The position numbers were made by a program, and so were the translations under genes. Under the pieces are notes generated by a model. It saw only the letters and a list, made by a program, of their open reading frames with translations, did not search any database and was not told the origin of the DNA. A stretch of DNA of 64,000 nt from Buttiauxella selenatireducens. Lineage in GTDB: Bacteria > Pseudomonadota > Gammaproteobacteria > Enterobacterales > Enterobacteriaceae. The first letter of the stretch is position 1; every line of letters starts with the position of its first letter. Shown here in pieces: positions 1 through 64,000 of the stretch. The stretch lies in contig NZ_CP133838.1 of NCBI RefSeq assembly GCF_031432975.1, positions 2,542,001 to 2,606,000 of the forward strand, in the 5' to 3' direction.

Positions 1-869
1 CGATAGCCCTGATCTTGTCAGTGGTGCTTTCCACCATTATCTATGTGCTGCTGCAACTGGCCTTCCTCGGCAGCATACCTTCCGAATTGCTGAGCGGTGG
101 CTGGCAGAACATCAGCCAACACTTCTCGCTGCCGTACCGTGATATTGCCGTCACGCTGGGGATGGGATGGTTGGCCTTCCTGGTGGTGAGCGATGCCATT
201 ATTTCGCCAAGTGGCACCGGCAATATCTATATGAATGCTACGCCACGCGTCGTATACGGATGGGCGCGGGCAGGGACGTTCTTCAAAATTTTTACCCGTG
301 TCGATGGTGAGTCGGGTATTCCGCGTCCGGCGCTGTGGTTAACATTCGGACTTTCTATCTTCTGGACATTGCCGTTCCCGTCCTGGGAAAAGCTGATTGG
401 GGTGGTTTCTGCCGCGCTGGTTCTGAGCTACGCCATTGCTCCGGTTACCGCAGCCGGATTACGCCGCAACGCACCGGACATGCCGCGACCGTTCTTTGTC
501 AGGGGTTTTAGCGTATTAGGGCCAGTGTCGTTCATCATCTCGGCATTGATCGTTTACTGGTCTGGCTGGAACACCGTCTCATGGTTGCTTGGCCTGCAAA
601 TTGTGATGTTCTTTGTCTATATCCTGTTTAAAAACAAAGTGCCGACTCACACTGTCAGCCTGAAACAGCAAGTCTGGTCGTCACTGTGGCTGATTGCTTT
701 CTACGCATTGATTATCGTGGCTTCGTATCTGGGCAGTTTTGGTGGCATCAACGCGATTGGCCACCCGTGGGATACCTTATTGGTGGCCAGCATCGCGCTG
801 CTGATTTATTACTGGGGAGCTTACACTTGTTTGCCTCAGGCCAATTTTGTCGGAGATGAGGAAGAGTGA
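1..869 (+). CDS. APC-family amino acid permease (5' end missing)
   Basis: The reading frame is open to the left edge, so the N-terminal half lies outside the window. The visible 280-odd residues hold about seven hydrophobic membrane segments and an APC-type stretch near the middle (SGTGNIYMNATPRVVYGWAR) typical of amino acid/polyamine/organocation transporters. It would import an amino acid or related amine across the inner membrane. The stop TGA overlaps the ATG of the following reductase, so the two are translationally coupled. Since that reductase resembles enzymes of D-lysine/D-proline breakdown, the substrate may be such an amino acid. The substrate is an inference. Confidence 0.8.
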   Translation, partial: IALILSVVLSTIIYVLLQLAFLGSIPSELLSGGWQNISQHFSLPYRDIAVTLGMGWLAFLVVSDAIISPSGTGNIYMNATPRVVYGWARAGTFFKIFTRVDGESGIPRPALWLTFGLSIFWTLPFPSWEKLIGVVSAALVLSYAIAPVTAAGLRRNAPDMPRPFFVRGFSVLGPVSFIISALIVYWSGWNTVSWLLGLQIVMFFVYILFKNKVPTHTVSLKQQVWSSLWLIAFYALIIVASYLGSFGGINAIGHPWDTLLVASIALLIYYWGAYTCLPQANFVGDEEE

Positions 870-1903
870 TGCTAAAGGAAGAAATGGCTGTGAAAAATAC
901 CGTCAATCTTACGCTGCAAGAAGCCTGGCAGCTGGCGTATCAAGCTTTGTATCGCAATGGTTTCAGTGCCAGACAGGCCGATGCGGTGGCAAAAAATGTC
1001 ACCGCCGGAGAGCGCGATGGCTGCCATTCTCATGGTTTGTATCGTGTGTTGGGTTGCGTTCGTTCGCTGCAAGCTGGCAAGGTGGCGGCAGATGCTGAGT
1101 CGACCCTCATCGATAGCGCCCCGGCAGTGTTACGTGTTGATGCGCATGGCGCGTTCTCGCTATTGGCTTATCAGGCGGCGCTGCCTGAATTTGTCGCCAA
1201 AGTCCGTCACTGTGGCATTGCCGCGCTGGCAATCAATCATTGCGTTCATTTTTCTGCGCTGTGGGCGGATATCGAACCGCTTACCGAACAGGGGTTGGTT
1301 GCGCTGGCCTGCACCCCAAGCCATGCCTGGGTCACACCCGCTGGAGGCACCCAACCTTTATTTGGCACCAATCCAATCGCTTTTGGATGGCCGCGTCAGG
1401 GGAAACCTCCGTTTGTGTTTGATATGGCGACCAGTGCCGCCGCACGGGGCGAGATTGAACTTCATCGCCGCGCGAATAAGCCGCTGCCAGAGGGTTGGGG
1501 GATTGATAGTCATGGCAAACCGTCTACCGATGCCGCCAGCGTACTGCAAGGTGCAATGTTGACGTTCGGTGGACATAAAGGATCAGCACTGGCAGCAATG
1601 GTGGAACTGATCGCCGGGCCATTGATTGGGGATATGACCAGCAAAGAATCGTTGGCATACGACCAACAGACAGGTTCTTCGCCTTATGGCGGAGAGCTGA
1701 TTATTGCGATGGACCCTGAGCGTTTTCTGGGCGCGGATAAAGAGGCGTATTTAGCCAAAGCGGAAGTGCTATTCAACGATATGGCCGCGCAAGGAGCCCG
1801 CATCCCTGGTGAACGGCGCTTTAAGGCGCGTCAGCACAGTGAGCAGTTTGGTGTGGAATTACCCCTGACGTTATATGAAGAGATCGTGGCATTGAGTCAG
1901 TAA
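869..1903 (+). CDS. Ldh_2-family reductase, DpkA-like
   Basis: A 344-residue NAD(P)H-dependent oxidoreductase of the malate/L-lactate dehydrogenase (Ldh_2) family. The N-terminal motif GERDGCHSHG contains the conserved catalytic histidine region, and GTNPIAFGWPR and GGHKGSALA are family landmarks. Within the family it looks closest to delta1-piperideine-2-carboxylate / delta1-pyrroline-2-carboxylate reductase (DpkA), which makes L-pipecolate or L-proline; this is judged from recalled motifs such as MVELIAGPLIGD. ATG at 869 is chosen because it overlaps the upstream stop (TGATG) and follows a GAGGAAG ribosome site; GTG 866 and ATG 884 are alternatives. The operon partner is the upstream permease. 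Confidence 0.8.
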   Translation: MLKEEMAVKNTVNLTLQEAWQLAYQALYRNGFSARQADAVAKNVTAGERDGCHSHGLYRVLGCVRSLQAGKVAADAESTLIDSAPAVLRVDAHGAFSLLAYQAALPEFVAKVRHCGIAALAINHCVHFSALWADIEPLTEQGLVALACTPSHAWVTPAGGTQPLFGTNPIAFGWPRQGKPPFVFDMATSAAARGEIELHRRANKPLPEGWGIDSHGKPSTDAASVLQGAMLTFGGHKGSALAAMVELIAGPLIGDMTSKESLAYDQQTGSSPYGGELIIAMDPERFLGADKEAYLAKAEVLFNDMAAQGARIPGERRFKARQHSEQFGVELPLTLYEEIVALSQ

Positions 1904-1934
1904 CACGGTAAAATCACGTGCTGAAAATCGTGAT

Positions 1935-1990
1935 GCTACGTGAATTTTGACAGGGTTGATGGTCTGCCAAATGCTCAGAATTCACGTAGC
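1935..1990. promoter_or_regulatory. Inverted repeat, possible operator
   Basis: Perfect 12-bp arms GCTACGTGAATT (1935-1946) and AATTCACGTAGC (1979-1990) separated by 32 bp, in the gap between the reductase and the LysR gene. A separate hairpin GTTCTC/GAGAAC lies at 2008-2026, just before the LysR ribosome site. The wide spacing suits two protein half-sites better than a terminator. Binding by the adjacent LysR protein is inference. Confidence 0.45.
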
Positions 1991-2044
1991 GCACGCATCC
2001 TTCATGAGTTCTCTTTGAGGGAGAACGCTTCAATAAGGAGATAA

Positions 2045-2941
<897 letters not shown>

Positions 2942-2975
2942 CGGGCCTGCATTGAACGGCAGACCCGTTTGAGTC

Positions 2976-4255
<1,280 letters not shown>

Positions 4256-4494
4256 TTATTCGATTAGATAGGGTAATCCGCTAGGGCTTATTAGTAACAT
4301 TCATCAATTGCCATTATCGGGATAGCCACTGATGCTAAATCAATGAGTTACTTGCAATGGCTTTGTCCAAAAGGGGGTTAGACCTCTTTATGACGTTTAT
4401 GAGGTAGAATTATCAAATCAATTGATATCGATCGAAAACTTACATTTATCGGTCGATGAAATTTTATGCTAATTGGCTGTATTCAGGGAAAATA

Positions 4495-5295
4495 ATGACA
4501 GTAAACCGCAATGCTGTGGCTGCGATGATCGCATTTTTGTTGTTCAGTACTTCTGTTTGCGCCGACATGGATCTCGGCTCTTTAGATATTCTGGCGAGAG
4601 ATAATCCGCAAAGCCCAGTGCCGAAAGGCTTTGTCGTCGGTGCTGCGGGACTGGGCGGGCAGGCTCGCTATCAGGGGCAGGATAACAGTACCTACCTGAT
4701 TCCTGGCGGCCTCTATTTTGGCGACCAACTGATGTATCTGGGCGACCGCGCTCGCTACTATTTTCATCTGGATGATAACGTGGCGCTGTATGGTTACGGA
4801 CGCTATCGCTTCGGGAATCTCGACCCGAGTGACGCTGATTCTCTGCATGGAATGCATAAGAGAAAAGGGGAGTTGGAAGCCGGCGTCGGTGGCACGATCA
4901 TTACGCCTTATGCATTGTTGAGCGCCCGTTTTGCCACGGATATCACCGGGCGCAGCAACGGACAAGAGCTGCTGTTGTGGGCTGATTTTCCGATTATCAA
5001 AGGCAATCTGCTAGTGATGCCGGGCATGGGGATGATGATCCGCAGCGATAAAATGGCGAATTACTACTTCGGTGGCGTCTCGTCAGCGGAAGCGACTCCA
5101 CAGCGTCAGGCCTGGGACACCGGGACCACGTTTTCACCGATGGCGGCGGTGGTCACCAGTTATCGTTTCAGCCCACACTGGATGGGCCTGTTTGCCGCCA
5201 ACTATGAACTGTACGACAAAAGTATTGCTGACAGTCCTATCGTTCAGCATAACGGCGAGTTATATGTCATTGCCGGTGTCGGCTATACCTGGTAG
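4495..5295 (+). CDS. MipA/OmpV family outer-membrane protein
   Basis: 266 residues with a cleavable signal peptide (MTVNRN... to about SVCA/D at residue 24) followed by alternating beta strands and a C-terminal aromatic residue (GVGYTW), as in outer-membrane barrels. The pattern fits the MipA/OmpV family, whose E. coli member scaffolds MltA with PBP1B. ATG 4495 has an AGGGAA site and places the basic/hydrophobic signal correctly; the longer frame from 4456 does not. It is the last gene before dif. Its specific role (scaffold or porin) is not evident. Confidence 0.82.
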   Translation: MTVNRNAVAAMIAFLLFSTSVCADMDLGSLDILARDNPQSPVPKGFVVGAAGLGGQARYQGQDNSTYLIPGGLYFGDQLMYLGDRARYYFHLDDNVALYGYGRYRFGNLDPSDADSLHGMHKRKGELEAGVGGTIITPYALLSARFATDITGRSNGQELLLWADFPIIKGNLLVMPGMGMMIRSDKMANYYFGGVSSAEATPQRQAWDTGTTFSPMAAVVTSYRFSPHWMGLFAANYELYDKSIADSPIVQHNGELYVIAGVGYTW

Positions 5296-5409
5296 CAAAC
5301 GAGCAGCGGGAAGAATGTTTACGTATGACGCAGTTACCGTTGCTCTGCAAAACAGGAAGGAGAGACAAATGACTTTGAGTGACCATAGAGGATGGTTACC
5401 AATTCTGTT

Positions 5410-5437
5410 ATTTAACATAATATACATTATGCGCACC
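5410..5437 (-). other. dif: dif, XerCD chromosome-dimer resolution site
   Basis: Read on the minus strand the 28 bp are a XerC arm GGTGCGCATAA, a 6-bp centre TGTATA and a XerD arm TTATGTTAAAT. This is identical to the E. coli dif sequence as I know it. It sits in a gap between a MipA gene and a small hypothetical gene, and is flanked by KOPS of converging polarity. It is where XerC and XerD, activated by FtsK, resolve chromosome dimers at cell division. The 170-bp gap holds nothing else certain; one short reading frame with a good ribosome site overlaps dif. Confidence 0.95.
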
Positions 5438-5464
5438 AAGGTAAGGTAAGACAGAATCCAGTGA

Positions 5465-5743
5465 TTAATCAGCCTCATTGCCCTGGTTGCTGATAGCCTC
5501 CGAAAGTTCCTTCTCCAGCATTGATACCGTCACTTTGGCCATCTCATCGTTCGACTGGTCACCACGACCGTTTTTCCAGGCATCACGCTCCCGGCGAGCT
5601 CGTTCCAGGTCATACTCAATTTTTTCGACTGTACGCATCGTTCTTCTTTCCTCAATAATCACTGGCCGTTCTGCCAGAAAATCTGCGTCCGTTTTATCAA
5701 CGGCGCTGTACGACAGCCAGTCATGACTTTGTTTATCTGACAT
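5465..5743 (-). CDS. Small charged hypothetical protein
   Basis: 92 residues, not recognised. It is rich in Glu, Arg, Lys and Asp with no membrane segment; residues about 35-85 look like a long amphipathic, coiled-coil-prone helix (EKIEYDLERARRERDAW, then VSMLEKELSEAI). A strong GGAGGG site 6 bases before ATG 5743 supports translation from there rather than from GTG 5746. It lies next to dif and is transcribed away from the OYE gene's stop. No function is claimed. Confidence 0.6.
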   Translation of the reverse strand: MSDKQSHDWLSYSAVDKTDADFLAERPVIIEERRTMRTVEKIEYDLERARRERDAWKNGRGDQSNDEMAKVTVSMLEKELSEAISNQGNEAD

Positions 5744-5952
5744 CACAGCCCTCCAGATTTACGTATGCGCAAATATGTACACTAATTTAGGCTCCAGTTC
5801 AGTTGCCCTGACCGATCCTAATTACCCAGAAGCAACTGAACGTAATATGAAAACTGATTACAGCACAGTAACGGCAAGATTAAATGACCACTTCTATACG
5901 CTATGTTGTGGATACGCTAGTTAAGGCTGCAGAAGACGGCTTGCTCGATTAA

Positions 5953-7071
5953 TTAAGCCAGGTTTTGTTGGGTATCGGACCAGAACGGATAGTCTGTATA
6001 CCCTTTTTCATCCCCGCCATACATAGTCGCCCAGTTGACCTCATTCAGTGGCCAGTCATTTGCCAGACGTTCTGCAAGGTCCGGGTTCGCAATATAAGGG
6101 CGACCAAAGCCGATCAGGTCGGCTTTTCCTTGCTGTAGATATTCCTCGGCGCGTTGCTTGTCAAACCCACCGGCAATAATCAACGAGCCGTCATATGCGG
6201 CGCGAAATTTCTCAATAAACCCGGCCGGAATTGCCTGTTCGCCAAGTGTTTGCTGGTCACTCAGATGAACATAGGAGAGAGAGCGTTGATTGAGTTTATT
6301 TGCCAGTAGTAGCCAGGTTTCTTCTTCACCATCAAAGGCATGCATATCAAACAAGCGGCCAAACGGTGCCAGACGAATACCCGTTTTACCTGCACCAATC
6401 GCCTGTGAGACGGCATCAGTCACTTCAAGCACAAAGCGAAGACGATTTTCAGGATCTGCACCACCGTATTCGTCCTGGCGGGTATTTAACCCTCCATTGA
6501 TAAACTGCTCAAGGAGGTATCCATTAGCGGCGTGTATTTCAACGCCATCAAAACCTGCCCGCATTGCATTTTTCGCAGCCCGGACGTAATCGTGAACGAT
6601 GTCCTTAATCTCAGCGACTGACAATGCGCGTGGTTCAGAGACCGGCACAGGGCCTGGCTGCCCTGCGTCATTGCGGGCATAGCAGGTTGAATTATTAGCT
6701 TTCACCGCAACTGAACTGACCGGAGACTGTCCGTCAATTTGCAGACTGTGATGAGAAATACGGCCAACATGCCAGAGCTGGATGTAAATTTTCCCGCCAG
6801 CGTCGTGTACTGCTTTCGTCGTCAGCTCCCAACCTTTAACCTGCTTCTCGTTATAAATTCCGGGAGTAAAGAGATAACCCTGCCCCTGCACGGATATCTG
6901 AGCCCCTTCCGTGATAATCAATCCTGCCGATGCACGCTGTTGGTAGTATTTTGCCGTCAGTTCGTCAGCGGTATCACCTACCGTTGCTCGTGATCGTGTC
7001 ATTGGTGCCATCACGACACGGTTTCGCAGTGTGGTGTCCCCGGCTTTGAAGGGGGTAAACAGCTTGTCCAT
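5953..7071 (-). CDS. Old Yellow Enzyme family reductase, NemA-like
   Basis: 372-residue FMN-dependent ene reductase, about the length of E. coli NemA (365). Landmarks: APMTRSRA near the N-terminus, HVGRISH, the His/Asn pair in EIHAANGYLLEQF for ligand binding, and the phosphate-binding IIAGGF and GFGRPYIANPDL at the C-terminus. It reduces activated C=C bonds or nitro compounds in the cytosol. ATG 7071 has an AAGGAGAT site; the frame continues upstream to 7359 but that part is non-coding in character. In E. coli nemA follows the repressor gene nemR; no TetR-type gene is adjacent here, although a palindromic operator lies upstream. Confidence 0.9.
   Translation of the reverse strand: MDKLFTPFKAGDTTLRNRVVMAPMTRSRATVGDTADELTAKYYQQRASAGLIITEGAQISVQGQGYLFTPGIYNEKQVKGWELTTKAVHDAGGKIYIQLWHVGRISHHSLQIDGQSPVSSVAVKANNSTCYARNDAGQPGPVPVSEPRALSVAEIKDIVHDYVRAAKNAMRAGFDGVEIHAANGYLLEQFINGGLNTRQDEYGGADPENRLRFVLEVTDAVSQAIGAGKTGIRLAPFGRLFDMHAFDGEEETWLLLANKLNQRSLSYVHLSDQQTLGEQAIPAGFIEKFRAAYDGSLIIAGGFDKQRAEEYLQQGKADLIGFGRPYIANPDLAERLANDWPLNEVNWATMYGGDEKGYTDYPFWSDTQQNLA
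6878..6885 (-). other. KOPS octamer
   Basis: CCCTGCCC on the + strand, i.e. GGGCAGGG on the minus strand. It is right of dif and points left toward it. Confidence 0.5.
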
Positions 7072-7122
7072 TTTTATCTCCTTTAAATAAAAGAACAATA
7101 ATGGTTGCTGTGATGCCGTAAG

Positions 7123-7153
7123 GGAACATCTGTATATTCCGAACAGATGTTCC
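7123..7153. promoter_or_regulatory. Palindromic operator upstream of the OYE gene
   Basis: Perfect 10-bp arms GGAACATCTG (7123-7132) and CAGATGTTCC (7144-7153) with an 11-bp spacer, centred about 67 bp before the OYE start codon, where a promoter would lie. The form fits a dimeric repressor such as a TetR/NemR-type or LysR protein. The cognate regulator is not encoded next door. Confidence 0.6.
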
Positions 7154-7245
7154 ATAAATTCTACTTTAACGCGCAGAATCCACCGAATTGCACAACAAGG
7201 TTGTGGGCTATTATGCGAACAAACATGGCTACTAATAAAGTGGCC

Positions 7246-7253
7246 CCCTCCCC
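7246..7253 (-). other. KOPS octamer
   Basis: CCCTCCCC on the + strand is a CCCTNCCC match, pointing left to dif 1.8 kb away. Confidence 0.5.
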
Positions 7254-7272
7254 TGAATTTGCATGAATTATA

Positions 7273-7400
7273 TTGACATGGATCATAAAACAGAAAAATA
7301 GCCACAGCAGTACATCCAATTGACACTAACATTTGGATCAATAAACAGTACATCCGCACCCACGGTCAGCAATTTCTGCATGTGGGTGATGGCGGTCACC
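7273..7400 (+). repeat. Degenerate tandem repeat and hairpins before the phosphoethanolamine transferase
   Basis: The 365-bp gap 7072-7436 holds the operator at 7123, a KOPS, and this block. The elements occur twice in the same order: TTGACA at 7273 and 7320, TGGATCA at 7279 and 7334, CAGTACATCC at 7308 and 7346. The TTGACA copies could be -35 boxes, but no good -10 follows. Two weak hairpins follow (CACCCAC/GTGGGTG at 7357-7388; GGTGA/TCACC at 7385-7400). Confidence 0.35.
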
Positions 7401-7436
7401 AACAACGATGCATCTTAGAATAAGTAGATAATAAAA

Positions 7437-8987
7437 ATGTATAAACCGTCATGGCTATATAGCAGAAAAGATATGTTTATTATATTAAAGGATAACTTAG
7501 CATGGGTTATTCCAGCGTTAATTTTATCGATACTTATTCCACTGAATACCGGGTATGAAAAACCCTTAAACATGGTGTTGACATTTATATCGCTATGTAT
7601 TGCAAGAAAAAACAAAATTGCTTTCTATCTGACGATAATTTCTTTTTTTATTATTTGCTTATACATCCCTATAGGACATGATTTTGGGCAGATTAGCTTT
7701 GGTTATATTGCCTCTGCGTTTCAAACGAATAAAGGTGAAATGACTGAATTCATAAAAAGCGTGAGCTCTAATGCTTTGCTGATATTTTCTATAAGCATCT
7801 TCTTTTTGATTTTATATGTTATTAAAGGTAAAGGGTTTAGTCAAAAATCAAGTCTTATTTATCTTCTTTTATTTTGCATTGTCAATGTAAAATCAATTCC
7901 AGCCAGAATGCTGGTTTCGACTATTGGTTACTCAAACCAGTATACGACGGAATTAAAGTCTCTTGAATCGCAGAAAAACATCCCTGATGACTTTACGACT
8001 TCCGACATTAAGAAAAAATATCAGAATATTGTCGTTGTTATAGGTGAAAGCGCTGGTAGAGATTACATGTCATTGTATGGTTATCAGCATGACACTACTC
8101 CATGGCTAAAAAATGCACCCGGTTATTTCTTCGCAAATTATATCTCTGCGGCCCCTGATACCTATCTTTCTCTGCCGAGAACAATGGCCATGACTAATGG
8201 TGATCACACTGATATTAAAAACAATATCGTCGCTCTGGCTAATAAAGCAGGTTTCAATACTTTCTGGATTTCCAATCAGGGTTATATTGGTGAATATGAT
8301 ACGCTATCAACCGTTATTGCAGAGTATGCACAGCATAAAACCTTCTTAAAAAAAGGGGATTTTGATTCAAACAATGCCGATGATATGCAACTGTTGGATG
8401 GTCTACAACAAATTGTAGATAATGAGCACAATCAAAAAGTTATCTTTATTCATATGATAGGTTCTCATCCTGATTCGTGTGAACGACTGAATGGTTTCCC
8501 GGTCAACTTCAATGTAAAAAACAATAAAGAAATAAACTGTTATCTGGCAAGCATTCAAAAACTTGATAGTTTTATCGAACGCGCAGTGTCAATCCTGAAG
8601 AATAAAGGAGAGAGTTATTCTCTTGTGTATTTTTCAGACCATGGATTGACTGTCAGGCAAACGTCTCGTCATTTAATCTTAGGTCAGGATGTTCAGTATA
8701 TCTTGTTTGGTAAGGATTCTCGCTCAGTTCTGCATGGTAGAGAATCAAAACAAAACTATAATGTCCCCTTCTTTATCATTGCCAGCGATATACTCACGCA
8801 CAAGACATATTATAACTACCTGAGCGCAAATAATTTCATGGCAATCTTTGAGTGGTTGGCAGGTTTTAATTCAAATAAAATTAAGCCGTTATCACCCATA
8901 GAACATTCAGATGAAAACGTGTCAATTTATGATGGCGAGGCGAGCATCCCTTATAACAGCCTGAAGGATAACGAAATCATTAAGTAA
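7437..8987 (+). CDS. Phosphoethanolamine transferase (EptA/CptA-like sulfatase fold)
   Basis: 516 residues: about five N-terminal membrane segments (to about residue 150), then a periplasmic alkaline-phosphatase/sulfatase-fold domain. Landmarks are VVVIGESAGRDYMSLYGY for the metal site, a Thr/Ser-rich stretch around PDTYLSLPR where the family's nucleophile Thr lies, HMIGSHP, and YFSDHG near the end. The family moves phosphoethanolamine from phosphatidylethanolamine to lipid A, core sugars or glucans; the acceptor is unknown here. The gene is clearly more AT-rich than its neighbours, suggesting horizontal gain. No good ribosome site precedes ATG 7437, and ATG 7473 is possible. A terminator follows directly. 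Confidence 0.82.
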   Translation: MYKPSWLYSRKDMFIILKDNLAWVIPALILSILIPLNTGYEKPLNMVLTFISLCIARKNKIAFYLTIISFFIICLYIPIGHDFGQISFGYIASAFQTNKGEMTEFIKSVSSNALLIFSISIFFLILYVIKGKGFSQKSSLIYLLLFCIVNVKSIPARMLVSTIGYSNQYTTELKSLESQKNIPDDFTTSDIKKKYQNIVVVIGESAGRDYMSLYGYQHDTTPWLKNAPGYFFANYISAAPDTYLSLPRTMAMTNGDHTDIKNNIVALANKAGFNTFWISNQGYIGEYDTLSTVIAEYAQHKTFLKKGDFDSNNADDMQLLDGLQQIVDNEHNQKVIFIHMIGSHPDSCERLNGFPVNFNVKNNKEINCYLASIQKLDSFIERAVSILKNKGESYSLVYFSDHGLTVRQTSRHLILGQDVQYILFGKDSRSVLHGRESKQNYNVPFFIIASDILTHKTYYNYLSANNFMAIFEWLAGFNSNKIKPLSPIEHSDENVSIYDGEASIPYNSLKDNEIIK

Positions 8988-8999
8988 TTGAGTTAACTG

Positions 9000-9028
9000 G
9001 CCAATATGAATTTTATATTGGCTTTTTT
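9000..9028 (+). terminator. Rho-independent terminator
   Basis: GCCAATAT/ATATTGGC stem (9000-9007, 9015-9022) with a 7-base loop, followed by six T, just after the phosphoethanolamine transferase stop. Confidence 0.85.
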
Positions 9029-9063
9029 ATTGGAAGTTAATTGGATATCCAAAACTCAAAACA

Positions 9064-9942
9064 CTAAAGATTACGAGTCTGACCAAGATAAGCCAGTACT
9101 GCACCACTGCTCTCATTTATACGGCTGACCATCATTAAATTCGCTGACAACTCTGGTGCATCTAAAACCCGATAGACAACGCCAGGAATAGCCACCTGAA
9201 CTAACGGCGCAGGAACCAGTGCGATTCCCAGCCCTGCACCGGCCATTGCGAGAACACTCAGCGTGCTGGAAATTCGATAAGCAATATGTAATTTATCACC
9301 CAGCAAGTTATGCAGCCCGGCGACTAAGTGCGACTCGACATCATCGACTGAGTAGAGAATCAATGGTTCATGCGCCAGCATATCAATTGTTAGCTTATTT
9401 TCAGCCACGAGCGGATGATCGCTACACATCACCACGACTCTTTCCCATTCCCCCACTGATTCATAGATAAGCGCAGAATGATGCTCTGGCTGGTAATCAG
9501 GCATATAACCCACATCCAGCGTTCCGCTCAGGATAGCCTCACTTTGCAGATGCGGAGCCATTTCCTGACAGAGCAATTCGGCATCAGGATAGGCATGATG
9601 AAATGAACGCATATCTTTCATCAATATTCCGCTGAACACCGCATTTCCCGCAAACCCCACCCGCACCCGTCCTGTTTCTCCACGCATTGAACGCTCTACA
9701 ACCAGACGCGCGTGCTCAACGCTATCCAGCGTACGTTTTGCCTCAACCTGCAAAAGTAATCCAGCCTCAGTAAGTTCGACTCGGCGACTGGTGCGGATAA
9801 ACAAAGGGCCACCAAGCTCCGTTTCCAGCGCTTTTATCTGCATACTCAATGCGGGTTGAACAATATTCAGGCGCTCGGCAGCCCGACCAAAGTGCCCTTC
9901 TTCAGCGACCGCTAAAAAGTATCGCAGGTGGCGTAATTCCAT
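9064..9942 (-). CDS. LysR-family transcriptional regulator
   Basis: 292 residues. The N-terminal winged helix-turn-helix reads MELRHLRYFLAVAEEGHFGRAAERL, split here as two short motifs: LRYFLAVAEE and QPALSMQIKALE. The C-terminal part is a type-2 periplasmic-binding effector domain. ATG 9942 gives the canonical MELRHLRYF start; the frame extends only four codons further. It is divergent from the NTF2-like gene with a 108-bp gap holding overlapping palindromes, the classic arrangement in which a LysR protein controls the divergent gene and itself. Confidence 0.9.
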   Translation of the reverse strand: MELRHLRYFLAVAEEGHFGRAAERLNIVQPALSMQIKALETELGGPLFIRTSRRVELTEAGLLLQVEAKRTLDSVEHARLVVERSMRGETGRVRVGFAGNAVFSGILMKDMRSFHHAYPDAELLCQEMAPHLQSEAILSGTLDVGYMPDYQPEHHSALIYESVGEWERVVVMCSDHPLVAENKLTIDMLAHEPLILYSVDDVESHLVAGLHNLLGDKLHIAYRISSTLSVLAMAGAGLGIALVPAPLVQVAIPGVVYRVLDAPELSANLMMVSRINESSGAVLAYLGQTRNL

Positions 9943-9956
9943 AAAGCGCTCCATCC

Positions 9957-9979
9957 ATCATTAAAAATGATTAATCATT
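9957..9979. promoter_or_regulatory. Overlapping palindromes in the LysR/NTF2 divergent gap
   Basis: ATCATT at 9957-9962 pairs with AATGAT at 9966-9971, which is also the left half of the perfect 14-bp palindrome AATGATTAATCATT (9966-9979). Three half-sites in alternating orientation next to the LysR start codon suggest the autoregulatory binding site. Confidence 0.55.
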
Positions 9980-10050
9980 CAATTCAATATATTTGAGTTT
10001 AACGTCTTTCGCGACCAAACTGAATCCAGTCAACTAACAGGAGTCAGAAC

Positions 10051-10632
10051 ATGCAAAACCAACTTCAGGATCGCCAGGCACTTAACGACCTTATAAATGG
10101 CTGGATGCACCGCGATCTCGGTGAATGGGAACAACTCCGCGAGTTATTCCATCCCGATGGCACAATTGAAATTACCTGGTTTGAAGGGCTGGGCAGTGAT
10201 TTCGTTGAAGGTTCAATGCGTATGGGGCAATCAGATGTACGAACCAAACACCTTATTGCGACGCCGACCATCACATTTAACGCCACCGGTACTAAAGCGA
10301 TTCTTGAAACCAATGCGATGATCATTGCTGAAAATGTAAAACTGAATCTGGGCTGTGAATGCCATAACCGGTTTTACGATAGGGTAGAAAAACGCGATGG
10401 GGTGTGGAAGCTGTCTCACCGCCAGAGTATTTACGATATGGGGACATTTACCTTCCCGATGGGCCTGGTGGAAATAGATCAGAGCGTCGTGGCGAAGTAT
10501 CCACGCGAATACGCAACGCTTGCCTACATACTGGAAAAGAGCGGATTCCCTGTTCAACGTGTGTTTGCCACACGAGGCAGTGTGCTGGAACAAGACATGA
10601 AACGTGATGCTAAAACATGGTTATCCCGTTAA
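10051..10632 (+). CDS. NTF2-like (SnoaL-type) domain protein
   Basis: 193 residues with a cystatin-like alpha+beta fold pattern. An N-terminal helix (DRQALNDLINGWMHR) is followed by FHPDGTIEITWF and a conserved central H/N region, as in SnoaL-like polyketide cyclases, ring-hydroxylating dioxygenase beta subunits and scytalone-dehydratase relatives. No signal peptide. An AGGAG site precedes ATG 10051. It is divergent from the LysR gene, which probably regulates it. The fold hosts many small-molecule enzymes; the reaction is unknown. Confidence 0.75.
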   Translation: MQNQLQDRQALNDLINGWMHRDLGEWEQLRELFHPDGTIEITWFEGLGSDFVEGSMRMGQSDVRTKHLIATPTITFNATGTKAILETNAMIIAENVKLNLGCECHNRFYDRVEKRDGVWKLSHRQSIYDMGTFTFPMGLVEIDQSVVAKYPREYATLAYILEKSGFPVQRVFATRGSVLEQDMKRDAKTWLSR

Positions 10633-10748
10633 GTCACTGTTCCTGATGGTATACGTAGCACGCCGTCCACCAGCTTACCCCCTTTAGATATGGAGCACTG
10701 ACGCAATGTTGCCGCTAACCGCTTTACTTCGTGCTCCCCTTATTTAAA

Positions 10749-10872
10749 ATGACTCACTTCATTTCTCCTCTATAGGTATTACGCCAATGCGCCATTGATG
10801 CTGCCGTCTGTCTGACGGTCAATTTATTGCCCCGTTTGTTCGGGTCAGTTTCTGGCATCTCTGGAGTACACA
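10749..10872 (+). promoter_or_regulatory. Candidate leader with short peptides before the ABC-F gene
   Basis: The 240-bp gap before the ABC-F gene holds two tiny frames: ATG 10749 encoding MTHFISPL and ATG 10798 encoding MLPSV. The second stop falls inside a CCGTC/GACGG hairpin (10804-10818). ABC-F genes are often controlled by ribosome-stalling leader attenuation, so the layout is suggestive, but no run of T marks a terminator form. Confidence 0.3.
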
Positions 10873-12495
10873 ATGACGAATACTTTTATCGCGCTTGAAT
10901 GCGTTGATTTCACATTACCTGACGGCACACCGCTGTTTTCGCAGCTCAATGAAACTTTTGACACTCGTCGTACTGGCCTCGTTGGGCGAAACGGCGTAGG
11001 CAAGAGCGTTCTGTCGCAGATTTTAGCCGGGCAAATTCAGCCTTCGTCCGGGCGTTGCACCCGTTCGGGTTCCACATGGTATCTGGCGCAACAGATTGAC
11101 TATCCCGCAGAGGCCACTGTTGCACATCTTGCCGGTGTGCAGCCCACGATTGACGCGCTCGATCGCATCGAAATGGGCAGCGTGTCTGAGGACGATTTTG
11201 ATATCGTTGGCCATCACTGGGATATCCGCCAGCAGCTACAGCTTGAGCTGGAAAAATCCGGGCTCGGGCATCTTGACGCATCGACCCCGGTTAGCCAGTT
11301 AAGCGGAGGCGAAGCGATGCGTGTCTCATTGGTCGGCGCCTGGTTATCTGAGGCTGATTTTCTAATTCTTGATGAGCCAAGCAATCATATCGACAGTACA
11401 TGGCGGCAAACTTTGATTAACCAGTTACAGCGCTGGTCCGGCGGATTGTTGGTGGTAAGCCATGATCGGGAGTTGCTGGGATCCATGCAGCGAATTGTTG
11501 AACTGTCATCATTAGGCTTGAGTCATTATGGCGGTAACTATTCTTTCTACGCACAGCAAAAGGCGCAAGAGACGCAAAATGCCCTGCAACTGCTTGAGCA
11601 ACGCAAACGCGAGCGCCTGCGCGAACAAAAAGCCCTGCGCGAGCAGAAGGAGCGCCTTGAGAAGCGGCAATCGCGAGGGAATCGGCAAGGACGCGAGGCC
11701 AATCAAGCCAACATTTTACTCGGTGGGCAAAAGCAACGCAGTGAAGCGTCTGCGGGGAAACTGAATCAGCAACATCTTGCCGCACAGGCGTTACTCGATA
11801 AACGGGTGCAGGAAGCAGCGAACCAAGTGGATGAAAATGCGACGATCGTGGTGCACGCTTTGGCGGTAAATTCGCCTTCTAAGCGCCGGGTTGCCGAGCT
11901 CCAGAATGTACAACTGCCCTTCGTAGCCAACTTCCCTTCCCCTTTGAATTTGACGATTACCGCCCAGCAGCGCATTGGCATTGTCGGGAATAATGGATGT
12001 GGTAAGTCGACATTAGTCAAAGTGCTGGCAGGTCAGATTCAGCCATTGTCCGGGGAGTCACGTGTCTCACACGGTCACGCCTGGCTTGATCAACATCTCA
12101 CAAACCTCGATCCTGAGCGTACCGTTCTGGAACAGATGCTGGACGCCAACCGCTCGGCGGGTGAAGCTGATTTACGCATGCGGTTGGCACAACTGGGCCT
12201 TGATGCTGACAAAATCCAGACCGCCAGTGGGTTGCTGAGCGGAGGCGAGCGCCTGAAAGCCGCGCTGGCCTGTGTGCTGTATGCCGATCCTACCCCACAA
12301 CTCTTATTGCTGGATGAACCCAGTAACCACCTGGATTTACCTTCAATTCAGGCGCTGGAAGCCATGCTTTGTCGTTACCAGGGCGCGCTAGTGGTTGTTT
12401 CGCATGATGCGGTATTTCTACAAAACCTGAATTTAACCGACAGGTTAACCCTAACTGAAGATGGCTGGCATCTTCGTGCCTGGGGGCTTTCATGA
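10873..12495 (+). CDS. ABC-F family ATPase
   Basis: 540-residue soluble protein with two ABC cassettes and no membrane domain. Cassette 1: Walker A GRNGVGKS (38-45), signature LSGGE, Walker B FLILDEPSNH. Cassette 2: Walker A GNNGCGKS (372-379), LSGGER, LLLLDEPSNH. Between them lies a highly charged, Arg/Glu/Gln-rich coiled linker, the P-site tRNA-interaction motif of ABC-F proteins, which act on ribosomes in translation rescue or antibiotic protection. It is related to but not the same as Uup, EttA, YheS or YbiT, so the exact role is open. It converges with the glucan synthase, the two stops overlapping by 6 bp. A GGAG site precedes the ATG. Confidence 0.88.
   Translation: MTNTFIALECVDFTLPDGTPLFSQLNETFDTRRTGLVGRNGVGKSVLSQILAGQIQPSSGRCTRSGSTWYLAQQIDYPAEATVAHLAGVQPTIDALDRIEMGSVSEDDFDIVGHHWDIRQQLQLELEKSGLGHLDASTPVSQLSGGEAMRVSLVGAWLSEADFLILDEPSNHIDSTWRQTLINQLQRWSGGLLVVSHDRELLGSMQRIVELSSLGLSHYGGNYSFYAQQKAQETQNALQLLEQRKRERLREQKALREQKERLEKRQSRGNRQGREANQANILLGGQKQRSEASAGKLNQQHLAAQALLDKRVQEAANQVDENATIVVHALAVNSPSKRRVAELQNVQLPFVANFPSPLNLTITAQQRIGIVGNNGCGKSTLVKVLAGQIQPLSGESRVSHGHAWLDQHLTNLDPERTVLEQMLDANRSAGEADLRMRLAQLGLDADKIQTASGLLSGGERLKAALACVLYADPTPQLLLLDEPSNHLDLPSIQALEAMLCRYQGALVVVSHDAVFLQNLNLTDRLTLTEDGWHLRAWGLS
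11934..11941 (-). other. KOPS octamer
   Basis: CCCTTCCC on the + strand, pointing left to dif. Confidence 0.45.
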
Positions 12496-15400
12496 TTCTG
12501 CCCCGAGTCTTATCTCTACGTCATGGCTGTTGCCGTCATCAATTAACGGGATAGTGTCCCCACTTAGCTCGACACCATTAAGCAAGACCCGGTACTCCCC
12601 GTCACTGCGCATGACGTTGATGCGGTAATAGCTGTTGCCATGTTGATAAACGAGGCTGACAGACGGCCAGTCGCGTGGTAGCAAGGTATGGACGGAGATG
12701 GCGTCGCCGTGGCGCTCAATGCCCAACAGCGTGTCGACAATTAGCCGGTATGCCCAACCAGCAGAACCGGTATACCAGCTCCAGCCGCCGCGTCCGGTAT
12801 GAGGTGCAACGCTATAAATGTCCGCAGTCATGACGTACGGCTCCACTTTATAACGCTCAATCGCATCCGGCGTCAGGCTGTGATTGATGGGGTTTATCAT
12901 CGCCCAAAGCTGCCAGGCGCGTTCAATATTGCCGCTGCGAGCAAAAGCCATCACCGCCCAGATAGCACCGTGGGTATATTGCCCGCCATTTTCGCGTACA
13001 CCGGGTAGGTAGCCCTGAATATAACCCGGATTTGGCCCATGACCGTTAAACGGTGGGGTAAGCAATTTAATCAACCCAGCTTCAGGTTCGACCAGGCGAG
13101 CATCCAGCGCTTGCATCGCTTGCGTGCAACGATCGGCACTTCCCGCGCCGGATAACACTGACCAACTCTGGGCGATGGCATCTATCTGGCACTCTTTAGC
13201 AAGGTGCGAACCTAACGCTTCCCCGCTATCAAAATAGCCACGACGATACCAGGTTCCGTCCCAGGCGTGGGTCTCGAGGTTTTTTTGCAGTTTTGCCGCT
13301 TCTTCCCGACATAACATCGCGGTTTCATGTTCATTGATTTGCCCGGCAAGCTTCCCGAAACGCTGCATCACATCGTAGAGGAAGAAGCCGAGCCACACGC
13401 TTTCGCCCTTTCCTTCCAGCCCGACCAGGTTCATGCCATCGTTCCAGTCCCCCGCGCCCATTAATGGCAAACCGTGCTGACCCAAGCGCAGACCATGCCG
13501 TATGGCCTTAACGCCGTGCTGCCAGAGTGTCTCTTCAAGGGCGCTGATCACCGGTTGTTCATAAGCCGACTCTTCTCCCGCCAGCAATTCACGCCCTTCC
13601 AGATATGGCAAACGATGCTCAAGCAAGCCGATGTCACCGGTTGTCTCGACGTAATGGCAAATAGCGAGCGGTAGCCACAGATAATCATCCGAGCAACGGG
13701 TGCGCACGCCGTTACCTAACGGTGGATGCCACCAGTGTTGCACGTCGCCTTCAACAAACTGGCGTGATGCGCAGAGTAAAATCTGATCGCGCAGTCGTTC
13801 TGGGGCGGCGTGACTCAGGGCCAGGGTGTCCTGCAACTGGTCGCGGAAACCAAACGCCCCGCCGGACTGGTAGTAACCGCTACGCGCCAGAATGCGACAA
13901 GCGATGGTCTGGTAGAGCAGCCAGCCATTGGCCAGCAAATTGACCGCAGGGTCCGGGGTGGACACGACGATTTTATCCAGCATTTTGTGCCAGTAGCGGT
14001 GCACATTCGCCAGTTCAGCGCGGGCCGCCTCCTCGTTCATATACTGGTTAATCATTGATTCCGCGTCCTGCGGATTTTGACCTATCCCCAGCACAAAGAT
14101 AAAGCTGCGCTGGTCGCCATCAATCAGCGTGGTGGCCGACTGCACTGCGCCACACGGATCCAGCCCTGCACCGGTTTTATCTGACAATGTGCGCATTTTC
14201 ATTGCGGCGGGTTCGCTTTGTGAACCGTTACGCCCCAGAAACTCTCGCCTGTCGCCGGTGACTGAGCAATGCACGCCCGTCACCGCAAAGAAGGCCGTCC
14301 GCTCTGAGCCATTGCTACTGTAGAAGTTATTCGCCAGCACGCCACAGCCGCGTCCGGTGGTGGACGCCCGCGTAATGACATGCATCGCTGATTTGTTGCG
14401 TGATTCCCCCAGCGTCCACTCCACATAGCCGGTCACTGATATCTTACGGGTACGCCCCGAGGTATTACTGAGCGTCAGGATGGCGATTTTTACGGGTGCT
14501 TGTTCCGCCACCAGCACCGTGAGCTCCGTGTCGATACCCGTTTCGCGATGGGCAAACACGCTGTAACCAAAACCGTGACGCGAAAGATAGTGTCCCGTTC
14601 CGCGCACGGGTAGCGTGGTCGGCGACCACACTAACCCGCTCTCTTCATCACGAAGATAAAACGCCTCACCGGAACGATCGCTAATGGGATCGTTTTCCCA
14701 TGGCGTGAGTCGATATTCATGGGCATTTTCAGACCAGGTGTAGGCCTGCCCGGCTTCTGAAATCACCGAACCAAAACTGGCGTTAGACAGCACATTGGCC
14801 CACGGTGCAGGTGTCCTGTCGTTTTCACCCAGCGTGATTTGGTATTCGCGACCATCCTCAGAGAACCCGCCGCGACCATTGAAATAGACCAGATCACCAG
14901 TATCCGGTTGCCACGGTTCGTGTTGATTCATGGGCAACCCAACGTGTGGCACAAAGGGCTGTTGCGAGGATGTTGTGGCCTGGAGCCGTTGGTTAAGCTG
15001 CTCTTTCAGGCCACCAGATCGGTCATCCAGTACGATTTGCGCCACACTCAGCAACAGCAGCCGGTCCTCCGCCGACATATGTTCGCCGTTACGCACGAAA
15101 ATGCCACCGGGTTTATCCATCTGGCTCGCTTCTGAGCCTGCGACAATCAGCTCAACAATCTGATTCTGTAGCTCCTGTTGGTAGCCGCCCAGACTGTCAT
15201 TGAGGATGACCAGATCCACCGCAAGCCCTTTGAGACGCCAGTAATGGTGCGCCTGGATCAGGGTGGTAATCAGCAAGATGCTTTCATCGCTGGTGACATT
15301 AAGAATGACAATCGGTAAATCGCCCGAGATAGACCATCCCCACAGGCCAGACTGCCCGCGACGATTACGCGCCAGGGTTTTGGCATCCGCACGCAGTTCA

Positions 15401-17595
15401 GGACCGGGGAACAGCACTGCGCTGGCAAGGCGGTTAAAGAGCGTGGCGTCATCTTCGTTGGCATTAATCTGGCGCAACACAATCTGGCTATGTGACCACG
15501 CCAGTTCAAATACGCGATCGGCTATCGGATGGTCGTGATATTTCTCAATCAGCGCCTGGCTATGCTGACGGCTTTCCGTCACGCCATAAATAATGTCGAC
15601 GGTCACCGGTAAGCCGGGTTGCAACACAATCGACTGGCGAATGGACAGGATGGGGTCCAGCACCGGCCCAACACTGTTACTGAGTGAACCGCTTTGTTCC
15701 GTCGCCTGTGCATTCGCGGGCGTTCTGCCCCGCCCAAGGAATTTTGCCCGGTCAGTTTCAAATGTGCTTTCGTTTTGCGTCTGCCCATGTACAACCAGGG
15801 TATGAAACATCCACGGGCAACTCTCATTGGGTGAACGCGGGCGACGGTGGCAAAGAATGGCATTCTGCTGCGCAACAAGTTCGGTCTGAATAAATAAATT
15901 GCTGAATGCAGGGTGCGCCAAATCACTCTCAAATGGCGCGAGAACCACTTCGGCGTAAGTGGTCAATTCTATGGTGCGCGGCTGGCGTCCACGGTGCAGC
16001 AACGTGACGCGGCGTAGCTCAATATCATCTTCAGGTGAGACAACAATCTGCGTTTTCACATTGATTGTCCCGGCCACCCGTTTGAATTCCGCACCTGCGT
16101 CGGTAAAGATGACGTCGTACTGACTAACCGGTTCGCCAAGCGGTTGCCAGGTATTGCTCCATACTTCATCAGTTGCCGGGTCGCTGATATAGCAAAATGC
16201 GCCCCAGTTATCGCATGTCGCATCGCTGCGCCAGCGTGTCAGCGCCACATCTTTCCAGCGACTGTAACCGCCGCCGGACTGGCTCACCATCAAGTGATAA
16301 TCCGCATTCGACAGCAGTTGAATTTCTGGGATCAGACTATCAACGTCAGTAAATTCACGGGTTTCATACTGGACAGGCTGGAGCACCCCTTCATGGGACT
16401 CAAAGTGACGGCGCGGACTATAAAGCTCAATAGCATCAGGAACACGCTCTTGTAACAACAGACGAGCCGATTGAAACGCGGGGCTGGACATAAAACGATC
16501 CACCATCGGTGCTCCCAGTAGCACATGAGATAATGCCTGGAATGCCATTCCCTGATGGTGCGCCATCCATGAACGAACAACCGCATACATCTGGCCACTG
16601 GCAAGGCGCGACGGTGTGTAATCCAGCGCCTCGTAAAAACCGTACTCACCCCGAGCGCCGCTTTTCTCCAGTTTCAGCAGATTTTCACAGGCTTTGTGTG
16701 GCGCAATGGTCAGCGCCATCATCGTCGCATAAGGCGCAATAACCATATCATCGGCAAGCCCACGTCGCAGGCCCAGTCCCGGCACACCAAACGCGTGATA
16801 CTGGTAATTTTGCAAGGCGTCAAAAGAGTAGTAGCCCGACTCCGATATCCCCCACGGCACGCCGCGCTCTTTGCTCCAGTCAATCTGGCGTTTTACCGCC
16901 GACTGGCTCATCTCTTCAAGTAAGCTGCCGGGATAAGTGGGCATGACCAGGTTCGGCATCAGATATTCAAACATCGAACCGCTCCAGGACATCAGCGCGG
17001 TTTCGTTATCGATGGTGGTGAACAACCGCCCTAACGCGAACCAGCTTTTCAGCGGCAGTTGGTTAGTGGCAATCGCCAGAAAACTGGTGAGTCGAATTTC
17101 CGATGGCAGCAGGTCGTAATGGCTGTTGTCGAGCTTATTATTGTCGCAGTTGTACCCGACGCTCAGCAGGCTGGTCACTTCGTTGTACAGGAAGACAAAA
17201 TCCATCCGCGCATGTTCATGCAAGCGCAGTTCCAGTTCAGTAATGATATCCAGACGGGTGCGGGCCTGACGGATAGCCGACTCCGACGGCGATCCCTCGC
17301 CGGTATGTTTGGCCTGAGCAAGCCAGGTTACCCCCGGCAATGGTTTCGTGTCCCAATCTGGCGGAAGCCAACTGAGAAAACTCGTCCATTCATGGCAAAC
17401 AAGGACTAACTGGTGCTGAAGCATGTCTACCCAGCGGCGCACCTGCGCACTCTCATGGCTGCACAGCGCATGCAGGCGATTGCATTGCGCCCGCATATTT
17501 TTCAGTTCAGCAAACAGTAATGACGGTTGCAGCGTCAGGGCCGTGTTGCAATGGTTACGTAGCTGGCGCAAAGACGTTGGCGCATTCTGCCCCAA
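12490..17595 (-). CDS. Cyclic beta-1,2-glucan synthase, C-terminal part (frameshifted)
   Basis: About 1,700 residues matching the C-terminal two-thirds of NdvB/Cgs (full length near 2,850). In order: a glucoamylase-like domain (EYLMPNLVMP, ESGYYSFD, VPGLGLRRGL, WMAHHQGM), a carbohydrate-binding domain (GGGYSRWKDVALTRW), then a GH94/GT36 phosphorylase-like domain with GFRDQLQD, WWHPPLGNG and GAGDWNDGMN (catalytic Asp, about 1,382) and GGWSWYTGSAGW. In Cgs this domain sets glucan chain length. The frame has only a TTG near 17595 and no ribosome site. The sequence continues the upstream frame after a -1 shift at an A6-T3-G4 run (17602-17590 on the minus strand), so the two frames were or are one gene. 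Confidence 0.85.
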   Translation of the reverse strand: MGQNAPTSLRQLRNHCNTALTLQPSLLFAELKNMRAQCNRLHALCSHESAQVRRWVDMLQHQLVLVCHEWTSFLSWLPPDWDTKPLPGVTWLAQAKHTGEGSPSESAIRQARTRLDIITELELRLHEHARMDFVFLYNEVTSLLSVGYNCDNNKLDNSHYDLLPSEIRLTSFLAIATNQLPLKSWFALGRLFTTIDNETALMSWSGSMFEYLMPNLVMPTYPGSLLEEMSQSAVKRQIDWSKERGVPWGISESGYYSFDALQNYQYHAFGVPGLGLRRGLADDMVIAPYATMMALTIAPHKACENLLKLEKSGARGEYGFYEALDYTPSRLASGQMYAVVRSWMAHHQGMAFQALSHVLLGAPMVDRFMSSPAFQSARLLLQERVPDAIELYSPRRHFESHEGVLQPVQYETREFTDVDSLIPEIQLLSNADYHLMVSQSGGGYSRWKDVALTRWRSDATCDNWGAFCYISDPATDEVWSNTWQPLGEPVSQYDVIFTDAGAEFKRVAGTINVKTQIVVSPEDDIELRRVTLLHRGRQPRTIELTTYAEVVLAPFESDLAHPAFSNLFIQTELVAQQNAILCHRRPRSPNESCPWMFHTLVVHGQTQNESTFETDRAKFLGRGRTPANAQATEQSGSLSNSVGPVLDPILSIRQSIVLQPGLPVTVDIIYGVTESRQHSQALIEKYHDHPIADRVFELAWSHSQIVLRQINANEDDATLFNRLASAVLFPGPELRADAKTLARNRRGQSGLWGWSISGDLPIVILNVTSDESILLITTLIQAHHYWRLKGLAVDLVILNDSLGGYQQELQNQIVELIVAGSEASQMDKPGGIFVRNGEHMSAEDRLLLLSVAQIVLDDRSGGLKEQLNQRLQATTSSQQPFVPHVGLPMNQHEPWQPDTGDLVYFNGRGGFSEDGREYQITLGENDRTPAPWANVLSNASFGSVISEAGQAYTWSENAHEYRLTPWENDPISDRSGEAFYLRDEESGLVWSPTTLPVRGTGHYLSRHGFGYSVFAHRETGIDTELTVLVAEQAPVKIAILTLSNTSGRTRKISVTGYVEWTLGESRNKSAMHVITRASTTGRGCGVLANNFYSSNGSERTAFFAVTGVHCSVTGDRREFLGRNGSQSEPAAMKMRTLSDKTGAGLDPCGAVQSATTLIDGDQRSFIFVLGIGQNPQDAESMINQYMNEEAARAELANVHRYWHKMLDKIVVSTPDPAVNLLANGWLLYQTIACRILARSGYYQSGGAFGFRDQLQDTLALSHAAPERLRDQILLCASRQFVEGDVQHWWHPPLGNGVRTRCSDDYLWLPLAICHYVETTGDIGLLEHRLPYLEGRELLAGEESAYEQPVISALEETLWQHGVKAIRHGLRLGQHGLPLMGAGDWNDGMNLVGLEGKGESVWLGFFLYDVMQRFGKLAGQINEHETAMLCREEAAKLQKNLETHAWDGTWYRRGYFDSGEALGSHLAKECQIDAIAQSWSVLSGAGSADRCTQAMQALDARLVEPEAGLIKLLTPPFNGHGPNPGYIQGYLPGVRENGGQYTHGAIWAVMAFARSGNIERAWQLWAMINPINHSLTPDAIERYKVEPYVMTADIYSVAPHTGRGGWSWYTGSAGWAYRLIVDTLLGIERHGDAISVHTLLPRDWPSVSLVYQHGNSYYRINVMRSDGEYRVLLNGVELSGDTIPLIDDGNSHDVEIRLGAES

Positions 17596-20500
17596 ATTTT
17601 TTCAAGTATCTGCAACGAGTCGTCGATGCCCAGCAGCACCTGGGTGCAATCAAGAATCGGTTGGTTGCGCAGCTCAGTTAAACCGGCACTCAGGGTGAGC
17701 AAATGACCTGCCATATTGCCGCTATCCACGCTGGAGATATAACGCGGGTTAAGCGGTTGCAGGGTGCGAGTGTCGTACCAGTTATACAAATGGCCGCGGA
17801 AATGCTCCATTTTATCCAGCGTGTCGAGGGTGAGCGTGATCCGCTGCAACATCTCCCCTTGCGGGATGTAGCCGAAATCCCAGGCGGTCAGGTTGGACAT
17901 CAACGACAGACCGATATTGGTGGGTGACGTGCGATGCGCAATCACCGGTTGTGGGATTTCCTGGTAGTTATCCGGCGGTAGCCAGTTTTCTTTCGCAGTG
18001 GCAAACGTTTCAAAAAAGGCCCAAATTTCGCGGCTACTTTGTCGCAACAGACGTTTTTGAGCGGCGCTAAAAGTGACAGTGTTACGTTTTGGCTCGCGGC
18101 TTAACACGCTCAGCAGCGCGGGAGCCAGGCACCACAGCAAGCCAATCGGTAGAGCAAAAAACAGCATCATCGGCGCCAGCAATGCCACGAGCACAATCAG
18201 CGCGACACCTGAAATCACGTTCAGCCACATCGCCTTATAGAAGCGTAATGCTGACGTTTTGCTGTCCTCGTTGCTTTGGTCAAAACTGGCCCATTGATTG
18301 AGGTTGCGATGACTCACCCCGAGCCGCCATAGCGTCACCACAATGGCTTGCAAGGAATAACCCGCTTCATGGGGAAGTGACGCAAACCCGAGGCCAATAC
18401 GCATCAGGCGTTTAAGTCCTCCCGAAGCGACTAATAACAAGTGTTGAAGAAAAGGTCTGCGGGCAGGTTTGTTAATCAGATCCTGGGCAATCACCAACAC
18501 GGTTGGGAGCAGCAGCACAACCGCCAGCACGCCGAGCCAGAAAAGCGGATTAGGCACCAGTAAAAGGGAGCAAAACAATATTATCAGCAGTGATGGAGCC
18601 ACCAGACTGCGGCGCAAGTTATCCAGCAGTTTCCAGCGAGAAAGCGTGGTTAGCGGGTTTTTATCACGAGTCCCATCAGCCCTTCTGACGTTAATTTTCA
18701 GCCAGTTAAGCAGTTGCCAGTCTCCGCGAATCCAACGGGTACGCCGCGCAGTATCCGTCAGATAATTATTGGGATATTGCTCATAGAGCAGGACTTCGCT
18801 AAGTAAACCCGAACGGGCATAGCAACCTTCCAGCAAATCATGACTCAGCACTAAGTTTTCTGGGCAAGTATTCAGAGTGGCTTGCACAAATGTGCCGACA
18901 TCATAAATCCCTTTGCCCACAAACGAGCCTTCACCAAACAGATCCTGATAAATATCCGACGACATCATCGAATACGGATCATTGCCCGGCACGCTGCTGC
19001 ACATGGCGGCATATCGCCCCTGCCCGTTACGCGGGATCTCCTCCGCCAGTCCAGGCTGCAAAATGCCGTAGCCTTTCACAACACGCTGTTTAATCGGGTC
19101 GTAGATCGGATGATTAAGCGGATGTGCCATGGTCGCGACCAGTTTATGTGCCGTATCGCGGGGAAGCACTGTGTCACTGTCGAGAGTAATGACATATTTA
19201 ACCCCTGCCGGTGGGCTAATAGCCGTGTTGTGCACGTCGCGGAATTGAGTCTCAGGCTGATGTAACCAATTGTTCAACAGCGATAACTTGCCACGTTTTC
19301 GCTCATACCCCATCCATACGCCCTGTTGTGGATTCCACTGGCGCGAGCGATGGAGCAGGAAGAAAAGCGGCTGTGCAACGGGCGCGTAACGGCGATTCAG
19401 ATTCTGCATTTGTGCTTCAGCCCAGTGCAGAAGGTCGTTATCCCCGGCAGAGTTTTCATCCGTCGAATCGGCAAAATCGGTTAACAGTGCGAAGTACAGA
19501 TGGGGGGTTTTATTACCGAGATAACAAATCTCAAGACTATTGAGCAGTTTGTCGATTCCGGCTCGGCTGGTCAGCAAGCAAGGGATCACCACCATGGTAC
19601 AAAATTCAGCAGGGATACCGCTTGAGAAATCCATACGCGGCAACGGCATCGGCAAGCGGAAACGGGTCGTTGTCTCATTGAGTAAATTGATGGCTAACTG
19701 GCTTACGATCACCACCAGCGGCAAAGCAAGGAGGAGTAACAGTGGCCAGCTCAACCCATGTTCATAAGTGCGCGATAAAATGTCGGCGCAGAACGCCGTC
19801 GTCAACAGGCTTAGGCTTCCCAGCCAGCTCAGCAACGGGGTCTGATTAAAGGCATGGCGCAGACGAACGACCCACGACGTATTGGCCGCGAGTTGCTCTT
19901 CGAGTTCTGGCCGCCCTTCACCAATAAGGTAAAAGCCAACATGTTGAGCGGGCGTTGCCGGGTCTGCCGCTTGCGCCATTCCCAGGATGTGCCGCGCCAC
20001 TTCTGGTTCACTGGAGCGACTGTGGCGCGCGAGGATCTCAATAATATGTCGATAGTGATCGCGGGTATCAAAATGCATAGCCGGGTAAATTCCCGACGGG
20101 TCTTCCCGCATCGTTTGTTCAACCAGGCTCATGGCTTCGGCAAAATCAGCCCAGTTAGTTTCACTTAGCAGGCGCAAACCGGCGATGCTGTTGCTGACGG
20201 AAAGCTGACTTGCGGCAAGCTGCTGGTTGAAACGATGAATCAGGTAATCGGTGGTGACGCCTGTTTCTGCAAGCCGCTGTTCGACCCAGGTCAGGGGCAA
20301 AGAAAGCATATTGCCCCGCCCCTGCAAGCGACGCACCAGTTCTGCCACGAAGGCACTGCTCAAAGGTGGGCGGGAACGCGCCATATCGGCAATCACCATG
20401 ATCAAATCCGCTGGCGTGCTTTCGGCGCATTCAAAAATTCGCGTCACCCAAACATCGGCCAGGTTACGCTCTTTTTGTGCTTCCGCGACTTCGATACTGA

Positions 20501-21092
20501 CACGACGTAAATTTTCTATCAGTGCCAGGCGCAACATACCCGGCAGAGCCCAAAGTTCACCCAGCGTTAAAGGAGTCACTTGCTGATAAGCTGCAATATA
20601 GCTCGTCAGACTCGCGGCATCCCAACGCCCGTCGGCATGAGCAATGGCTTCGGAAGCAATATCATAAATACGTGGGCAATTATGCGGCGGAGTCAGCGGC
20701 GGCAAGCCTTTGCCGAAGTTCTTTGGCAGATGGTGGCGGACCACACGGATCTGCTCTTCAATCAGATAGTAGTTATCCAGCAGCCACTCACCCGCAGGGG
20801 TAATGCCCGATTTCTCTCCAGCATTGAGCAGGTAGCAGTTGCGGGTAATGATCGCTTCGTTATCCTCCAGACGCTTGAGCAAATAGTAAGGCATCTTAGC
20901 GGGAGATAACTTATGGGAACGCGCCAGTTTTTGGCCATAACGTTCCATTTGAGCCGCAGAAAACAGCTCGGCTTTTATTGGGCTTTCATTAGTGGAGCCA
21001 GCGGACAGCCAGCCAGGCGTTTCAGGATGAAGCTCCCGTGGTTTACTCGAGGTAAACCACGGTTTAAAATTTAATTTCATGAATATGCTCAT
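17535..21092 (-). CDS. Cyclic beta-1,2-glucan synthase, N-terminal GT84 part (frameshifted)
   Basis: 1,185 residues. Membrane segments occur near 410-470 and 815-990 and flank a family-84 glycosyltransferase domain: VVIPCLLTS, the LDSDTVLP metal site (about 635), SHDLLEG and RWIRGDWQ (about 787, the Q-x-x-R-W equivalent). It uses UDP-glucose to build beta-1,2-glucan in the inner membrane for periplasmic export, for osmotic adaptation. The last roughly 17 codons are out-of-frame junk; without the shift it would read on into the glucoamylase and phosphorylase domains. ATG 21092 has no clear ribosome site; ATG 21080 is an alternative start. Such synthases are typical of Rhizobiales and patchy in enterobacteria. 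Confidence 0.85.
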   Translation of the reverse strand: MSIFMKLNFKPWFTSSKPRELHPETPGWLSAGSTNESPIKAELFSAAQMERYGQKLARSHKLSPAKMPYYLLKRLEDNEAIITRNCYLLNAGEKSGITPAGEWLLDNYYLIEEQIRVVRHHLPKNFGKGLPPLTPPHNCPRIYDIASEAIAHADGRWDAASLTSYIAAYQQVTPLTLGELWALPGMLRLALIENLRRVSIEVAEAQKERNLADVWVTRIFECAESTPADLIMVIADMARSRPPLSSAFVAELVRRLQGRGNMLSLPLTWVEQRLAETGVTTDYLIHRFNQQLAASQLSVSNSIAGLRLLSETNWADFAEAMSLVEQTMREDPSGIYPAMHFDTRDHYRHIIEILARHSRSSEPEVARHILGMAQAADPATPAQHVGFYLIGEGRPELEEQLAANTSWVVRLRHAFNQTPLLSWLGSLSLLTTAFCADILSRTYEHGLSWPLLLLLALPLVVIVSQLAINLLNETTTRFRLPMPLPRMDFSSGIPAEFCTMVVIPCLLTSRAGIDKLLNSLEICYLGNKTPHLYFALLTDFADSTDENSAGDNDLLHWAEAQMQNLNRRYAPVAQPLFFLLHRSRQWNPQQGVWMGYERKRGKLSLLNNWLHQPETQFRDVHNTAISPPAGVKYVITLDSDTVLPRDTAHKLVATMAHPLNHPIYDPIKQRVVKGYGILQPGLAEEIPRNGQGRYAAMCSSVPGNDPYSMMSSDIYQDLFGEGSFVGKGIYDVGTFVQATLNTCPENLVLSHDLLEGCYARSGLLSEVLLYEQYPNNYLTDTARRTRWIRGDWQLLNWLKINVRRADGTRDKNPLTTLSRWKLLDNLRRSLVAPSLLIILFCSLLLVPNPLFWLGVLAVVLLLPTVLVIAQDLINKPARRPFLQHLLLVASGGLKRLMRIGLGFASLPHEAGYSLQAIVVTLWRLGVSHRNLNQWASFDQSNEDSKTSALRFYKAMWLNVISGVALIVLVALLAPMMLFFALPIGLLWCLAPALLSVLSREPKRNTVTFSAAQKRLLRQSSREIWAFFETFATAKENWLPPDNYQEIPQPVIAHRTSPTNIGLSLMSNLTAWDFGYIPQGEMLQRITLTLDTLDKMEHFRGHLYNWYDTRTLQPLNPRYISSVDSGNMAGHLLTLSAGLTELRNQPILDCTQVLLGIDDSLQILEKIWGRMRQRLCASYVTIATRP

Positions 21093-21263
21093 CGGGCGAG
21101 GTGAACGCGCAGGAGCAGTTGTTCAATCAGATCAGAAACGTTCTCTCAGGATGAAGTGACAGGCATCAGGGATTTAACAGCTGCAAGATTCTTTACAGTA
21201 TAGGTTAAGATTTGTACAGATTTGCGGGAATAGCTTGCCGAATACCGTCTCTGACAAGAGGGA

Positions 21264-21428
21264 TTAGCGCGGTATAACGAACAGCGATTTACATTTTGGG
21301 CAGAGCAGCGTTTGCCCCAGTCGGACTTTGTTTGCGGGATGTGAGGATTTGCTTCCGCAGATAGGACATGTCACCGAGCTATTTGCCGCATTACCGAAGC
21401 GCTTCATTGCGTAATCTAAGAGGGACAT
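21264..21428 (-). CDS. Small zinc-ribbon protein (YnfU-like)
   Basis: 54 residues ending in a two-knuckle zinc ribbon, CPICGSKSSHPAN then CPKCKSLF: four cysteines spaced C-x2-C and C-x2-C. It resembles the small enterobacterial YnfU-type zinc-binding proteins. The start MSLLDYAMKRF at 21428 is preferred over an upstream TTG at 21446, though neither has a strong ribosome site. It stands alone between the glucan synthase and the chemoreceptor. Function unknown. Confidence 0.6.
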   Translation of the reverse strand: MSLLDYAMKRFGNAANSSVTCPICGSKSSHPANKVRLGQTLLCPKCKSLFVIPR

Positions 21429-21562
21429 GATGATTAGCCATTTCAATGAATGAGGTTCATCGTATCACGCCCTGAACAAATAGCGCACAAGTTATCCTGT
21501 GCCATCTGTCTTCGGGCGGATATGGCTACAACAACGGCAATTGGGCATTCAAAAACGCTGAA

Positions 21563-22729
21563 TTAAAACGTTTGCCATTGCCCTTCTTCTGCCTGCTTTA
21601 ACGGCTTAGCGCGAACGGCTCGTGATACGACAGAAGTGACCACACGCTCTTCATCACCCAGACGTAAGTTGTTGGTTCTTTTTTGCAACTCAACCACCTG
21701 GTCTTTAAGCACATCAGAAGAGTGAGCCAGTTCGACAACCACAGCTGCGTTGCTGTGGGTGACTTTTTCCAGCTCTGACAGCGCGATGGTAATTTGCTGG
21801 ATCCCCTTCTCCTGTTCATTCGTCGACAAGAAAATATGTTCCATCAACAGATTTAGATCGTCTGAACCCGAAACAATATCGTGCATATTTTTTTCTGCTT
21901 CAGAAACCAACTTCGCGCCTTGCATCACATTAATATTCGTTTGTTCAATTAAAGACTTAATATTTTTAGCGGACTCTGAGCTTTTTTTCGCTAACACTCT
22001 GACCTCACCCGCAACCACGGCAAACCCTTTACCGTGCTCGCCCGCTCTGGCCGCTTCGACTGCGGCATTTAAAGCCAGGATATTTGTCTGGAAGGCGATC
22101 CCGTCGATTATGCTAATAATCTCGGTCATCTTTTTTGAGCAGTCAGTTATCGACACCATATTCTCAGTGAGTTTTTGCATTAAATCACTGCCATGCCCTG
22201 CTGACTTATGCGCTTCACTGGTGATGGTGTTTAGCTGACGGGTGTTTTCTGCGTTGCTCTTCGTTCCAGCGGAGATCTCTTCCATGCTCGCTGCGGTTTG
22301 CATCAACATGGCCGATTGTTGTTCCGTTTTTACCGAGAGATCCGCGCTCTGATTCGCCAGTGTGCCGGACAGTTCGCTGGCTGAATTTGAAGACTTTCTT
22401 ATATCTATCACCAAACTGGATATTTCTTTCGCCAGGCTGTTTATACCTGGAATTAACTTTCCTGCGCAGTTATTCCCGAACTCGGCTATCGATATGGACA
22501 AATTTCCGGTGTTTATTTCATCGATATTTCTTTTAACTTCATTTATCGGTTTAACAAGATAGCGAGTCATGTAAGCCCACAAGATGAGAAGCAAAGCCGC
22601 TCCAACCGCATTCAGCATAAGTAAAACGTTAGTATTTGCTAATAACAAGAAAGCCATTAAATTCATTAACGCAATTGATATTGCTGTAAAAACAACAATC
22701 ACGGTTCTTACGCTGTAATCTTTAAACAT
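21563..22729 (-). CDS. Methyl-accepting chemotaxis protein without periplasmic domain
   Basis: 388 residues. Two membrane helices (about 8-29 and 33-53) are separated by only a few residues, so there is no periplasmic ligand domain. A HAMP linker follows ([20 protein letters not shown] region), then a full cytoplasmic signalling domain with the hairpin tip [22 protein letters not shown] (in two parts: [13 protein letters not shown] and [15 protein letters not shown]). The last five residues, QWQTF, resemble the NWETF tether that binds CheR, as in the major receptors Tsr and Tar. It probably senses a cytoplasmic, membrane or energy cue. No che or flagellar genes are nearby. Confidence 0.9.
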
Positions 22730-22894
22730 GCTTCAACCTATAACATATTTCACGGGTACCTATATTTATCGGTGATATTGATGAGAAATCCAGTGAGCAA
22801 ATAAAATCGAAGCTAAATACTGACATAAGCAAATGAAATAGTCATTTACACTTCCTTACATCATGCGCCGGGTGCAGAGGGACAAAAAAAGCAT

Positions 22895-22922
22895 AAAAAA
22901 AACGGTGCACAAGGCACCGTTT
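22895..22922 (-). terminator. Rho-independent terminator of the SYLF lipoprotein gene
   Basis: On the minus strand a stem ACGGTGC/GCACCGT (22920-22914, 22908-22902) is followed by a run of eight T. It lies 9 bp past the lipoprotein stop. Confidence 0.85.
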
Positions 22923-22930
22923 AAAATGTG

Positions 22931-23521
22931 TTATTTACCGTTTAGCGCATCATCCGGCCAGTATTTATAGCCATTAATCATGGCCTGTGCAGCAAGGCCT
23001 TTTTCGGTAAGCTCGTAGGTGTAAAGCGGCTTAGGCAGCTCCACTGAGCTAGGCGCTACAGCGCCGGCCGAAGCATTGACTGCTGGCAAACCTTGATTGT
23101 CATATTTAGCTGCGGCATTCGCATCCGCGCCGACAATATAGCCATTCTTGATAAAATCGTTCAGCGCTTTGCTGTCATTGAAAATCAGAATCGTGCGTAG
23201 TTGCTTAACGCCCAGACCCACACCGGCTCCAGCCTGAGCCATTTTCATATAGGTGTCTTTGCCTGTTTTGTGATTCTTCACAACGCCATAGCCACTGCCA
23301 AATCCAAATGTCAGAATTTTGCTGCTGTTGGCGGAGAATACCGCGTAGCCTTTAGATTTCAGGATTTGTTTACGCGCTTCAGGATGAGCTTTATACAACT
23401 TTGATAACGTATCAATACGCATATGTTGGATAGAGTTACGTTGCTGACTCGCGGTATCGCCTTTAGCGCTACAACCGGCAATTGCCAGAATGGCAATAAG
23501 AAGTATTTTTTTAAACTGCAT
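22931..23521 (-). CDS. SYLF-domain (Ysc84-like) lipoprotein
   Basis: 196 residues with a lipoprotein signal: MQFKKILLIAILAIAGC, lipobox AIAGC with Cys17, and Ser at +2, predicting outer-membrane sorting. The mature part has a SYLF/Ysc84 pattern: KAHPEARKQILKSKGYAVF, FGSGYGVV, then AGAGVGLGVKQLRTILIF. SYLF domains bind lipids in eukaryotes; the bacterial role is unclear. ATG 23521 has an AGGA site five bases upstream; upstream Met codons in the frame do not. It has its own terminator. The 240-bp AT-rich gap upstream holds no recognised element. Confidence 0.82.
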   Translation of the reverse strand: MQFKKILLIAILAIAGCSAKGDTASQQRNSIQHMRIDTLSKLYKAHPEARKQILKSKGYAVFSANSSKILTFGFGSGYGVVKNHKTGKDTYMKMAQAGAGVGLGVKQLRTILIFNDSKALNDFIKNGYIVGADANAAAKYDNQGLPAVNASAGAVAPSSVELPKPLYTYELTEKGLAAQAMINGYKYWPDDALNGK

Positions 23522-23799
23522 GTGCATCCTAACCCATGTTAACAATCGGTGATTAAACAAACAAAATTGATTAAATTCCGAATTAAGGGGGCGGATGTTA
23601 TGACACAGCAGAGGTTCTGGTTAATTTTTTTGTGCTATGAGTCACTTTTTTTGTTTAATTTTAAATTAATAAAATGTTGATTAATTTTGTTTAAGTTTAA
23701 GTGCAATGAACAAAAAGTCGTGGATATTCTTTGAGCAAATATCATTAGCCATTCTTATTGTTTAACTTTTATCCCTATACACTCTCAACCGTCCGGACA

Positions 23800-24069
23800 T
23801 CAATTAAAAAGATAAATCAGCGCAAATACGATGAATGCGAAGATTGATATAAAAACGACAGAGGCGGAAAAACCCCCTAAGGCATCCATGTTGTCACGGG
23901 TGTTCTCGTTGAGTTTATCGATGGCTTCTTGCTTGCTTTCGGCTTCAAACTCCAGCGGGTATTTTTTAAAGCCATCTTGTTTTAACTTTTTGATCTCCTC
24001 TTTCGACAGCATACTGCGGGCAAAAATTTTAGTGGCTTCATCTTTAACATAAAAAACGTACTTTTCCAT
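23800..24069 (-). CDS. Small tail-anchored membrane protein
   Basis: 89 residues, not recognised. A soluble charged N-terminal part (KDEATKIFARSMLSKEEIKKLK) is followed by one C-terminal membrane helix (about 66-87, SASVVFISIFAFIVFALIYL). GAGGAG lies 7 bases before ATG 24069, which sets the start. It is a single gene with its own promoter region. Confidence 0.65.
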   Translation of the reverse strand: MEKYVFYVKDEATKIFARSMLSKEEIKKLKQDGFKKYPLEFEAESKQEAIDKLNENTRDNMDALGGFSASVVFISIFAFIVFALIYLFN

Positions 24070-24431
24070 GCATCTACTCCTCAGTGCGAAGCCACCCCAG
24101 ATTCTGTGGAGGACTTGGTTTATCAATATGAATCAATTGACTATCACCATAAACCCGCCGCCATATAAAAAGGTTTAACCCGGTCAAAAAGTGGCGAGAA
24201 CCCACATGATTAATTGTCATTGAGGACCTTTAATTTGTCGACGTGTGTGATATAAAGATGGCCTCGCGAAAAAGCGGCCCCGATTTGACTACACTCTCGA
24301 TGGTCGCCACACACGTCTACAATGCGCTCCGCGCCATTCTCGACCAGCGTCCTTAAATGCCTGAACACTTTTCAGGTTTGTCACAGGTTCAGCATCTCAG
24401 TGCACAACCTGAATACCGACGGGAACGCTTT
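24070..24431 (+). other. Intergenic region upstream of the TetA-like gene
   Basis: This 360-bp gap has no full gene. It holds a possible -10 (TATAAA, 24251), a 10-bp inverted repeat GACGTGTGTG/CACACACGTC (24240-24249, 24308-24317), and an 18-codon frame ATG 24300 to TAA 24356 (MVATHVYNALRAILDQRP). The TAA is followed immediately by an in-frame ATG (24357) of the efflux reading frame. A leader-peptide arrangement is possible. Confidence 0.35.
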
Positions 24432-25619
24432 ATGAATAAACCACTTATCGTTATTTTCACGACTATTGCCCTTGATGCGGTTGGCATTGGGCTAATCTTT
24501 CCGATTCTTCCTTCGCTGCTAAAAGAGATAACGCACAGTGGGAACGTCGCCATTTATATCGGCACGCTGACTGCTTTGTATGCCGTGATGCAGTTCGTGT
24601 TTGCACCTGTGCTCGGCACTCTCAGCGACCGTATTGGCCGCAGGCCCGTCATGCTGTTGTCCCTCGGCGGTGCGGCAGTAAATTACGTGTTTCTCGCCTT
24701 CTCGCCCAGTCTGGCATTACTGTTTGTGGGGCGCGCCATTGCAGGAATGACGAGCGCCAATATCTCCGTCGCTACCGCTTATCTCACCGATATATCTGCA
24801 CCAGACAAGCGTGCCCGGCATTTCGGTCTACTCAACGCAATGTTCGGTATCGGTTTTATCATCGGCCCGGTTCTGGGAGGCATGCTTGGTGATTATTGGG
24901 TCCGTCTGCCCTTTATCGCCGCAGCGGTACTCAACGGGGCTAATTTCCTGCTCGCGCTGTTGGTTTTGCCTGAGTCCCATCAGCCTGAACGCAAGAAACT
25001 GAATTTTTCAGCACTTAACCCTCTGCTCCCGTTTCGCTGGGTGTGTTCTATGAAAGGACTGATGCCGGTGGTGCTGACGTTCTTTATTCTCAGTGCCACA
25101 GGTGAGGCGTACGGGATTTGCTGGGCGCTATGGGGTTTTGATGCTTTTGGCTGGAATGGTTTTTGGATAGGTTTATCGCTTGGCGCATTTGGTTTGTGCC
25201 AGGCACTGGTTCAGGTGTTTCTGCCCGGCCCTGCGGCAAGGTTATTTGGTGAACGAGGTGCTGTATTCGTTGGGATCAGCTGCGCCTGCATTGCACTGGT
25301 TAGCATCGCCTTTGTACGTGAAAGCTGGATGGTGTTCGCAATTATGCCGCTATTTGCATTAGGTGGCATCGGGACGCCAGCGCTTCAGGCTCTGGCAACC
25401 CGGCAAGTCGATGCGCAAAGTCAGGGGCAATTCCAGGGCGTTCTGGCCTCCGCCGTGAGTCTCGCGTCCATCATCGCCCCGCTGTTCTTCTCTGCATTCT
25501 ATTTTGCAGTACAGAAACAGTGGCCCGGCGCTATCTGGCTTTCAGTCGTAGCCGTTTATTTGATAGCCATTCCTCTGGTGATGTTGGGTACACGCAGACC
25601 CACGGAAGCGACCGCCTGA
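24432..25619 (+). CDS. TetA-like MFS drug:H+ antiporter
   Basis: 395 residues with 12 predicted membrane segments, of the DHA1 family. MFS motif A is GTLSDRIGRRP after segment 2, and the segment 4-5 region RARHFGLLNAMFGIGFIIGP is strongly TetA-like. TetA proteins export tetracycline-Mg complexes; chromosomal relatives have varied substrates, so resistance cannot be claimed. The N-terminus MNKPLIVIF at 24432 matches TetA starts; the frame also runs from 24357 through 25 extra codons. No divergent TetR gene is present. Confidence 0.85.
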   Translation: MNKPLIVIFTTIALDAVGIGLIFPILPSLLKEITHSGNVAIYIGTLTALYAVMQFVFAPVLGTLSDRIGRRPVMLLSLGGAAVNYVFLAFSPSLALLFVGRAIAGMTSANISVATAYLTDISAPDKRARHFGLLNAMFGIGFIIGPVLGGMLGDYWVRLPFIAAAVLNGANFLLALLVLPESHQPERKKLNFSALNPLLPFRWVCSMKGLMPVVLTFFILSATGEAYGICWALWGFDAFGWNGFWIGLSLGAFGLCQALVQVFLPGPAARLFGERGAVFVGISCACIALVSIAFVRESWMVFAIMPLFALGGIGTPALQALATRQVDAQSQGQFQGVLASAVSLASIIAPLFFSAFYFAVQKQWPGAIWLSVVAVYLIAIPLVMLGTRRPTEATA

Positions 25620-25674
25620 GTGCATGAGAAAATTCACTTAAATTTTGATATCCTGGGAACCATTGATTCTGTAA

Positions 25675-26484
25675 ATGATTTGTCTAATGAATGCGCCAAC
25701 CTCTGAAAACGTGCTATCCGTTCGCGATCTCACACTCTTTTTTACCGGTAAAACGCCGCAGGTCGATGCCGTCTCTTTTGAGGTTTACGCCGGAGAGTTT
25801 GTCTCGATTATCGGTCCAAATGGCAGTGGGAAATCGACACTCCTGCGACTCATCATCAATGAGTTGCAGCCTGCCTGCGGTGAGATAGTCTTTCAGGGCA
25901 AAATGCTGCGCACCATGACGCCGATGGAACGCGCGCGTCGCGTTGCGCTGCTAACCCAACATGACAATGCTGATTTACGGCTGACGGTAAATGAGTATGT
26001 GGCGTTGGGGCGCATTCCGTGGCAGGCCGAACGCCCGAAAACGGAACATGACGACGCGATTGCCGATGCCATTCATGATGTTGGCATCGCTCACCTGAAA
26101 CAGGTGGCGCTGGGGAAATTATCCGGCGGCGAACGACAACGCGCGGGCTTTGCCCGTGTGCTGGCGCAACAACCGACGTTACTCTTACTCGATGAGCCGA
26201 CAAATCATCTCGACCCACTCGCCCGCCATCAGTTACTCAGCCTCGTTAAGCGCAAAAACATCACCACCGTGGCGATATTGCACGATCTTGAATTGATTCA
26301 ACCGTTTTGCGACCAGGTGATCATGATGAATGCAGGCCGTCTGGTTTGTCGTGGTACCCCTGCGGAGGTGTTGGATTCTCCCTGGCTTGAGAAGGTTTTC
26401 GGTATGCAAAGCCTGCACGTGATTCATCCCAAAAGCGGCAAAACAGTGCGCATCTTTGAAGCACTGGCCTCTGAAATTGATTGA
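25675..26484 (+). CDS. FecE/FhuC-type ABC transporter ATPase
   Basis: 269-residue ABC ATPase: Walker A GPNGSGKS, Q-loop LLTQHD, signature LSGGERQR, Walker B LLLLDEPTNHLD, H-loop LHD. The layout is that of siderophore, cobalamin or metal importers (FecE/BtuD type). It energises the FecCD-like permease encoded 1.1 kb downstream. The leader RNA element lies between this gene and the binding-protein gene. The start is ATG 25675 or 25687; neither has a strong ribosome site. Confidence 0.88.
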   Translation: MICLMNAPTSENVLSVRDLTLFFTGKTPQVDAVSFEVYAGEFVSIIGPNGSGKSTLLRLIINELQPACGEIVFQGKMLRTMTPMERARRVALLTQHDNADLRLTVNEYVALGRIPWQAERPKTEHDDAIADAIHDVGIAHLKQVALGKLSGGERQRAGFARVLAQQPTLLLLDEPTNHLDPLARHQLLSLVKRKNITTVAILHDLELIQPFCDQVIMMNAGRLVCRGTPAEVLDSPWLEKVFGMQSLHVIHPKSGKTVRIFEALASEID

Positions 26485-26535
26485 TATACAAATAATTAAC
26501 CATTAATTGATCTGGTCGGATCTATTCACACCATC

Positions 26536-26652
26536 AATTCCTGTAAGGTGCGGCGGTCTCAAGGGGACGGATTTCCCCGCCACCGGATGATACCGTTCTG
26601 GCGAATGTCGCGAGCCGGTAAGTGAGGAGCCACGCCTCACGAATCAGGAGTT
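26536..26652 (+). ncRNA. Structured leader RNA, riboswitch candidate
   Basis: The outer helix pairs AATTCCTG (26536-26543) with CAGGAGTT (26645-26652), which contains the ribosome site of the binding-protein gene. Inside are further helices: GGTG/CACC (26547, 26581), GGGGA/TCCCC (26563, 26574), ACCGG/CCGGT (26582, 26614), GCGA/TCGC and GTGAGG/CCTCAC (26621-26639). A closed multi-helix fold burying the ribosome site is how translational riboswitches work. I do not recognise cobalamin-switch boxes. A molybdenum-cofactor-type switch is one idea, unproven. Confidence 0.5.
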
Positions 26653-26655
26653 TGT

Positions 26656-27618
26656 ATGAAAACATTAATGCTTGTTGCGGCACTCTTAGCCGCGATGACC
26701 TTCCGTGCCGGTGCCTCCGGTTTTCCGGTAACGGTCGATAACTGCGGAAAACCGCTGACCTTTAACGCCGCCCCAAAACGCATGGTCGTTCATGACATCA
26801 ATATGTCAGAGATGGCGTTTGAGCTACATCTGCAACCTGAAATTGTCGGCATTACGGGCATTTCCGGTTGGTACAAAAATATCCCGGACTTTACCCGTTT
26901 ACAGGGCAACATCCCTGAACTCGCGCCCAAATATCCCTCCATGGAAACACTGCTGGCCGCCAGGCCTGATCTGGTTTTTTCCGGCTGGAACTACGGTTTA
27001 CGCGGCGATGTAACGCCACAGGCGTTGGCAAAATTCGGTATCAAAACGCTTATTCTCACCGAAAGCTGTAATCACGTTAATAACCATCGCGCACGGGCCA
27101 ACATGGATTTGCTGTACGGCGATATGGAACGTCTGGGCAAAGTCTTTGGCAAAGAAGAAGATGCGCTCAAGCGGGTGGATAGCTGGAAAAATCAGGTTGC
27201 CGATATCAATAAGAAAACCGCAGGACGCAAACCGGTGCGGGTTTTCCTTTACGACTCAGGCGAAGATAAACCGTATACCAGCGGTGCTTACGCCATGCCA
27301 ACCGCGATTATCGAAGCGGCGGGTGGTAAAAATGTCATGGATACGCTGGATAAAAGCTGGACAACCACCAACTGGGAAAGTGTCGCGGCAACGCAGCCAG
27401 AATTCATCATTCTGATGGATTATCAGTCGGACTTTAACGGCGGCGCAGACGGCCTGGAACGGTTCCTCGAGCAGCATCCGTTAATGAAAAATACCCCTGC
27501 GGTGCTTCATCACCGTTACCTGAGACTTAAATATCAGGAGATGACGCCCGGCCCTGCCAATATCACCGCCATCACTAAAATCGCCCGTGCGCTTTATCCG
27601 GACGCGTTTAACGGATGA
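26656..27618 (+). CDS. Periplasmic binding protein of a FecCD-type ABC importer
   Basis: 320 residues with a Sec signal peptide (MKTLMLVAALLAA... cleaved near residue 20) and a class III (BtuF/FhuD/FecB) binding fold: an N-terminal lobe with PKRMVVHDIN, a central helix region, and a C-terminal lobe ending ITKIARALYPD. Motif VFSGWNYG follows MKTLLAARPDL-like text, typical of the family. The ligand could be a siderophore, cobalamin, haem or an oxyanion; the H. influenzae molybdate importer MolABC shows that this fold can carry molybdate. Its stop overlaps the permease ATG by 4 bp. Translation is probably controlled by the leader RNA. Confidence 0.87.
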   Translation: MKTLMLVAALLAAMTFRAGASGFPVTVDNCGKPLTFNAAPKRMVVHDINMSEMAFELHLQPEIVGITGISGWYKNIPDFTRLQGNIPELAPKYPSMETLLAARPDLVFSGWNYGLRGDVTPQALAKFGIKTLILTESCNHVNNHRARANMDLLYGDMERLGKVFGKEEDALKRVDSWKNQVADINKKTAGRKPVRVFLYDSGEDKPYTSGAYAMPTAIIEAAGGKNVMDTLDKSWTTTNWESVAATQPEFIILMDYQSDFNGGADGLERFLEQHPLMKNTPAVLHHRYLRLKYQEMTPGPANITAITKIARALYPDAFNG

Positions 27619-28619
27619 TCGCCGATAAACGTTTTTTACTGGTGTGGCTTGTGGCCCCGTTTTTACTGGCGGGACTGACTCTGGCAAGCGTTGCGAAAGG
27701 CAGTGTTCCGCTCTCTTTTTCCGACGTACTGACCGCGCTGAACGTCATACCAGGAGACGTTTCGCCGATGATAAAAAGCATCGTACTGGAGCTGCGTTTG
27801 CCGCGCACGCTACTCGGGATGATGGCGGGAGCGGGCCTTGCGTTAGTGGGTTCGCTGCTACAAACCACCACGCGGAACGATTTGGCTGACCCTTTTTTAT
27901 TTGGCTTATCTTCAGGGGCTTCTGCTGGCGTGGTGCTGGTGATCACGCGCCTGGGTGACAGCCTTGGGGCCTGGACACTGCCTGTCGCCGCCTTTGTCGG
28001 TGGGATGCTATCTGCGGCAGCCGTGATGATAATCTTTATGTCTCAGTCACATAAAGGAACGGAAAAGCTGATTATCTGCGGCCTGGCCGTGTCATTTTTG
28101 TTTGGGGCTCTTACCAACTACCTGATTTTTTCCGGTGACCAACGCGCGGCCAGTAACGCGCTGTTTTGGGCTCTGGGGGGATTGGGATTGGCCCGTTGGG
28201 ATAATCTTGGTTTTGCGGCCATCGCACTGCTGTTGCTGACGACCTTAATTTCGTTACGCTGGCGTTCGTTGGATGGATTGCTGGCGGGTGAACAGACGGC
28301 AGGATCGTTAGGCATTAACGTTCTGCGCCTACGAACCGAAGTCTTTCTTTGCTGCTCAATCGCCACTGCAATCCTGGTTTCGCTTACCGGTGTTATCGGT
28401 TTTGTCGGGTTGATGGTGCCCCATCTGGCGCGGCCATTTTCTGGCGTACGGCATCGCAGATTGTTACCCCTGGTGGGCGTCCTGGGGGCAATTTTGCTGT
28501 CTGCCGGGGATATCCTTAGCCGAACGCTCACCGCCCCCCAGGAGCTGCCGATTGGGATCATCACCGCAGGTGTCGGCGGTCTGTTCGTTCTGTTTATTCT
28601 GCTGCGACGGGCGAACTAG
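27615..28619 (+). CDS. FecCD-family ABC permease
   Basis: 334 residues with about ten membrane helices, of the BtuC/FecCD family. RLPRTLLGMMAGAGLALVGSLLQ is the conserved first coupling region (as RLPRTLLG and GAGLALVGSLLQ), and GFVGLMVPHLARPFSGVRHR near the end carries the ATPase coupling helix. Family length is usual (320-340). ATGA overlap with the binding-protein gene shows one operon: ATPase, leader, binding protein, permease. Converges on the Rrf2 gene with 3 bp between stops. Confidence 0.9.
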   Translation: MIADKRFLLVWLVAPFLLAGLTLASVAKGSVPLSFSDVLTALNVIPGDVSPMIKSIVLELRLPRTLLGMMAGAGLALVGSLLQTTTRNDLADPFLFGLSSGASAGVVLVITRLGDSLGAWTLPVAAFVGGMLSAAAVMIIFMSQSHKGTEKLIICGLAVSFLFGALTNYLIFSGDQRAASNALFWALGGLGLARWDNLGFAAIALLLLTTLISLRWRSLDGLLAGEQTAGSLGINVLRLRTEVFLCCSIATAILVSLTGVIGFVGLMVPHLARPFSGVRHRRLLPLVGVLGAILLSAGDILSRTLTAPQELPIGIITAGVGGLFVLFILLRRAN

Positions 28620-28622
28620 TTT

Positions 28623-29132
28623 TCATGCATCATTTCGACGACGGCCAATCCACTCTTCAATCTGTATAGGCAACGCTTCCGGTGCTTTTCTGAACATACG
28701 CCGCGCTAAATCCAGCACGGTATGCTGCGCAAGCGCCTCTTCCATGCGTTGTTGAGCCACCAGCATAACTTGCCTCACGCCGCATATTCCTTCGCAAGCC
28801 CAGGCGGGGGCTGGTTCATCGAATATCGCCATGCGTTGGCGGATTTCCTTGCAGTCGAAAATCGATTTTTCGCCATCAATGGCGGCGACGATATCCAACA
28901 CGGTAATCTGGTCAGCCGGTTTCGCCAGCCGAAATCCCCCGCCTTTTCCTTCGGTACTTTCCACAAGGTTTGCTTTAGACAGTTTGGTAAAAATCTTGGC
29001 CAGATAGTCATACGGCACGTTTTGCAATTCTGCTATTTCGCGCACACTCATCTCGCGCCCATCGCCTTTGCTATCAACCAAACACATTAAGCTATGGATG
29101 CCGTACTCCACGCCAGAACTGTAAAATGCCAT
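28623..29132 (-). CDS. Rrf2-family regulator, probably Fe-S
   Basis: 169 residues. N-terminal winged helix (VEYGIHSLMCL, then VPYDYLAKIFTKLSKANLVEST) and the GKGGGFRLAKP wing are classic Rrf2. Three cysteines, C94, C113 and C117, follow the dimerisation helix in a C-x18-C-x3-C spacing, close to RsrR-type and unlike IscR, and could bind a 2Fe-2S cluster. It is divergent from the NDH-2-like gene with a 35-bp palindrome between them, so it probably senses redox state or nitric oxide/iron and controls that gene. Confidence 0.87.
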   Translation of the reverse strand: MAFYSSGVEYGIHSLMCLVDSKGDGREMSVREIAELQNVPYDYLAKIFTKLSKANLVESTEGKGGGFRLAKPADQITVLDIVAAIDGEKSIFDCKEIRQRMAIFDEPAPAWACEGICGVRQVMLVAQQRMEEALAQHTVLDLARRMFRKAPEALPIQIEEWIGRRRNDA

Positions 29133-29288
29133 AACTTCTCCGCCCAGTTAAATCTTAGTTAGATGATAATTCCTTCCCTATCGTGAAGCAATTCTCGCGC
29201 ACGCTCATTCTTAATTAACTTTTAAATATAAATAAAATTCAATTGGTTACTTTGGTTTTATTTATCATGCGTCTTAAAGCTATTGATC

Positions 29289-29323
29289 TTATTAACTACG
29301 ACCAATATGATCGTAGTTAATAA
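29289..29323. promoter_or_regulatory. 35-bp palindromic operator between Rrf2 and NDH-2 genes
   Basis: Perfect 13-bp arms TTATTAACTACGA (29289-29301) and TCGTAGTTAATAA (29311-29323), spacer 9 bp, ending 35 bp before the NDH-2 start. The length and symmetry suit an Rrf2 dimer. The rest of the 226-bp gap is AT-rich with no other element. Confidence 0.7.
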
Positions 29324-29358
29324 ATCAAGTCACTTCCAAAACATCGGAGCTATAAAGC

Positions 29359-30558
29359 ATGAAACAGCAAGTACTTATCTTGGGCGCAGGGTTTGCAGGA
29401 ATGTGGGCAGCATTGAGCGCGGCACGCTTAACAGATCTTCACGATCGTGGTGATATTGAAATTACCGTGCTGGCTCCACAGCCTGAATTGCGTATTCGCC
29501 CGCGTTTTTATGAAGCCGGAGTGGAGAGTTTTGCCGCCCCGCTGTTGCCGCTGTTTGCTGCAACAGGGGTGAAATTTATTGCCGGTTCCGCGCGTGAAAT
29601 TGATGTCGCCAGCAAGCAGGTTTGGTACCACACAACACAAGATCAACTGGCCGTCATTAACTACGACAAGCTGGTATTAGCGACCGGCAGCCATATCAAC
29701 CCCATTTTCCCTGGCGCTAAAGAACACGCATTCGATGTAGACCAACTGGAAAGCGCCGCTCGCCTGGAAAAACACCTCAACCAGCTAGCACAACAACCTG
29801 CCAGCGAAGCGCGCAACACCGTGGTCGTTTGCGGCGGCGGTTTCACCGGCATTGAATTAGCAACCGAATTACCGGCACGCTTACGCGCTATTTTGGGAGA
29901 TGCTGCGCCAATACGTGTGGTTATCGCTGACCGCAGCCCGGTCGTCGGTGGGCGTTATAGCGAAGAATTGTGCCATGTCATCAAACAGGCCAGTGACGAA
30001 CTGGGTGTGGAATGGATGCTCAATGCTGAAATTGAAGCCATTGACGAACGCGGCGTTACATTTAAAAACGGCGACTTTATTGCTTCAAACACCGTGGTTA
30101 TGACCATGGGTGTGCAGGCCAGCCCGCTTACCGCTCAAATTCCTGCCACACGCGATGCACAGGGGCGTTTGCACGTTGACCAAAGCTTAAAAGTCGTCGG
30201 CCAACCGGACATTTACGCGACCGGAGATGTGGCTTATGCCCGCACCGATGAAAAAGGCAATACGGCTTTAATGACCTGCCAGCACGCGATTATGCTGGGG
30301 CGTTTTGTCGGTAACAACGTCGCCGCTGACATGCTGGGCGTGGCTCCATTACCCTACAGCCAGGTGAATTATGTGACTTGCCTGGATTTGGGTGGCTGGG
30401 GAGCGGTTTATACCGAAGGTTGGGATCAAGTGGTTAAATCGACGCGAGCAGAAGCGAAGAAAATTAAAATCGCTATCACCAGCGAATTGATCTACCCGCC
30501 AAAAGCCGAGAAAGAAGTGGCCTTTGCCGCGGCAGATCCGTTAGCGCCGTTTGTGTAA
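29359..30558 (+). CDS. NDH-2-like NAD(P)H:quinone oxidoreductase (FAD)
   Basis: 399-residue two-dinucleotide-binding flavoprotein. FAD site: VLILGAGFAGMWAA at the N-terminus and the IYATGDVAY motif near residue 290. NAD(P)H site: VVVCGGGFTGIELA around residue 155. The general order matches type II NADH dehydrogenases and related pyridine-nucleotide oxidoreductases; no membrane helix is obvious. Single gene, divergent from the Rrf2 regulator and downstream of its likely operator. The electron acceptor is unknown. Confidence 0.82.
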   Translation: MKQQVLILGAGFAGMWAALSAARLTDLHDRGDIEITVLAPQPELRIRPRFYEAGVESFAAPLLPLFAATGVKFIAGSAREIDVASKQVWYHTTQDQLAVINYDKLVLATGSHINPIFPGAKEHAFDVDQLESAARLEKHLNQLAQQPASEARNTVVVCGGGFTGIELATELPARLRAILGDAAPIRVVIADRSPVVGGRYSEELCHVIKQASDELGVEWMLNAEIEAIDERGVTFKNGDFIASNTVVMTMGVQASPLTAQIPATRDAQGRLHVDQSLKVVGQPDIYATGDVAYARTDEKGNTALMTCQHAIMLGRFVGNNVAADMLGVAPLPYSQVNYVTCLDLGGWGAVYTEGWDQVVKSTRAEAKKIKIAITSELIYPPKAEKEVAFAAADPLAPFV

Positions 30559-30560
30559 CA

Positions 30561-30573
30561 GTGACACTGTCAC
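30561..30573. other. matS site (MatP binding)
   Basis: GTGACACTGTCAC is an exact match to the matS consensus GTGACRNYGTCAC, 2 bp after the NDH-2-like stop. MatP bound to such sites condenses the Ter macrodomain. Confidence 0.85.
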
Positions 30574-30592
30574 GTAAATAATAACACGATAC

Positions 30593-30625
30593 CCTGGGTG
30601 GATTAGCCTCGCTTATCCACCCAGG
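30593..30625. terminator. Bidirectional hairpin between convergent genes
   Basis: Perfect 11-bp arms CCTGGGTGGAT and ATCCACCCAGG around an 11-base loop, between the convergent NDH-2-like and VF530 genes. The T-tract is poor or distant, so termination strength is uncertain. Confidence 0.5.
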
Positions 30626-30634
30626 CTGTCTCTT

Positions 30635-30919
30635 CTACTCTTTTTTACCCTGCCAGTTTGCCCACGGGCTGTCAGCAGGCACATCGTTCGACACCTCGTT
30701 TGCTGTCTCTATCATATCGATATACAGATCTTCGACTTCTTTACGCGCCCACGGGGTGCGGCGTAGAAACTTGAGGCTGGATTTAACGCTTGGGTCACTT
30801 TTAAAACAATTGATATTGATCCGTTTCGCCAGTTCTTCCCATCCAAAACGCGCAACGAGTGCATTCACAATGGCTTCAAGTGTCATGCCATGCAGAGGGT
30901 CTTTTGATGAGTGGGTCAT
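30635..30919 (-). CDS. VF530 family (DUF2132) small protein
   Basis: 94 residues. The block KDPLHGMTLEAIVNALVARFGWEELAKRI followed by INCFKSDPSVKSSLKFLRRTPWARKEVE (recognised by the words DPLHGMTLE, CFKSDPSVKSSLKFLR and TPWAR) is the VF530 family, small helical proteins thought to bind DNA. ATG 30919 gives the family N-terminus; the frame extends 14 codons further without support. Single gene. Confidence 0.85.
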   Translation of the reverse strand: MTHSSKDPLHGMTLEAIVNALVARFGWEELAKRININCFKSDPSVKSSLKFLRRTPWARKEVEDLYIDMIETANEVSNDVPADSPWANWQGKKE

Positions 30920-31065
30920 AATGCGTCCAATGAATCTGAATAATTGAGCATACGATAGCAAAATAACGCCCTTTCATCTTTCTATACCCGAAACTTTCCT
31001 TCCGGGCGTCCGACATGTAGCCTACCCGAGCATACATTCATCAAGATAATAATAAGGATGACATA

Positions 31066-31830
31066 ATGAAACATGCCGTATGGACTCTGTCGCTTGCTCT
31101 GCTTACCAGTACTTCGCTACTGGCAGCGGACGCAAAAATCCCTGCACCGATTAGCGCCTTACAGCAGCAAGGATTTGAACTGAAAGGTGAATTTAAAGGC
31201 CCAGGGGATATGCCGGGTTACGTGATGCAATTTCAGGGACAAGGCACAACCGTGTTTCTGACGCCTGATAAACAACACGCGATCATGGGTAATCTGGTCG
31301 ATGCCGCAGGTAAGAATCTCAGTGATGCTCAGGTAGAAAAATGGGTCTATGCGCCGATGGCCAAAGAGATGTGGCAAAAGCTCGAGAAGAATAAATGGAT
31401 TGCGGCGGGCAAAGCCGACGCCCCACAAATTGTTTATGCTTTTGCCGATCCTTACTGCCCGTATTGCACCCAGTTTTGGCAAAATGCACAGCCGTGGCTG
31501 AACTCCGGCAAGGTACAACTGCGCGTTTTGATGGTCGGGATGCTTCGCCCTGACAGCGGTCAAAAAGCTGCTGCGATAATGATGTCTGAAAATCCGGCTA
31601 AAACGTTGGCCGAGTATGAGAACAGCAAGGGCAAAATGACGTTAGCCATTCCTGCGACCATCAAGCCAGACATCACCAAAGCGCTGGAAGCCAATCTGGC
31701 GTTGATGGACGAACTGGGTGGCAGTGCGACCCCATCTATTTATTACCTGAATAAAGAAGGCCGCCTGCAACAACATCAGGGTCTGCCCGACGAAGCAACC
31801 ATGAAAGTCATTATGGGTGACGATAAATAG
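31066..31830 (+). CDS. dsbG: Thiol:disulfide interchange protein DsbG
   Basis: 254 residues: signal peptide cleaved near LLA/AD (residue 20-21), N-terminal dimerisation domain, then a thioredoxin-fold domain with redox motif C131-P-Y-C134 in FADPYCPYCTQFW and cis-Pro in SATPSIYYL. The CPYC active site and length match E. coli DsbG (248), a periplasmic chaperone/isomerase that protects single cysteines from sulfenylation, kept reduced by DsbD. It is flanked by two matS sites. An AAGGA site precedes ATG 31066. Confidence 0.93.
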   Translation: MKHAVWTLSLALLTSTSLLAADAKIPAPISALQQQGFELKGEFKGPGDMPGYVMQFQGQGTTVFLTPDKQHAIMGNLVDAAGKNLSDAQVEKWVYAPMAKEMWQKLEKNKWIAAGKADAPQIVYAFADPYCPYCTQFWQNAQPWLNSGKVQLRVLMVGMLRPDSGQKAAAIMMSENPAKTLAEYENSKGKMTLAIPATIKPDITKALEANLALMDELGGSATPSIYYLNKEGRLQQHQGLPDEATMKVIMGDDK

Positions 31831-31840
31831 TCGACACCTG

Positions 31841-31853
31841 GTGACGTTGTCAC
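31841..31853. other. matS site (MatP binding)
   Basis: GTGACGTTGTCAC matches GTGACRNYGTCAC exactly, 10 bp after the dsbG stop and 1.27 kb from the previous matS. Confidence 0.85.
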
Positions 31854-31865
31854 TTTTTAAAAGCT

Positions 31866-31897
31866 AAAAAAATGCCTGTGTACAACAACCACAGGCA
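31866..31897 (-). terminator. Rho-independent terminator of uxaB
   Basis: TGCCTGTG/CACAGGCA stem (31873-31880, 31890-31897) followed on the minus strand by seven T. It lies 17 bp past the uxaB stop. Confidence 0.85.
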
Positions 31898-31913
31898 CTC
31901 AGTTACGTATCGC

Positions 31914-33365
31914 TTAGCAGTATCGAGCAACCGCCGCGCGCATTCCCTGGTTCAAAATGGTCTTAAGGTCTTCGCTCACTTTAGCCACCAGGCCTGCGAC
32001 CTGAGTCAAATCCTGGCCCCAATGATCGCTGTCACTTAACACGGTCTCAACCAGTTGTTGTTCGGTTATTTGCTTATCGCCAAGTGCCGTCCACAACTGC
32101 TGATAACGCACTAACCAATGCTCATCATCCTGTAAAGGATAGCTTTCGTTGTTACGCTCACCTTTATAGAAAGCAATCAGTGCCGCCAGGGCGAAAGTCA
32201 GACGCGGAGGCAAAGTCCCAGTCGCCTGCTGGCCCGCCAACAGTTGCGGCAGAATGCGGGTGCGGAACTTGGTCATGCCGTTGAGCGCGATAGACAGCAA
32301 CTGGTGCTGAATATACGGGTTCTGGAAACGGCTGGTGACTGCCTGGGCGAATGACTGCAATTCGTCACGCGGCAAATCCAGTACCGGAATAATCTCTTCA
32401 GCAATGGTTTTTTCTACGAAGGCGCAAACTTCAGCGTCGTTCATGGATTCGCCAACCGTGTTTAAACCAGCAAGATACGCAACCGGAACCAGAGCGGTAT
32501 GAGCCCCGTTCAGAATCGCAACCTTACGTTCTTTATACGGTTTGATGTCGTCAACGATCAGCACGTTCAGCGGGAATTTGTCCAGACGCAACTCTTGCGC
32601 AAGCGATGCCGGCCCTTGAATCACGAACAGGTAGAAGTGTTCCGCTGCTGCCAGGAAGCTGTCTTTGTAACCCAAAGATTTTTCGATATCGGCTGCTTCA
32701 TCACGCGGATAACCCGTAACAATACGGTCTACCAGCGTTGAACAGAATGTGTTGGCGTCGTTCAGCCATTGAGTGAAGGCGGTTGGCAGTTCCCATTCTT
32801 GCGCGTAGCGCAGAACAAGTTCTTGTAGCGCATCACCGTTATAGTCGATGAGTTCGCAAGGAATGATCACCCAACCTTTGTCAGCAGCACCGTTGAAGTG
32901 GCTGAAACGTTCGAACAGTAAACGGGTCAACTTTGCCGGATAGCTTACCGCTGGCGCATCTTCAAATTTATCGCCCGCGTGGTAGCTGATACCCGCTTCG
33001 GTGGTGTTGGAGAACACAAAACGCATATCTGGGTTATGTGCCAGTTTAAGGAAGGCTTCATACTCTTGATAGACGTTGATTTCTCTATTCACTGAACGAA
33101 TCAGACGCGCGTCGCTTACCGCTTCGCCCTGCTCGTTCAGGCCACGGATAATCGTAGTGTAAAGCCCATCCTGAGTGGATAACGACGGTGGGAATGCACT
33201 GTCTATCGGACGTACGATAACCACACCCGCATTTAAGTCCGTATGTTCATTGAGTAAATCGACTTGCCAGTCGATGAAAGCACGCAGGAAGTTGCCTTCA
33301 CCAAACTGGATAATACGTTCTGGATATTGAGCGCCAGGGAAATCATGACGATTAAGTGTTTTCAC
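31914..33365 (-). CDS. uxaB: Tagaturonate reductase (altronate oxidoreductase)
   Basis: 483 residues, the same length as E. coli UxaB and nearly identical at the N-terminus ([20 protein letters not shown]). It belongs to the polyol-specific long-chain dehydrogenase family and interconverts D-tagaturonate and D-altronate with NAD(H) in galacturonate catabolism. The catalytic Lys region [16 protein letters not shown] is intact. GTG 33365 is chosen: an AAGGAAC site precedes it and the protein then matches UxaB exactly in length; the frame extends 13 codons further. uxaC and exuT are not in the window. ExuR-like operators lie upstream. Confidence 0.95.
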
Positions 33366-33461
33366 TATGTTGTTCCTTGGTGTGTACAGGATGAACGACC
33401 ACAAATATCCTGAACAAACTATCAGAACTCAAAGAAGTGAAACCCCGTTTTGATCAAACAA

Positions 33462-33497
33462 GAGTTGTTATACCAATTATTTTTGGTACAACAACTC
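33462..33497. promoter_or_regulatory. ExuR/UxuR-like operator upstream of uxaB
   Basis: Nested inverted repeat: GAGTTGTT and TACCAA (33462-33476) face TTGGTA and AACAACTC (33483-33497), 14 of 15 positions symmetrical. Each half resembles the ATTGGTATACCAAT ExuR/UxuR box (12 of 14 and about 10 of 14). It lies about 100-130 bp before the uxaB GTG. Confidence 0.6.
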
Positions 33498-33510
33498 TCG
33501 CCAAGATCGG

Positions 33511-34965
33511 CTAAACCTTGATGACACATTCGTTAAGCGACGCCATGCTGGTCTGGTTGCGCCCATTGCGCTTAGACAAATACAGATACTTATCAGCTTG
33601 TGCGAGTTGCGAGTTAAACGTATCCAGCAGCGTCTGGTTTTCTATCGAGGTTGCCGCAAGACCAATACTCACGGTGATAAACAGTGTTTGTTGCTGGTAA
33701 CGAAATGCCGTGAGCTCAATATCCTTACGGATTTGCTCGGCGAAGGCATAACCCTCTTCTTCGGAGCGGGTGCTACACGCCACCACAAATTCTTCGCCGC
33801 CAAGACGCGCCACCAGCCCTTCATTGCCCACGGTTTGCGATAAGCGCCTGGCAAACGCGGCCAACACGATGTCGCCACATTCGTGACCATAGTTATCATT
33901 TATACGTTTGAAGTAATCAATATCCAGCAACATGACGCAGATCTTTTGATCGGGTTGATGCATCAGTGGCGCTTTGTTTTTCAGCGCTTCATAAAGACCC
34001 GAACGGGAGTAAATCCCCGTGAGATAGTCATAATCGGCTCGCAGCGAGGTCTGTTTAATCAGGCGGTTAATGGCATCCACACTGACGGAAACGATGAGCG
34101 GGCAAATCGCCATAGTGGCAATCCCCAGACGTGCGGAGAACATCTCGCTCACCACCAACGGTTTATTCGGGTGAATAGCGATGATGGAGTTGGACAGCAA
34201 AATAATCTCTATCCCTCCGGTTAATAACGTCACTAACGCGGTCACGGGCAAAGGATAACGAATCGCACACCAGATAAGGGCGGGCAACGGAAACGCAAGA
34301 CTGCCTGCACCGCCGATGGCTACCGATGCGATAACCGAAACGATAACACCCAATAGTGGATAGATTTTAGATATATGGAAGTCGGGCAATGTCTTCCACT
34401 GCGGCCATGTTGCCATCAGCAAGAACGGCATCATCAAAACACCCGTCGAAAATTGCTCGCCAAACCAGTCAGTAAATAACGAAAGGAATTGACGGTAATC
34501 TGACGATGGGCCAGTGGAACCTATTGAACCTAATAAAGAACTGAGAATTGATCCAATCAAACAGGTATAAAAAAGATTAAACGCATTGAGCGCCCAATTG
34601 CTTTCATCTTGTGTCCTGGAATAGCGCAGTAATAATCGCGCAACGACAATAATAAATACCATATTCGATAAGTTTATTATCGCCGACTGCCACCCCCAAT
34701 GCGTGGTGAAAGCGTCGTAAACCACCATCGCGCTGTAGCAGACAAAATAATACACAGACCGATTGAGGAAGGGATTGCGTACAAACACCGCCGCCAGCAC
34801 CGCGTTGAGCGGCCAGAACAGCGACAGCTCGTCAATCAGACGAAGTGACGCACCAAAAAAATAGAACAAAGTGGTAATGACAAATATAATAACGGCGTTT
34901 AACAAATATTTTTCTGGCGAAAATAACTTAATGTAATTTTGATTAGACATGCTGTTCTGACTCAT
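33511..34965 (-). CDS. dgcF: Diguanylate cyclase, MASE1-like membrane domain
   Basis: 484 residues: about eight N-terminal membrane helices (MASE1-like, about 20-300), a short linker, and a GGDEF domain (about 305-470) with LLDIDYFKRINDNYGH, and GGEEF at 389-393. It makes cyclic di-GMP from two GTP in response to an unknown membrane signal. The RxxD product-inhibition site expected five residues before GGEEF is absent (GNEG). Position between uxaB and glsB matches E. coli dgcF (yneF), which supports the name. Confidence 0.85.
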   Translation of the reverse strand: MSQNSMSNQNYIKLFSPEKYLLNAVIIFVITTLFYFFGASLRLIDELSLFWPLNAVLAAVFVRNPFLNRSVYYFVCYSAMVVYDAFTTHWGWQSAIINLSNMVFIIVVARLLLRYSRTQDESNWALNAFNLFYTCLIGSILSSLLGSIGSTGPSSDYRQFLSLFTDWFGEQFSTGVLMMPFLLMATWPQWKTLPDFHISKIYPLLGVIVSVIASVAIGGAGSLAFPLPALIWCAIRYPLPVTALVTLLTGGIEIILLSNSIIAIHPNKPLVVSEMFSARLGIATMAICPLIVSVSVDAINRLIKQTSLRADYDYLTGIYSRSGLYEALKNKAPLMHQPDQKICVMLLDIDYFKRINDNYGHECGDIVLAAFARRLSQTVGNEGLVARLGGEEFVVACSTRSEEEGYAFAEQIRKDIELTAFRYQQQTLFITVSIGLAATSIENQTLLDTFNSQLAQADKYLYLSKRNGRNQTSMASLNECVIKV

Positions 34966-35098
34966 AATTATGCATGCACTGCGTAAAGAATTTACACATT
35001 GATATTCGGGATGTGTGCAAAAAATAAAACCTAGTTTAGCATATTAAATCTGGTACAACCTGCGGCCTACCAGGCTAATGCACAGCATCCGTAATTAT

Positions 35099-36028
35099 TT
35101 AAAAAATAGAACGTCCAATCCGTTGTGCCAGAATTTCGAGGGCGGCGGTTCCAGCTAACGAGTTACCCGAGGCATCCAACTCTGGGCACCAAACTGCAAT
35201 CGACATTTCCTGTGGAACGATGGCGATAATGCCACCCCCTACCCCTGATTTGCCCGGCATTCCTACCCGATACGCAAACTCTCCGGCACCATCGTACATC
35301 CCGCTGGTGACCATCAGCGCGTTGATTTGTCTGGCTTGTTGAGCCGTGATTATTGGCGCATCAAGGTGCAATGCGCGCCCCTGATTGGCCAGAAATAGAA
35401 AGGTTTTCGCCAGTTCATTGCAGCTCATTTTCAGTGCGCAATAGTGGAAATAATTCTGCAGGACGGTAATGACGTCGTTATCAAAATTACCAAATGATTT
35501 CATCAGCCAGGCGATGGCCGCATTACGCGCCGAATGTTCGAACTCAGATTTCGCTACGCGGGAGTCGTATGCCAGATCGGGCTGCTCCGCGATGGCCCGC
35601 ACAACTTCCAGCATTCGCTGTTTCGGCGCACTCAGGCGGGTTTGCAACATATCACACACCACCAGTGCTCCGGCATTAATAAACGGGTTGCGGGGTTTGC
35701 CTTGCTCAAGTTCCAGCTGGAGTAATGAATTGAAGGGTTGCCCTGAAGGCTCTTTACCCACGCGCGCCCAGATTTCGTGTTCATCATAACGCGCCATGGC
35801 AAGCGTCAGACTCAGCACTTTTGAAATGGATTGAATGGAGAACCGTTCTGCCGCATCCCCGGCGCTAAACATGTCGCCGTTGACCGTACAAACTGAAATT
35901 CCCAGTTTGTTTCCAGGAATTTCAGCCAACGCCGGAATGTAATCAGCGACTTTGCCCTGGCCAATGAGTGGACGAACCTGCGCCAGAATATCTTCGAGCA
36001 ATTGATTATTTAAAAAGACGGGCACCAC
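35099..36028 (-). CDS. glsB: Glutaminase
   Basis: 309 residues, E. coli GlsB 308. A serine-dependent beta-lactamase-like glutaminase converting L-glutamine to glutamate and ammonia. The nucleophile is Ser in [31 protein letters not shown] and GKSGVGGGI complete the site. Two adjacent GTG codons (36028, 36025) compete for the start; AGGAG spacing favours the second. Gene order with dgcF and uxaB is as in E. coli. Confidence 0.94.
35237..35244 (-). other. KOPS octamer
   Basis: CCCTACCC on the + strand, pointing left to dif. Confidence 0.45.
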
Positions 36029-36112
36029 AGACTCCTGTACGGAATAACAAGCGCCGCGAGTATAACAGAGCCAGCGCTTGTGATGCAGATATATGCCCGT
36101 AACCCCGCGTAG

Positions 36113-37579
36113 TTAGTGCCCTTTTTGTATACCCATTGCCCGTTCTTGCCTTGCGCGTCTGACCAGTAACCAGACTCGTACCGTACGAATAGCCGCACTA
36201 CGCGCAGCGGTCGTGGTGTTATCCACCTCGTTGTCGTTACAGTCACAGACCGGTTCATGATGACGCCCACCGTTAAGTGCCAGGTTGGCCACTATCGCCA
36301 CCGCAGTACCAATGGTGATGCCACTGTGTAAGAACATACCAATGCCTTCGGGTAAATGTTGGAAGAGTTGTGGAACCAGCACCGGCAGCAGCCCGATACT
36401 CAGCGTTAACGCAACAACCATGCCGTTATTATTGTTGCGATAATCCACCTGCCCCAGCGTGCGTATTCCCGCCACGGCCACCATACCAAACATCACGATC
36501 CCCGCCCCGCCAAGCACCGGCTTGGGAACGGCAACGACCATCGCGGCCAGTACCGGGAATAGCCCCATGACGATCAGAATGCAGCCAGCCACACCGACAA
36601 TAAAGCGACTACGTACCCCTGTCATACTCACCAGCCCGACGTTCTGGGCAAAAGCTGCATAAGGAAACATATTGAAAAAACCGGCAGCCAGGGTTGCAGC
36701 GCCAGTGGCATAAAGCCCACGTTTCAGTACGTCTTTATCCGCTTTGCGCCCAACGATTTCCCCCATCGCCATCATCGAAGACATGGTTTCTACCATCACC
36801 ACAATCATCACCATCGAAAGCAGTACGGCAGGCACAAGGTGAAATTCTGGTTTTGCAAACCGCATTACAGTGGGAAAAGTTATCCAGCCGATGTCATCAA
36901 GCGGGGTAAGCGTGAGTTTACCCATACAGACATACACCAGGCTGCCCACGATAATACCTAACAGCACCGCGATATTTTTCAGCATACCCGTTGAGAAAGT
37001 GTAGATAACCAGAATCACCACCAGGGTGAAGACCGCCATCACCAGTGAGCCCCAACTGCCAAAATCGGCAGCGTGGGTGTTGCCGCCACCTATCCAGCCA
37101 CCTGCCACAGGTAAAATCGACAGGCCAATAAGCGTGACGATGGTGCCCATCACCACTTTCGGGAAAAACCGCACCAGGCGGCTGATCCATGGAGCGCATA
37201 GAATAGTGAAAATCCCCGCCACGATAACCGCGCCGGAAATCCCCCCCATGCCATACTGCTGCCCGATTAGACTCAGTGGGATCAGTGCGGCAAAGGTACA
37301 CCCCTGAATAATGGGCAAGCGGCTGCCAATCCAACGACCAATACCGATTGACTGCAAAATGGTGCCGCAGCCGCAGATACACAGATCGGTGCTGATCAAT
37401 AAAATGATCTGCGAATCGGTAAACCCAACGGCTTTACCGATGATAAGCGGCACAGCAATCGCCCCGGCATACATCACCAGCACATGCTGAAAGCCATAAA
37501 TAATCATCAACCCCAGCGGCAAAATCTCGTCTACTGGCTCGACTGACCGCCGGGCGGCCAATTGCGAAGAACTGTTCAT
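36113..37579 (-). CDS. NCS2 urate/xanthine:H+ symporter, UacT-like
   Basis: 488 residues with about 12-14 membrane helices, of the nucleobase-cation symporter-2 family. The N-terminal LGLMIIYGFQHVLVMYAGAIAVPLIIG (words FQHVLVMYAGA and AVPLIIG), the NCS2 signature AFAQNVGLVSMTG, and the C-terminal RTVRVWLL all resemble E. coli UacT (urate) more than XanQ or UraA. It feeds purines to the hydroxylases of this cluster. ATG 37579 is preceded by GGAGAG. It follows ssnA by 19 bp and is probably the last gene of the ygfK-ssnA operon. Confidence 0.88.
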   Translation of the reverse strand: MNSSSQLAARRSVEPVDEILPLGLMIIYGFQHVLVMYAGAIAVPLIIGKAVGFTDSQIILLISTDLCICGCGTILQSIGIGRWIGSRLPIIQGCTFAALIPLSLIGQQYGMGGISGAVIVAGIFTILCAPWISRLVRFFPKVVMGTIVTLIGLSILPVAGGWIGGGNTHAADFGSWGSLVMAVFTLVVILVIYTFSTGMLKNIAVLLGIIVGSLVYVCMGKLTLTPLDDIGWITFPTVMRFAKPEFHLVPAVLLSMVMIVVMVETMSSMMAMGEIVGRKADKDVLKRGLYATGAATLAAGFFNMFPYAAFAQNVGLVSMTGVRSRFIVGVAGCILIVMGLFPVLAAMVVAVPKPVLGGAGIVMFGMVAVAGIRTLGQVDYRNNNNGMVVALTLSIGLLPVLVPQLFQHLPEGIGMFLHSGITIGTAVAIVANLALNGGRHHEPVCDCNDNEVDNTTTAARSAAIRTVRVWLLVRRARQERAMGIQKGH

Positions 37580-37598
37580 TGTGTTCTCTCCGTGTGAC

Positions 37599-38923
37599 TT
37601 ACAGGCTATCCATTCTTGCCCACAGCTTTTGCGCACTATTACGTGCTTCGCGATAAAGGTTCTCCACGCTTTGCGGGAAGGCTTTATCTTCGTACACCAT
37701 TTTCCCCTCCACCATCACGCTATCCACGTGGCTGCTGTTGAGCGCAAAGGCAAAATGCCCGGCGAGGTTTTCAGCCTGTAGCGGCGTTGGCGAGGTGTAA
37801 TCCAGGATCGTGAGATCAGCCTTATAACCCGCAGCCAGCTTCCCGAAACGAGCCCCGAAATTCTCTTCGAGGATGGAATTCCCCTGCTGCAACATGGCAA
37901 GGAAGCTATCAGGCCACAGCGGTCCTCCGGCATCGCGATGTTTAAAGTACGCAAATTTCAGCTCTTCAAACATATCGGCACCAATACCATCTGTGCCTAA
38001 TGCCACACGCTGCAACGCGGTGAGTTGCCGGTTGTACCCAACATGGTTGTTCATATTCGAACGCGCATTATGGGCAAGCGTCGCACCGCGCTGATTCAGC
38101 AAATTGATTTCGGTATCGCTGAGATAAAGGCCGTGGGCGATAAGCGTTTTCTTGCCGATTAAACCGGCTTCATCCAGGCGCACGATGGGGTCGCAGCCGT
38201 ACTTATCATGGGAGTGAGAAACATCGTAGCTGTCTTCCGCCACGTGAATGTGCAGCCCCCGTCCGGTTTGATCTATTGCCTCTTTCAGCATCTGCATGCC
38301 CGCATCCGGCAGCGTAAAGGGCGCATGTGCGCCGATATGTGCCTCGACAAGGTACGAGCCAGAAGATGCCACTTTCTGCTGGTCGATAAGCTGTGCAAAG
38401 GCAATGTTCTCTTCCACGCCTTTTTCCAACTCAGCCAGCCCGCCATTGCGATCGGTGGTTTCATAGCAGGTCATGCCACGCAATCCCGCCTCAACAAACC
38501 CTTTACGCAGGATGCTTAAAGATCCCTGGATTGCGCACGGTGAAGCATGGTGGTCGATAACAGCACTGCAGCCGTGGCGAATGGCTTCCAGCGAGCAGAT
38601 TACGCCGCTGTAATAGAGAGATTCCTCATCCAATGCGCGGTCCAGCCGCCACCAGAGGTTTTTTAACGTTGAGATAAAGTCCGGGCATGGCGCAATAGAC
38701 GCCATAATTCCGCGAGCTAGCCCCGAGTAAAAGTGATTGTGTGCGCAAACCAGGCCAGGCATCACGATGCGCCCGTGCATATCTTTACACTTAGCTGCCG
38801 GATAACGAGCCGATAAGTTATTGCCCACATCAACAATCAGGCTACCTTCAACAGCAATATCAACACCTTCAAGCACACTTGCCGGGCAAACTGCACTGCC
38901 GTGGCATTCTTTAGAATTAACAT
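37599..38923 (-). CDS. ssnA: Amidohydrolase SsnA, frameshifted near the N-terminus
   Basis: About 441 residues if the shift is bridged, as in E. coli SsnA (442). A metal-dependent amidohydrolase: VCAHNHFYSG (HxH), HVAED, HGL and GTDGIG metal ligands, most like guanine/chlorohydrolase-type enzymes. ATG 38923 has a strong GGAGGAA site and encodes MLILKNATAVQF, just like E. coli, but that frame stops after 28 codons. The family sequence resumes at PASVLEGVDIA one frame away (-1), so one base seems missing near 38886-38890 (TTTG). As given, no full product results, unless this is a sequence error. Second gene after ygfK. Confidence 0.85.
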
Positions 38924-38925
38924 CG

Positions 38926-41900
38926 TTATTCCTCCACGCTACCCAGCAGATAGCTGTGATGCTGTTTGATGTGGGTGATAATGGCGCTGACTTCTGCAAG
39001 TTCCGCAGGGATATCGCTTAATGAGCCATCGGCCTCAACAGACAGATTCCAGATCTCCTGCTGGTGGCGAACCAGGCATTCGTTGCTGCGCCACAGGAAG
39101 CCGGAGTTAGTGCTGTTAATGAAGTCGTTCTCCAGGCTGAAGATGGTGAATTTGTCTTTGTAAGGTTTGCCCTGCCACGGGCAGAACTGTGCGCAGTTGC
39201 CACATTCGTTGCAGTAAGCATCCAGATGCAGTGTCTGGAAACGATCTTTAAAGCCGGGGATGGAAATGGAAACGTTGGCGCGATTAGGACAAACATCGAC
39301 GCATTTGGCGCAAACATAGTTGCACTCCAGACAACGCTGCGCTTCTTGTTGCGCAAAGGCATCACCCGCGTCAGCTTCAATCTGTTTAACGGCGACCCGC
39401 CCTTTACGTGCATAAGTGGCAACAGGATCGTTATTCAGCCAGCGTTTATCGCCTTTATCACTACGGATATTCTCTTGTGCCAGAATGGCATCCGTCGCTT
39501 TGCGCGCCCCGGCAATCGCGGAGACGATAGACAACGGTCCACTTTGCACATCACCAATCAGGAAGACTCCAGGTGCCGTGGTTTCCAGCGTTTGCGAATT
39601 AAGACGCGGATAACCTTTATCATCCAAAGGCACGCCCATGCGAGAAAGCAGCGTGTAGTTCGGGCTTTCGCCGATGGCGGAGATCAGCGTATCCACGGCC
39701 AGGGTTTCGGTTTGATCTGTGGTAATTGGTTTACGACGGCCCTTTTCGTCTGGTTCACCCAGTTGCATCACTCTGACTTGCAATTGGCCATTTTCAAGGC
39801 GTTCCGGATTGGCGAGGAAACGGAACTGCACGCCATCCTCTACGGCCTCTTCCACCTCTTCAGGCCATGCCGGCATTTCATTTTTGCTGCGACGATAAAC
39901 AATGGTGGCGCTTTCCACACCAGGAATACGCAAAGCGGCCCTTGCGCAGTCCATCGCCGTATTCCCGGCCCCGACAACCGCCACATGACGACCTACGTTC
40001 AGTGCTTTGCCCTGGTTAAAAGCACGCAGGAAATCGAATGATTTATAAATATGACGGCTATCACCCTCCAGAGGGATGCCATTGTTACTCTCCGCACCAA
40101 TCCCGATGCAAACGTAGTGGAAACCCTTCGCCTTGAGTTTTTCAACCGTCAGATTTGGCTCACAGTTAAAGACAAACTCCACGCCATGGGCGGCAACAAA
40201 ATCGATATCGTGGCGGATTTTCTCTTCCGGGATACGGAACTGTGGAACAATGTTTTTCACCACGCCGCCGGCATTGGCCTCACGCTCGAAAAGTGTCACC
40301 TTATGGCCGGCACGGGCGAGGAAATAACCCGCAGCAAGCCCGGCAGGACCAGCACCCATCACCGCAACAGGGTGTTTTTCACCGGAACCGGCAGGTTTAT
40401 GCCAGCGACTACGGTATTCAGCCGATCCTTTAGCCACCACCAGATCTTTAATGGCGCGAATGTTCAGCGAGTTTTCGTAATCAAGACGCGTGCAGTTGTA
40501 CTGGCACTGGTGGTCGCAGATATGGCCGGTAATGGCGGGCAGCGCATTGCGTTGATAAATCAGTTCAAGTGCATCTGCGTAGCGACCTTCACCCGCAAGG
40601 CTTAGATATTCCGGGATGTCCTGGTGAATAGCACAGGCGGTCACGCAAGGCGCGACGTAACAATCGGTTAAAGGAAGCGGCCCGCCCGCATTAATCTGCT
40701 CCTTACTCTTCCACTCTTTCTGCGTCCATTTTTGTGTTAATGCATCTGCGGCAAGCTTTTCGAGCTTTGCCACATCAACGGAGTGTCGTTCCCAGCCGTC
40801 TCCTGTAGCCAGAATTTCCGCACATTTCGCCAGACGCAGATAGCCGCCCGGTTTGAGCAGATCCGTCGCCATCGTGATGGGATGAATACCCGTGGCAAAG
40901 ATATCGGCAATATTAAACTGGCTGGCGCCGCCAGAATAAGAGATAGGCAACAGCCCCTGGAAAGCGTTAGAGAGCAACGCAGCCACGTTGATTGATAAAG
41001 GGTACAAGGCGCGGCCAGACATATACATCTCTTCACCTGGCAGGTGGCCTTTATGGTTGATAGTACCCAGTGTGTTAGTGAGTTTAACGCCAAATTCGCG
41101 CCCCACCGTTTTCCCTTGCGCCATCAAACGCTGTAGCATTTCCAGCGCCTGATCGATCTTAAGATCGTGGGCGAAAGACTCTTCCTTCAGACCGATATAA
41201 TCAAACCCACAGCCGTCCAGAATTTCGCGTACGCGTGAATAGCCCAATAGCGTTGGGTTAAGTTTCACGAAGGTATGTAATTTTTTTTCGTTCAGCATAT
41301 AGCTGCATATCGATTCTATTTCGTCCGGCGGGCAGCCGTGCATCGTAGAAAGCGTGACGCCTTTTACCATCGTGGCAGGAATTCGTTCAGGCAATTTCGT
41401 TAATTCTTCACGCCGCGCTTCCAGGCCCATCAGCGAAATAAAGGCATCGCTTGAGAGCAAATTTTTTAACTGCTGACGATAAGATGCAAATTTCGCGTTA
41501 TTTGAGGCATCAATCATTTCGTCGATAAATTTTTGCATCGCAGGCTGCTTAATACCGTCAAGGTTATAGCCTACGCTCATGTTAAATATAAATGAGCGCC
41601 CGCTTATTCCATGACGAGGGGAAAATATTTCTTCAAGCAGCCACAGCGCAAACCACGCCTTGGCATATTCGTCCCAGGCTTTTAGCAGCGTGAACTCCGT
41701 CGACCACTCCGTATTAAAGGCTTCGTCTTCTGCATCGATGCAGGGTTTTTCCAGCTCCAGCCTGTCCAGAATTTGCACGGTTTTCAATTCGATAAAACTG
41801 CCGCCTGTAAGCCAGGAGGTGATGATATTCTGGGCAAGTTGGGTATGCGGCCCGGCTGCGGGGCCGACCGGGGTGTCACAGGTTTCACCAAAAATAGTGA

Positions 41901-42030
41901 GCTGTTTACGGGGATCGCGTGGATAAAACTCGCTTTCCGGGATGCCAAAAATAGAGCGATTCGCTTCATATTCGGCGAACATACGCTGTAGCAGTTCGCT
42001 AAAGGGAATCGGACGCATAATATCACTCAT
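38926..42030 (-). CDS. ygfK: YgfK, putative NADPH:Fe-S oxidoreductase
   Basis: 1,034 residues (E. coli 1,032). N-terminal dihydroorotate-dehydrogenase-like barrel (VGPAAGPHTQLAQNI, TLSTMHGCPPDEIE); middle GltD-like module with a Cys-rich linker (CVTACAIHQDIPEYL), FAD site VMGAGPAGLAAGYFLARAGH and NADPH site VVGAGNTAMDCARAAL; C-terminal two-cluster ferredoxin domain with CVDVCPNRA and CNECGNCAQFCPW. Named a putative selenate reductase subunit, it probably moves electrons to or from purine ring reduction/oxidation. ATG 42030 has AAGGAG at proper spacing; ATG 42036 is too close. A sigma-54 promoter lies 60-75 bp upstream. First gene of ygfK-ssnA-permease. Confidence 0.92.
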   Translation of the reverse strand: MSDIMRPIPFSELLQRMFAEYEANRSIFGIPESEFYPRDPRKQLTIFGETCDTPVGPAAGPHTQLAQNIITSWLTGGSFIELKTVQILDRLELEKPCIDAEDEAFNTEWSTEFTLLKAWDEYAKAWFALWLLEEIFSPRHGISGRSFIFNMSVGYNLDGIKQPAMQKFIDEMIDASNNAKFASYRQQLKNLLSSDAFISLMGLEARREELTKLPERIPATMVKGVTLSTMHGCPPDEIESICSYMLNEKKLHTFVKLNPTLLGYSRVREILDGCGFDYIGLKEESFAHDLKIDQALEMLQRLMAQGKTVGREFGVKLTNTLGTINHKGHLPGEEMYMSGRALYPLSINVAALLSNAFQGLLPISYSGGASQFNIADIFATGIHPITMATDLLKPGGYLRLAKCAEILATGDGWERHSVDVAKLEKLAADALTQKWTQKEWKSKEQINAGGPLPLTDCYVAPCVTACAIHQDIPEYLSLAGEGRYADALELIYQRNALPAITGHICDHQCQYNCTRLDYENSLNIRAIKDLVVAKGSAEYRSRWHKPAGSGEKHPVAVMGAGPAGLAAGYFLARAGHKVTLFEREANAGGVVKNIVPQFRIPEEKIRHDIDFVAAHGVEFVFNCEPNLTVEKLKAKGFHYVCIGIGAESNNGIPLEGDSRHIYKSFDFLRAFNQGKALNVGRHVAVVGAGNTAMDCARAALRIPGVESATIVYRRSKNEMPAWPEEVEEAVEDGVQFRFLANPERLENGQLQVRVMQLGEPDEKGRRKPITTDQTETLAVDTLISAIGESPNYTLLSRMGVPLDDKGYPRLNSQTLETTAPGVFLIGDVQSGPLSIVSAIAGARKATDAILAQENIRSDKGDKRWLNNDPVATYARKGRVAVKQIEADAGDAFAQQEAQRCLECNYVCAKCVDVCPNRANVSISIPGFKDRFQTLHLDAYCNECGNCAQFCPWQGKPYKDKFTIFSLENDFINSTNSGFLWRSNECLVRHQQEIWNLSVEADGSLSDIPAELAEVSAIITHIKQHHSYLLGSVEE

Positions 42031-42090
42031 AGTCATTGCTCCTTAATAATGTGGCCTTTCGCCTTACGGGCATTTTTTTACAACAGCAGA

Positions 42091-42106
42091 AGCAACAACC
42101 GCGCCA
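42091..42106 (-). promoter_or_regulatory. Sigma-54 promoter of ygfK
   Basis: On the minus strand TGGCGC-GGTTG-TTGCT: -24 GG and -12 GC with exact N5 spacing, about 62 bp before the ygfK ATG. One mismatch to TGGCAC-N5-TTGC. Confidence 0.78.
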
Positions 42107-42132
42107 CTGCGCAGCATCTTTGCTGCGCAGTG
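42105..42132. repeat. 12-bp perfect hairpin abutting the -24 element
   Basis: CACTGCGCAGCA (42105-42116), TCTT loop, TGCTGCGCAGTG (42121-42132). It overlaps the upstream edge of the ygfK -24 box by 2 bp. GC-rich stem, no T-tract. An activator or repressor site, or a barrier between divergent promoters, are options. The rest of this gap (42133-42287) has one 15-bp palindrome, TTAATTT-C-AAATTAA at 42210-42224. Confidence 0.5.
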
Positions 42133-42287
42133 CAGAATATGTGAAGGGGATCGCATGACTGGGTGGATATGGCATAAATTCAAATGCCACTTTGATATTT
42201 ATCGAACGTTTAATTTCAAATTAAGAAATGTTTTATCGTAATGAGACGTTTAGAGAGTCATCGCGCTGAAATAACGCTATTTATTGC

Positions 42288-42304
42288 AGGGCATAGTTAT
42301 TGCA
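42288..42304 (+). promoter_or_regulatory. Sigma-54 promoter of the XdhC-family gene
   Basis: GGGCAT-AGTTA-TTGCA (42289-42304), two mismatches to TGGCAC-N5-TTGC, with GG and GC at the right spacing, about 38 bp before the ATG. Confidence 0.65.
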
Positions 42305-42341
42305 TGAATGAAAGCAAATGGTTTCTGAAACGGGAGTCGTC

Positions 42342-43178
42342 ATGAGTATTTTTCAGCAGGCATGCCTTTGTGAAAACGAAAACCGCAGTTTTGCGCTGAT
42401 CCACATTATTGAGTCCAGAGGCTCCACGCCACGCCATTCGGCAAGCATGTTGGTCACCGAAACGGGGGAAACCATCGGTACCATTGGCGGCGGCATGATG
42501 GAACGCTTGGTGCTGGATAGAACGCGGCAGGCGCTGGCCGACGAGTGTTCCTGCGTTTTTCAAGGCAGAATGGCGCGACAGGGCGAGCACGCCGTAGGTT
42601 CTGACTGCGGTGGCGCGATGACAGTCCATATCGCGGTTTATCCCAGGCGACCGTCGTTGATACTTGTTGGCGGGGGCCACGTTAACCGCGCGATAGCTCA
42701 GGCAGCAGTCCCTTTGAATTTTGATGTCCATGTGCTCGATACCTGGCAGGAAAGCCTTGATCACCCTGACATGCCAGCAACCTGTCATCGCATCTATGGA
42801 AATTCGTTTACCACTTTGATATCTGACCTGCCTCTGGATGATAAAAGCCTGGTGATTATCGCCACCAATCACCAGGACAAAGAATCCCTCGACGCATTAT
42901 TACCGCGCCCTGCCCGTTTTCTTGGCCTGCTGGCCAGCAGCCGCAAAGTGCATCACTTTAAACAACAATTACAGCAGGAAGGTGTGGCGCAGGAGCAGAT
43001 CGCGCGTTTGCGTTCGCCTGTGGGGTTAGATATTGGCGCCGAAACGCCACAAGAAATTGCGATCAGTGTGCTCGCAGAATTGTTGCTGGACATAAAAGGA
43101 GCTAAAAAGGTGGCGTCCGGCAAGCCTGAGGCTATTCATGCTGATGAGCTAAAAATGGCGACCCGCGTCGCCATGTAA
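42342..43178 (+). CDS. XdhC/CoxI-family molybdoenzyme maturation factor
   Basis: 278 residues. N-terminal XdhC/CoxI domain (HIIESRGSTPRH, ETIGTIGGGMMERLV) and C-terminal Rossmann domain (LILVGGGHVNRAIAQA, then FLGLLASSRKV). In Rhodobacter, XdhC binds molybdenum cofactor and inserts the sulfurated form into xanthine dehydrogenase. Not to be confused with E. coli xdhC, the 2Fe-2S subunit. ATG 42342 has a GGGAG site. It stands where E. coli has yqeB/yqeC, which are not seen here. Divergent from ygfK, and converges with yqeA. Confidence 0.85.
   Translation: MSIFQQACLCENENRSFALIHIIESRGSTPRHSASMLVTETGETIGTIGGGMMERLVLDRTRQALADECSCVFQGRMARQGEHAVGSDCGGAMTVHIAVYPRRPSLILVGGGHVNRAIAQAAVPLNFDVHVLDTWQESLDHPDMPATCHRIYGNSFTTLISDLPLDDKSLVIIATNHQDKESLDALLPRPARFLGLLASSRKVHHFKQQLQQEGVAQEQIARLRSPVGLDIGAETPQEIAISVLAELLLDIKGAKKVASGKPEAIHADELKMATRVAM
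42908..42915 (-). other. KOPS octamer
   Basis: CCCTGCCC on the + strand, pointing left to dif. Confidence 0.4.
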
Positions 43179-43183
43179 TCAAT

Positions 43184-44116
43184 CTACATATTGCGCAAGC
43201 GGGTGCCGGTCTTACCGGCAATCCCGTCGCTGGCTTTTTCAAGAAGCGTAATAAGCGTTTCACGCCCTGGAGCCGATGCGGAAAAGTGCATAGCGGCTTC
43301 CACTTTTGGCAACATGGACCCTTTCGCAAACTGATCCTGTTCGATATAACGTTTAGCGTCGTCAACGGTAATGTTGTCCAGCCACTTCTGGTCAGGGCGA
43401 TTAAAGTTAACGGCCACTTTTTCCACCGCTGTCAGAATGATCAGCATATCGGCATCAATCATTTCAGCCAGAACCGCACTTGCCCAGTCTTTATCAATCA
43501 CCGCGCTGGCACCCTTTAAATGGTTGCCCTGGCTGACAACCGGAATACCACCACCGCCGACGGTAATCGCCACGTGACCGGCATCCAGAAGTGCTTTCAC
43601 CGAATCTTTCTCGATAATATCCTTCGGTTTCGGAGAGGCCACAACGCGCCGCCATCCGCGACCAGAATCTTCGCGAACGTCCACGCCCTGCACCATCAGT
43701 TTCTCGGCTTCACTTTTGCTGAGGAATGAGCCAATGGGTTTGCTCGGTTCAATAAAGGCCGGGTCATGTTTATCTACCAGCACCTGAGTTATCAGCGTGG
43801 TCACCGGTTTGTTGATACCTCTGTTCAGCAACTCTTCACGTAACGCATTTTGCAGATCGTAGCCGATGTACCCCTGGCTGAGTGCCACGCACACTGACAT
43901 GGGTAATGTCTGGCTTCCATGCTGAAAAGCCGCCGCTTCAAAAGCCTGATGAATCATACCTACCTGTGGGCCGTTCCCGTGAGTAATGACCAGTTCATGC
44001 CCCTGGGCAATCAAATCGACAATCGCCTTTGCGGTAATTTTGACGGCGTGCATCTGCTGCTGAAGATCCTCACCGAGGGCATTGCCACCCAGCGCCAGCA
44101 CAATTCTCTTTTTCAT
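43184..44116 (-). CDS. yqeA: Carbamate kinase family protein YqeA
   Basis: 310 residues, the length of E. coli YqeA. Amino-acid-kinase fold: RIVLALGGNALGE at the N-terminus, THGNGPQVG, and the GGGGIPVV nucleotide region. Carbamate kinases make ATP and carbamate (NH3 + CO2) from carbamoyl phosphate and ADP, a logical last step after carbamoyltransferase YgeW. ATG overlaps the hyuA stop (ATGA). Last gene of ygeW-ygeX-ygeY-hyuA-yqeA. Confidence 0.94.
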   Translation of the reverse strand: MKKRIVLALGGNALGEDLQQQMHAVKITAKAIVDLIAQGHELVITHGNGPQVGMIHQAFEAAAFQHGSQTLPMSVCVALSQGYIGYDLQNALREELLNRGINKPVTTLITQVLVDKHDPAFIEPSKPIGSFLSKSEAEKLMVQGVDVREDSGRGWRRVVASPKPKDIIEKDSVKALLDAGHVAITVGGGGIPVVSQGNHLKGASAVIDKDWASAVLAEMIDADMLIILTAVEKVAVNFNRPDQKWLDNITVDDAKRYIEQDQFAKGSMLPKVEAAMHFSASAPGRETLITLLEKASDGIAGKTGTRLRNM

Positions 44117-45504
44117 TTTAAATTCCTTGTGGTAAATGGCTTACGATGTAAAAAACGTCCATGCCCCGCATAACCTGTGAACACGCCGTCGCGCCACACT
44201 ACCTCACCGCGTGACAGTGTCACGACAGGAATGCCGCGCAATGCCATTCCTTCATAGGGTGAGTAATCCACGTTGTCGTGCAGGGATTCATGGCGAACGA
44301 TGCCGGTCCTGTTCGGGTCAAACAACACGATGTCCGCGTCGGCGCCCTCCTGAAGTGAGCCTTTTTGCGGCCACAGGCCAAATAATTTGGCAGGGGTGCT
44401 GCTACAGAGTTCGACAAAACGAGACGGGGTAATCCGACCCGTGGCAACACCCTCGGTAAACATCAGCGACATACGGTTTTCAACGCCGGGCAAACCGTTT
44501 GGACAGCGAGTGAAATCACCGTTGGAAAGCGCAACACGCTGGGAATATGGGAAGGTGCAATGGTCGGTGGCGACAGTGTCGATGGCTCCATCGCAAATCC
44601 CCTCCCAAAGCTGTTCCTGCTGGGCTTTATCACGCAGCGGTGGGCTGAGAATAAACTTCAGAGCATCCGGCTGGCGGTATTCATCTTCGTCCAGCAGGAG
44701 ATATTGTGGGCAGGTTTCAACCCAAACAGGCTGCCCTTTATGGCGAGCAGCACGCAATACATCCAGCCCTGCGCCATTTGACAGATGGACAATATAAAGC
44801 GGCGCGTTTCCTGCCAGTTGCGCAAGATGAACGACTCGCGAAATGGCCTCCGTTTCGCAGGCAATGGGCCGACTACGGGCGTGCCAGATAGCTTGTGTTT
44901 TTCCTTCCTGCACAAATTGCTCAACACGGTAGCGAATGGCTGCATCATTTTCCGGATGAACGGTGACCAGCGCACCGACGCGCTTCAGTTCACTGAGCGC
45001 TTTTAAGATGGCGGTGTCGTCAAGTTTGTACTGGTAGGTGAGATAAATTTTAAAGCTGCTGATGCCTTCATCCACCACCATCGAGGCCATTTCACTGAGA
45101 ATATCCGCGTCGATATGCTGGATAACGCCATGAAAAGCATAATCAATGACGGCTTTTCCTGCCGCGTACTCGTGGTACTTTTCCAGTTGATGATGAAGGC
45201 TACAACCTTTGGGGCCAAAACCCATGTGATCGATAATGGTTGTGGTCCCACCGCAGGCGGCAGCGCGGGTGCCGGTAAAAAAATCATCGCAGCTGCGAGC
45301 AAGACCGACATCGATATTAAAATGGGTATGTGCGTCTATGCCACCGGGCATGACCAGGCAACCGGAGGCGTCGATGATCTCTGTGTCATCGTCAGGCGTA
45401 ATATGGCTTTCGCGCCTGGCTATCTTGCCATCTTCCAGCAGCAAATCCTGGCGATACTCGCCCCACTCATCTACAACGGTCCCGCCCTGGATTAAGCATT
45501 TCAT
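44113..45504 (-). CDS. hyuA: Dihydropyrimidinase-type hydantoinase HyuA
   Basis: 463 residues (E. coli HyuA 461). Cyclic amidohydrolase with MPGGIDAHTHF (metal HxH), the bridging carbamylated Lys in SSFKIYLTYQYK, and TDHCTFPYS (catalytic Asp). It opens five-membered cyclic diamides (hydantoins) in the cytosol. ATG 45504 gives MKCLIQGGTVV as in E. coli; the frame extends 16 codons upstream without support. A matS site lies in its 3' part. Operon member between ygeY and yqeA. Confidence 0.93.
   Translation of the reverse strand: MKCLIQGGTVVDEWGEYRQDLLLEDGKIARRESHITPDDDTEIIDASGCLVMPGGIDAHTHFNIDVGLARSCDDFFTGTRAAACGGTTTIIDHMGFGPKGCSLHHQLEKYHEYAAGKAVIDYAFHGVIQHIDADILSEMASMVVDEGISSFKIYLTYQYKLDDTAILKALSELKRVGALVTVHPENDAAIRYRVEQFVQEGKTQAIWHARSRPIACETEAISRVVHLAQLAGNAPLYIVHLSNGAGLDVLRAARHKGQPVWVETCPQYLLLDEDEYRQPDALKFILSPPLRDKAQQEQLWEGICDGAIDTVATDHCTFPYSQRVALSNGDFTRCPNGLPGVENRMSLMFTEGVATGRITPSRFVELCSSTPAKLFGLWPQKGSLQEGADADIVLFDPNRTGIVRHESLHDNVDYSPYEGMALRGIPVVTLSRGEVVWRDGVFTGYAGHGRFLHRKPFTTRNLK
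44211..44223. other. matS site (MatP binding) inside hyuA
   Basis: GTGACAGTGTCAC matches GTGACRNYGTCAC exactly; it lies within the hyuA coding sequence. Confidence 0.8.
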
Positions 45505-45571
45505 CTTTAACCCTGCCGTGTTGGATAAACATGAAGCGGGTGAGAAACCCACCCGCTATGGCACTTCTTGT

Positions 45572-46786
45572 TTAATGCTTACGCTCGGCCAGATACATCA
45601 GAGGAATCGCGGCGTACATGGCAGCACAAGTCACCAGGTGGGCTTTCCAGGTTTTTTCATTCGGGGCATGCGCTTCTGGCTCTTTGCCTGGACCGAAGCC
45701 AATAACCGGAATACCGTGGCGGCCCATAATAGAAACGCCATTCGTCGAGAAGGTCCATTTATCTACCACAGGATCTTTATTGAACAATCCCTGATAGGCC
45801 TGGCTGAGGGTTTTGACCGTAATATGGTCTTCTTCCACTTTCCAGGTTGGGAAATAGCATTCGGTAGGATAGACAAGGCCAGTCCATGCCGGGCGTTCGT
45901 AGTTGTACATGCTAACGGTGGCTTTCGCGGCCTTCACGGCGGGCAGAGCGCGGATCTCTTCTAACGCGTTTTCCCAGCTTTCGCCCCAGGTCAGGCGGCG
46001 GTCAATGGACACGGCGCAGCTGTCTGCAACGGCGCAACGGCTTGGCGAGGTGAAAAATATTTCTGAAACCGTGAGCGTACCTTTGCCGAGGAAGTCGTCG
46101 TATTTAAGGTGGTTATTCAGTTCCTGCAACTCGCCAAGAATCGGCCCCATTTTGAAGATAGCGTTGTCGCCACGCTCTGGTGCGGAACCATGGCAGCTCA
46201 CCCCGTGCACATCAACACGAATCTCCATGCGTCCGCGTTGCCCACGGTAAATCTGGCAGTCTGTCGGTTCGGTACTGACGACAAATTCCGGGCGAATTTT
46301 CGATTGTTCAATAATGTACTGCCAGCACAAACCGTCGCAGTCTTCCTCCTGAACGGTCCCGGTGACCAACAGGGTGTAGTCGCCTTCCAGCCCCAGATCT
46401 TTAATGATTTTCCCGGCGTAAACCATGGACGCCATTCCACCTTCCTGGTCAGACGAACCTCTACCGCCGATAATTTCGTCATCTTCCATCCCTTTGTACG
46501 GATCGAAGTCCCAGTTTTTGATATTGCCGATACCAACGGTGTCGATGTGCGCATCCATGGCAATCAAGTGTGGCCCATGGCCGATATAACCGAGAATATT
46601 GCCCATTGGGTCAATTTCAACTTTGTCGAAGCCCACCTTTTCCATTTCTTCTTTAATGCGGTGAACGACGCGTTTTTCATCACAACTTTCACTTGGGATA
46701 GCAATCATATCGCGCAAAAAACGGGTCATATCCGCTTTGTAATGTTCGGCTTTCGCGACGATGTCACTGAATGGAATTTTAGTCAT
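45572..46786 (-). CDS. ygeY: M20-family hydrolase YgeY
   Basis: 404 residues (E. coli 403). Zinc-dependent M20/ArgE-DapE fold: [13 protein letters not shown] (metal His and catalytic Asp), [22 protein letters not shown] (general base Glu), and a dimerisation domain with [10 protein letters not shown]. In other genomes this family co-occurs with selenium-dependent Mo hydroxylases. It likely deacylates or decarbamoylates an N-substituted amino acid made from purine or hydantoin. Start overlaps the ygeX end by 8 bp. Confidence 0.93.
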
Positions 46787-47993
46787 TTTGATGCTCCTGA
46801 TTGTTGCAACCTGAGATACTGTGTTTCCCTTCCCATACGACTTCCCGGTAATGCTGAACGTCGGTGTCTCCTTCGGTGCTTATCAGCAGAACGCGGGATT
46901 GATCATTGAGACCGAGTCGTTGCATGAGGCTATTTTTTTCTGGGTGGAACATCACCGCAGCCAGAACGCCCATAGTGACTGCGCCTGATTCTCCAGAGAT
47001 GATTGCAGCATCACCACGAAGCGGATTACCCAAAACGCGCATGCCCAGAGCGGCGACACGGTCGTCGCACGAGATGAACTGGTGCGAACAGTTACGCAGT
47101 AATGGCCACCCTAGTGGATTAGGCTCACCACAGGCCAGTCCCGCCATAATGGTGTTCATTTCGCCGGCTACCGCGGTTAGGGTTCCACTACATCCTGAAC
47201 GATAAATGCAATCGGCACGTTCGGGCTCTACGGTGACGCTATGCAGCGCTTGCGCGCCATACACATCAACCAGATAGCCTAATACCCCAGCCGCCATAGC
47301 CCCGACACCGGCCTGCAAAAAGACATGTGTGGGGGGCTGAGGCATTTGCTCTACCGCTTCGACGGCAAGCGTGGCGTAACCTTGCATGATCCAGGTTGGG
47401 ATCTGCGTGTAACCTTCCCATGCAGTGTCCTGCACGACTTCCCAGCCGTGTTCGGCAGCAGTACGCATAGTCAGACGTACCGTATCGTCATAGTTCATGT
47501 CAGTGACGATGCATTCAGCACCCAGGCGGGTGATGTGATCGACGCGTTCCTGGGAAGAGCCTTTAGGCATGTAAATCACAGCATGTTGGCCAAGCTCTTT
47601 TGCTGCCCAGGCCACCCCACGACCGTGGTTACCGTCAGTTGTGGTAGCAAAGGTCATTTTTTCTTGTTTGGCATTTCGGCACTTTTCGAAAGAAAAGTGT
47701 TGAATGTCGAGGTGGTATTTTTCGCAGTACAGGCGAGCGATGGCGTACGCTCCACCTAGCATTTTGAACGCGTTCAAACCGAAACGTTGGGACTCGTCTT
47801 TTACCCACACATTCGCTACGCCGAGCTGGTTGGCAAAGCCACTGAGCGAATGCAAGGGCGTGGGTTGATAACCAGGCAGTTGCTGATGAAAAGCCTTAGC
47901 CTGCAAGGCAGGCTCACGGGAAAACAGCGCCATGCTTTCGCCGTTAAACCGGGAATTATCAGCAATCTTCATCGGAATCGAAAACCGAGACAT
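46779..47993 (-). CDS. ygeX: 2,3-diaminopropionate ammonia-lyase
   Basis: 404 residues (E. coli YgeX 398). Fold-type II PLP enzyme; the Schiff-base Lys is K77 in [14 protein letters not shown], and the phosphate loop TTDGNHGRG and QAGVGAMA are intact. It converts 2,3-diaminopropionate to pyruvate and two ammonia. In this operon it may release nitrogen from a ring-opened purine fragment. C-terminal [11 protein letters not shown] as in E. coli, plus a short extension that overlaps ygeY. Confidence 0.94.
46827..46834 (-). other. KOPS octamer
   Basis: CCCTTCCC on the + strand, pointing left to dif. Confidence 0.4.
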
Positions 47994-48017
47994 CTCGTGC
48001 TCCTTGTTATCGTCGCA

Positions 48018-49205
48018 TTATTTGATTCGTGGCTGTGCTTCACGCAACAGTTGCGCCAGAACGTCACCAGGGCGTGCGTATTTTCTTGCCAGAATCATGG
48101 CCGCGATGATGTATGGCTTCCAGCTCGCCTCTTTGTAAGTGGCAATGCGATAGCGTTCAAACACACTTTCTTCTACTTCGCCGGCCTCACAGGACACGCC
48201 GCTAATGTCTGCTGGCAGACAGTGCATATACAGCGCCTTGCCCCCTTTCGTACGCTTCATTAGCTCTTCCGTGCAGTGCCAGTCTTTGTGCAGAGCGTTT
48301 TGTTGCAGGCACGATTTTTCGAGGTCTTTAAGACCCTGTTCATCATTGGCATACAGAAGCTCGGTGCGTGTCTGCATGACCTGCCATGGCGCCCAGGATT
48401 TGGGATAAACGATATCCGCACCGCTAAAGGCTTCTTCCATGGAGCTCACCTGGCGGAAGCTACCACCGCTTTCAGTTGCGTTCTTACGCGCAACGTCCAG
48501 CACATCGGGTATCAGGTCATAGCCTTCCGGGTGAGCCAGGGTGACGTCCATACCGAAGCGGGTCATCAAACCAATAATGCCTTGTGGAACTGAAAGTGGT
48601 TTGCCGTAGCTAGGCGAATACGCCCATGTCATCGCGATTTTCTTGCCTTTGAGCTTATCTAACCCACCAAAGTGCTCTTTCAGCCAGGCAAGATCCGCCA
48701 TTGACTGAGTAGGATGGTCAATGTCGCATTGCAGGTTGATCAACGCCGGACGCTGCGGCAGCACGCCTTGTGCAAAGCCATCATCAAGCGCTTCACCCAC
48801 TTCGCGCATATAGGCATTGCCTGCGCCAAGATACATGTCGTCACGAATGCCGATGGCATCAGCGCAGAAGGAGATCATATTGGCGGTTTCACGTACCGTT
48901 TCACCGTGAGCAATTTGAGATTTGCCCTCATCCAGGTCTTGCTGCGCCAGGCCTAGCAAATTCAGCGCCGAGGCATAAGAGAAACGCGTTCTGGTGGAGT
49001 TATCACGGAAAACGGAAATCCCCAGGCCACTTTGAAACACGCGGGTCGCCATATTTTCTGCCCGCATCGCCTTCAGCGCCTCAGCAATGCTCAGCACCTG
49101 CTGCAATTCGCTGTGTTTCTGCTCCCAGGTAAGTAGAAAATCTTTACTGTGAAGATCTGACGGTAGTCCATTAATTGTTTCAATTAACCCTGCAATTGAG
49201 TTCAT
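48018..49205 (-). CDS. ygeW: Carbamoyltransferase YgeW
   Basis: 395 residues (E. coli 396). Aspartate/ornithine carbamoyltransferase fold with the carbamoyl-phosphate loop DNSTRTRFSY and the ALINLQCDIDHPTQSMADL region with its HPTQ motif. E. coli YgeW is a knotted trimer of unknown second substrate, proposed to act on a purine-catabolic ureido compound such as oxamate-type products. First gene of the five-gene operon, with a sigma-54 promoter 67-82 bp upstream; the activator gene ygeV is divergent. Confidence 0.93.
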   Translation of the reverse strand: MNSIAGLIETINGLPSDLHSKDFLLTWEQKHSELQQVLSIAEALKAMRAENMATRVFQSGLGISVFRDNSTRTRFSYASALNLLGLAQQDLDEGKSQIAHGETVRETANMISFCADAIGIRDDMYLGAGNAYMREVGEALDDGFAQGVLPQRPALINLQCDIDHPTQSMADLAWLKEHFGGLDKLKGKKIAMTWAYSPSYGKPLSVPQGIIGLMTRFGMDVTLAHPEGYDLIPDVLDVARKNATESGGSFRQVSSMEEAFSGADIVYPKSWAPWQVMQTRTELLYANDEQGLKDLEKSCLQQNALHKDWHCTEELMKRTKGGKALYMHCLPADISGVSCEAGEVEESVFERYRIATYKEASWKPYIIAAMILARKYARPGDVLAQLLREAQPRIK

Positions 49206-49271
49206 GACACTTGACCTCTGTGATTGAAAATAGGTGCGAATTTCGCCGCATTCTGGCGCTGATAGAGAGCT

Positions 49272-49287
49272 AACAACATTCGTGCCA
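49272..49287 (-). promoter_or_regulatory. Sigma-54 promoter of ygeW
   Basis: Minus strand TGGCAC-GAATG-TTGTT: perfect -24 element and exact spacing, with -12 TTGT instead of TTGC. Expected start site about 55 bp before the ygeW ATG. Confidence 0.75.
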
Positions 49288-49294
49288 ATCTCGG

Positions 49295-49347
49295 GTTTTA
49301 ATGAACGACCCGTTTTAATATGTGAAGAAGATCGAGTTTTAATATGT
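49295..49347 (+). repeat. Direct repeats upstream of ygeW, possible YgeV sites
   Basis: GTTTTAAT occurs at 49295, 49312 and 49336; the last two extend to the identical 12-mer GTTTTAATATGT. They sit directly upstream of the ygeW sigma-54 promoter, in the 357-bp gap 49206-49562 whose remainder shows nothing recognised. Enhancer-binding sites are one reading. Confidence 0.35.
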
Positions 49348-49562
49348 AATTCAAAGAAATCGCTGATTCATTGAGAAGAAATAAAACTGAATGGTAGAAG
49401 ACATGATGAATTAAGGGTGGAGCACAGGGGTAAGGGAGCTTAAAAACCCGCTCAAAATGATAAATAAAAAAAGTTTCTCAATGTGATATGTATCAAATGT
49501 TCAGATTCGCCTGGCGGAACCTGAAATGTGACGAGTTCAACCCTGAAATACAGGTATCACTT

Positions 49563-51359
49563 ATGTCAGAGAAGAAAGCAGCCCATAAAAACATGGGAAC
49601 ATTAATGCGGGTACAGCCCACGGTGGCTCATTTCACCCAGTTATTACACCGGGTTTTATTGCTGGAAGTTGAAGTTATTGATAATCATTTCGTTCGCGTA
49701 GCCGGAACAGGAATATACGGCAGCGGGCTGGGTGAAATTCCCGAAACGAATAACCAGTTGTTGCGTTCCGTTATTGAAACCGGGAAAGAAAAAGTGGTTC
49801 TCCACTCGAAACTAGACCCACTTTGTTCAGAGTGTAAAGGCCGCGACGGTTGCCATGAACTGGCGTTTATCGGCGTTCCTGTTCTGCATGACAATGTCTG
49901 TCTGGGGGTCATTAGCCTGATTGCCACCAACCAGGATCAGCATCAACGTTTGTGTGATAACAGTCAGATGTTTATCCAGTACATCAAGCATATCTCAACG
50001 TTGGTTATCAATAACCTGGCCAAAACCAATGTGATAAACGAAAGCGATACTCGCCTTTTCTCCAGGCTTATCATGGCAATGGATCAGGGTGTGGTCGTTC
50101 TGGATGATAAAAACCGTGTTGTACGCTGTAACGAAAATGCGCTGAAATACCTGGCGATTACAGAAGAGCATCTGGTCGGACGGGAAATGGATCTACAACC
50201 CCTGACTAGCTCTTTAAATGCTGAATTCGACTATGTGCAGTATCGCTTGCAATGTAACCAGCTCCATAAAACCGTCACCTGCCAACTTCACCTTATTGAA
50301 AATCACCGATTATTGTTATTTGCTTTCCACCAGTCTCATCTTAAAGACAACGAAAACGAACAAAATAAAGAAACAAATATCGAACATGTTATCGGTGACT
50401 CATGCCAAATGCAGGTAGTAAAACGCCTGATTACTCAAGTGGCGAATAGTCCTTCGAGTATTATGGTGACAGGAGAGAGTGGCACGGGAAAAGAAGTGGT
50501 TGCCAGAGCAATTCATCGCCTAAGCCCACGTCAGGCAAATCCTTTTATTGCCATAAATTGCGCGGCTATTCCCGAAAACCTGCTCGAAAGTGAGTTATTT
50601 GGCTACACAAAAGGAGCATTTACCGGAGCGGCACCGGGAGGGAAAATAGGCCTTATTCAGTCTGCCAACGGTGGGACCTTATTTCTGGATGAAATTGGCG
50701 ACATGCCACTTATATTACAGGCCAAGCTATTGCGCGTGTTAGAAACGCGCGAACTACAGCCTGTAGGCTCCAGTCAATATATTAAGGTTGATATTCGCGT
50801 TATTTCCGCCACCAATCAGAAATTGGATCAAAAAATACAGGATGGACAGTTCCGTGAAGATCTCTTTTACCGCCTGAATGTGATCCCGGTTCCCTTACCT
50901 CCCCTACGTGAACGACGGGGTGATATAGAGATGCTAATGCACTTTTTCCTTAATTTGCATACACAACGTATTGGCCGGGCCTACCCAGGCGTTAGCGAAG
51001 AAGTCATTAATGCATTTTTGCATTATCGCTGGCCTGGAAATGTACGCGAATTGAGTAACCTGATGGAGTATTTGGTCAATATTGTCCCTACGGGCTCGGT
51101 TATCGATCGTGCGATGCTTCCCCCCTCTTTTCACTCAGCTCCCGTCAGGCTTCCTGCTCATACCCATAATCAGGAAAATACGGCCAGCAATGGTGCAAAT
51201 CTGAAATCCATTGAAAAGACGCTGATCGAAGAGGCGTTGATTCGCCAAACAAACAAGCGCCTGATTGCCGAAGAGTTGGGAATCGGCATCGCCACGTTAT
51301 ACCGTAAAATTAAGAAATATGGGCTTGAAGCGCTGGATGCGAAAAGCAATAGCCTCTAA
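49563..51359 (+). CDS. ygeV: Sigma-54-dependent activator YgeV
   Basis: 598 residues (E. coli 592). N-terminal GAF-like region with a Cys cluster ([10 protein letters not shown]), a PAS region ([18 protein letters not shown]), an AAA+ domain with Walker A GESGTGKE, sigma-54 loop GAFTGA, Walker [11 protein letters not shown], and a C-terminal Fis-type helix-turn-helix ([17 protein letters not shown]). It activates sigma-54 RNA polymerase in response to a ligand, likely a purine or a redox cue. ATG 49563 (MSEKKAA) is preferred; an in-frame ATG at 49488 lacks a ribosome site. Divergent from ygeW; its stop overlaps mocA. Confidence 0.92.
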
Positions 51360-51952
51360 CCGTATACTTTTTCTGGCTTGCACCATTCGGCTGCAAGCTT
51401 TTGATACTGTACCGGCGTGTCCACATCTTCGTGGATAGCCGGTTCATCCACCGCGATACTCCGCCGGCCAAAAGTTTGCATTAACGACTTTAGCATCCCG
51501 TTGTCTGGGGTTGCGAGAATGGCTCCGCGCATAGCACCAGGCAATAACGCAGGATGGCCGCGGTAGCTTGCAAATTCGGGCACACAGCAATCGGGCCCAC
51601 GTGATTCCCACAACGTGGCATAAACCGCAGGACTGATCGTCGGCATATCACCTAATGCCAGGAAAAAATGCTGTCCGCGCGTCTGAGCGATTCCGCATTG
51701 CACCGAAGAGAACATTCCTTGCTGAAAATCGGGATTGTAGGCCAGTGTCACGCCGGGATGATTGCCATAACGAACATGAAGTTCATCCGCCCGGTGGCCC
51801 GTCACCAGAATCACTCGTTCACAAAACCCCAGAGCATGTTCAATCGCGCTATCCAGTACTGTGCCCTCGTCCCATGGGAGCATCATTTTCCACGCGCCCA
51901 TTCTGCTCGAAAGCCCTGCAGCCAACATAACGCACTCTGGTTTGTCTTCCAT
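51356..51952 (-). CDS. mocA: Molybdenum cofactor cytidylyltransferase
   Basis: 198 residues (E. coli MocA 192). Nucleotidyltransferase: [16 protein letters not shown] at the N-terminus, [12 protein letters not shown], and LGDMP metal site. It joins CTP to molybdopterin-Mo to make the cytosine dinucleotide cofactor used by E. coli XdhABC-like hydroxylases and PaoABC. Its place just downstream of the hydroxylase genes implies that enzyme uses MCD. Convergent with ygeV, stops overlapping by 4 bp. Confidence 0.92.
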
Positions 51953-51993
51953 CGCACACCTCGAAAAAAGGCCCCAGAAACGGGGCCAATGAA

Positions 51994-52458
51994 TTATCCA
52001 ACAGACTTCAGGACAGCTTTTATAGATTTAATCACGGGGTGGTAACCCGTACAGCGACACAGATTGCCTTCAAGCGCTTCACAAATTTCATCGTCTGAAG
52101 GATTAGGGTTACTGTCGAGCAACGCTTTGCTGCTCATCAGTATTCCCGGGGTGCAGTATCCACACTGCGTCCCCCCGTGGCGTACGAAGGCATTCTGTAG
52201 TTTCAAGCCAATAGGTTCATGATGCAGCGCTTCGACGGTTGAGATTTCAGCCCCCTCACACTGGACCGCCAGCACCAGACACGAACAGACAGCTTTACCA
52301 TTCATAATGATGGTGCAGGCTCCACACTCACCCACCGAACATCCTTCTTTGGTGCCGGTGAGCCGCAGATCCTCACGTAAAAAATCAACTAGACGGCGGT
52401 TATCGCTCACTTCACGGCTCACACGGATACCGTTAACTTTCAGCTCTATCGTTTTCAT
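51994..52458 (-). CDS. xdhC: Mo hydroxylase 2Fe-2S subunit (XdhC/YgeU type)
   Basis: 154 residues (E. coli XdhC/YgeU 159). Plant-ferredoxin-like N-terminal cluster CSVGECGAC plus a downstream Cys, and a C-terminal cluster CGYC...CRC in a four-helix domain: the two 2Fe-2S centres that carry electrons from molybdenum to FAD. It follows the fused Mo/FAD gene by 13 bp in the same operon, so the enzyme here has two chains rather than three. Confidence 0.92.
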   Translation of the reverse strand: MKTIELKVNGIRVSREVSDNRRLVDFLREDLRLTGTKEGCSVGECGACTIIMNGKAVCSCLVLAVQCEGAEISTVEALHHEPIGLKLQNAFVRHGGTQCGYCTPGILMSSKALLDSNPNPSDDEICEALEGNLCRCTGYHPVIKSIKAVLKSVG

Positions 52459-52471
52459 TTTTTTATCCTGC

Positions 52472-55400
52472 TCACTTTCTTTCGTTCAGCAACTCGCCCA
52501 ACATCTGGCGGAACATGTCGAGATAGACCGGCATTTTGTATGCCGCTGACCAACGCTTGCCTATTGCAGCCTCCATCTTCTGATTAAGGACTTCCGCCGC
52601 ATCTTCGATGGTCTGTGCAGAAAGCACTTTACCCGTGAGGCAATTTTCGACTTCGTGCAACCGCTGTGGCTTGCTGAACAGCGCGCCATCCACCAGTCGG
52701 CAAAACGTCAGTTTACCTTGTCCATCCAGGCTGAATTGCCCAGTCAAACTCTGGCGAGTAATGTTCAGCGCGTTTCGGCGGCCCAATTGCAGATAGCGAT
52801 ACTGCTGAATTTCAGGCTGTGGCTTGGGAATGAGCACCCGCGTCAGCAATTCTCCGGGTTGAAGACTTGTGCGATAACCCGCTTCTATAAAGTGACTTAA
52901 CGGTAGATAGCGAATTCCTGATGAGGATTGCAGCTCCACCTCAGCATCCAGAATGATCAACGGAGGCACTGAGTCCGCACATGGTGCGGCATTGACAATA
53001 TTGCCTCCAATGGTTGCGCGGTTTCTCAATTGCAGCGAGCCTATCGTGCGACAGGCGGTGACCAGCACGGGATAACGTTCGCGAACGGCTGGATGGGCGA
53101 CAAGATCGCTAAAGCAGACCGCAGCGCCAATCACTAAGCCGCCGTCAGCTTCTACAATCTGGCTAAGTTCTTTCAGGCCTGAAATATTCACCAGTTTAAG
53201 ATTGCTGACCTGCATCCTTGCCTGCACCAGTTGGTCAGTTCCCCCGGCAATCGCCATTGCGCCGGGCTCTTGCATAGCTTGCAGGGCATCATTGAGTGAA
53301 GACGGTGTACAGACGGAGAGATTGTTGAGCCGTAACGTTTGTTTTTTCTCACCTTGCTCGCCCTGAAGTTCACTTTGGCGCTCTGGTTTTTTCAGGTTGT
53401 AGCCCAGGCGAACCTGCTCGAGGGTGAGTGGGATCTGGCGATTCCAGCGATCCAGTGCAAAGCTAACCGCGTTGTTCAACGCAGCCGCCCCCAGTTCCAG
53501 CACGGGCTCACCAATCACTTTCGCGCCATAAGGACCGGCTTTATCGTGGTTTTCCACGGTAATAACCGTTATCGGTGGGACATCTTTGATGGTTGGCAGC
53601 AGGTAGGTATCAAAGTTTTCAGATTTCACTTCACCGTGGGTAATATTGAAATCTTCCAGCATGCCGTAGCCAATCATCCCTTGAACTACGCCGCCGTAGA
53701 CTTGCCCTTCAATGCCAACGCGATTGATCACTTTACCTACATCATGCACTGCAGTGATGTGGTTGAGTGTTATCTTGCCAATGCGCGTGTCCACTGCGAC
53801 ATCTGCAATCTGGCAACCGTAGACCCAAGTGAAATACGGGCTACCAGAGCCTTTATGCTCATCCCAATGAATGTCCGGGGCCACGTGCCAGCCATAGGCA
53901 GAAAGATTTTCTCCCGCAGCTTTGGTTTTACCAACGACCTCATTAAATGAAAGACGCAGGTCCGGTTGCTGCCGATTATAGACCTCACCGTTTTCCCAAT
54001 TCAGTTCATCCACTGAGCTGGCATTTAAAGCTTTGCCGACCACCTTTACCATTCTGCACTTCAGCTTATTGGCAGCACTCAGCACTGCCTGCCCTCCCAT
54101 CAGCGTGCCGCGCGATGCAACCGTAGAGCCACCATCGGCGATCATTGCCGTCGCGGGATCGGTAAACATCACTTGTTCAAGCGGTAGACCGAAGGCTTCA
54201 GCAGCAATCAACGACATGGTCGTTTGCAACCCCTGGCCGTTTTCTGACACCGAAGTTGAGATGTTAAGACTACAATCAGCGTTTATTTGAATCAGCGCGG
54301 ATGAGGCATCCATCCCTTCGGCACCAAGAGAGCAACCACGGTGGCTTAAAGCCAGGCCAATACCGTATTTTACGGGGTTGTTTTGGGCGTTTAGACGCTG
54401 GTAGTGATCCCGTTTGGCACAGAACTCTGCACTGTTCAGCGCCCGGTCCAGTACCTCTTCGGCAGAAACGGTGTGTTCGCTAAAGACCTGCCCGGCCATG
54501 CTGGTATCGTTTTGCTTCAGCACATTTCGGCGGCGAAGTTCTACCGGCGAAATTTTAAAGGTGGCAGCCACTTCATCCATCAGCGATTCGTTGGCAAAAA
54601 TGACCTGCGGCGCGCCGTAGCCACGGTATGCGGAAGTGTAATTGTTGTTGGTATAGACGCCTGTGACATCAACTCTGACGTTGGGAATATTATATGGGCC
54701 TGCGGCCTGCACTGAACTCCGCCAGGTCACAAAAATAGTTTGGCCTGCGTAACTGCCGCCATCCGCAATGATATCTATTTTTATCGCCTGAATACGCGCA
54801 TCGTCATCCAACCCTATTTTGTATTTCATTTTATAAGGATGGCGCTTATAACTTTCGCGCATCGACTGTTCGCGATTATATGTGAATTTAACCGGGCGAC
54901 CGGTCAGAGTGGTTAATAATGCCGCTCGGCAGGAAAGATGATCGATAATATCATCCTTGCCGCCAAATGAACCACCCAGCACGGAGCGTTTAACGTTAAC
55001 TTTAGACTGCGGCAATCCAAGATATTTAGCGACAAGGCCACGAACGCGGTGCGCATTCTGAATAGAACCTGCAATAGTAATAATTTGTTCGTTAGGATCT
55101 AAATAGCTGATAATCGATTCAGGTTCTATATATGCGTGCTCCTGAAAACCCACTTCATATTCACGCTCAAATATATGTGTAGAAGCAGCGAACCCGGCGT
55201 CAATATCGCCTTTTACCGTATGATGACGATTGATAACGTTGCTTTCACTGTCGCTATGAATCAACCGCGCACCCGGTTGGAGGGCTTCTTGTGGATCGGT
55301 TATCGGGGTGTATTGTGTGTAGGTTGCGCTGATTTTGTCAGCCGCCAGGCATGCGGCCTCGTAGGTTTCAGCTGCAATAATCGCAATCACGTCCCCTCGG

Positions 55401-55684
55401 AAGGCGATTTCATCTTTCGCAATCGGCGGGTAGTCTGGAATAATGACGCCTATTTTTTCGACACCTTTGACATCCTTAGCGGTGGCGATATACACCACGC
55501 CGGGGATTTTTTGTGCTTCACTGATGTCGAGAGTTTCCAGGCGGCCAGCAGCAATATCCGCGTAACGACAAACCCCGTAAAGCATACCCTGCATGACGAT
55601 ATCATCGCCGTAAATAGCGCTTCCTTTGACTTTTGCTACACCGTCAACGCGCGGGACTTCAGTGCCTACCAGCGTTGTATCCAT
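52472..55684 (-). CDS. Xanthine dehydrogenase-like Mo subunit fused to FAD subunit
   Basis: 1,070 residues. Residues 1 to about 765 are a molybdopterin hydroxylase large subunit: RVDGVAKVKGSAIYGDD, the cofactor loop VLGGSFGGKDDI, YRGYGAPQ, and the catalytic Glu in VIGEPVLELGA. After a charged linker (about 770-795) the C-terminal 275 residues are a CO-dehydrogenase flavoprotein-type FAD domain: AGGTDQLVQARM, GSLQLRNRATIGGN, NAAPCADSVPP. In E. coli these are the separate proteins XdhA and XdhB. ATG 55684 has GGAGA at proper spacing. A perfect sigma-54 promoter lies 57-72 bp upstream. Oxidises a purine, probably hypoxanthine/xanthine; the substrate is inferred from neighbours. Confidence 0.9.
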   Translation of the reverse strand: MDTTLVGTEVPRVDGVAKVKGSAIYGDDIVMQGMLYGVCRYADIAAGRLETLDISEAQKIPGVVYIATAKDVKGVEKIGVIIPDYPPIAKDEIAFRGDVIAIIAAETYEAACLAADKISATYTQYTPITDPQEALQPGARLIHSDSESNVINRHHTVKGDIDAGFAASTHIFEREYEVGFQEHAYIEPESIISYLDPNEQIITIAGSIQNAHRVRGLVAKYLGLPQSKVNVKRSVLGGSFGGKDDIIDHLSCRAALLTTLTGRPVKFTYNREQSMRESYKRHPYKMKYKIGLDDDARIQAIKIDIIADGGSYAGQTIFVTWRSSVQAAGPYNIPNVRVDVTGVYTNNNYTSAYRGYGAPQVIFANESLMDEVAATFKISPVELRRRNVLKQNDTSMAGQVFSEHTVSAEEVLDRALNSAEFCAKRDHYQRLNAQNNPVKYGIGLALSHRGCSLGAEGMDASSALIQINADCSLNISTSVSENGQGLQTTMSLIAAEAFGLPLEQVMFTDPATAMIADGGSTVASRGTLMGGQAVLSAANKLKCRMVKVVGKALNASSVDELNWENGEVYNRQQPDLRLSFNEVVGKTKAAGENLSAYGWHVAPDIHWDEHKGSGSPYFTWVYGCQIADVAVDTRIGKITLNHITAVHDVGKVINRVGIEGQVYGGVVQGMIGYGMLEDFNITHGEVKSENFDTYLLPTIKDVPPITVITVENHDKAGPYGAKVIGEPVLELGAAALNNAVSFALDRWNRQIPLTLEQVRLGYNLKKPERQSELQGEQGEKKQTLRLNNLSVCTPSSLNDALQAMQEPGAMAIAGGTDQLVQARMQVSNLKLVNISGLKELSQIVEADGGLVIGAAVCFSDLVAHPAVRERYPVLVTACRTIGSLQLRNRATIGGNIVNAAPCADSVPPLIILDAEVELQSSSGIRYLPLSHFIEAGYRTSLQPGELLTRVLIPKPQPEIQQYRYLQLGRRNALNITRQSLTGQFSLDGQGKLTFCRLVDGALFSKPQRLHEVENCLTGKVLSAQTIEDAAEVLNQKMEAAIGKRWSAAYKMPVYLDMFRQMLGELLNERK

Positions 55685-55740
55685 ACCATTCTCCATAATA
55701 AGAATAGAACTAATGTGAGTATCTTAAACGGTTAGAAATA

Positions 55741-55756
55741 AGCAAAGGCTGTGCCA
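55741..55756 (-). promoter_or_regulatory. Sigma-54 promoter of the fused hydroxylase gene
   Basis: Minus strand TGGCAC-AGCCT-TTGCT matches the sigma-54 consensus at every conserved position, ending 57 bp before the ATG at 55684. Confidence 0.88.
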
Positions 55757-55800
55757 GCACAGGTAAGAAATAAAAACACGAGTAATTTTTGCGAGCTGAA

Positions 55801-55904
55801 TTCAAAAATTGAAAACATCTACTGTGAAATCACGCAGGCGATACGGTGGGTATTAAATAAATAACATGCAGAGGATCAGATAATTATCAAACTGATAATT
55901 ATCA
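55801..55904. promoter_or_regulatory. Palindromes in the hydroxylase/uacF gap
   Basis: The 369-bp gap 55685-56053 carries TTCAA-AAA-TTGAA (55801-55813) and two copies of the palindrome GATAATTATC (55879-55888, 55894-55903) 15 bp apart. They lie 45-150 bp from both flanking sigma-54 promoters, where enhancer-binding sites are expected. The GATAAT words also recall Fur boxes. Confidence 0.4.
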
Positions 55905-56004
55905 TCAAGCGGGTGGTAAAACCTGGCGGTTAATAAAGGTGAATAAATATAGTTTTGCGAAGCACCTCTCATTATCGTTTTTACTTTCGATTGTTTAATT
56001 TTTT

Positions 56005-56020
56005 GTGCATCTTTTTTGCA
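56005..56020 (+). promoter_or_regulatory. Weak sigma-54-like promoter of uacF
   Basis: GTGCAT-CTTTT-TTGCA has a perfect -12 and correct spacing but TG instead of GG at -24. 34 bp before ATG 56054. Confidence 0.4.
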
Positions 56021-56053
56021 TCATCCTGGCAAAACGCAAATCAGGAAGAAAAC

Positions 56054-58000
56054 ATGAACCGTTTTGTCATTGCGAATACCTGTGATTGTATTGGGTGCAA
56101 ATCTTGCGAAATAGCCTGCATGTTGGCTCATAATGAACAACGTTACCCTGAACCTGGGCAGCATCTGCAATCTCGCGTCACGGTGGTTAATACGGGTAGC
56201 GCGTCAACTGCCGTTATGTGCCATCAATGTGATAATGCGCCATGTGTAGCGAGCTGCCCTACCGCCGCGCTGGTTTATCAAAATGATCATGTCGTTCTTG
56301 ATGAGAAACACTGTATCGGGTGTAAAAGCTGCATCCTCGCGTGCCCGTTTGGCGTGATAAGCCTGACGACCAACGACCATCCCATCGCCCAAAAATGTGA
56401 TTTATGTGAACAAAAAAACAGTGCCAGCGGCCCTGCCTGTGTCAACGTCTGCCCGACCAATGCCTTGCAGCTTGTCACCCAGAAACAGCTAACCCAACTT
56501 CGTCACAAACGGCAGCAAGAGACACTCCCAGGCCTACGCGCGTCACGGCAAACCGGCCGTGACAAACTGCTGCTCAGCCCAAAAAGAAGCGATCCAGATA
56601 AATTACCGGCCGACGAGCGACGCCACCATTTCCAGGAAATCTATCAGCCCTTTAAACCGGAACAAACATGCCAGGCCGGTGAGCGCTGTCTGGAATGCGC
56701 CGACCATGCCAACTGCCGCTGGACATGCCCACTGCATAATGCCATCCCGGAACTTATTCGCCTGGCAAAACAGGGGCGTATCAACGAAGCCGTGGAGCTT
56801 TCGCACCTAACCAGCAGCATGCCCGAAGTTTGTGGGCGCGTTTGCCCACAAGACCGGTTGTGCGAAGGTTCCTGCACGCTTGAGAGCAACAGTGGATCGG
56901 TCACCATTGGGTGCATAGAAAAATATATCACTGATACCGCGTTAAAGGCGGGTTGGCGCCCGGATCTTAGTGGTGTTCGGCCACGATCAGAACGCGTTGC
57001 AATCATTGGCGCGGGCCCGGCGGGATTAGCCTGCGCAGACGTACTTGCGCGGCACGGCGTGAAAGCGGTGGTTTACGATCGCCATCCAGAAATTGGCGGC
57101 CTGCTGACGTTTGGCATCCCCTCCTTCAAACTTGATAAGCACGTGTTAGCAACGCGCAGAGAAATATTCACCGGCATGGGCATTGAGTTCGTGCTCAACT
57201 GTGAAATTGGTCGGGATATCAGCTTCAGCCAGTTGATTAAGGAAAACGACGCGGTGTTTATCGCCCCAGGCACTTATCAGTCAATGATTGCAGAGCTTGA
57301 GAATGAGAATGCAACAGGTGTGCTAGAAGCGTTGCCCTATTTGATAGCCAATACCCGCAATGTGATGAATATCGCCGAAGATCCTGAAAACCCGTTTGTT
57401 ACGCTCAAAGGCAAACGTGTAGTGGTGCTCGGTGGTGGTGACACGGCAATGGATTGCTTGCGAACCGCCGTGCGTCAGGGCGCGACAGCGGTAACTTGCG
57501 CCTACCGGCGGGATGAAGCCAATATGCCAGGCTCGCGTAAAGAAGTAAAAAATGCGCGTGAAGAAGGCGTGGAATTTCAGTTTAACATCCAGCCGCAACG
57601 CATCGTGCTGAATAAAAAAGGGGCCGTAGCGGGAATCGAAATGCTACTGACCGAACTTGGCGAAATGGATGCCAGTGGACGCAGACGCCCTAAAATCATC
57701 AAAGGCTCAGAGTTTATTATTGAAGCCGATGCACTCATTGTCGCATTTGGTTTCCAGGCTCATGCCATGCCATGGCTGAAAGAAGGCCACGTAGAATGCG
57801 ATAAGTGGGGACAAATTCGTATCGGCTCAAACTCACGCTACCCAGGGCAGACCACAAACCCACGCGTTTTTGCCGGAGGAGATGCCGTGCGCGGTGCAGA
57901 CCTGGTCGTAACAGCAATGGTCGATGGCCGCCGCGCTGCGACGGATATTATTGATATGCTCGACTGCGAGCAGGCGAAAGCGACGAAGGCAGCATCATGA
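56054..58000 (+). CDS. uacF: AegA/UacF-type Fe-S, FAD/NADPH oxidoreductase
   Basis: 648 residues (E. coli UacF 639, AegA 659). N-terminal ferredoxin part with four 4Fe-4S motifs (CIGCKSCEIAC, CHQCDNAPC, CIGCKSCILAC, CDLCEQK...CVNVC), then a GltD-like module: Cys-rich CLECADHANCRWTC, FAD site IIGAGPAGLACADVLARHG, NADPH site VVLGGGDTAMDCLRTA, and VFAGGDAVRGADLVV. E. coli UacF and AegA are needed for anaerobic or microaerobic urate breakdown. ATG 56054 gives the MNRFVIAN start of the family; an upstream in-frame start at 55955 is unlikely. ATGA overlap with ygfS. Confidence 0.92.
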   Translation: MNRFVIANTCDCIGCKSCEIACMLAHNEQRYPEPGQHLQSRVTVVNTGSASTAVMCHQCDNAPCVASCPTAALVYQNDHVVLDEKHCIGCKSCILACPFGVISLTTNDHPIAQKCDLCEQKNSASGPACVNVCPTNALQLVTQKQLTQLRHKRQQETLPGLRASRQTGRDKLLLSPKRSDPDKLPADERRHHFQEIYQPFKPEQTCQAGERCLECADHANCRWTCPLHNAIPELIRLAKQGRINEAVELSHLTSSMPEVCGRVCPQDRLCEGSCTLESNSGSVTIGCIEKYITDTALKAGWRPDLSGVRPRSERVAIIGAGPAGLACADVLARHGVKAVVYDRHPEIGGLLTFGIPSFKLDKHVLATRREIFTGMGIEFVLNCEIGRDISFSQLIKENDAVFIAPGTYQSMIAELENENATGVLEALPYLIANTRNVMNIAEDPENPFVTLKGKRVVVLGGGDTAMDCLRTAVRQGATAVTCAYRRDEANMPGSRKEVKNAREEGVEFQFNIQPQRIVLNKKGAVAGIEMLLTELGEMDASGRRRPKIIKGSEFIIEADALIVAFGFQAHAMPWLKEGHVECDKWGQIRIGSNSRYPGQTTNPRVFAGGDAVRGADLVVTAMVDGRRAATDIIDMLDCEQAKATKAAS

Positions 58001-58470
58001 AAACAGCTTACATTCATGTTGAGACACAGCGCTGTATTGGCTGCCGCACGTGTGAAGTGAGTTGTGCGGTTAACCATCAGTCCGACGCGCGCAAAGAATT
58101 TTCTCCCCGCCTGCGCGTTTACAAAACGAGTGACATCAGTTCCCCTGCCGTATGTCACCAGTGCGAAAGTGCGCCCTGCGCAAGCGTCTGTCCTACCGGG
58201 GCGTTGAGCAAGCGAAATGGGATAATTGCAGCGGATGAAGCACTGTGCATCGGGTGCAAAAGCTGCATTATGGCCTGCCCGTTCGGTGCTGTAGATGTGG
58301 TTGGGGAAGCGGTAGCGCCACAAAAAATCGCGTTATTAAAATGTGATATGTGCCAGCATGACCCTCAAGGCCCAGCCTGTGTGAGCGTTTGCCCGACCGA
58401 TGCCCTTAGCATTATGACGCCAGAGAGATTAGAGCAACTCTCCATGCAAAAACGCCACGCTGTTTTCTAA
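57997..58470 (+). CDS. ygfS: 4Fe-4S ferredoxin-type protein YgfS
   Basis: 157 residues (E. coli YgfS 162). HycB/DmsB-like with four clusters: CIGCRTCEVSC, CHQCESAPCASVC, CIGCKSCIMAC and CDMC...CVSVC. It carries electrons between soluble or membrane partners, probably with UacF, whose stop it overlaps by 4 bp. Ends with no obvious strong terminator; ACGGGGC/GCCCCGT at 58484-58506 is a 7-bp stem without a T-run. Confidence 0.92.
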   Translation: MKTAYIHVETQRCIGCRTCEVSCAVNHQSDARKEFSPRLRVYKTSDISSPAVCHQCESAPCASVCPTGALSKRNGIIAADEALCIGCKSCIMACPFGAVDVVGEAVAPQKIALLKCDMCQHDPQGPACVSVCPTDALSIMTPERLEQLSMQKRHAVF

Positions 58471-58650
58471 ACCCTAAAGTATTACGGGGCGGTGCATCTG
58501 CCCCGTATTCCCCCTGAATTAACAACGGCCTTTCATACGATATCAGCACAAAAAACGAGATATAAATCACAATACCGGTTGTACACCCGGATCGATGGTT
58601 TTATGATCGCCTCCTCTCCATACTTTTACTGACCAGCGCGAAACCCATTT

Positions 58651-59847
58651 ATGACCATAAGCAACGTATCACGCAAAACGGCGTGGTTACGCGTCGTTAC
58701 GCTCGCTGTCGCGGCCTTTATTTTTAACACCACGGAATTTGTCCCAGTCGGTTTGCTGTCAGACATCGCCGATAGTTTTGGCATGCAAACCGCGCAAGTC
58801 GGGATCATGCTGACTATCTACGCCTGGGTAGTGGCGCTGATGTCCCTGCCGTTTATGCTCTTGACCAGCCAGGTCGAACGAAAGCGGCTATTAATCAGCA
58901 TTTTTATCTTGTTTATCGTAAGCCACGTGCTCTCTTTTGTGGCCTGGAGTTTTACCGTGTTGGTGATTAGCCGCATCGGTATCGCATTTGCCCACGCGAT
59001 TTTCTGGTCGATTACCGCGTCGCTGGCGATTCGTATGGCACCCGCAGGCAAAAAAGCGCAGGCGCTGAGTTTGATTGCCACCGGCACAGCGCTTGCGATG
59101 GTGCTGGGTTTGCCGCTTGGGCGTATTGTCGGGCAGTATTTCGGCTGGCGCACCACCTTCTTCGCCATTGGCGTTATCGCGGCCATCACGCTGTTCTGTG
59201 TAATGAAACTGTTGCCTAAATTACCCAGCGAGCATTCAGGATCACTTAAAAGTTTACCGCTGCTGTTCAAGCGACCAGCGTTAGTCAGCTTATACGCATT
59301 GGTTGCGGTGGTCGTTACCGCGCATTACACCGCTTACAGTTACATTGAGCCGTTTGTGCAAACCGTGGCCGGATTGAGCGCCAATATGGCTACCTTCCTG
59401 CTGTTGGTACTGGGGGGCGCGGGGATTATTGGCAGCGTGATGTTTGGTAAATTGGGGAATCGGCACTCATCCACGCTCGTCAGCGGCTCTGTCGGTTTAT
59501 TAGTGCTGTGCCTTGCGTTGCTGTTGCCTGCCGCACAAAGTACCGCTTACCTCACGTTGTTATGCCTGTTCTGGGGTGTCGCGATTATGGTCATCACCCT
59601 CGGCATGCAGGTTAAAGTGCTGGCGCTGGCACCTGATGCAACCGATGTATCAATGGCGTTATTCTCGGGGATTTTTAATATCGGGATTGGAGCTGGGGCG
59701 TTGGTGGGTAATCAGGTGAGTTTGCATTTTGATATGTCCAGCATCGGTCTGGTCGGTGCGGTTCCTGCACTGGTTGCGCTTATTGGCTCGGTGTTAATCT
59801 TCCGCCGCTGGCCGGTGTCGTTAGAAGAGAAGCCGCAGCACAGTTAA
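58651..59847 (+). CDS. sotB: Sugar efflux MFS transporter SotB
   Basis: 398 residues (E. coli SotB/YdeA 396) and closely alike throughout, e.g. [27 protein letters not shown] (motif A) and [21 protein letters not shown]. Twelve membrane helices. Exports arabinose, lactose or IPTG-like sugars in E. coli. Gene order sotB-marC-marRAB-eamA is conserved with E. coli. Confidence 0.94.
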
Positions 59848-59908
59848 TGTAGCGATGTCGGGCGGCGCAATGCTCACCCGACATCCCTTTCCTTACGTAG
59901 GCGTCTGA

Positions 59909-60580
59909 TTAACTGGCTGGGAAATGAGTAATAATTTCCAGTATGCCGTTAATAATAAACTGCACGCCCATACAAACCAGCAAGAACCCCATCAGGCGGG
60001 AAATAGCTTCAATACCGCTTTTACCCACCATCCGCATAATCGCGCCAGAACTGCGTAAGCTTCCCCACAAGATTATCCCCACCAGGGCAAAAATAATGGG
60101 TGGGGCCACCAGCACAACCCAATTGGCAAAATCGACACCGTGTTCAATGGTCGACGACGAACTGATAATCATTGCTATGGTACCTGGCCCCGCAGTGCTC
60201 GGCATGGCGAGAGGTACAAAGGCAATGTTGGTATCCGGTTCTTCTTCCATCTCCTGGGCTTTGGTGTTTGCTTCCAGTGATTCATGCGCTTTTTGTTGTG
60301 GGAACAACATGCGGAAACCAATGAAGGCAACAATCAGCCCACCCGCAATACGTAAGCCAGGTATGGAAATACCAAAGGTATTCATCACAACCTGACCTGC
60401 GTAATACGCGACCATCATGATAATGAATACGTTGACTGACGCCATTAACGCAGTTTTATCACGGGCCTTTTTGTTCATATCTCCGGCGAGACCAAGGAAC
60501 AATGCTACCGTAGTCAATGGGTTAGCTAGCGGCAACAATACCACCAGCCCCAACCCTACGGCCTTAACTAACTCCACCAT
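59909..60580 (-). CDS. marC: MarC family inner-membrane protein
   Basis: 223 residues (E. coli 221) with six membrane helices; [22 protein letters not shown], split as [10 protein letters not shown] and LFLGLAGD, and [17 protein letters not shown] are nearly identical to E. coli MarC. Despite its place it does not cause drug resistance in E. coli; function unknown. Divergent from marRAB, sharing the 198-bp control region. Confidence 0.94.
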
Positions 60581-60680
60581 CTTCAGTCCTTAACGTCGGT
60601 TGCTTATGCGTTGCTGAGTATAGCAGCCAACCCTGGCGACTTTCGTTAAAGGATGCGTCTTAATGTTAAAACTGAACCGT

Positions 60681-60773
60681 TTTAGCAATTTGTGGCATCA
60701 CCGATTCATCACGTTGACTTATGCTTGCCTGAGCAATAATATCCACCGTGATTAAATATACTTGCCTGGGCAA
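60681..60773 (+). promoter_or_regulatory. marRAB promoter, marbox and MarR operators
   Basis: Marbox at 60681-60700 (TTTAGCAATTTGTGGCATCA). Promoter: -35 TTGACT (60714-60719), 17 bp, -10 TAATAT (60737-60742). MarR sites TTGCCTGAGCAA (60725-60736), within the promoter spacer, and TTGCCTGGGCAA (60762-60773), just before the marR GTG. The arrangement equals E. coli marO: MarR represses; MarA, SoxS and Rob activate. Confidence 0.92.
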
Positions 60774-60778
60774 TCATA

Positions 60779-61219
60779 GTGAAAAATACAAACGATCTGT
60801 TTAACGAAGTGATTCCCCTCGGAAGACTGATCCACATGGTTAACCAGCATAAAGACCGCCTGCTAAACGAGCATCTCTCCCCGCTGGATATTACTGCTAC
60901 GCAATTTAAGGTGTTATGCACTATCTATTGCGAAGCATGCGTACAACCAGTGGAGCTGAAAAAAGCGTTGTCAGTCGACCTCGGCGCGCTAACGCGCATG
61001 TTAGACCGCCTGTTGTGCAAAGGATGGGTCGAACGCTTACCAAATCCCAATGATAAACGTGGCGTACTGATACGGCTGACTCCCGAAGGGAAGACGTTGT
61101 GTGAGAAATGCCACCAGCTGGTGGGACAAAACCTGCATCAAGAACTGACTAAAAACCTAAAGGCAGACGAAGTGGATATGCTTTATCAACTCCTGACAAA
61201 AGTCTTGCCGCAAACCTGA
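60779..61219 (+). CDS. marR: Repressor MarR
   Basis: 146 residues (E. coli 144), GTG start as in E. coli. Winged-helix MarR fold: [11 protein letters not shown], the recognition helix region [14 protein letters not shown] and the wing [13 protein letters not shown] conserved Cys in [10 protein letters not shown] (E. coli Cys80-type redox region) is present. Released from DNA by salicylate or copper-driven disulfides, it derepresses marRAB. Followed by marA after 14 bp. Confidence 0.96.
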
Positions 61220-61233
61220 TAAGTGGTGAAACC

Positions 61234-61608
61234 ATGTCCAGACGGAACAATGATTCAGTAACAATTCAAAGTATTTTGGACTGGATAGAAGAGAACCTGG
61301 AAAACCCTCTTTCGCTTGAGAAGGTTTCGCAGCGTTCAGGCTACTCAAAGTGGCACCTGCAAAGGATGTTTAAAAAAGAAACCGGCCATTCATTAGGCCA
61401 ATACATCCGCAATCGCAAATTGACTGAGATCGCTCTCAAACTGAAACAAAGTGACGAGCCGATTCTCTATTTAGCAGAACAATACGGGTTTGAGTCACAA
61501 CAGACACTCACCCGCACGTTCAAGAATTATTTTTCTGTACCACCTCATCGATTCCGCGTTGCGTGTTCAGGTGGTGAAGGAAAGTATATTCACCCGCTAA
61601 ATCATTAA
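61234..61608 (+). CDS. marA: AraC/XylS activator MarA
   Basis: 124 residues (E. coli 127). Two helix-turn-helix motifs, the first ending [18 protein letters not shown] and the second [17 protein letters not shown], both almost unchanged. Binds marboxes as a monomer and turns on acrAB, tolC, micF and other genes. The C-terminal tail after FRVACSGG diverges slightly from E. coli. Confidence 0.96.
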
Positions 61609-61660
61609 TATTATTAACAAATGCTATGCAACCGCCTGTTGATTCAGGCACCGAGGATTT

Positions 61661-61870
61661 ATGAAACGTTTTATCTCGAGCGCGAGCCTGCTGTTGATTC
61701 TGGCCTCCGCTAATGCTCTGGCAGAGCAATCGAGCCCATTCAGTGCCACGCAAGCTAATCAAGGCAACATGATTATCCCAGCCGCTGACAACGCTGGCGA
61801 CAACGGCCACATGATGGGTGAAAAGTCTGAATGGCTGGGTACGCCCTATTATCAAAATAACAGCAACTGA
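61661..61870 (+). CDS. marB: MarB
   Basis: 69 residues (E. coli 72). Signal peptide MKRFISSASLLLILASANALA, cleaved near residue 21, then a short periplasmic segment ending EWLGTPYYQNN. E. coli MarB lowers marA expression indirectly from the periplasm. Last gene of marRAB, 52 bp after marA. Confidence 0.9.
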   Translation: MKRFISSASLLLILASANALAEQSSPFSATQANQGNMIIPAADNAGDNGHMMGEKSEWLGTPYYQNNSN

Positions 61871-61910
61871 TCATCGCTGCGGCGGGATCATCTCACCGAT
61901 CCCGCCAGAA

Positions 61911-62804
61911 TTAACTCACCACCGTCCTGCGTACCCGCAAACCAAAGACGTTAATATACAAGCCGCCCATAATCAGCAACGCCCCCGCTAGCTGTGTCAG
62001 AGAAAGCGTTTCATCCAAAAGCCATGCGGCGCTCGCCATCCCAACCACCGGCACCAGTAACGATAGCGGCGCAACACGCCAGGTTTCGTATCGTCCCAGC
62101 AAACTTCCCCAAATCCCATAGCCCACAATCGTTGCCACAAACGCCAGATAGACCAACGACAAGATAGTCGTCATATCAATGGCAATCAGGCTTTGCCACA
62201 TCAAAGATGGGCCATCGAAAAAGAGACTGGCGGCAAAGAATGGCAGCACAGGAATTAACGCACTCCACACCACCAAAGACATAATCGGCGGACGCGCTTC
62301 TAACTGCATAATTTTCTTATTGAAGATATTGCCGCACGCCCAACTGAACGCCGCGGCCAGCGTCAGCATAAAACCGAGCAACGCCACATGCTGCCCACCA
62401 AGACTGCCCTCAATCAGTACCAGAACGCCGATAACGGCAAGGGTAATTCCCGCCAATTGCTTTCCCTGCAGACGTTCTTTAAAGACACACGCCCCCAGGA
62501 TAATGGTGAAGAATGCTTGCGCCTGAAGCACCAGCGAAGCAAGGCCTGCGGGCATGCCAAACTTAATGGCACTAAACAAAAACGCAAACTGCCCAAAGCT
62601 TATCGTCAGCCCGTATGCGGCCAGTAAACGAAAGGGAATTTTCGGACGGGCGACAAACAGTAACGCGGGGAACGCAACCAGCAGGAAGCGCAGGCCAGCC
62701 AACAACAACGGCGGCATATTATGCAGCCCCATTTTAATCACGACAAAATTCAGCCCCCACACCACGACGACGAGCATCGCCAGCAGTCCATCTTTACGCG
62801 TCAT
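61911..62804 (-). CDS. eamA: EamA family cysteine/O-acetylserine exporter
   Basis: 297 residues (E. coli EamA/YdeD 299), ten membrane helices in two EamA repeats (VVWGLNFVVIKMGLHNMPP; YLAFVATIVGYGIWG). Exports cysteine-pathway metabolites in E. coli. Convergent with marB, 40 bp apart, matching E. coli order. Confidence 0.93.
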   Translation of the reverse strand: MTRKDGLLAMLVVVVWGLNFVVIKMGLHNMPPLLLAGLRFLLVAFPALLFVARPKIPFRLLAAYGLTISFGQFAFLFSAIKFGMPAGLASLVLQAQAFFTIILGACVFKERLQGKQLAGITLAVIGVLVLIEGSLGGQHVALLGFMLTLAAAFSWACGNIFNKKIMQLEARPPIMSLVVWSALIPVLPFFAASLFFDGPSLMWQSLIAIDMTTILSLVYLAFVATIVGYGIWGSLLGRYETWRVAPLSLLVPVVGMASAAWLLDETLSLTQLAGALLIMGGLYINVFGLRVRRTVVS

Positions 62805-62994
62805 TTTGCTTCCCCTGTTGTTATTGCATTTTTGTTAAAACTTAAAGCTAAATCAGCAGCGTGAATAGATACAGATGACACATTTAAGCTTCAGTACAGA
62901 AAGCAACACCTTAAAAACTGCATCTATACTTTGCCAAATCTTCATGATAAATCTGAGTTCCCCCGATTAATCATTAATAAAAACAAACGATAAA

Positions 62995-64000
62995 ATGGTT
63001 TCTTTAGCATCGCGATTTTCTGGCAAACATCTCTCCATCAGCGTGTTACTGCTCTCCTCCCTGCTGCTTACGGTAGGGCGTGGGCTGACGCTCCCCTTCA
63101 TGACCATTTACCTTTCCCGCAACTACAACATGCCGCTCACCGAAATTGGTATGGCGTTGACCATTGCGCTCACCACAGGGGTCGTTTTCAGTTTATGGTT
63201 TGGCATCCTGGCAGATAAGTTCGATAAGAAAAAATGCATGCTGCTGGCGATTATTATTTTCCTGGGTGGATTTGTGGCGATCCCGCTGGTCAGTAATGCC
63301 ATTTTGGTGGTGGTGTTTTACTCGCTCATTAACTGCGCTTATTCGGTCTTTGCGACCGTGCTAAAAGGCTATTTCGCCGATACGCTGGAAACTCACCAGA
63401 AACCAAAAATCTTCTCTCTCAATTATACCTTTGCCAATATCGGTTGGACGGTTGGCCCACCGATTGGCACGCTGGCCGTACTCTACAGCACGAACCTGCC
63501 ATTCTGGCTATCCGGCCTGACGGCGATCATTCCGTTTATCGTCATTAGCCGTTATGTACACAGCGTTCCGGTAAGTGAAATACAGCAAAGCAGCACCAGG
63601 CTTTCTCCGAGCCTGATGCTCAAAGATAAGGCGCTGATGTATTTCACCTTATCGGCATTTCTTGGCTCATTAGTTTTTGGCTCTTTTGCCGCCTGTTTAT
63701 CGCAATATGCCATTGCTATCTCGGATTCAGATTTGGCACAAAAAGTGGTCGGCGTAGTCCTTCCGGTCAACGCGTTTGTGGTGGTGGTTTTCCAGTATAT
63801 GGTCGGCAAACGCATTCGCCCGGACAACATCCAAAAGCTGATGTTTTACGGCACGCTATTTTTTATGGCTGGACTGGCAGGCTTTATGATTTCGGGCGAC
63901 AACCTGCTTTTGTGGGGGTTATCGGCCGCGGTGTTTACCATTGGCGAGCTTATCTTCGCACCGGGCGAATATATGCTGGTCGATAACATCGCACCGCCAG
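62995..64000 (+). CDS. ydeE: MFS transporter YdeE (3' end beyond window)
   Basis: The frame opens at ATG 62995 and runs off the right edge, giving 335 codons. The product has about ten membrane helices, with words as in E. coli YdeE: TVGRGLTLPFMTIYLSR, FGILADKFDKKK (motif A), NIGWTVGPPIGTL, and FTIGELIFAPGEYML at the edge. E. coli YdeE has been linked to dipeptide efflux and arabinose. It follows eamA divergently with 190 bp between; no terminator or operator is recognised there. Confidence 0.92.
   Translation, partial: MVSLASRFSGKHLSISVLLLSSLLLTVGRGLTLPFMTIYLSRNYNMPLTEIGMALTIALTTGVVFSLWFGILADKFDKKKCMLLAIIIFLGGFVAIPLVSNAILVVVFYSLINCAYSVFATVLKGYFADTLETHQKPKIFSLNYTFANIGWTVGPPIGTLAVLYSTNLPFWLSGLTAIIPFIVISRYVHSVPVSEIQQSSTRLSPSLMLKDKALMYFTLSAFLGSLVFGSFAACLSQYAIAISDSDLAQKVVGVVLPVNAFVVVVFQYMVGKRIRPDNIQKLMFYGTLFFMAGLAGFMISGDNLLLWGLSAAVFTIGELIFAPGEYMLVDNIAPP

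Follow-up and report, generated by a model that had tools for sequence, protein, structure and literature searches.

A chromosomal dif site in Buttiauxella selenatireducens and a conserved stretch on its XerC side

A 28-bp sequence in the chromosome of Buttiauxella selenatireducens, identical to the dif site of E. coli K-12, is almost certainly the chromosomal dif of this bacterium, at which dimers would be resolved by XerCD and FtsK as in the E. coli system. The site itself is ordinary and of an already known kind; the less expected part of the locus is the stretch beside it, where a conserved pattern of about 45 bp on the side of the XerC arm is well supported by the comparison of dif loci within the Enterobacteriaceae, and where the pattern of conservation makes a function plausible. 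The window analysed is a stretch of 64,000 nucleotides (bases 2,542,001-2,606,000 of the contig), and the coordinates of its features are collected in Table 1.

Table 1. Features of the window around dif, in window coordinates
Feature	Position	Strand	Basis
MipA-family gene	4456..5295	+	PF06629, E 1.6e-36
XerD-side spacer, MipA to dif	5296..5409	.	of 12 genus genomes, window:5290-5409 matched only its own
dif, 28 bp	5410..5437	-	identical to E. coli K-12 dif
XerD-binding arm	5410..5420	-	place within the 28-mer; assigned by the E. coli site (PMC2731167)
6-bp central region TGTATA	5421..5426	-	place within the 28-mer
XerC-binding arm	5427..5437	-	place within the 28-mer; assigned by the E. coli site (PMC2731167)
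XerC-side flank, -1 to -45	5438..5482	-	conserved, at a constant distance from dif, across dif loci of the Enterobacteriaceae
IHF-like 13-mer AATCCAGTGATTA	5455..5467	+	candidate; agrees with WATCARNNNNTTR at 8 of its 9 specified positions
92-aa hypothetical protein	5465..5743	-	no Pfam match
Two KOPS left of dif	268-275, 2676-2683	+	motif scan of window
Seven KOPS right of dif	6878, 7246, 11934, 19018, 35237, 42908, 46827 (span 6878..46834)	-	motif scan of window
Three exact matS sites	30561-30573, 31841-31853, 44211-44223		motif scan of window

The first-pass annotation of this DNA had read the 28-mer as an E. coli dif with no visible difference, and its coordinates, its orientation and all 28 bases are borne out. 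The minus strand from 5437 to 5410 reads GGTGCGCATAATGTATATTATGTTAAAT, which is the sequence listed for E. coli K12 in a table of PMC2731167 and also the dif of the K-12-like record NZ_CP152466. It is the only match with up to three mismatches in the window, any match at all being found in 0 of 100 shuffles, and also the only one in the complete chromosome, a single contig of 5,218,828 bases (5.22 Mb). A second perfect dif elsewhere, accompanied by the skew switch, had been named as the finding that would speak against this identification, and it is absent. Among related genomes, dif is present, at up to three mismatches, in 12 of 12 genomes of the genus and in 120 of 198 genomes of the family; the 78 family genomes without it are, as read off the table, smaller than 2.5 Mb in 71 cases and larger than 3 Mb in seven. 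In E. coli, 4,790 of 5,426 genomes match, exactly and without a break, 28 or more of the 30 bases formed by dif and one base on each side. The literature search returned no match pairing Buttiauxella with 'dif site'.

Several markers of the terminus region surround the site. KOPS, searched as GGGNAGGG, are not more numerous in the window than expected by chance (nine, a number reached in 8 of 100 shuffles). Within 200 kb on each side of dif, all 14 copies to the left lie on the plus strand and all 13 to the right on the minus strand, the polarity flip falling between 2,544,676 and 2,548,878, a bracket of 4.2 kb around dif. Along the chromosome, 70 stretches were sampled, all of 20 kb except one of 18.8 kb: 34 on the left of dif, 34 on its right as far as 5.18 Mb, and two beyond. 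Those on the left held 37 plus and 3 minus KOPS, and the 34 on the right 35 minus and 5 plus. GC skew was positive in 33 of the 34 left stretches; of the 34 on the right, 33 were negative. The exceptions are the 20-kb stretch adjoining dif on the left (-0.006) and a positive stretch at 2,727,437. Both stretches past 5.18 Mb are positive, which points to an origin-side switch near that position; dnaA is located at base 16 of the contig, and the point opposite the switch, calculated with the switch as a stand-in for oriC, falls near 2.57 Mb, at a distance of some 23 kb from dif. The expectation of a skew switch at 5.4 kb of the window held in part: the absence of a switch, which would have refuted it, did not occur and the sign changes within about 25 kb of dif, but the cumulative maximum lies about 25 kb to its left, on a broad plateau.

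All 18 exact matS sites, 10 to the left and 8 to the right of dif, fall between 2.166 and 3.147 Mb. Opposed exact Ter 12-mers are located at 2,363,394 (minus strand) and 2,776,564 (plus strand), 184 kb left and 229 kb right of dif, the latter 37 bp before the tus gene, and these inner sites enclose a fork trap of about 413 kb; two further exact 12-mers far to the right, at 3.39 and 3.80 Mb, count against a tidy picture. Ter matches with one mismatch were disregarded because the reversed control matched more often (12 and 17, against 4 and 11 with exact matches included). Taken together, the uniqueness of the site, the KOPS flip, the skew switch, the matS domain, the opposed Ter sites with tus and the location close to the point facing the origin-side switch make the identification as chromosomal dif secure. 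The further statement that the terminus is thereby fixed to a base was too strong, since dif fixes the site of dimer resolution and forks can meet anywhere in the wide trap. The extent of the trap, the broad and displaced skew maximum and the conclusion drawn in PMC3025954 that replication terminates at a site other than dif all indicate that the terminus is a region and not a base. The strand bias of genes, described as mostly plus on the left and mostly minus on the right, is present as a weak trend: greedy ORFs of at least 100 aa over 400 kb number 98 plus and 67 minus on the left and 63 plus and 82 minus on the right, and those in the window 4 and 2 on the left, where it spans only 5.4 kb, and 16 and 25 on the right.

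The genome encodes XerD and the FtsK gamma domain (FtsK_gamma), each with a profile match over the cut-off, and the tus gene already mentioned. The second-best match to the XerD model, with 274 bits and below the cut-off of that model, is probably XerC. By analogy with E. coli, XerC and XerD would bind the two arms of dif. Once the sister chromosomes have been linked into a dimer by an odd number of crossovers, septal FtsK would track KOPS along both chromosome arms up to dif and touch XerD, which would lead to strand exchange around the 6-bp centre and leave two monomer chromosomes ahead of cell division.

The conserved XerC-side pattern emerged from a comparison of 119 dif loci, aligned without gaps. 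In the family, 122 places were listed, of which 30 were already represented by loci, 80 of the other 92 were added and 12 were left out, contig ends and second sites being among the reasons; 121 loci became 119 when L105 and L137 were dropped as too short, and the 119 include a second-replicon site (L116) and a K-12-like locus from the E. coli collection (L144). The flank consensus is AAAacgccaGATTcc.cCta.....AC.TT, reaching the XerC arm, and the flanks of the window and of K-12 have ACTGGATTCT in common at the same distance from dif. Over 60 bp on the XerC side, the column information of the 65 loci without blastn similarity at -460 to -61 adds up to 18.6 bits, against 2.6 (sd 0.27) when the flanks are randomly shifted; on the XerD side, that of 90 loci filtered likewise adds up to 8.5 bits against 2.2. 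A stricter clustering by DNA and protein gave 48 clusters, the largest of 47 loci, with one representative each; L144 is among the representatives, which hold no Buttiauxella locus, so that the window flank is tested only by its score within its own genome. A leave-one-out matrix spanning -45 to -6 ranked the true place first among about 5,100 positions of the same locus in 27 of the 48 and within the top 1% in 37, the element being absent by this last measure from 11. The equivalent XerD-side matrix (+6 to +45) gave 4 and 6, and the controls gave 0 and 5 (-105 to -61) and 0 and 3 (+61 to +105). With the five bases next to dif added, the figures rose to 34 and 40 on the XerC side and stood at 4 and 28 on the XerD side, a gain which implies constrained bases there too, chiefly T at +5.

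When 1.40 Mb of its own genome was scanned with a matrix free of Buttiauxella, the dif flank was the best place (23.3, the next 20.5), as it was with a matrix that included this locus (27.3 against 20.0); L187, which contains non-ACGT letters, was excluded from the own-genome matrix scans and from the repeat-copy scan described below. Outside the family, the true place was in the top 1% in 2 of 26 loci from six other families. Conservation is uneven between columns, with T at -18 in 39 and A at -28 in 38 of the 48 representatives but no base at -8 in more than 19, and past -60 the XerC-side DNA differs among them. A search judged mainly from titles and the beginnings of abstracts found no description of this flank, and PMC2731167 reports high variability outside the 28-mer across Proteobacteria. 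Four large-plasmid stretches, chosen from matches, comprised one with an exact dif and a K-12-like element, one with an element of the same class, one of a second class and one with none. The second class was also seen in five loci (L107, L108, L138, L220 and L221), where the XerC-side flank carries, close to dif, the direct repeats AATGAGCC and ATTGAGCC at a spacing of about 22 bp; a variant of this class stands beside the site of a 307-kb plasmid (L256).

It may be, and we put this forward tentatively, that the natural dif of the Enterobacteriaceae is larger than 28 bp: an element some 45 bp long, at a fixed distance on the XerC side, retained despite change further out and found beside plasmid sites too, would bind a host protein, with IHF as the best guess, and would shape or limit recombination by XerCD, leaving the XerD side free for insertion and exchange. 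A somewhat less probable explanation is that the conserved stretch is a remnant not kept by selection, old sequence that stays next to the XerC arm while insertions at dif renew the XerD side. Turnover on the XerD side is real in E. coli, where K-12 dif with 46 bp of its XerC side is covered to at least 80% in 4,836 of 5,426 genomes and dif with 45 bp of its XerD side in 3,520 (the genomes not being independent), and 9 of 40 among the matches listed for the XerD-side query start at dif itself. The 48 loci also have common ancestry, one of the clusters holding 47 loci. A remnant would, however, have to account for fixed columns near dif that are kept while their neighbours vary, although the XerC side differs past -60, and a shared coding end does not provide the reason, an ORF of at least 60 aa covering the flank in only 12 of the 48 representatives and in none of the other 36. 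The uneven columns and the fixed distance favour a protein-binding site over a remnant.

Flanks are exchanged at dif, as a separate case shows: a chromosomal dif locus (L129) and two large plasmids (L256 and L257) have more than 60 bp of XerD-side flank in common but differ on the XerC side, as in a mosaic with its joint at dif.

As an addition to the dif reading, it has been considered that the XerC-side flank binds a DNA-bending host protein which would shape or limit XerCD recombination, with IHF as the best candidate; this is unlikely as it stands, and IHF as the binder is a guess. The fixed distance and the uneven columns are what such binding would leave. Against the IHF consensus WATCARNNNNTTR (PMC8407004, PMC9820253), the opposite strand agrees best, among 96 registers, at -30 to -18, with a mean of 5.58 of 9 positions, compared with 3.15 (sd 0.56) across registers and 4.44 for the best on the XerD side. 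At least 7 of 9 positions agree in 12 of the 48 loci and at least 6 in 30; the window and K-12 each match at 8. Columns -24 to -27, where the consensus has NNNN, are less constrained than both neighbours. The conserved motif nevertheless amounts to about one trial, for which the estimated chance of 8 of 9 is 66 registers x 0.0009 = 0.06; for the flank consensus, which agrees at 7 of 9, it is about 0.4; because so many registers were tried, the match is weak evidence. Also contrary to IHF, the A expected at position 5 of the consensus is usually missing, no fit is seen in the second flank class (L107, L220), and PMC8407004, a study of IHF binding across the genome, names neither dif nor hipA in its main text. 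A further objection comes from the minimal site, a dif of 28-33 bp being functional without its flanks.

Other readings of the flank were tried and rejected. One conserved gene whose 3' end forms the flank is not the answer: phmmer finds the 92-aa protein in only 6 of 119 loci, its own included, and the largest protein cluster near dif spans 17 loci. RNAalifold predicts no pairs in the flank, a result that says little because column-shuffled controls gave no pairs either. Repeated cassettes with older copies further outward are not supported, with 91 secondary matches above a score of 10 compared with 65 in one shuffle, and 0 full copies; one of the 91 is the flank of L211 itself shifted by one base. 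An inverted near-copy of the flank was seen about 50-93 bp outside the XerC arm in E. coli (L144, score 19.8) and in a relative (L153, 21.9), the shuffle maximum being 19.7.

The neighbourhood of dif is as first annotated, with a MipA gene ending at 5295 on one side and the minus-strand ORF of 92 aa ending at 5465 on the other. Among the 22 loci found, the closest MipA relative (99% identical) is that of Buttiauxella sp. A111, and a genome counted as the same species (G009) has this locus as well, which places the host in Buttiauxella. In A111, homology extends on both sides of dif but is broken beside it: the interval from MipA to dif measures 105 bp here, against about 2.3 kb of different sequence in A111, and the XerC sides have about 0.5 kb in common at 91% before an additional 1.5 kb in A111. 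In 12 of 12 genus loci, A111 and one second-replicon site included, the match at dif starts at its XerD end (5407-5410) and extends into the XerC side, by at most 5 bases in six of them. Filamentous phages integrate at enterobacterial dif (PMC7307601, PMC2731167), and such integration is a sufficient known cause of the flank asymmetry. That the window site is itself an attachment-site copy brought by a Xer-using mobile element, such as a filamentous prophage or a large plasmid, and not the native dif, is highly improbable and largely refuted: the start of homology at the XerD end is the pattern expected after integration at dif, but the genome has no second dif-like site at up to three mismatches, the three adjacent ORFs gave no convincing phage family against PHROGs (best E 0.024), and the KOPS flip, the GC skew and the matS sites are as expected of a native dif. 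No mobile element was recognised beside dif among seven proteins of the window compared with Pfam and these three ORFs compared with PHROGs.

Compared with known systems, the locus resembles that of E. coli K-12 in its identical 28-mer, KOPS flip, matS domain, Ter sites and tus, and differs in its neighbours, which in K-12 are hipA and a fimbrial cluster. The dif-like sites (xrs) of large enterobacterial plasmids are likewise 28-bp sites, under FtsK control (PMC11724359), and three of the four plasmid stretches looked at have an XerC-side flank of either class, whereas the window site is chromosomal; PMC11724359 treats the sites of large replicons as lacking recognisable accessory sequences. 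In cer and psi, additional DNA that matters also lies on the XerC-arm side; cer, however, has about 180 bp with PepA and ArgR, and psi has PepA and ArcA (PMC5357621), while the stretch described here is about 45 bp.

Further dif-like sites were observed on other replicons. The same site with intact arms and a TCTATC centre (two changes) occurs in two genera (L116, G003:C2:91482-91509, on a second contig of 152 kb, and G197:C20:57765-57792), and this centre should prevent recombination with the chromosomal dif. Large phages of about 120-149 kb (for example MN850642, KP869102, JN882284 and MN732867) from several host genera carry a dif-like site of about 93% over some 30 bases, among the best 30 of 138 records, and in Erwinia phage Hena1 the site is annotated within the direct terminal repeat. 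Two genomes of another family (f27) have inverted dif-like pairs, at G271:C8:41734 and 43133 (1.4 kb apart) and at G341:C1:2405236 and 2405903 (0.7 kb), where XerCD could flip the intervening segment. On a single contig, two identical dif-like sites that point the same way (G277:C1:2201 and 2427162) possibly flank an element inserted at dif. Three records of the plasmid collection (NZ_CP141089, NZ_CP134663, NZ_OL790696) look misfiled because they are chromosome-sized (4.8-4.9 Mb) and have an E. coli dif flank.

The position of dif offers a reliable landmark for the terminus region of this chromosome. If the XerC-side flank is functional, the minimal dif of many assays would lack a natural part, and the control of dimer resolution and of the phages and plasmids that target dif would deserve a renewed look; E. 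coli K-12 carries the same element between hipA and dif, so that its role may be tested directly there.
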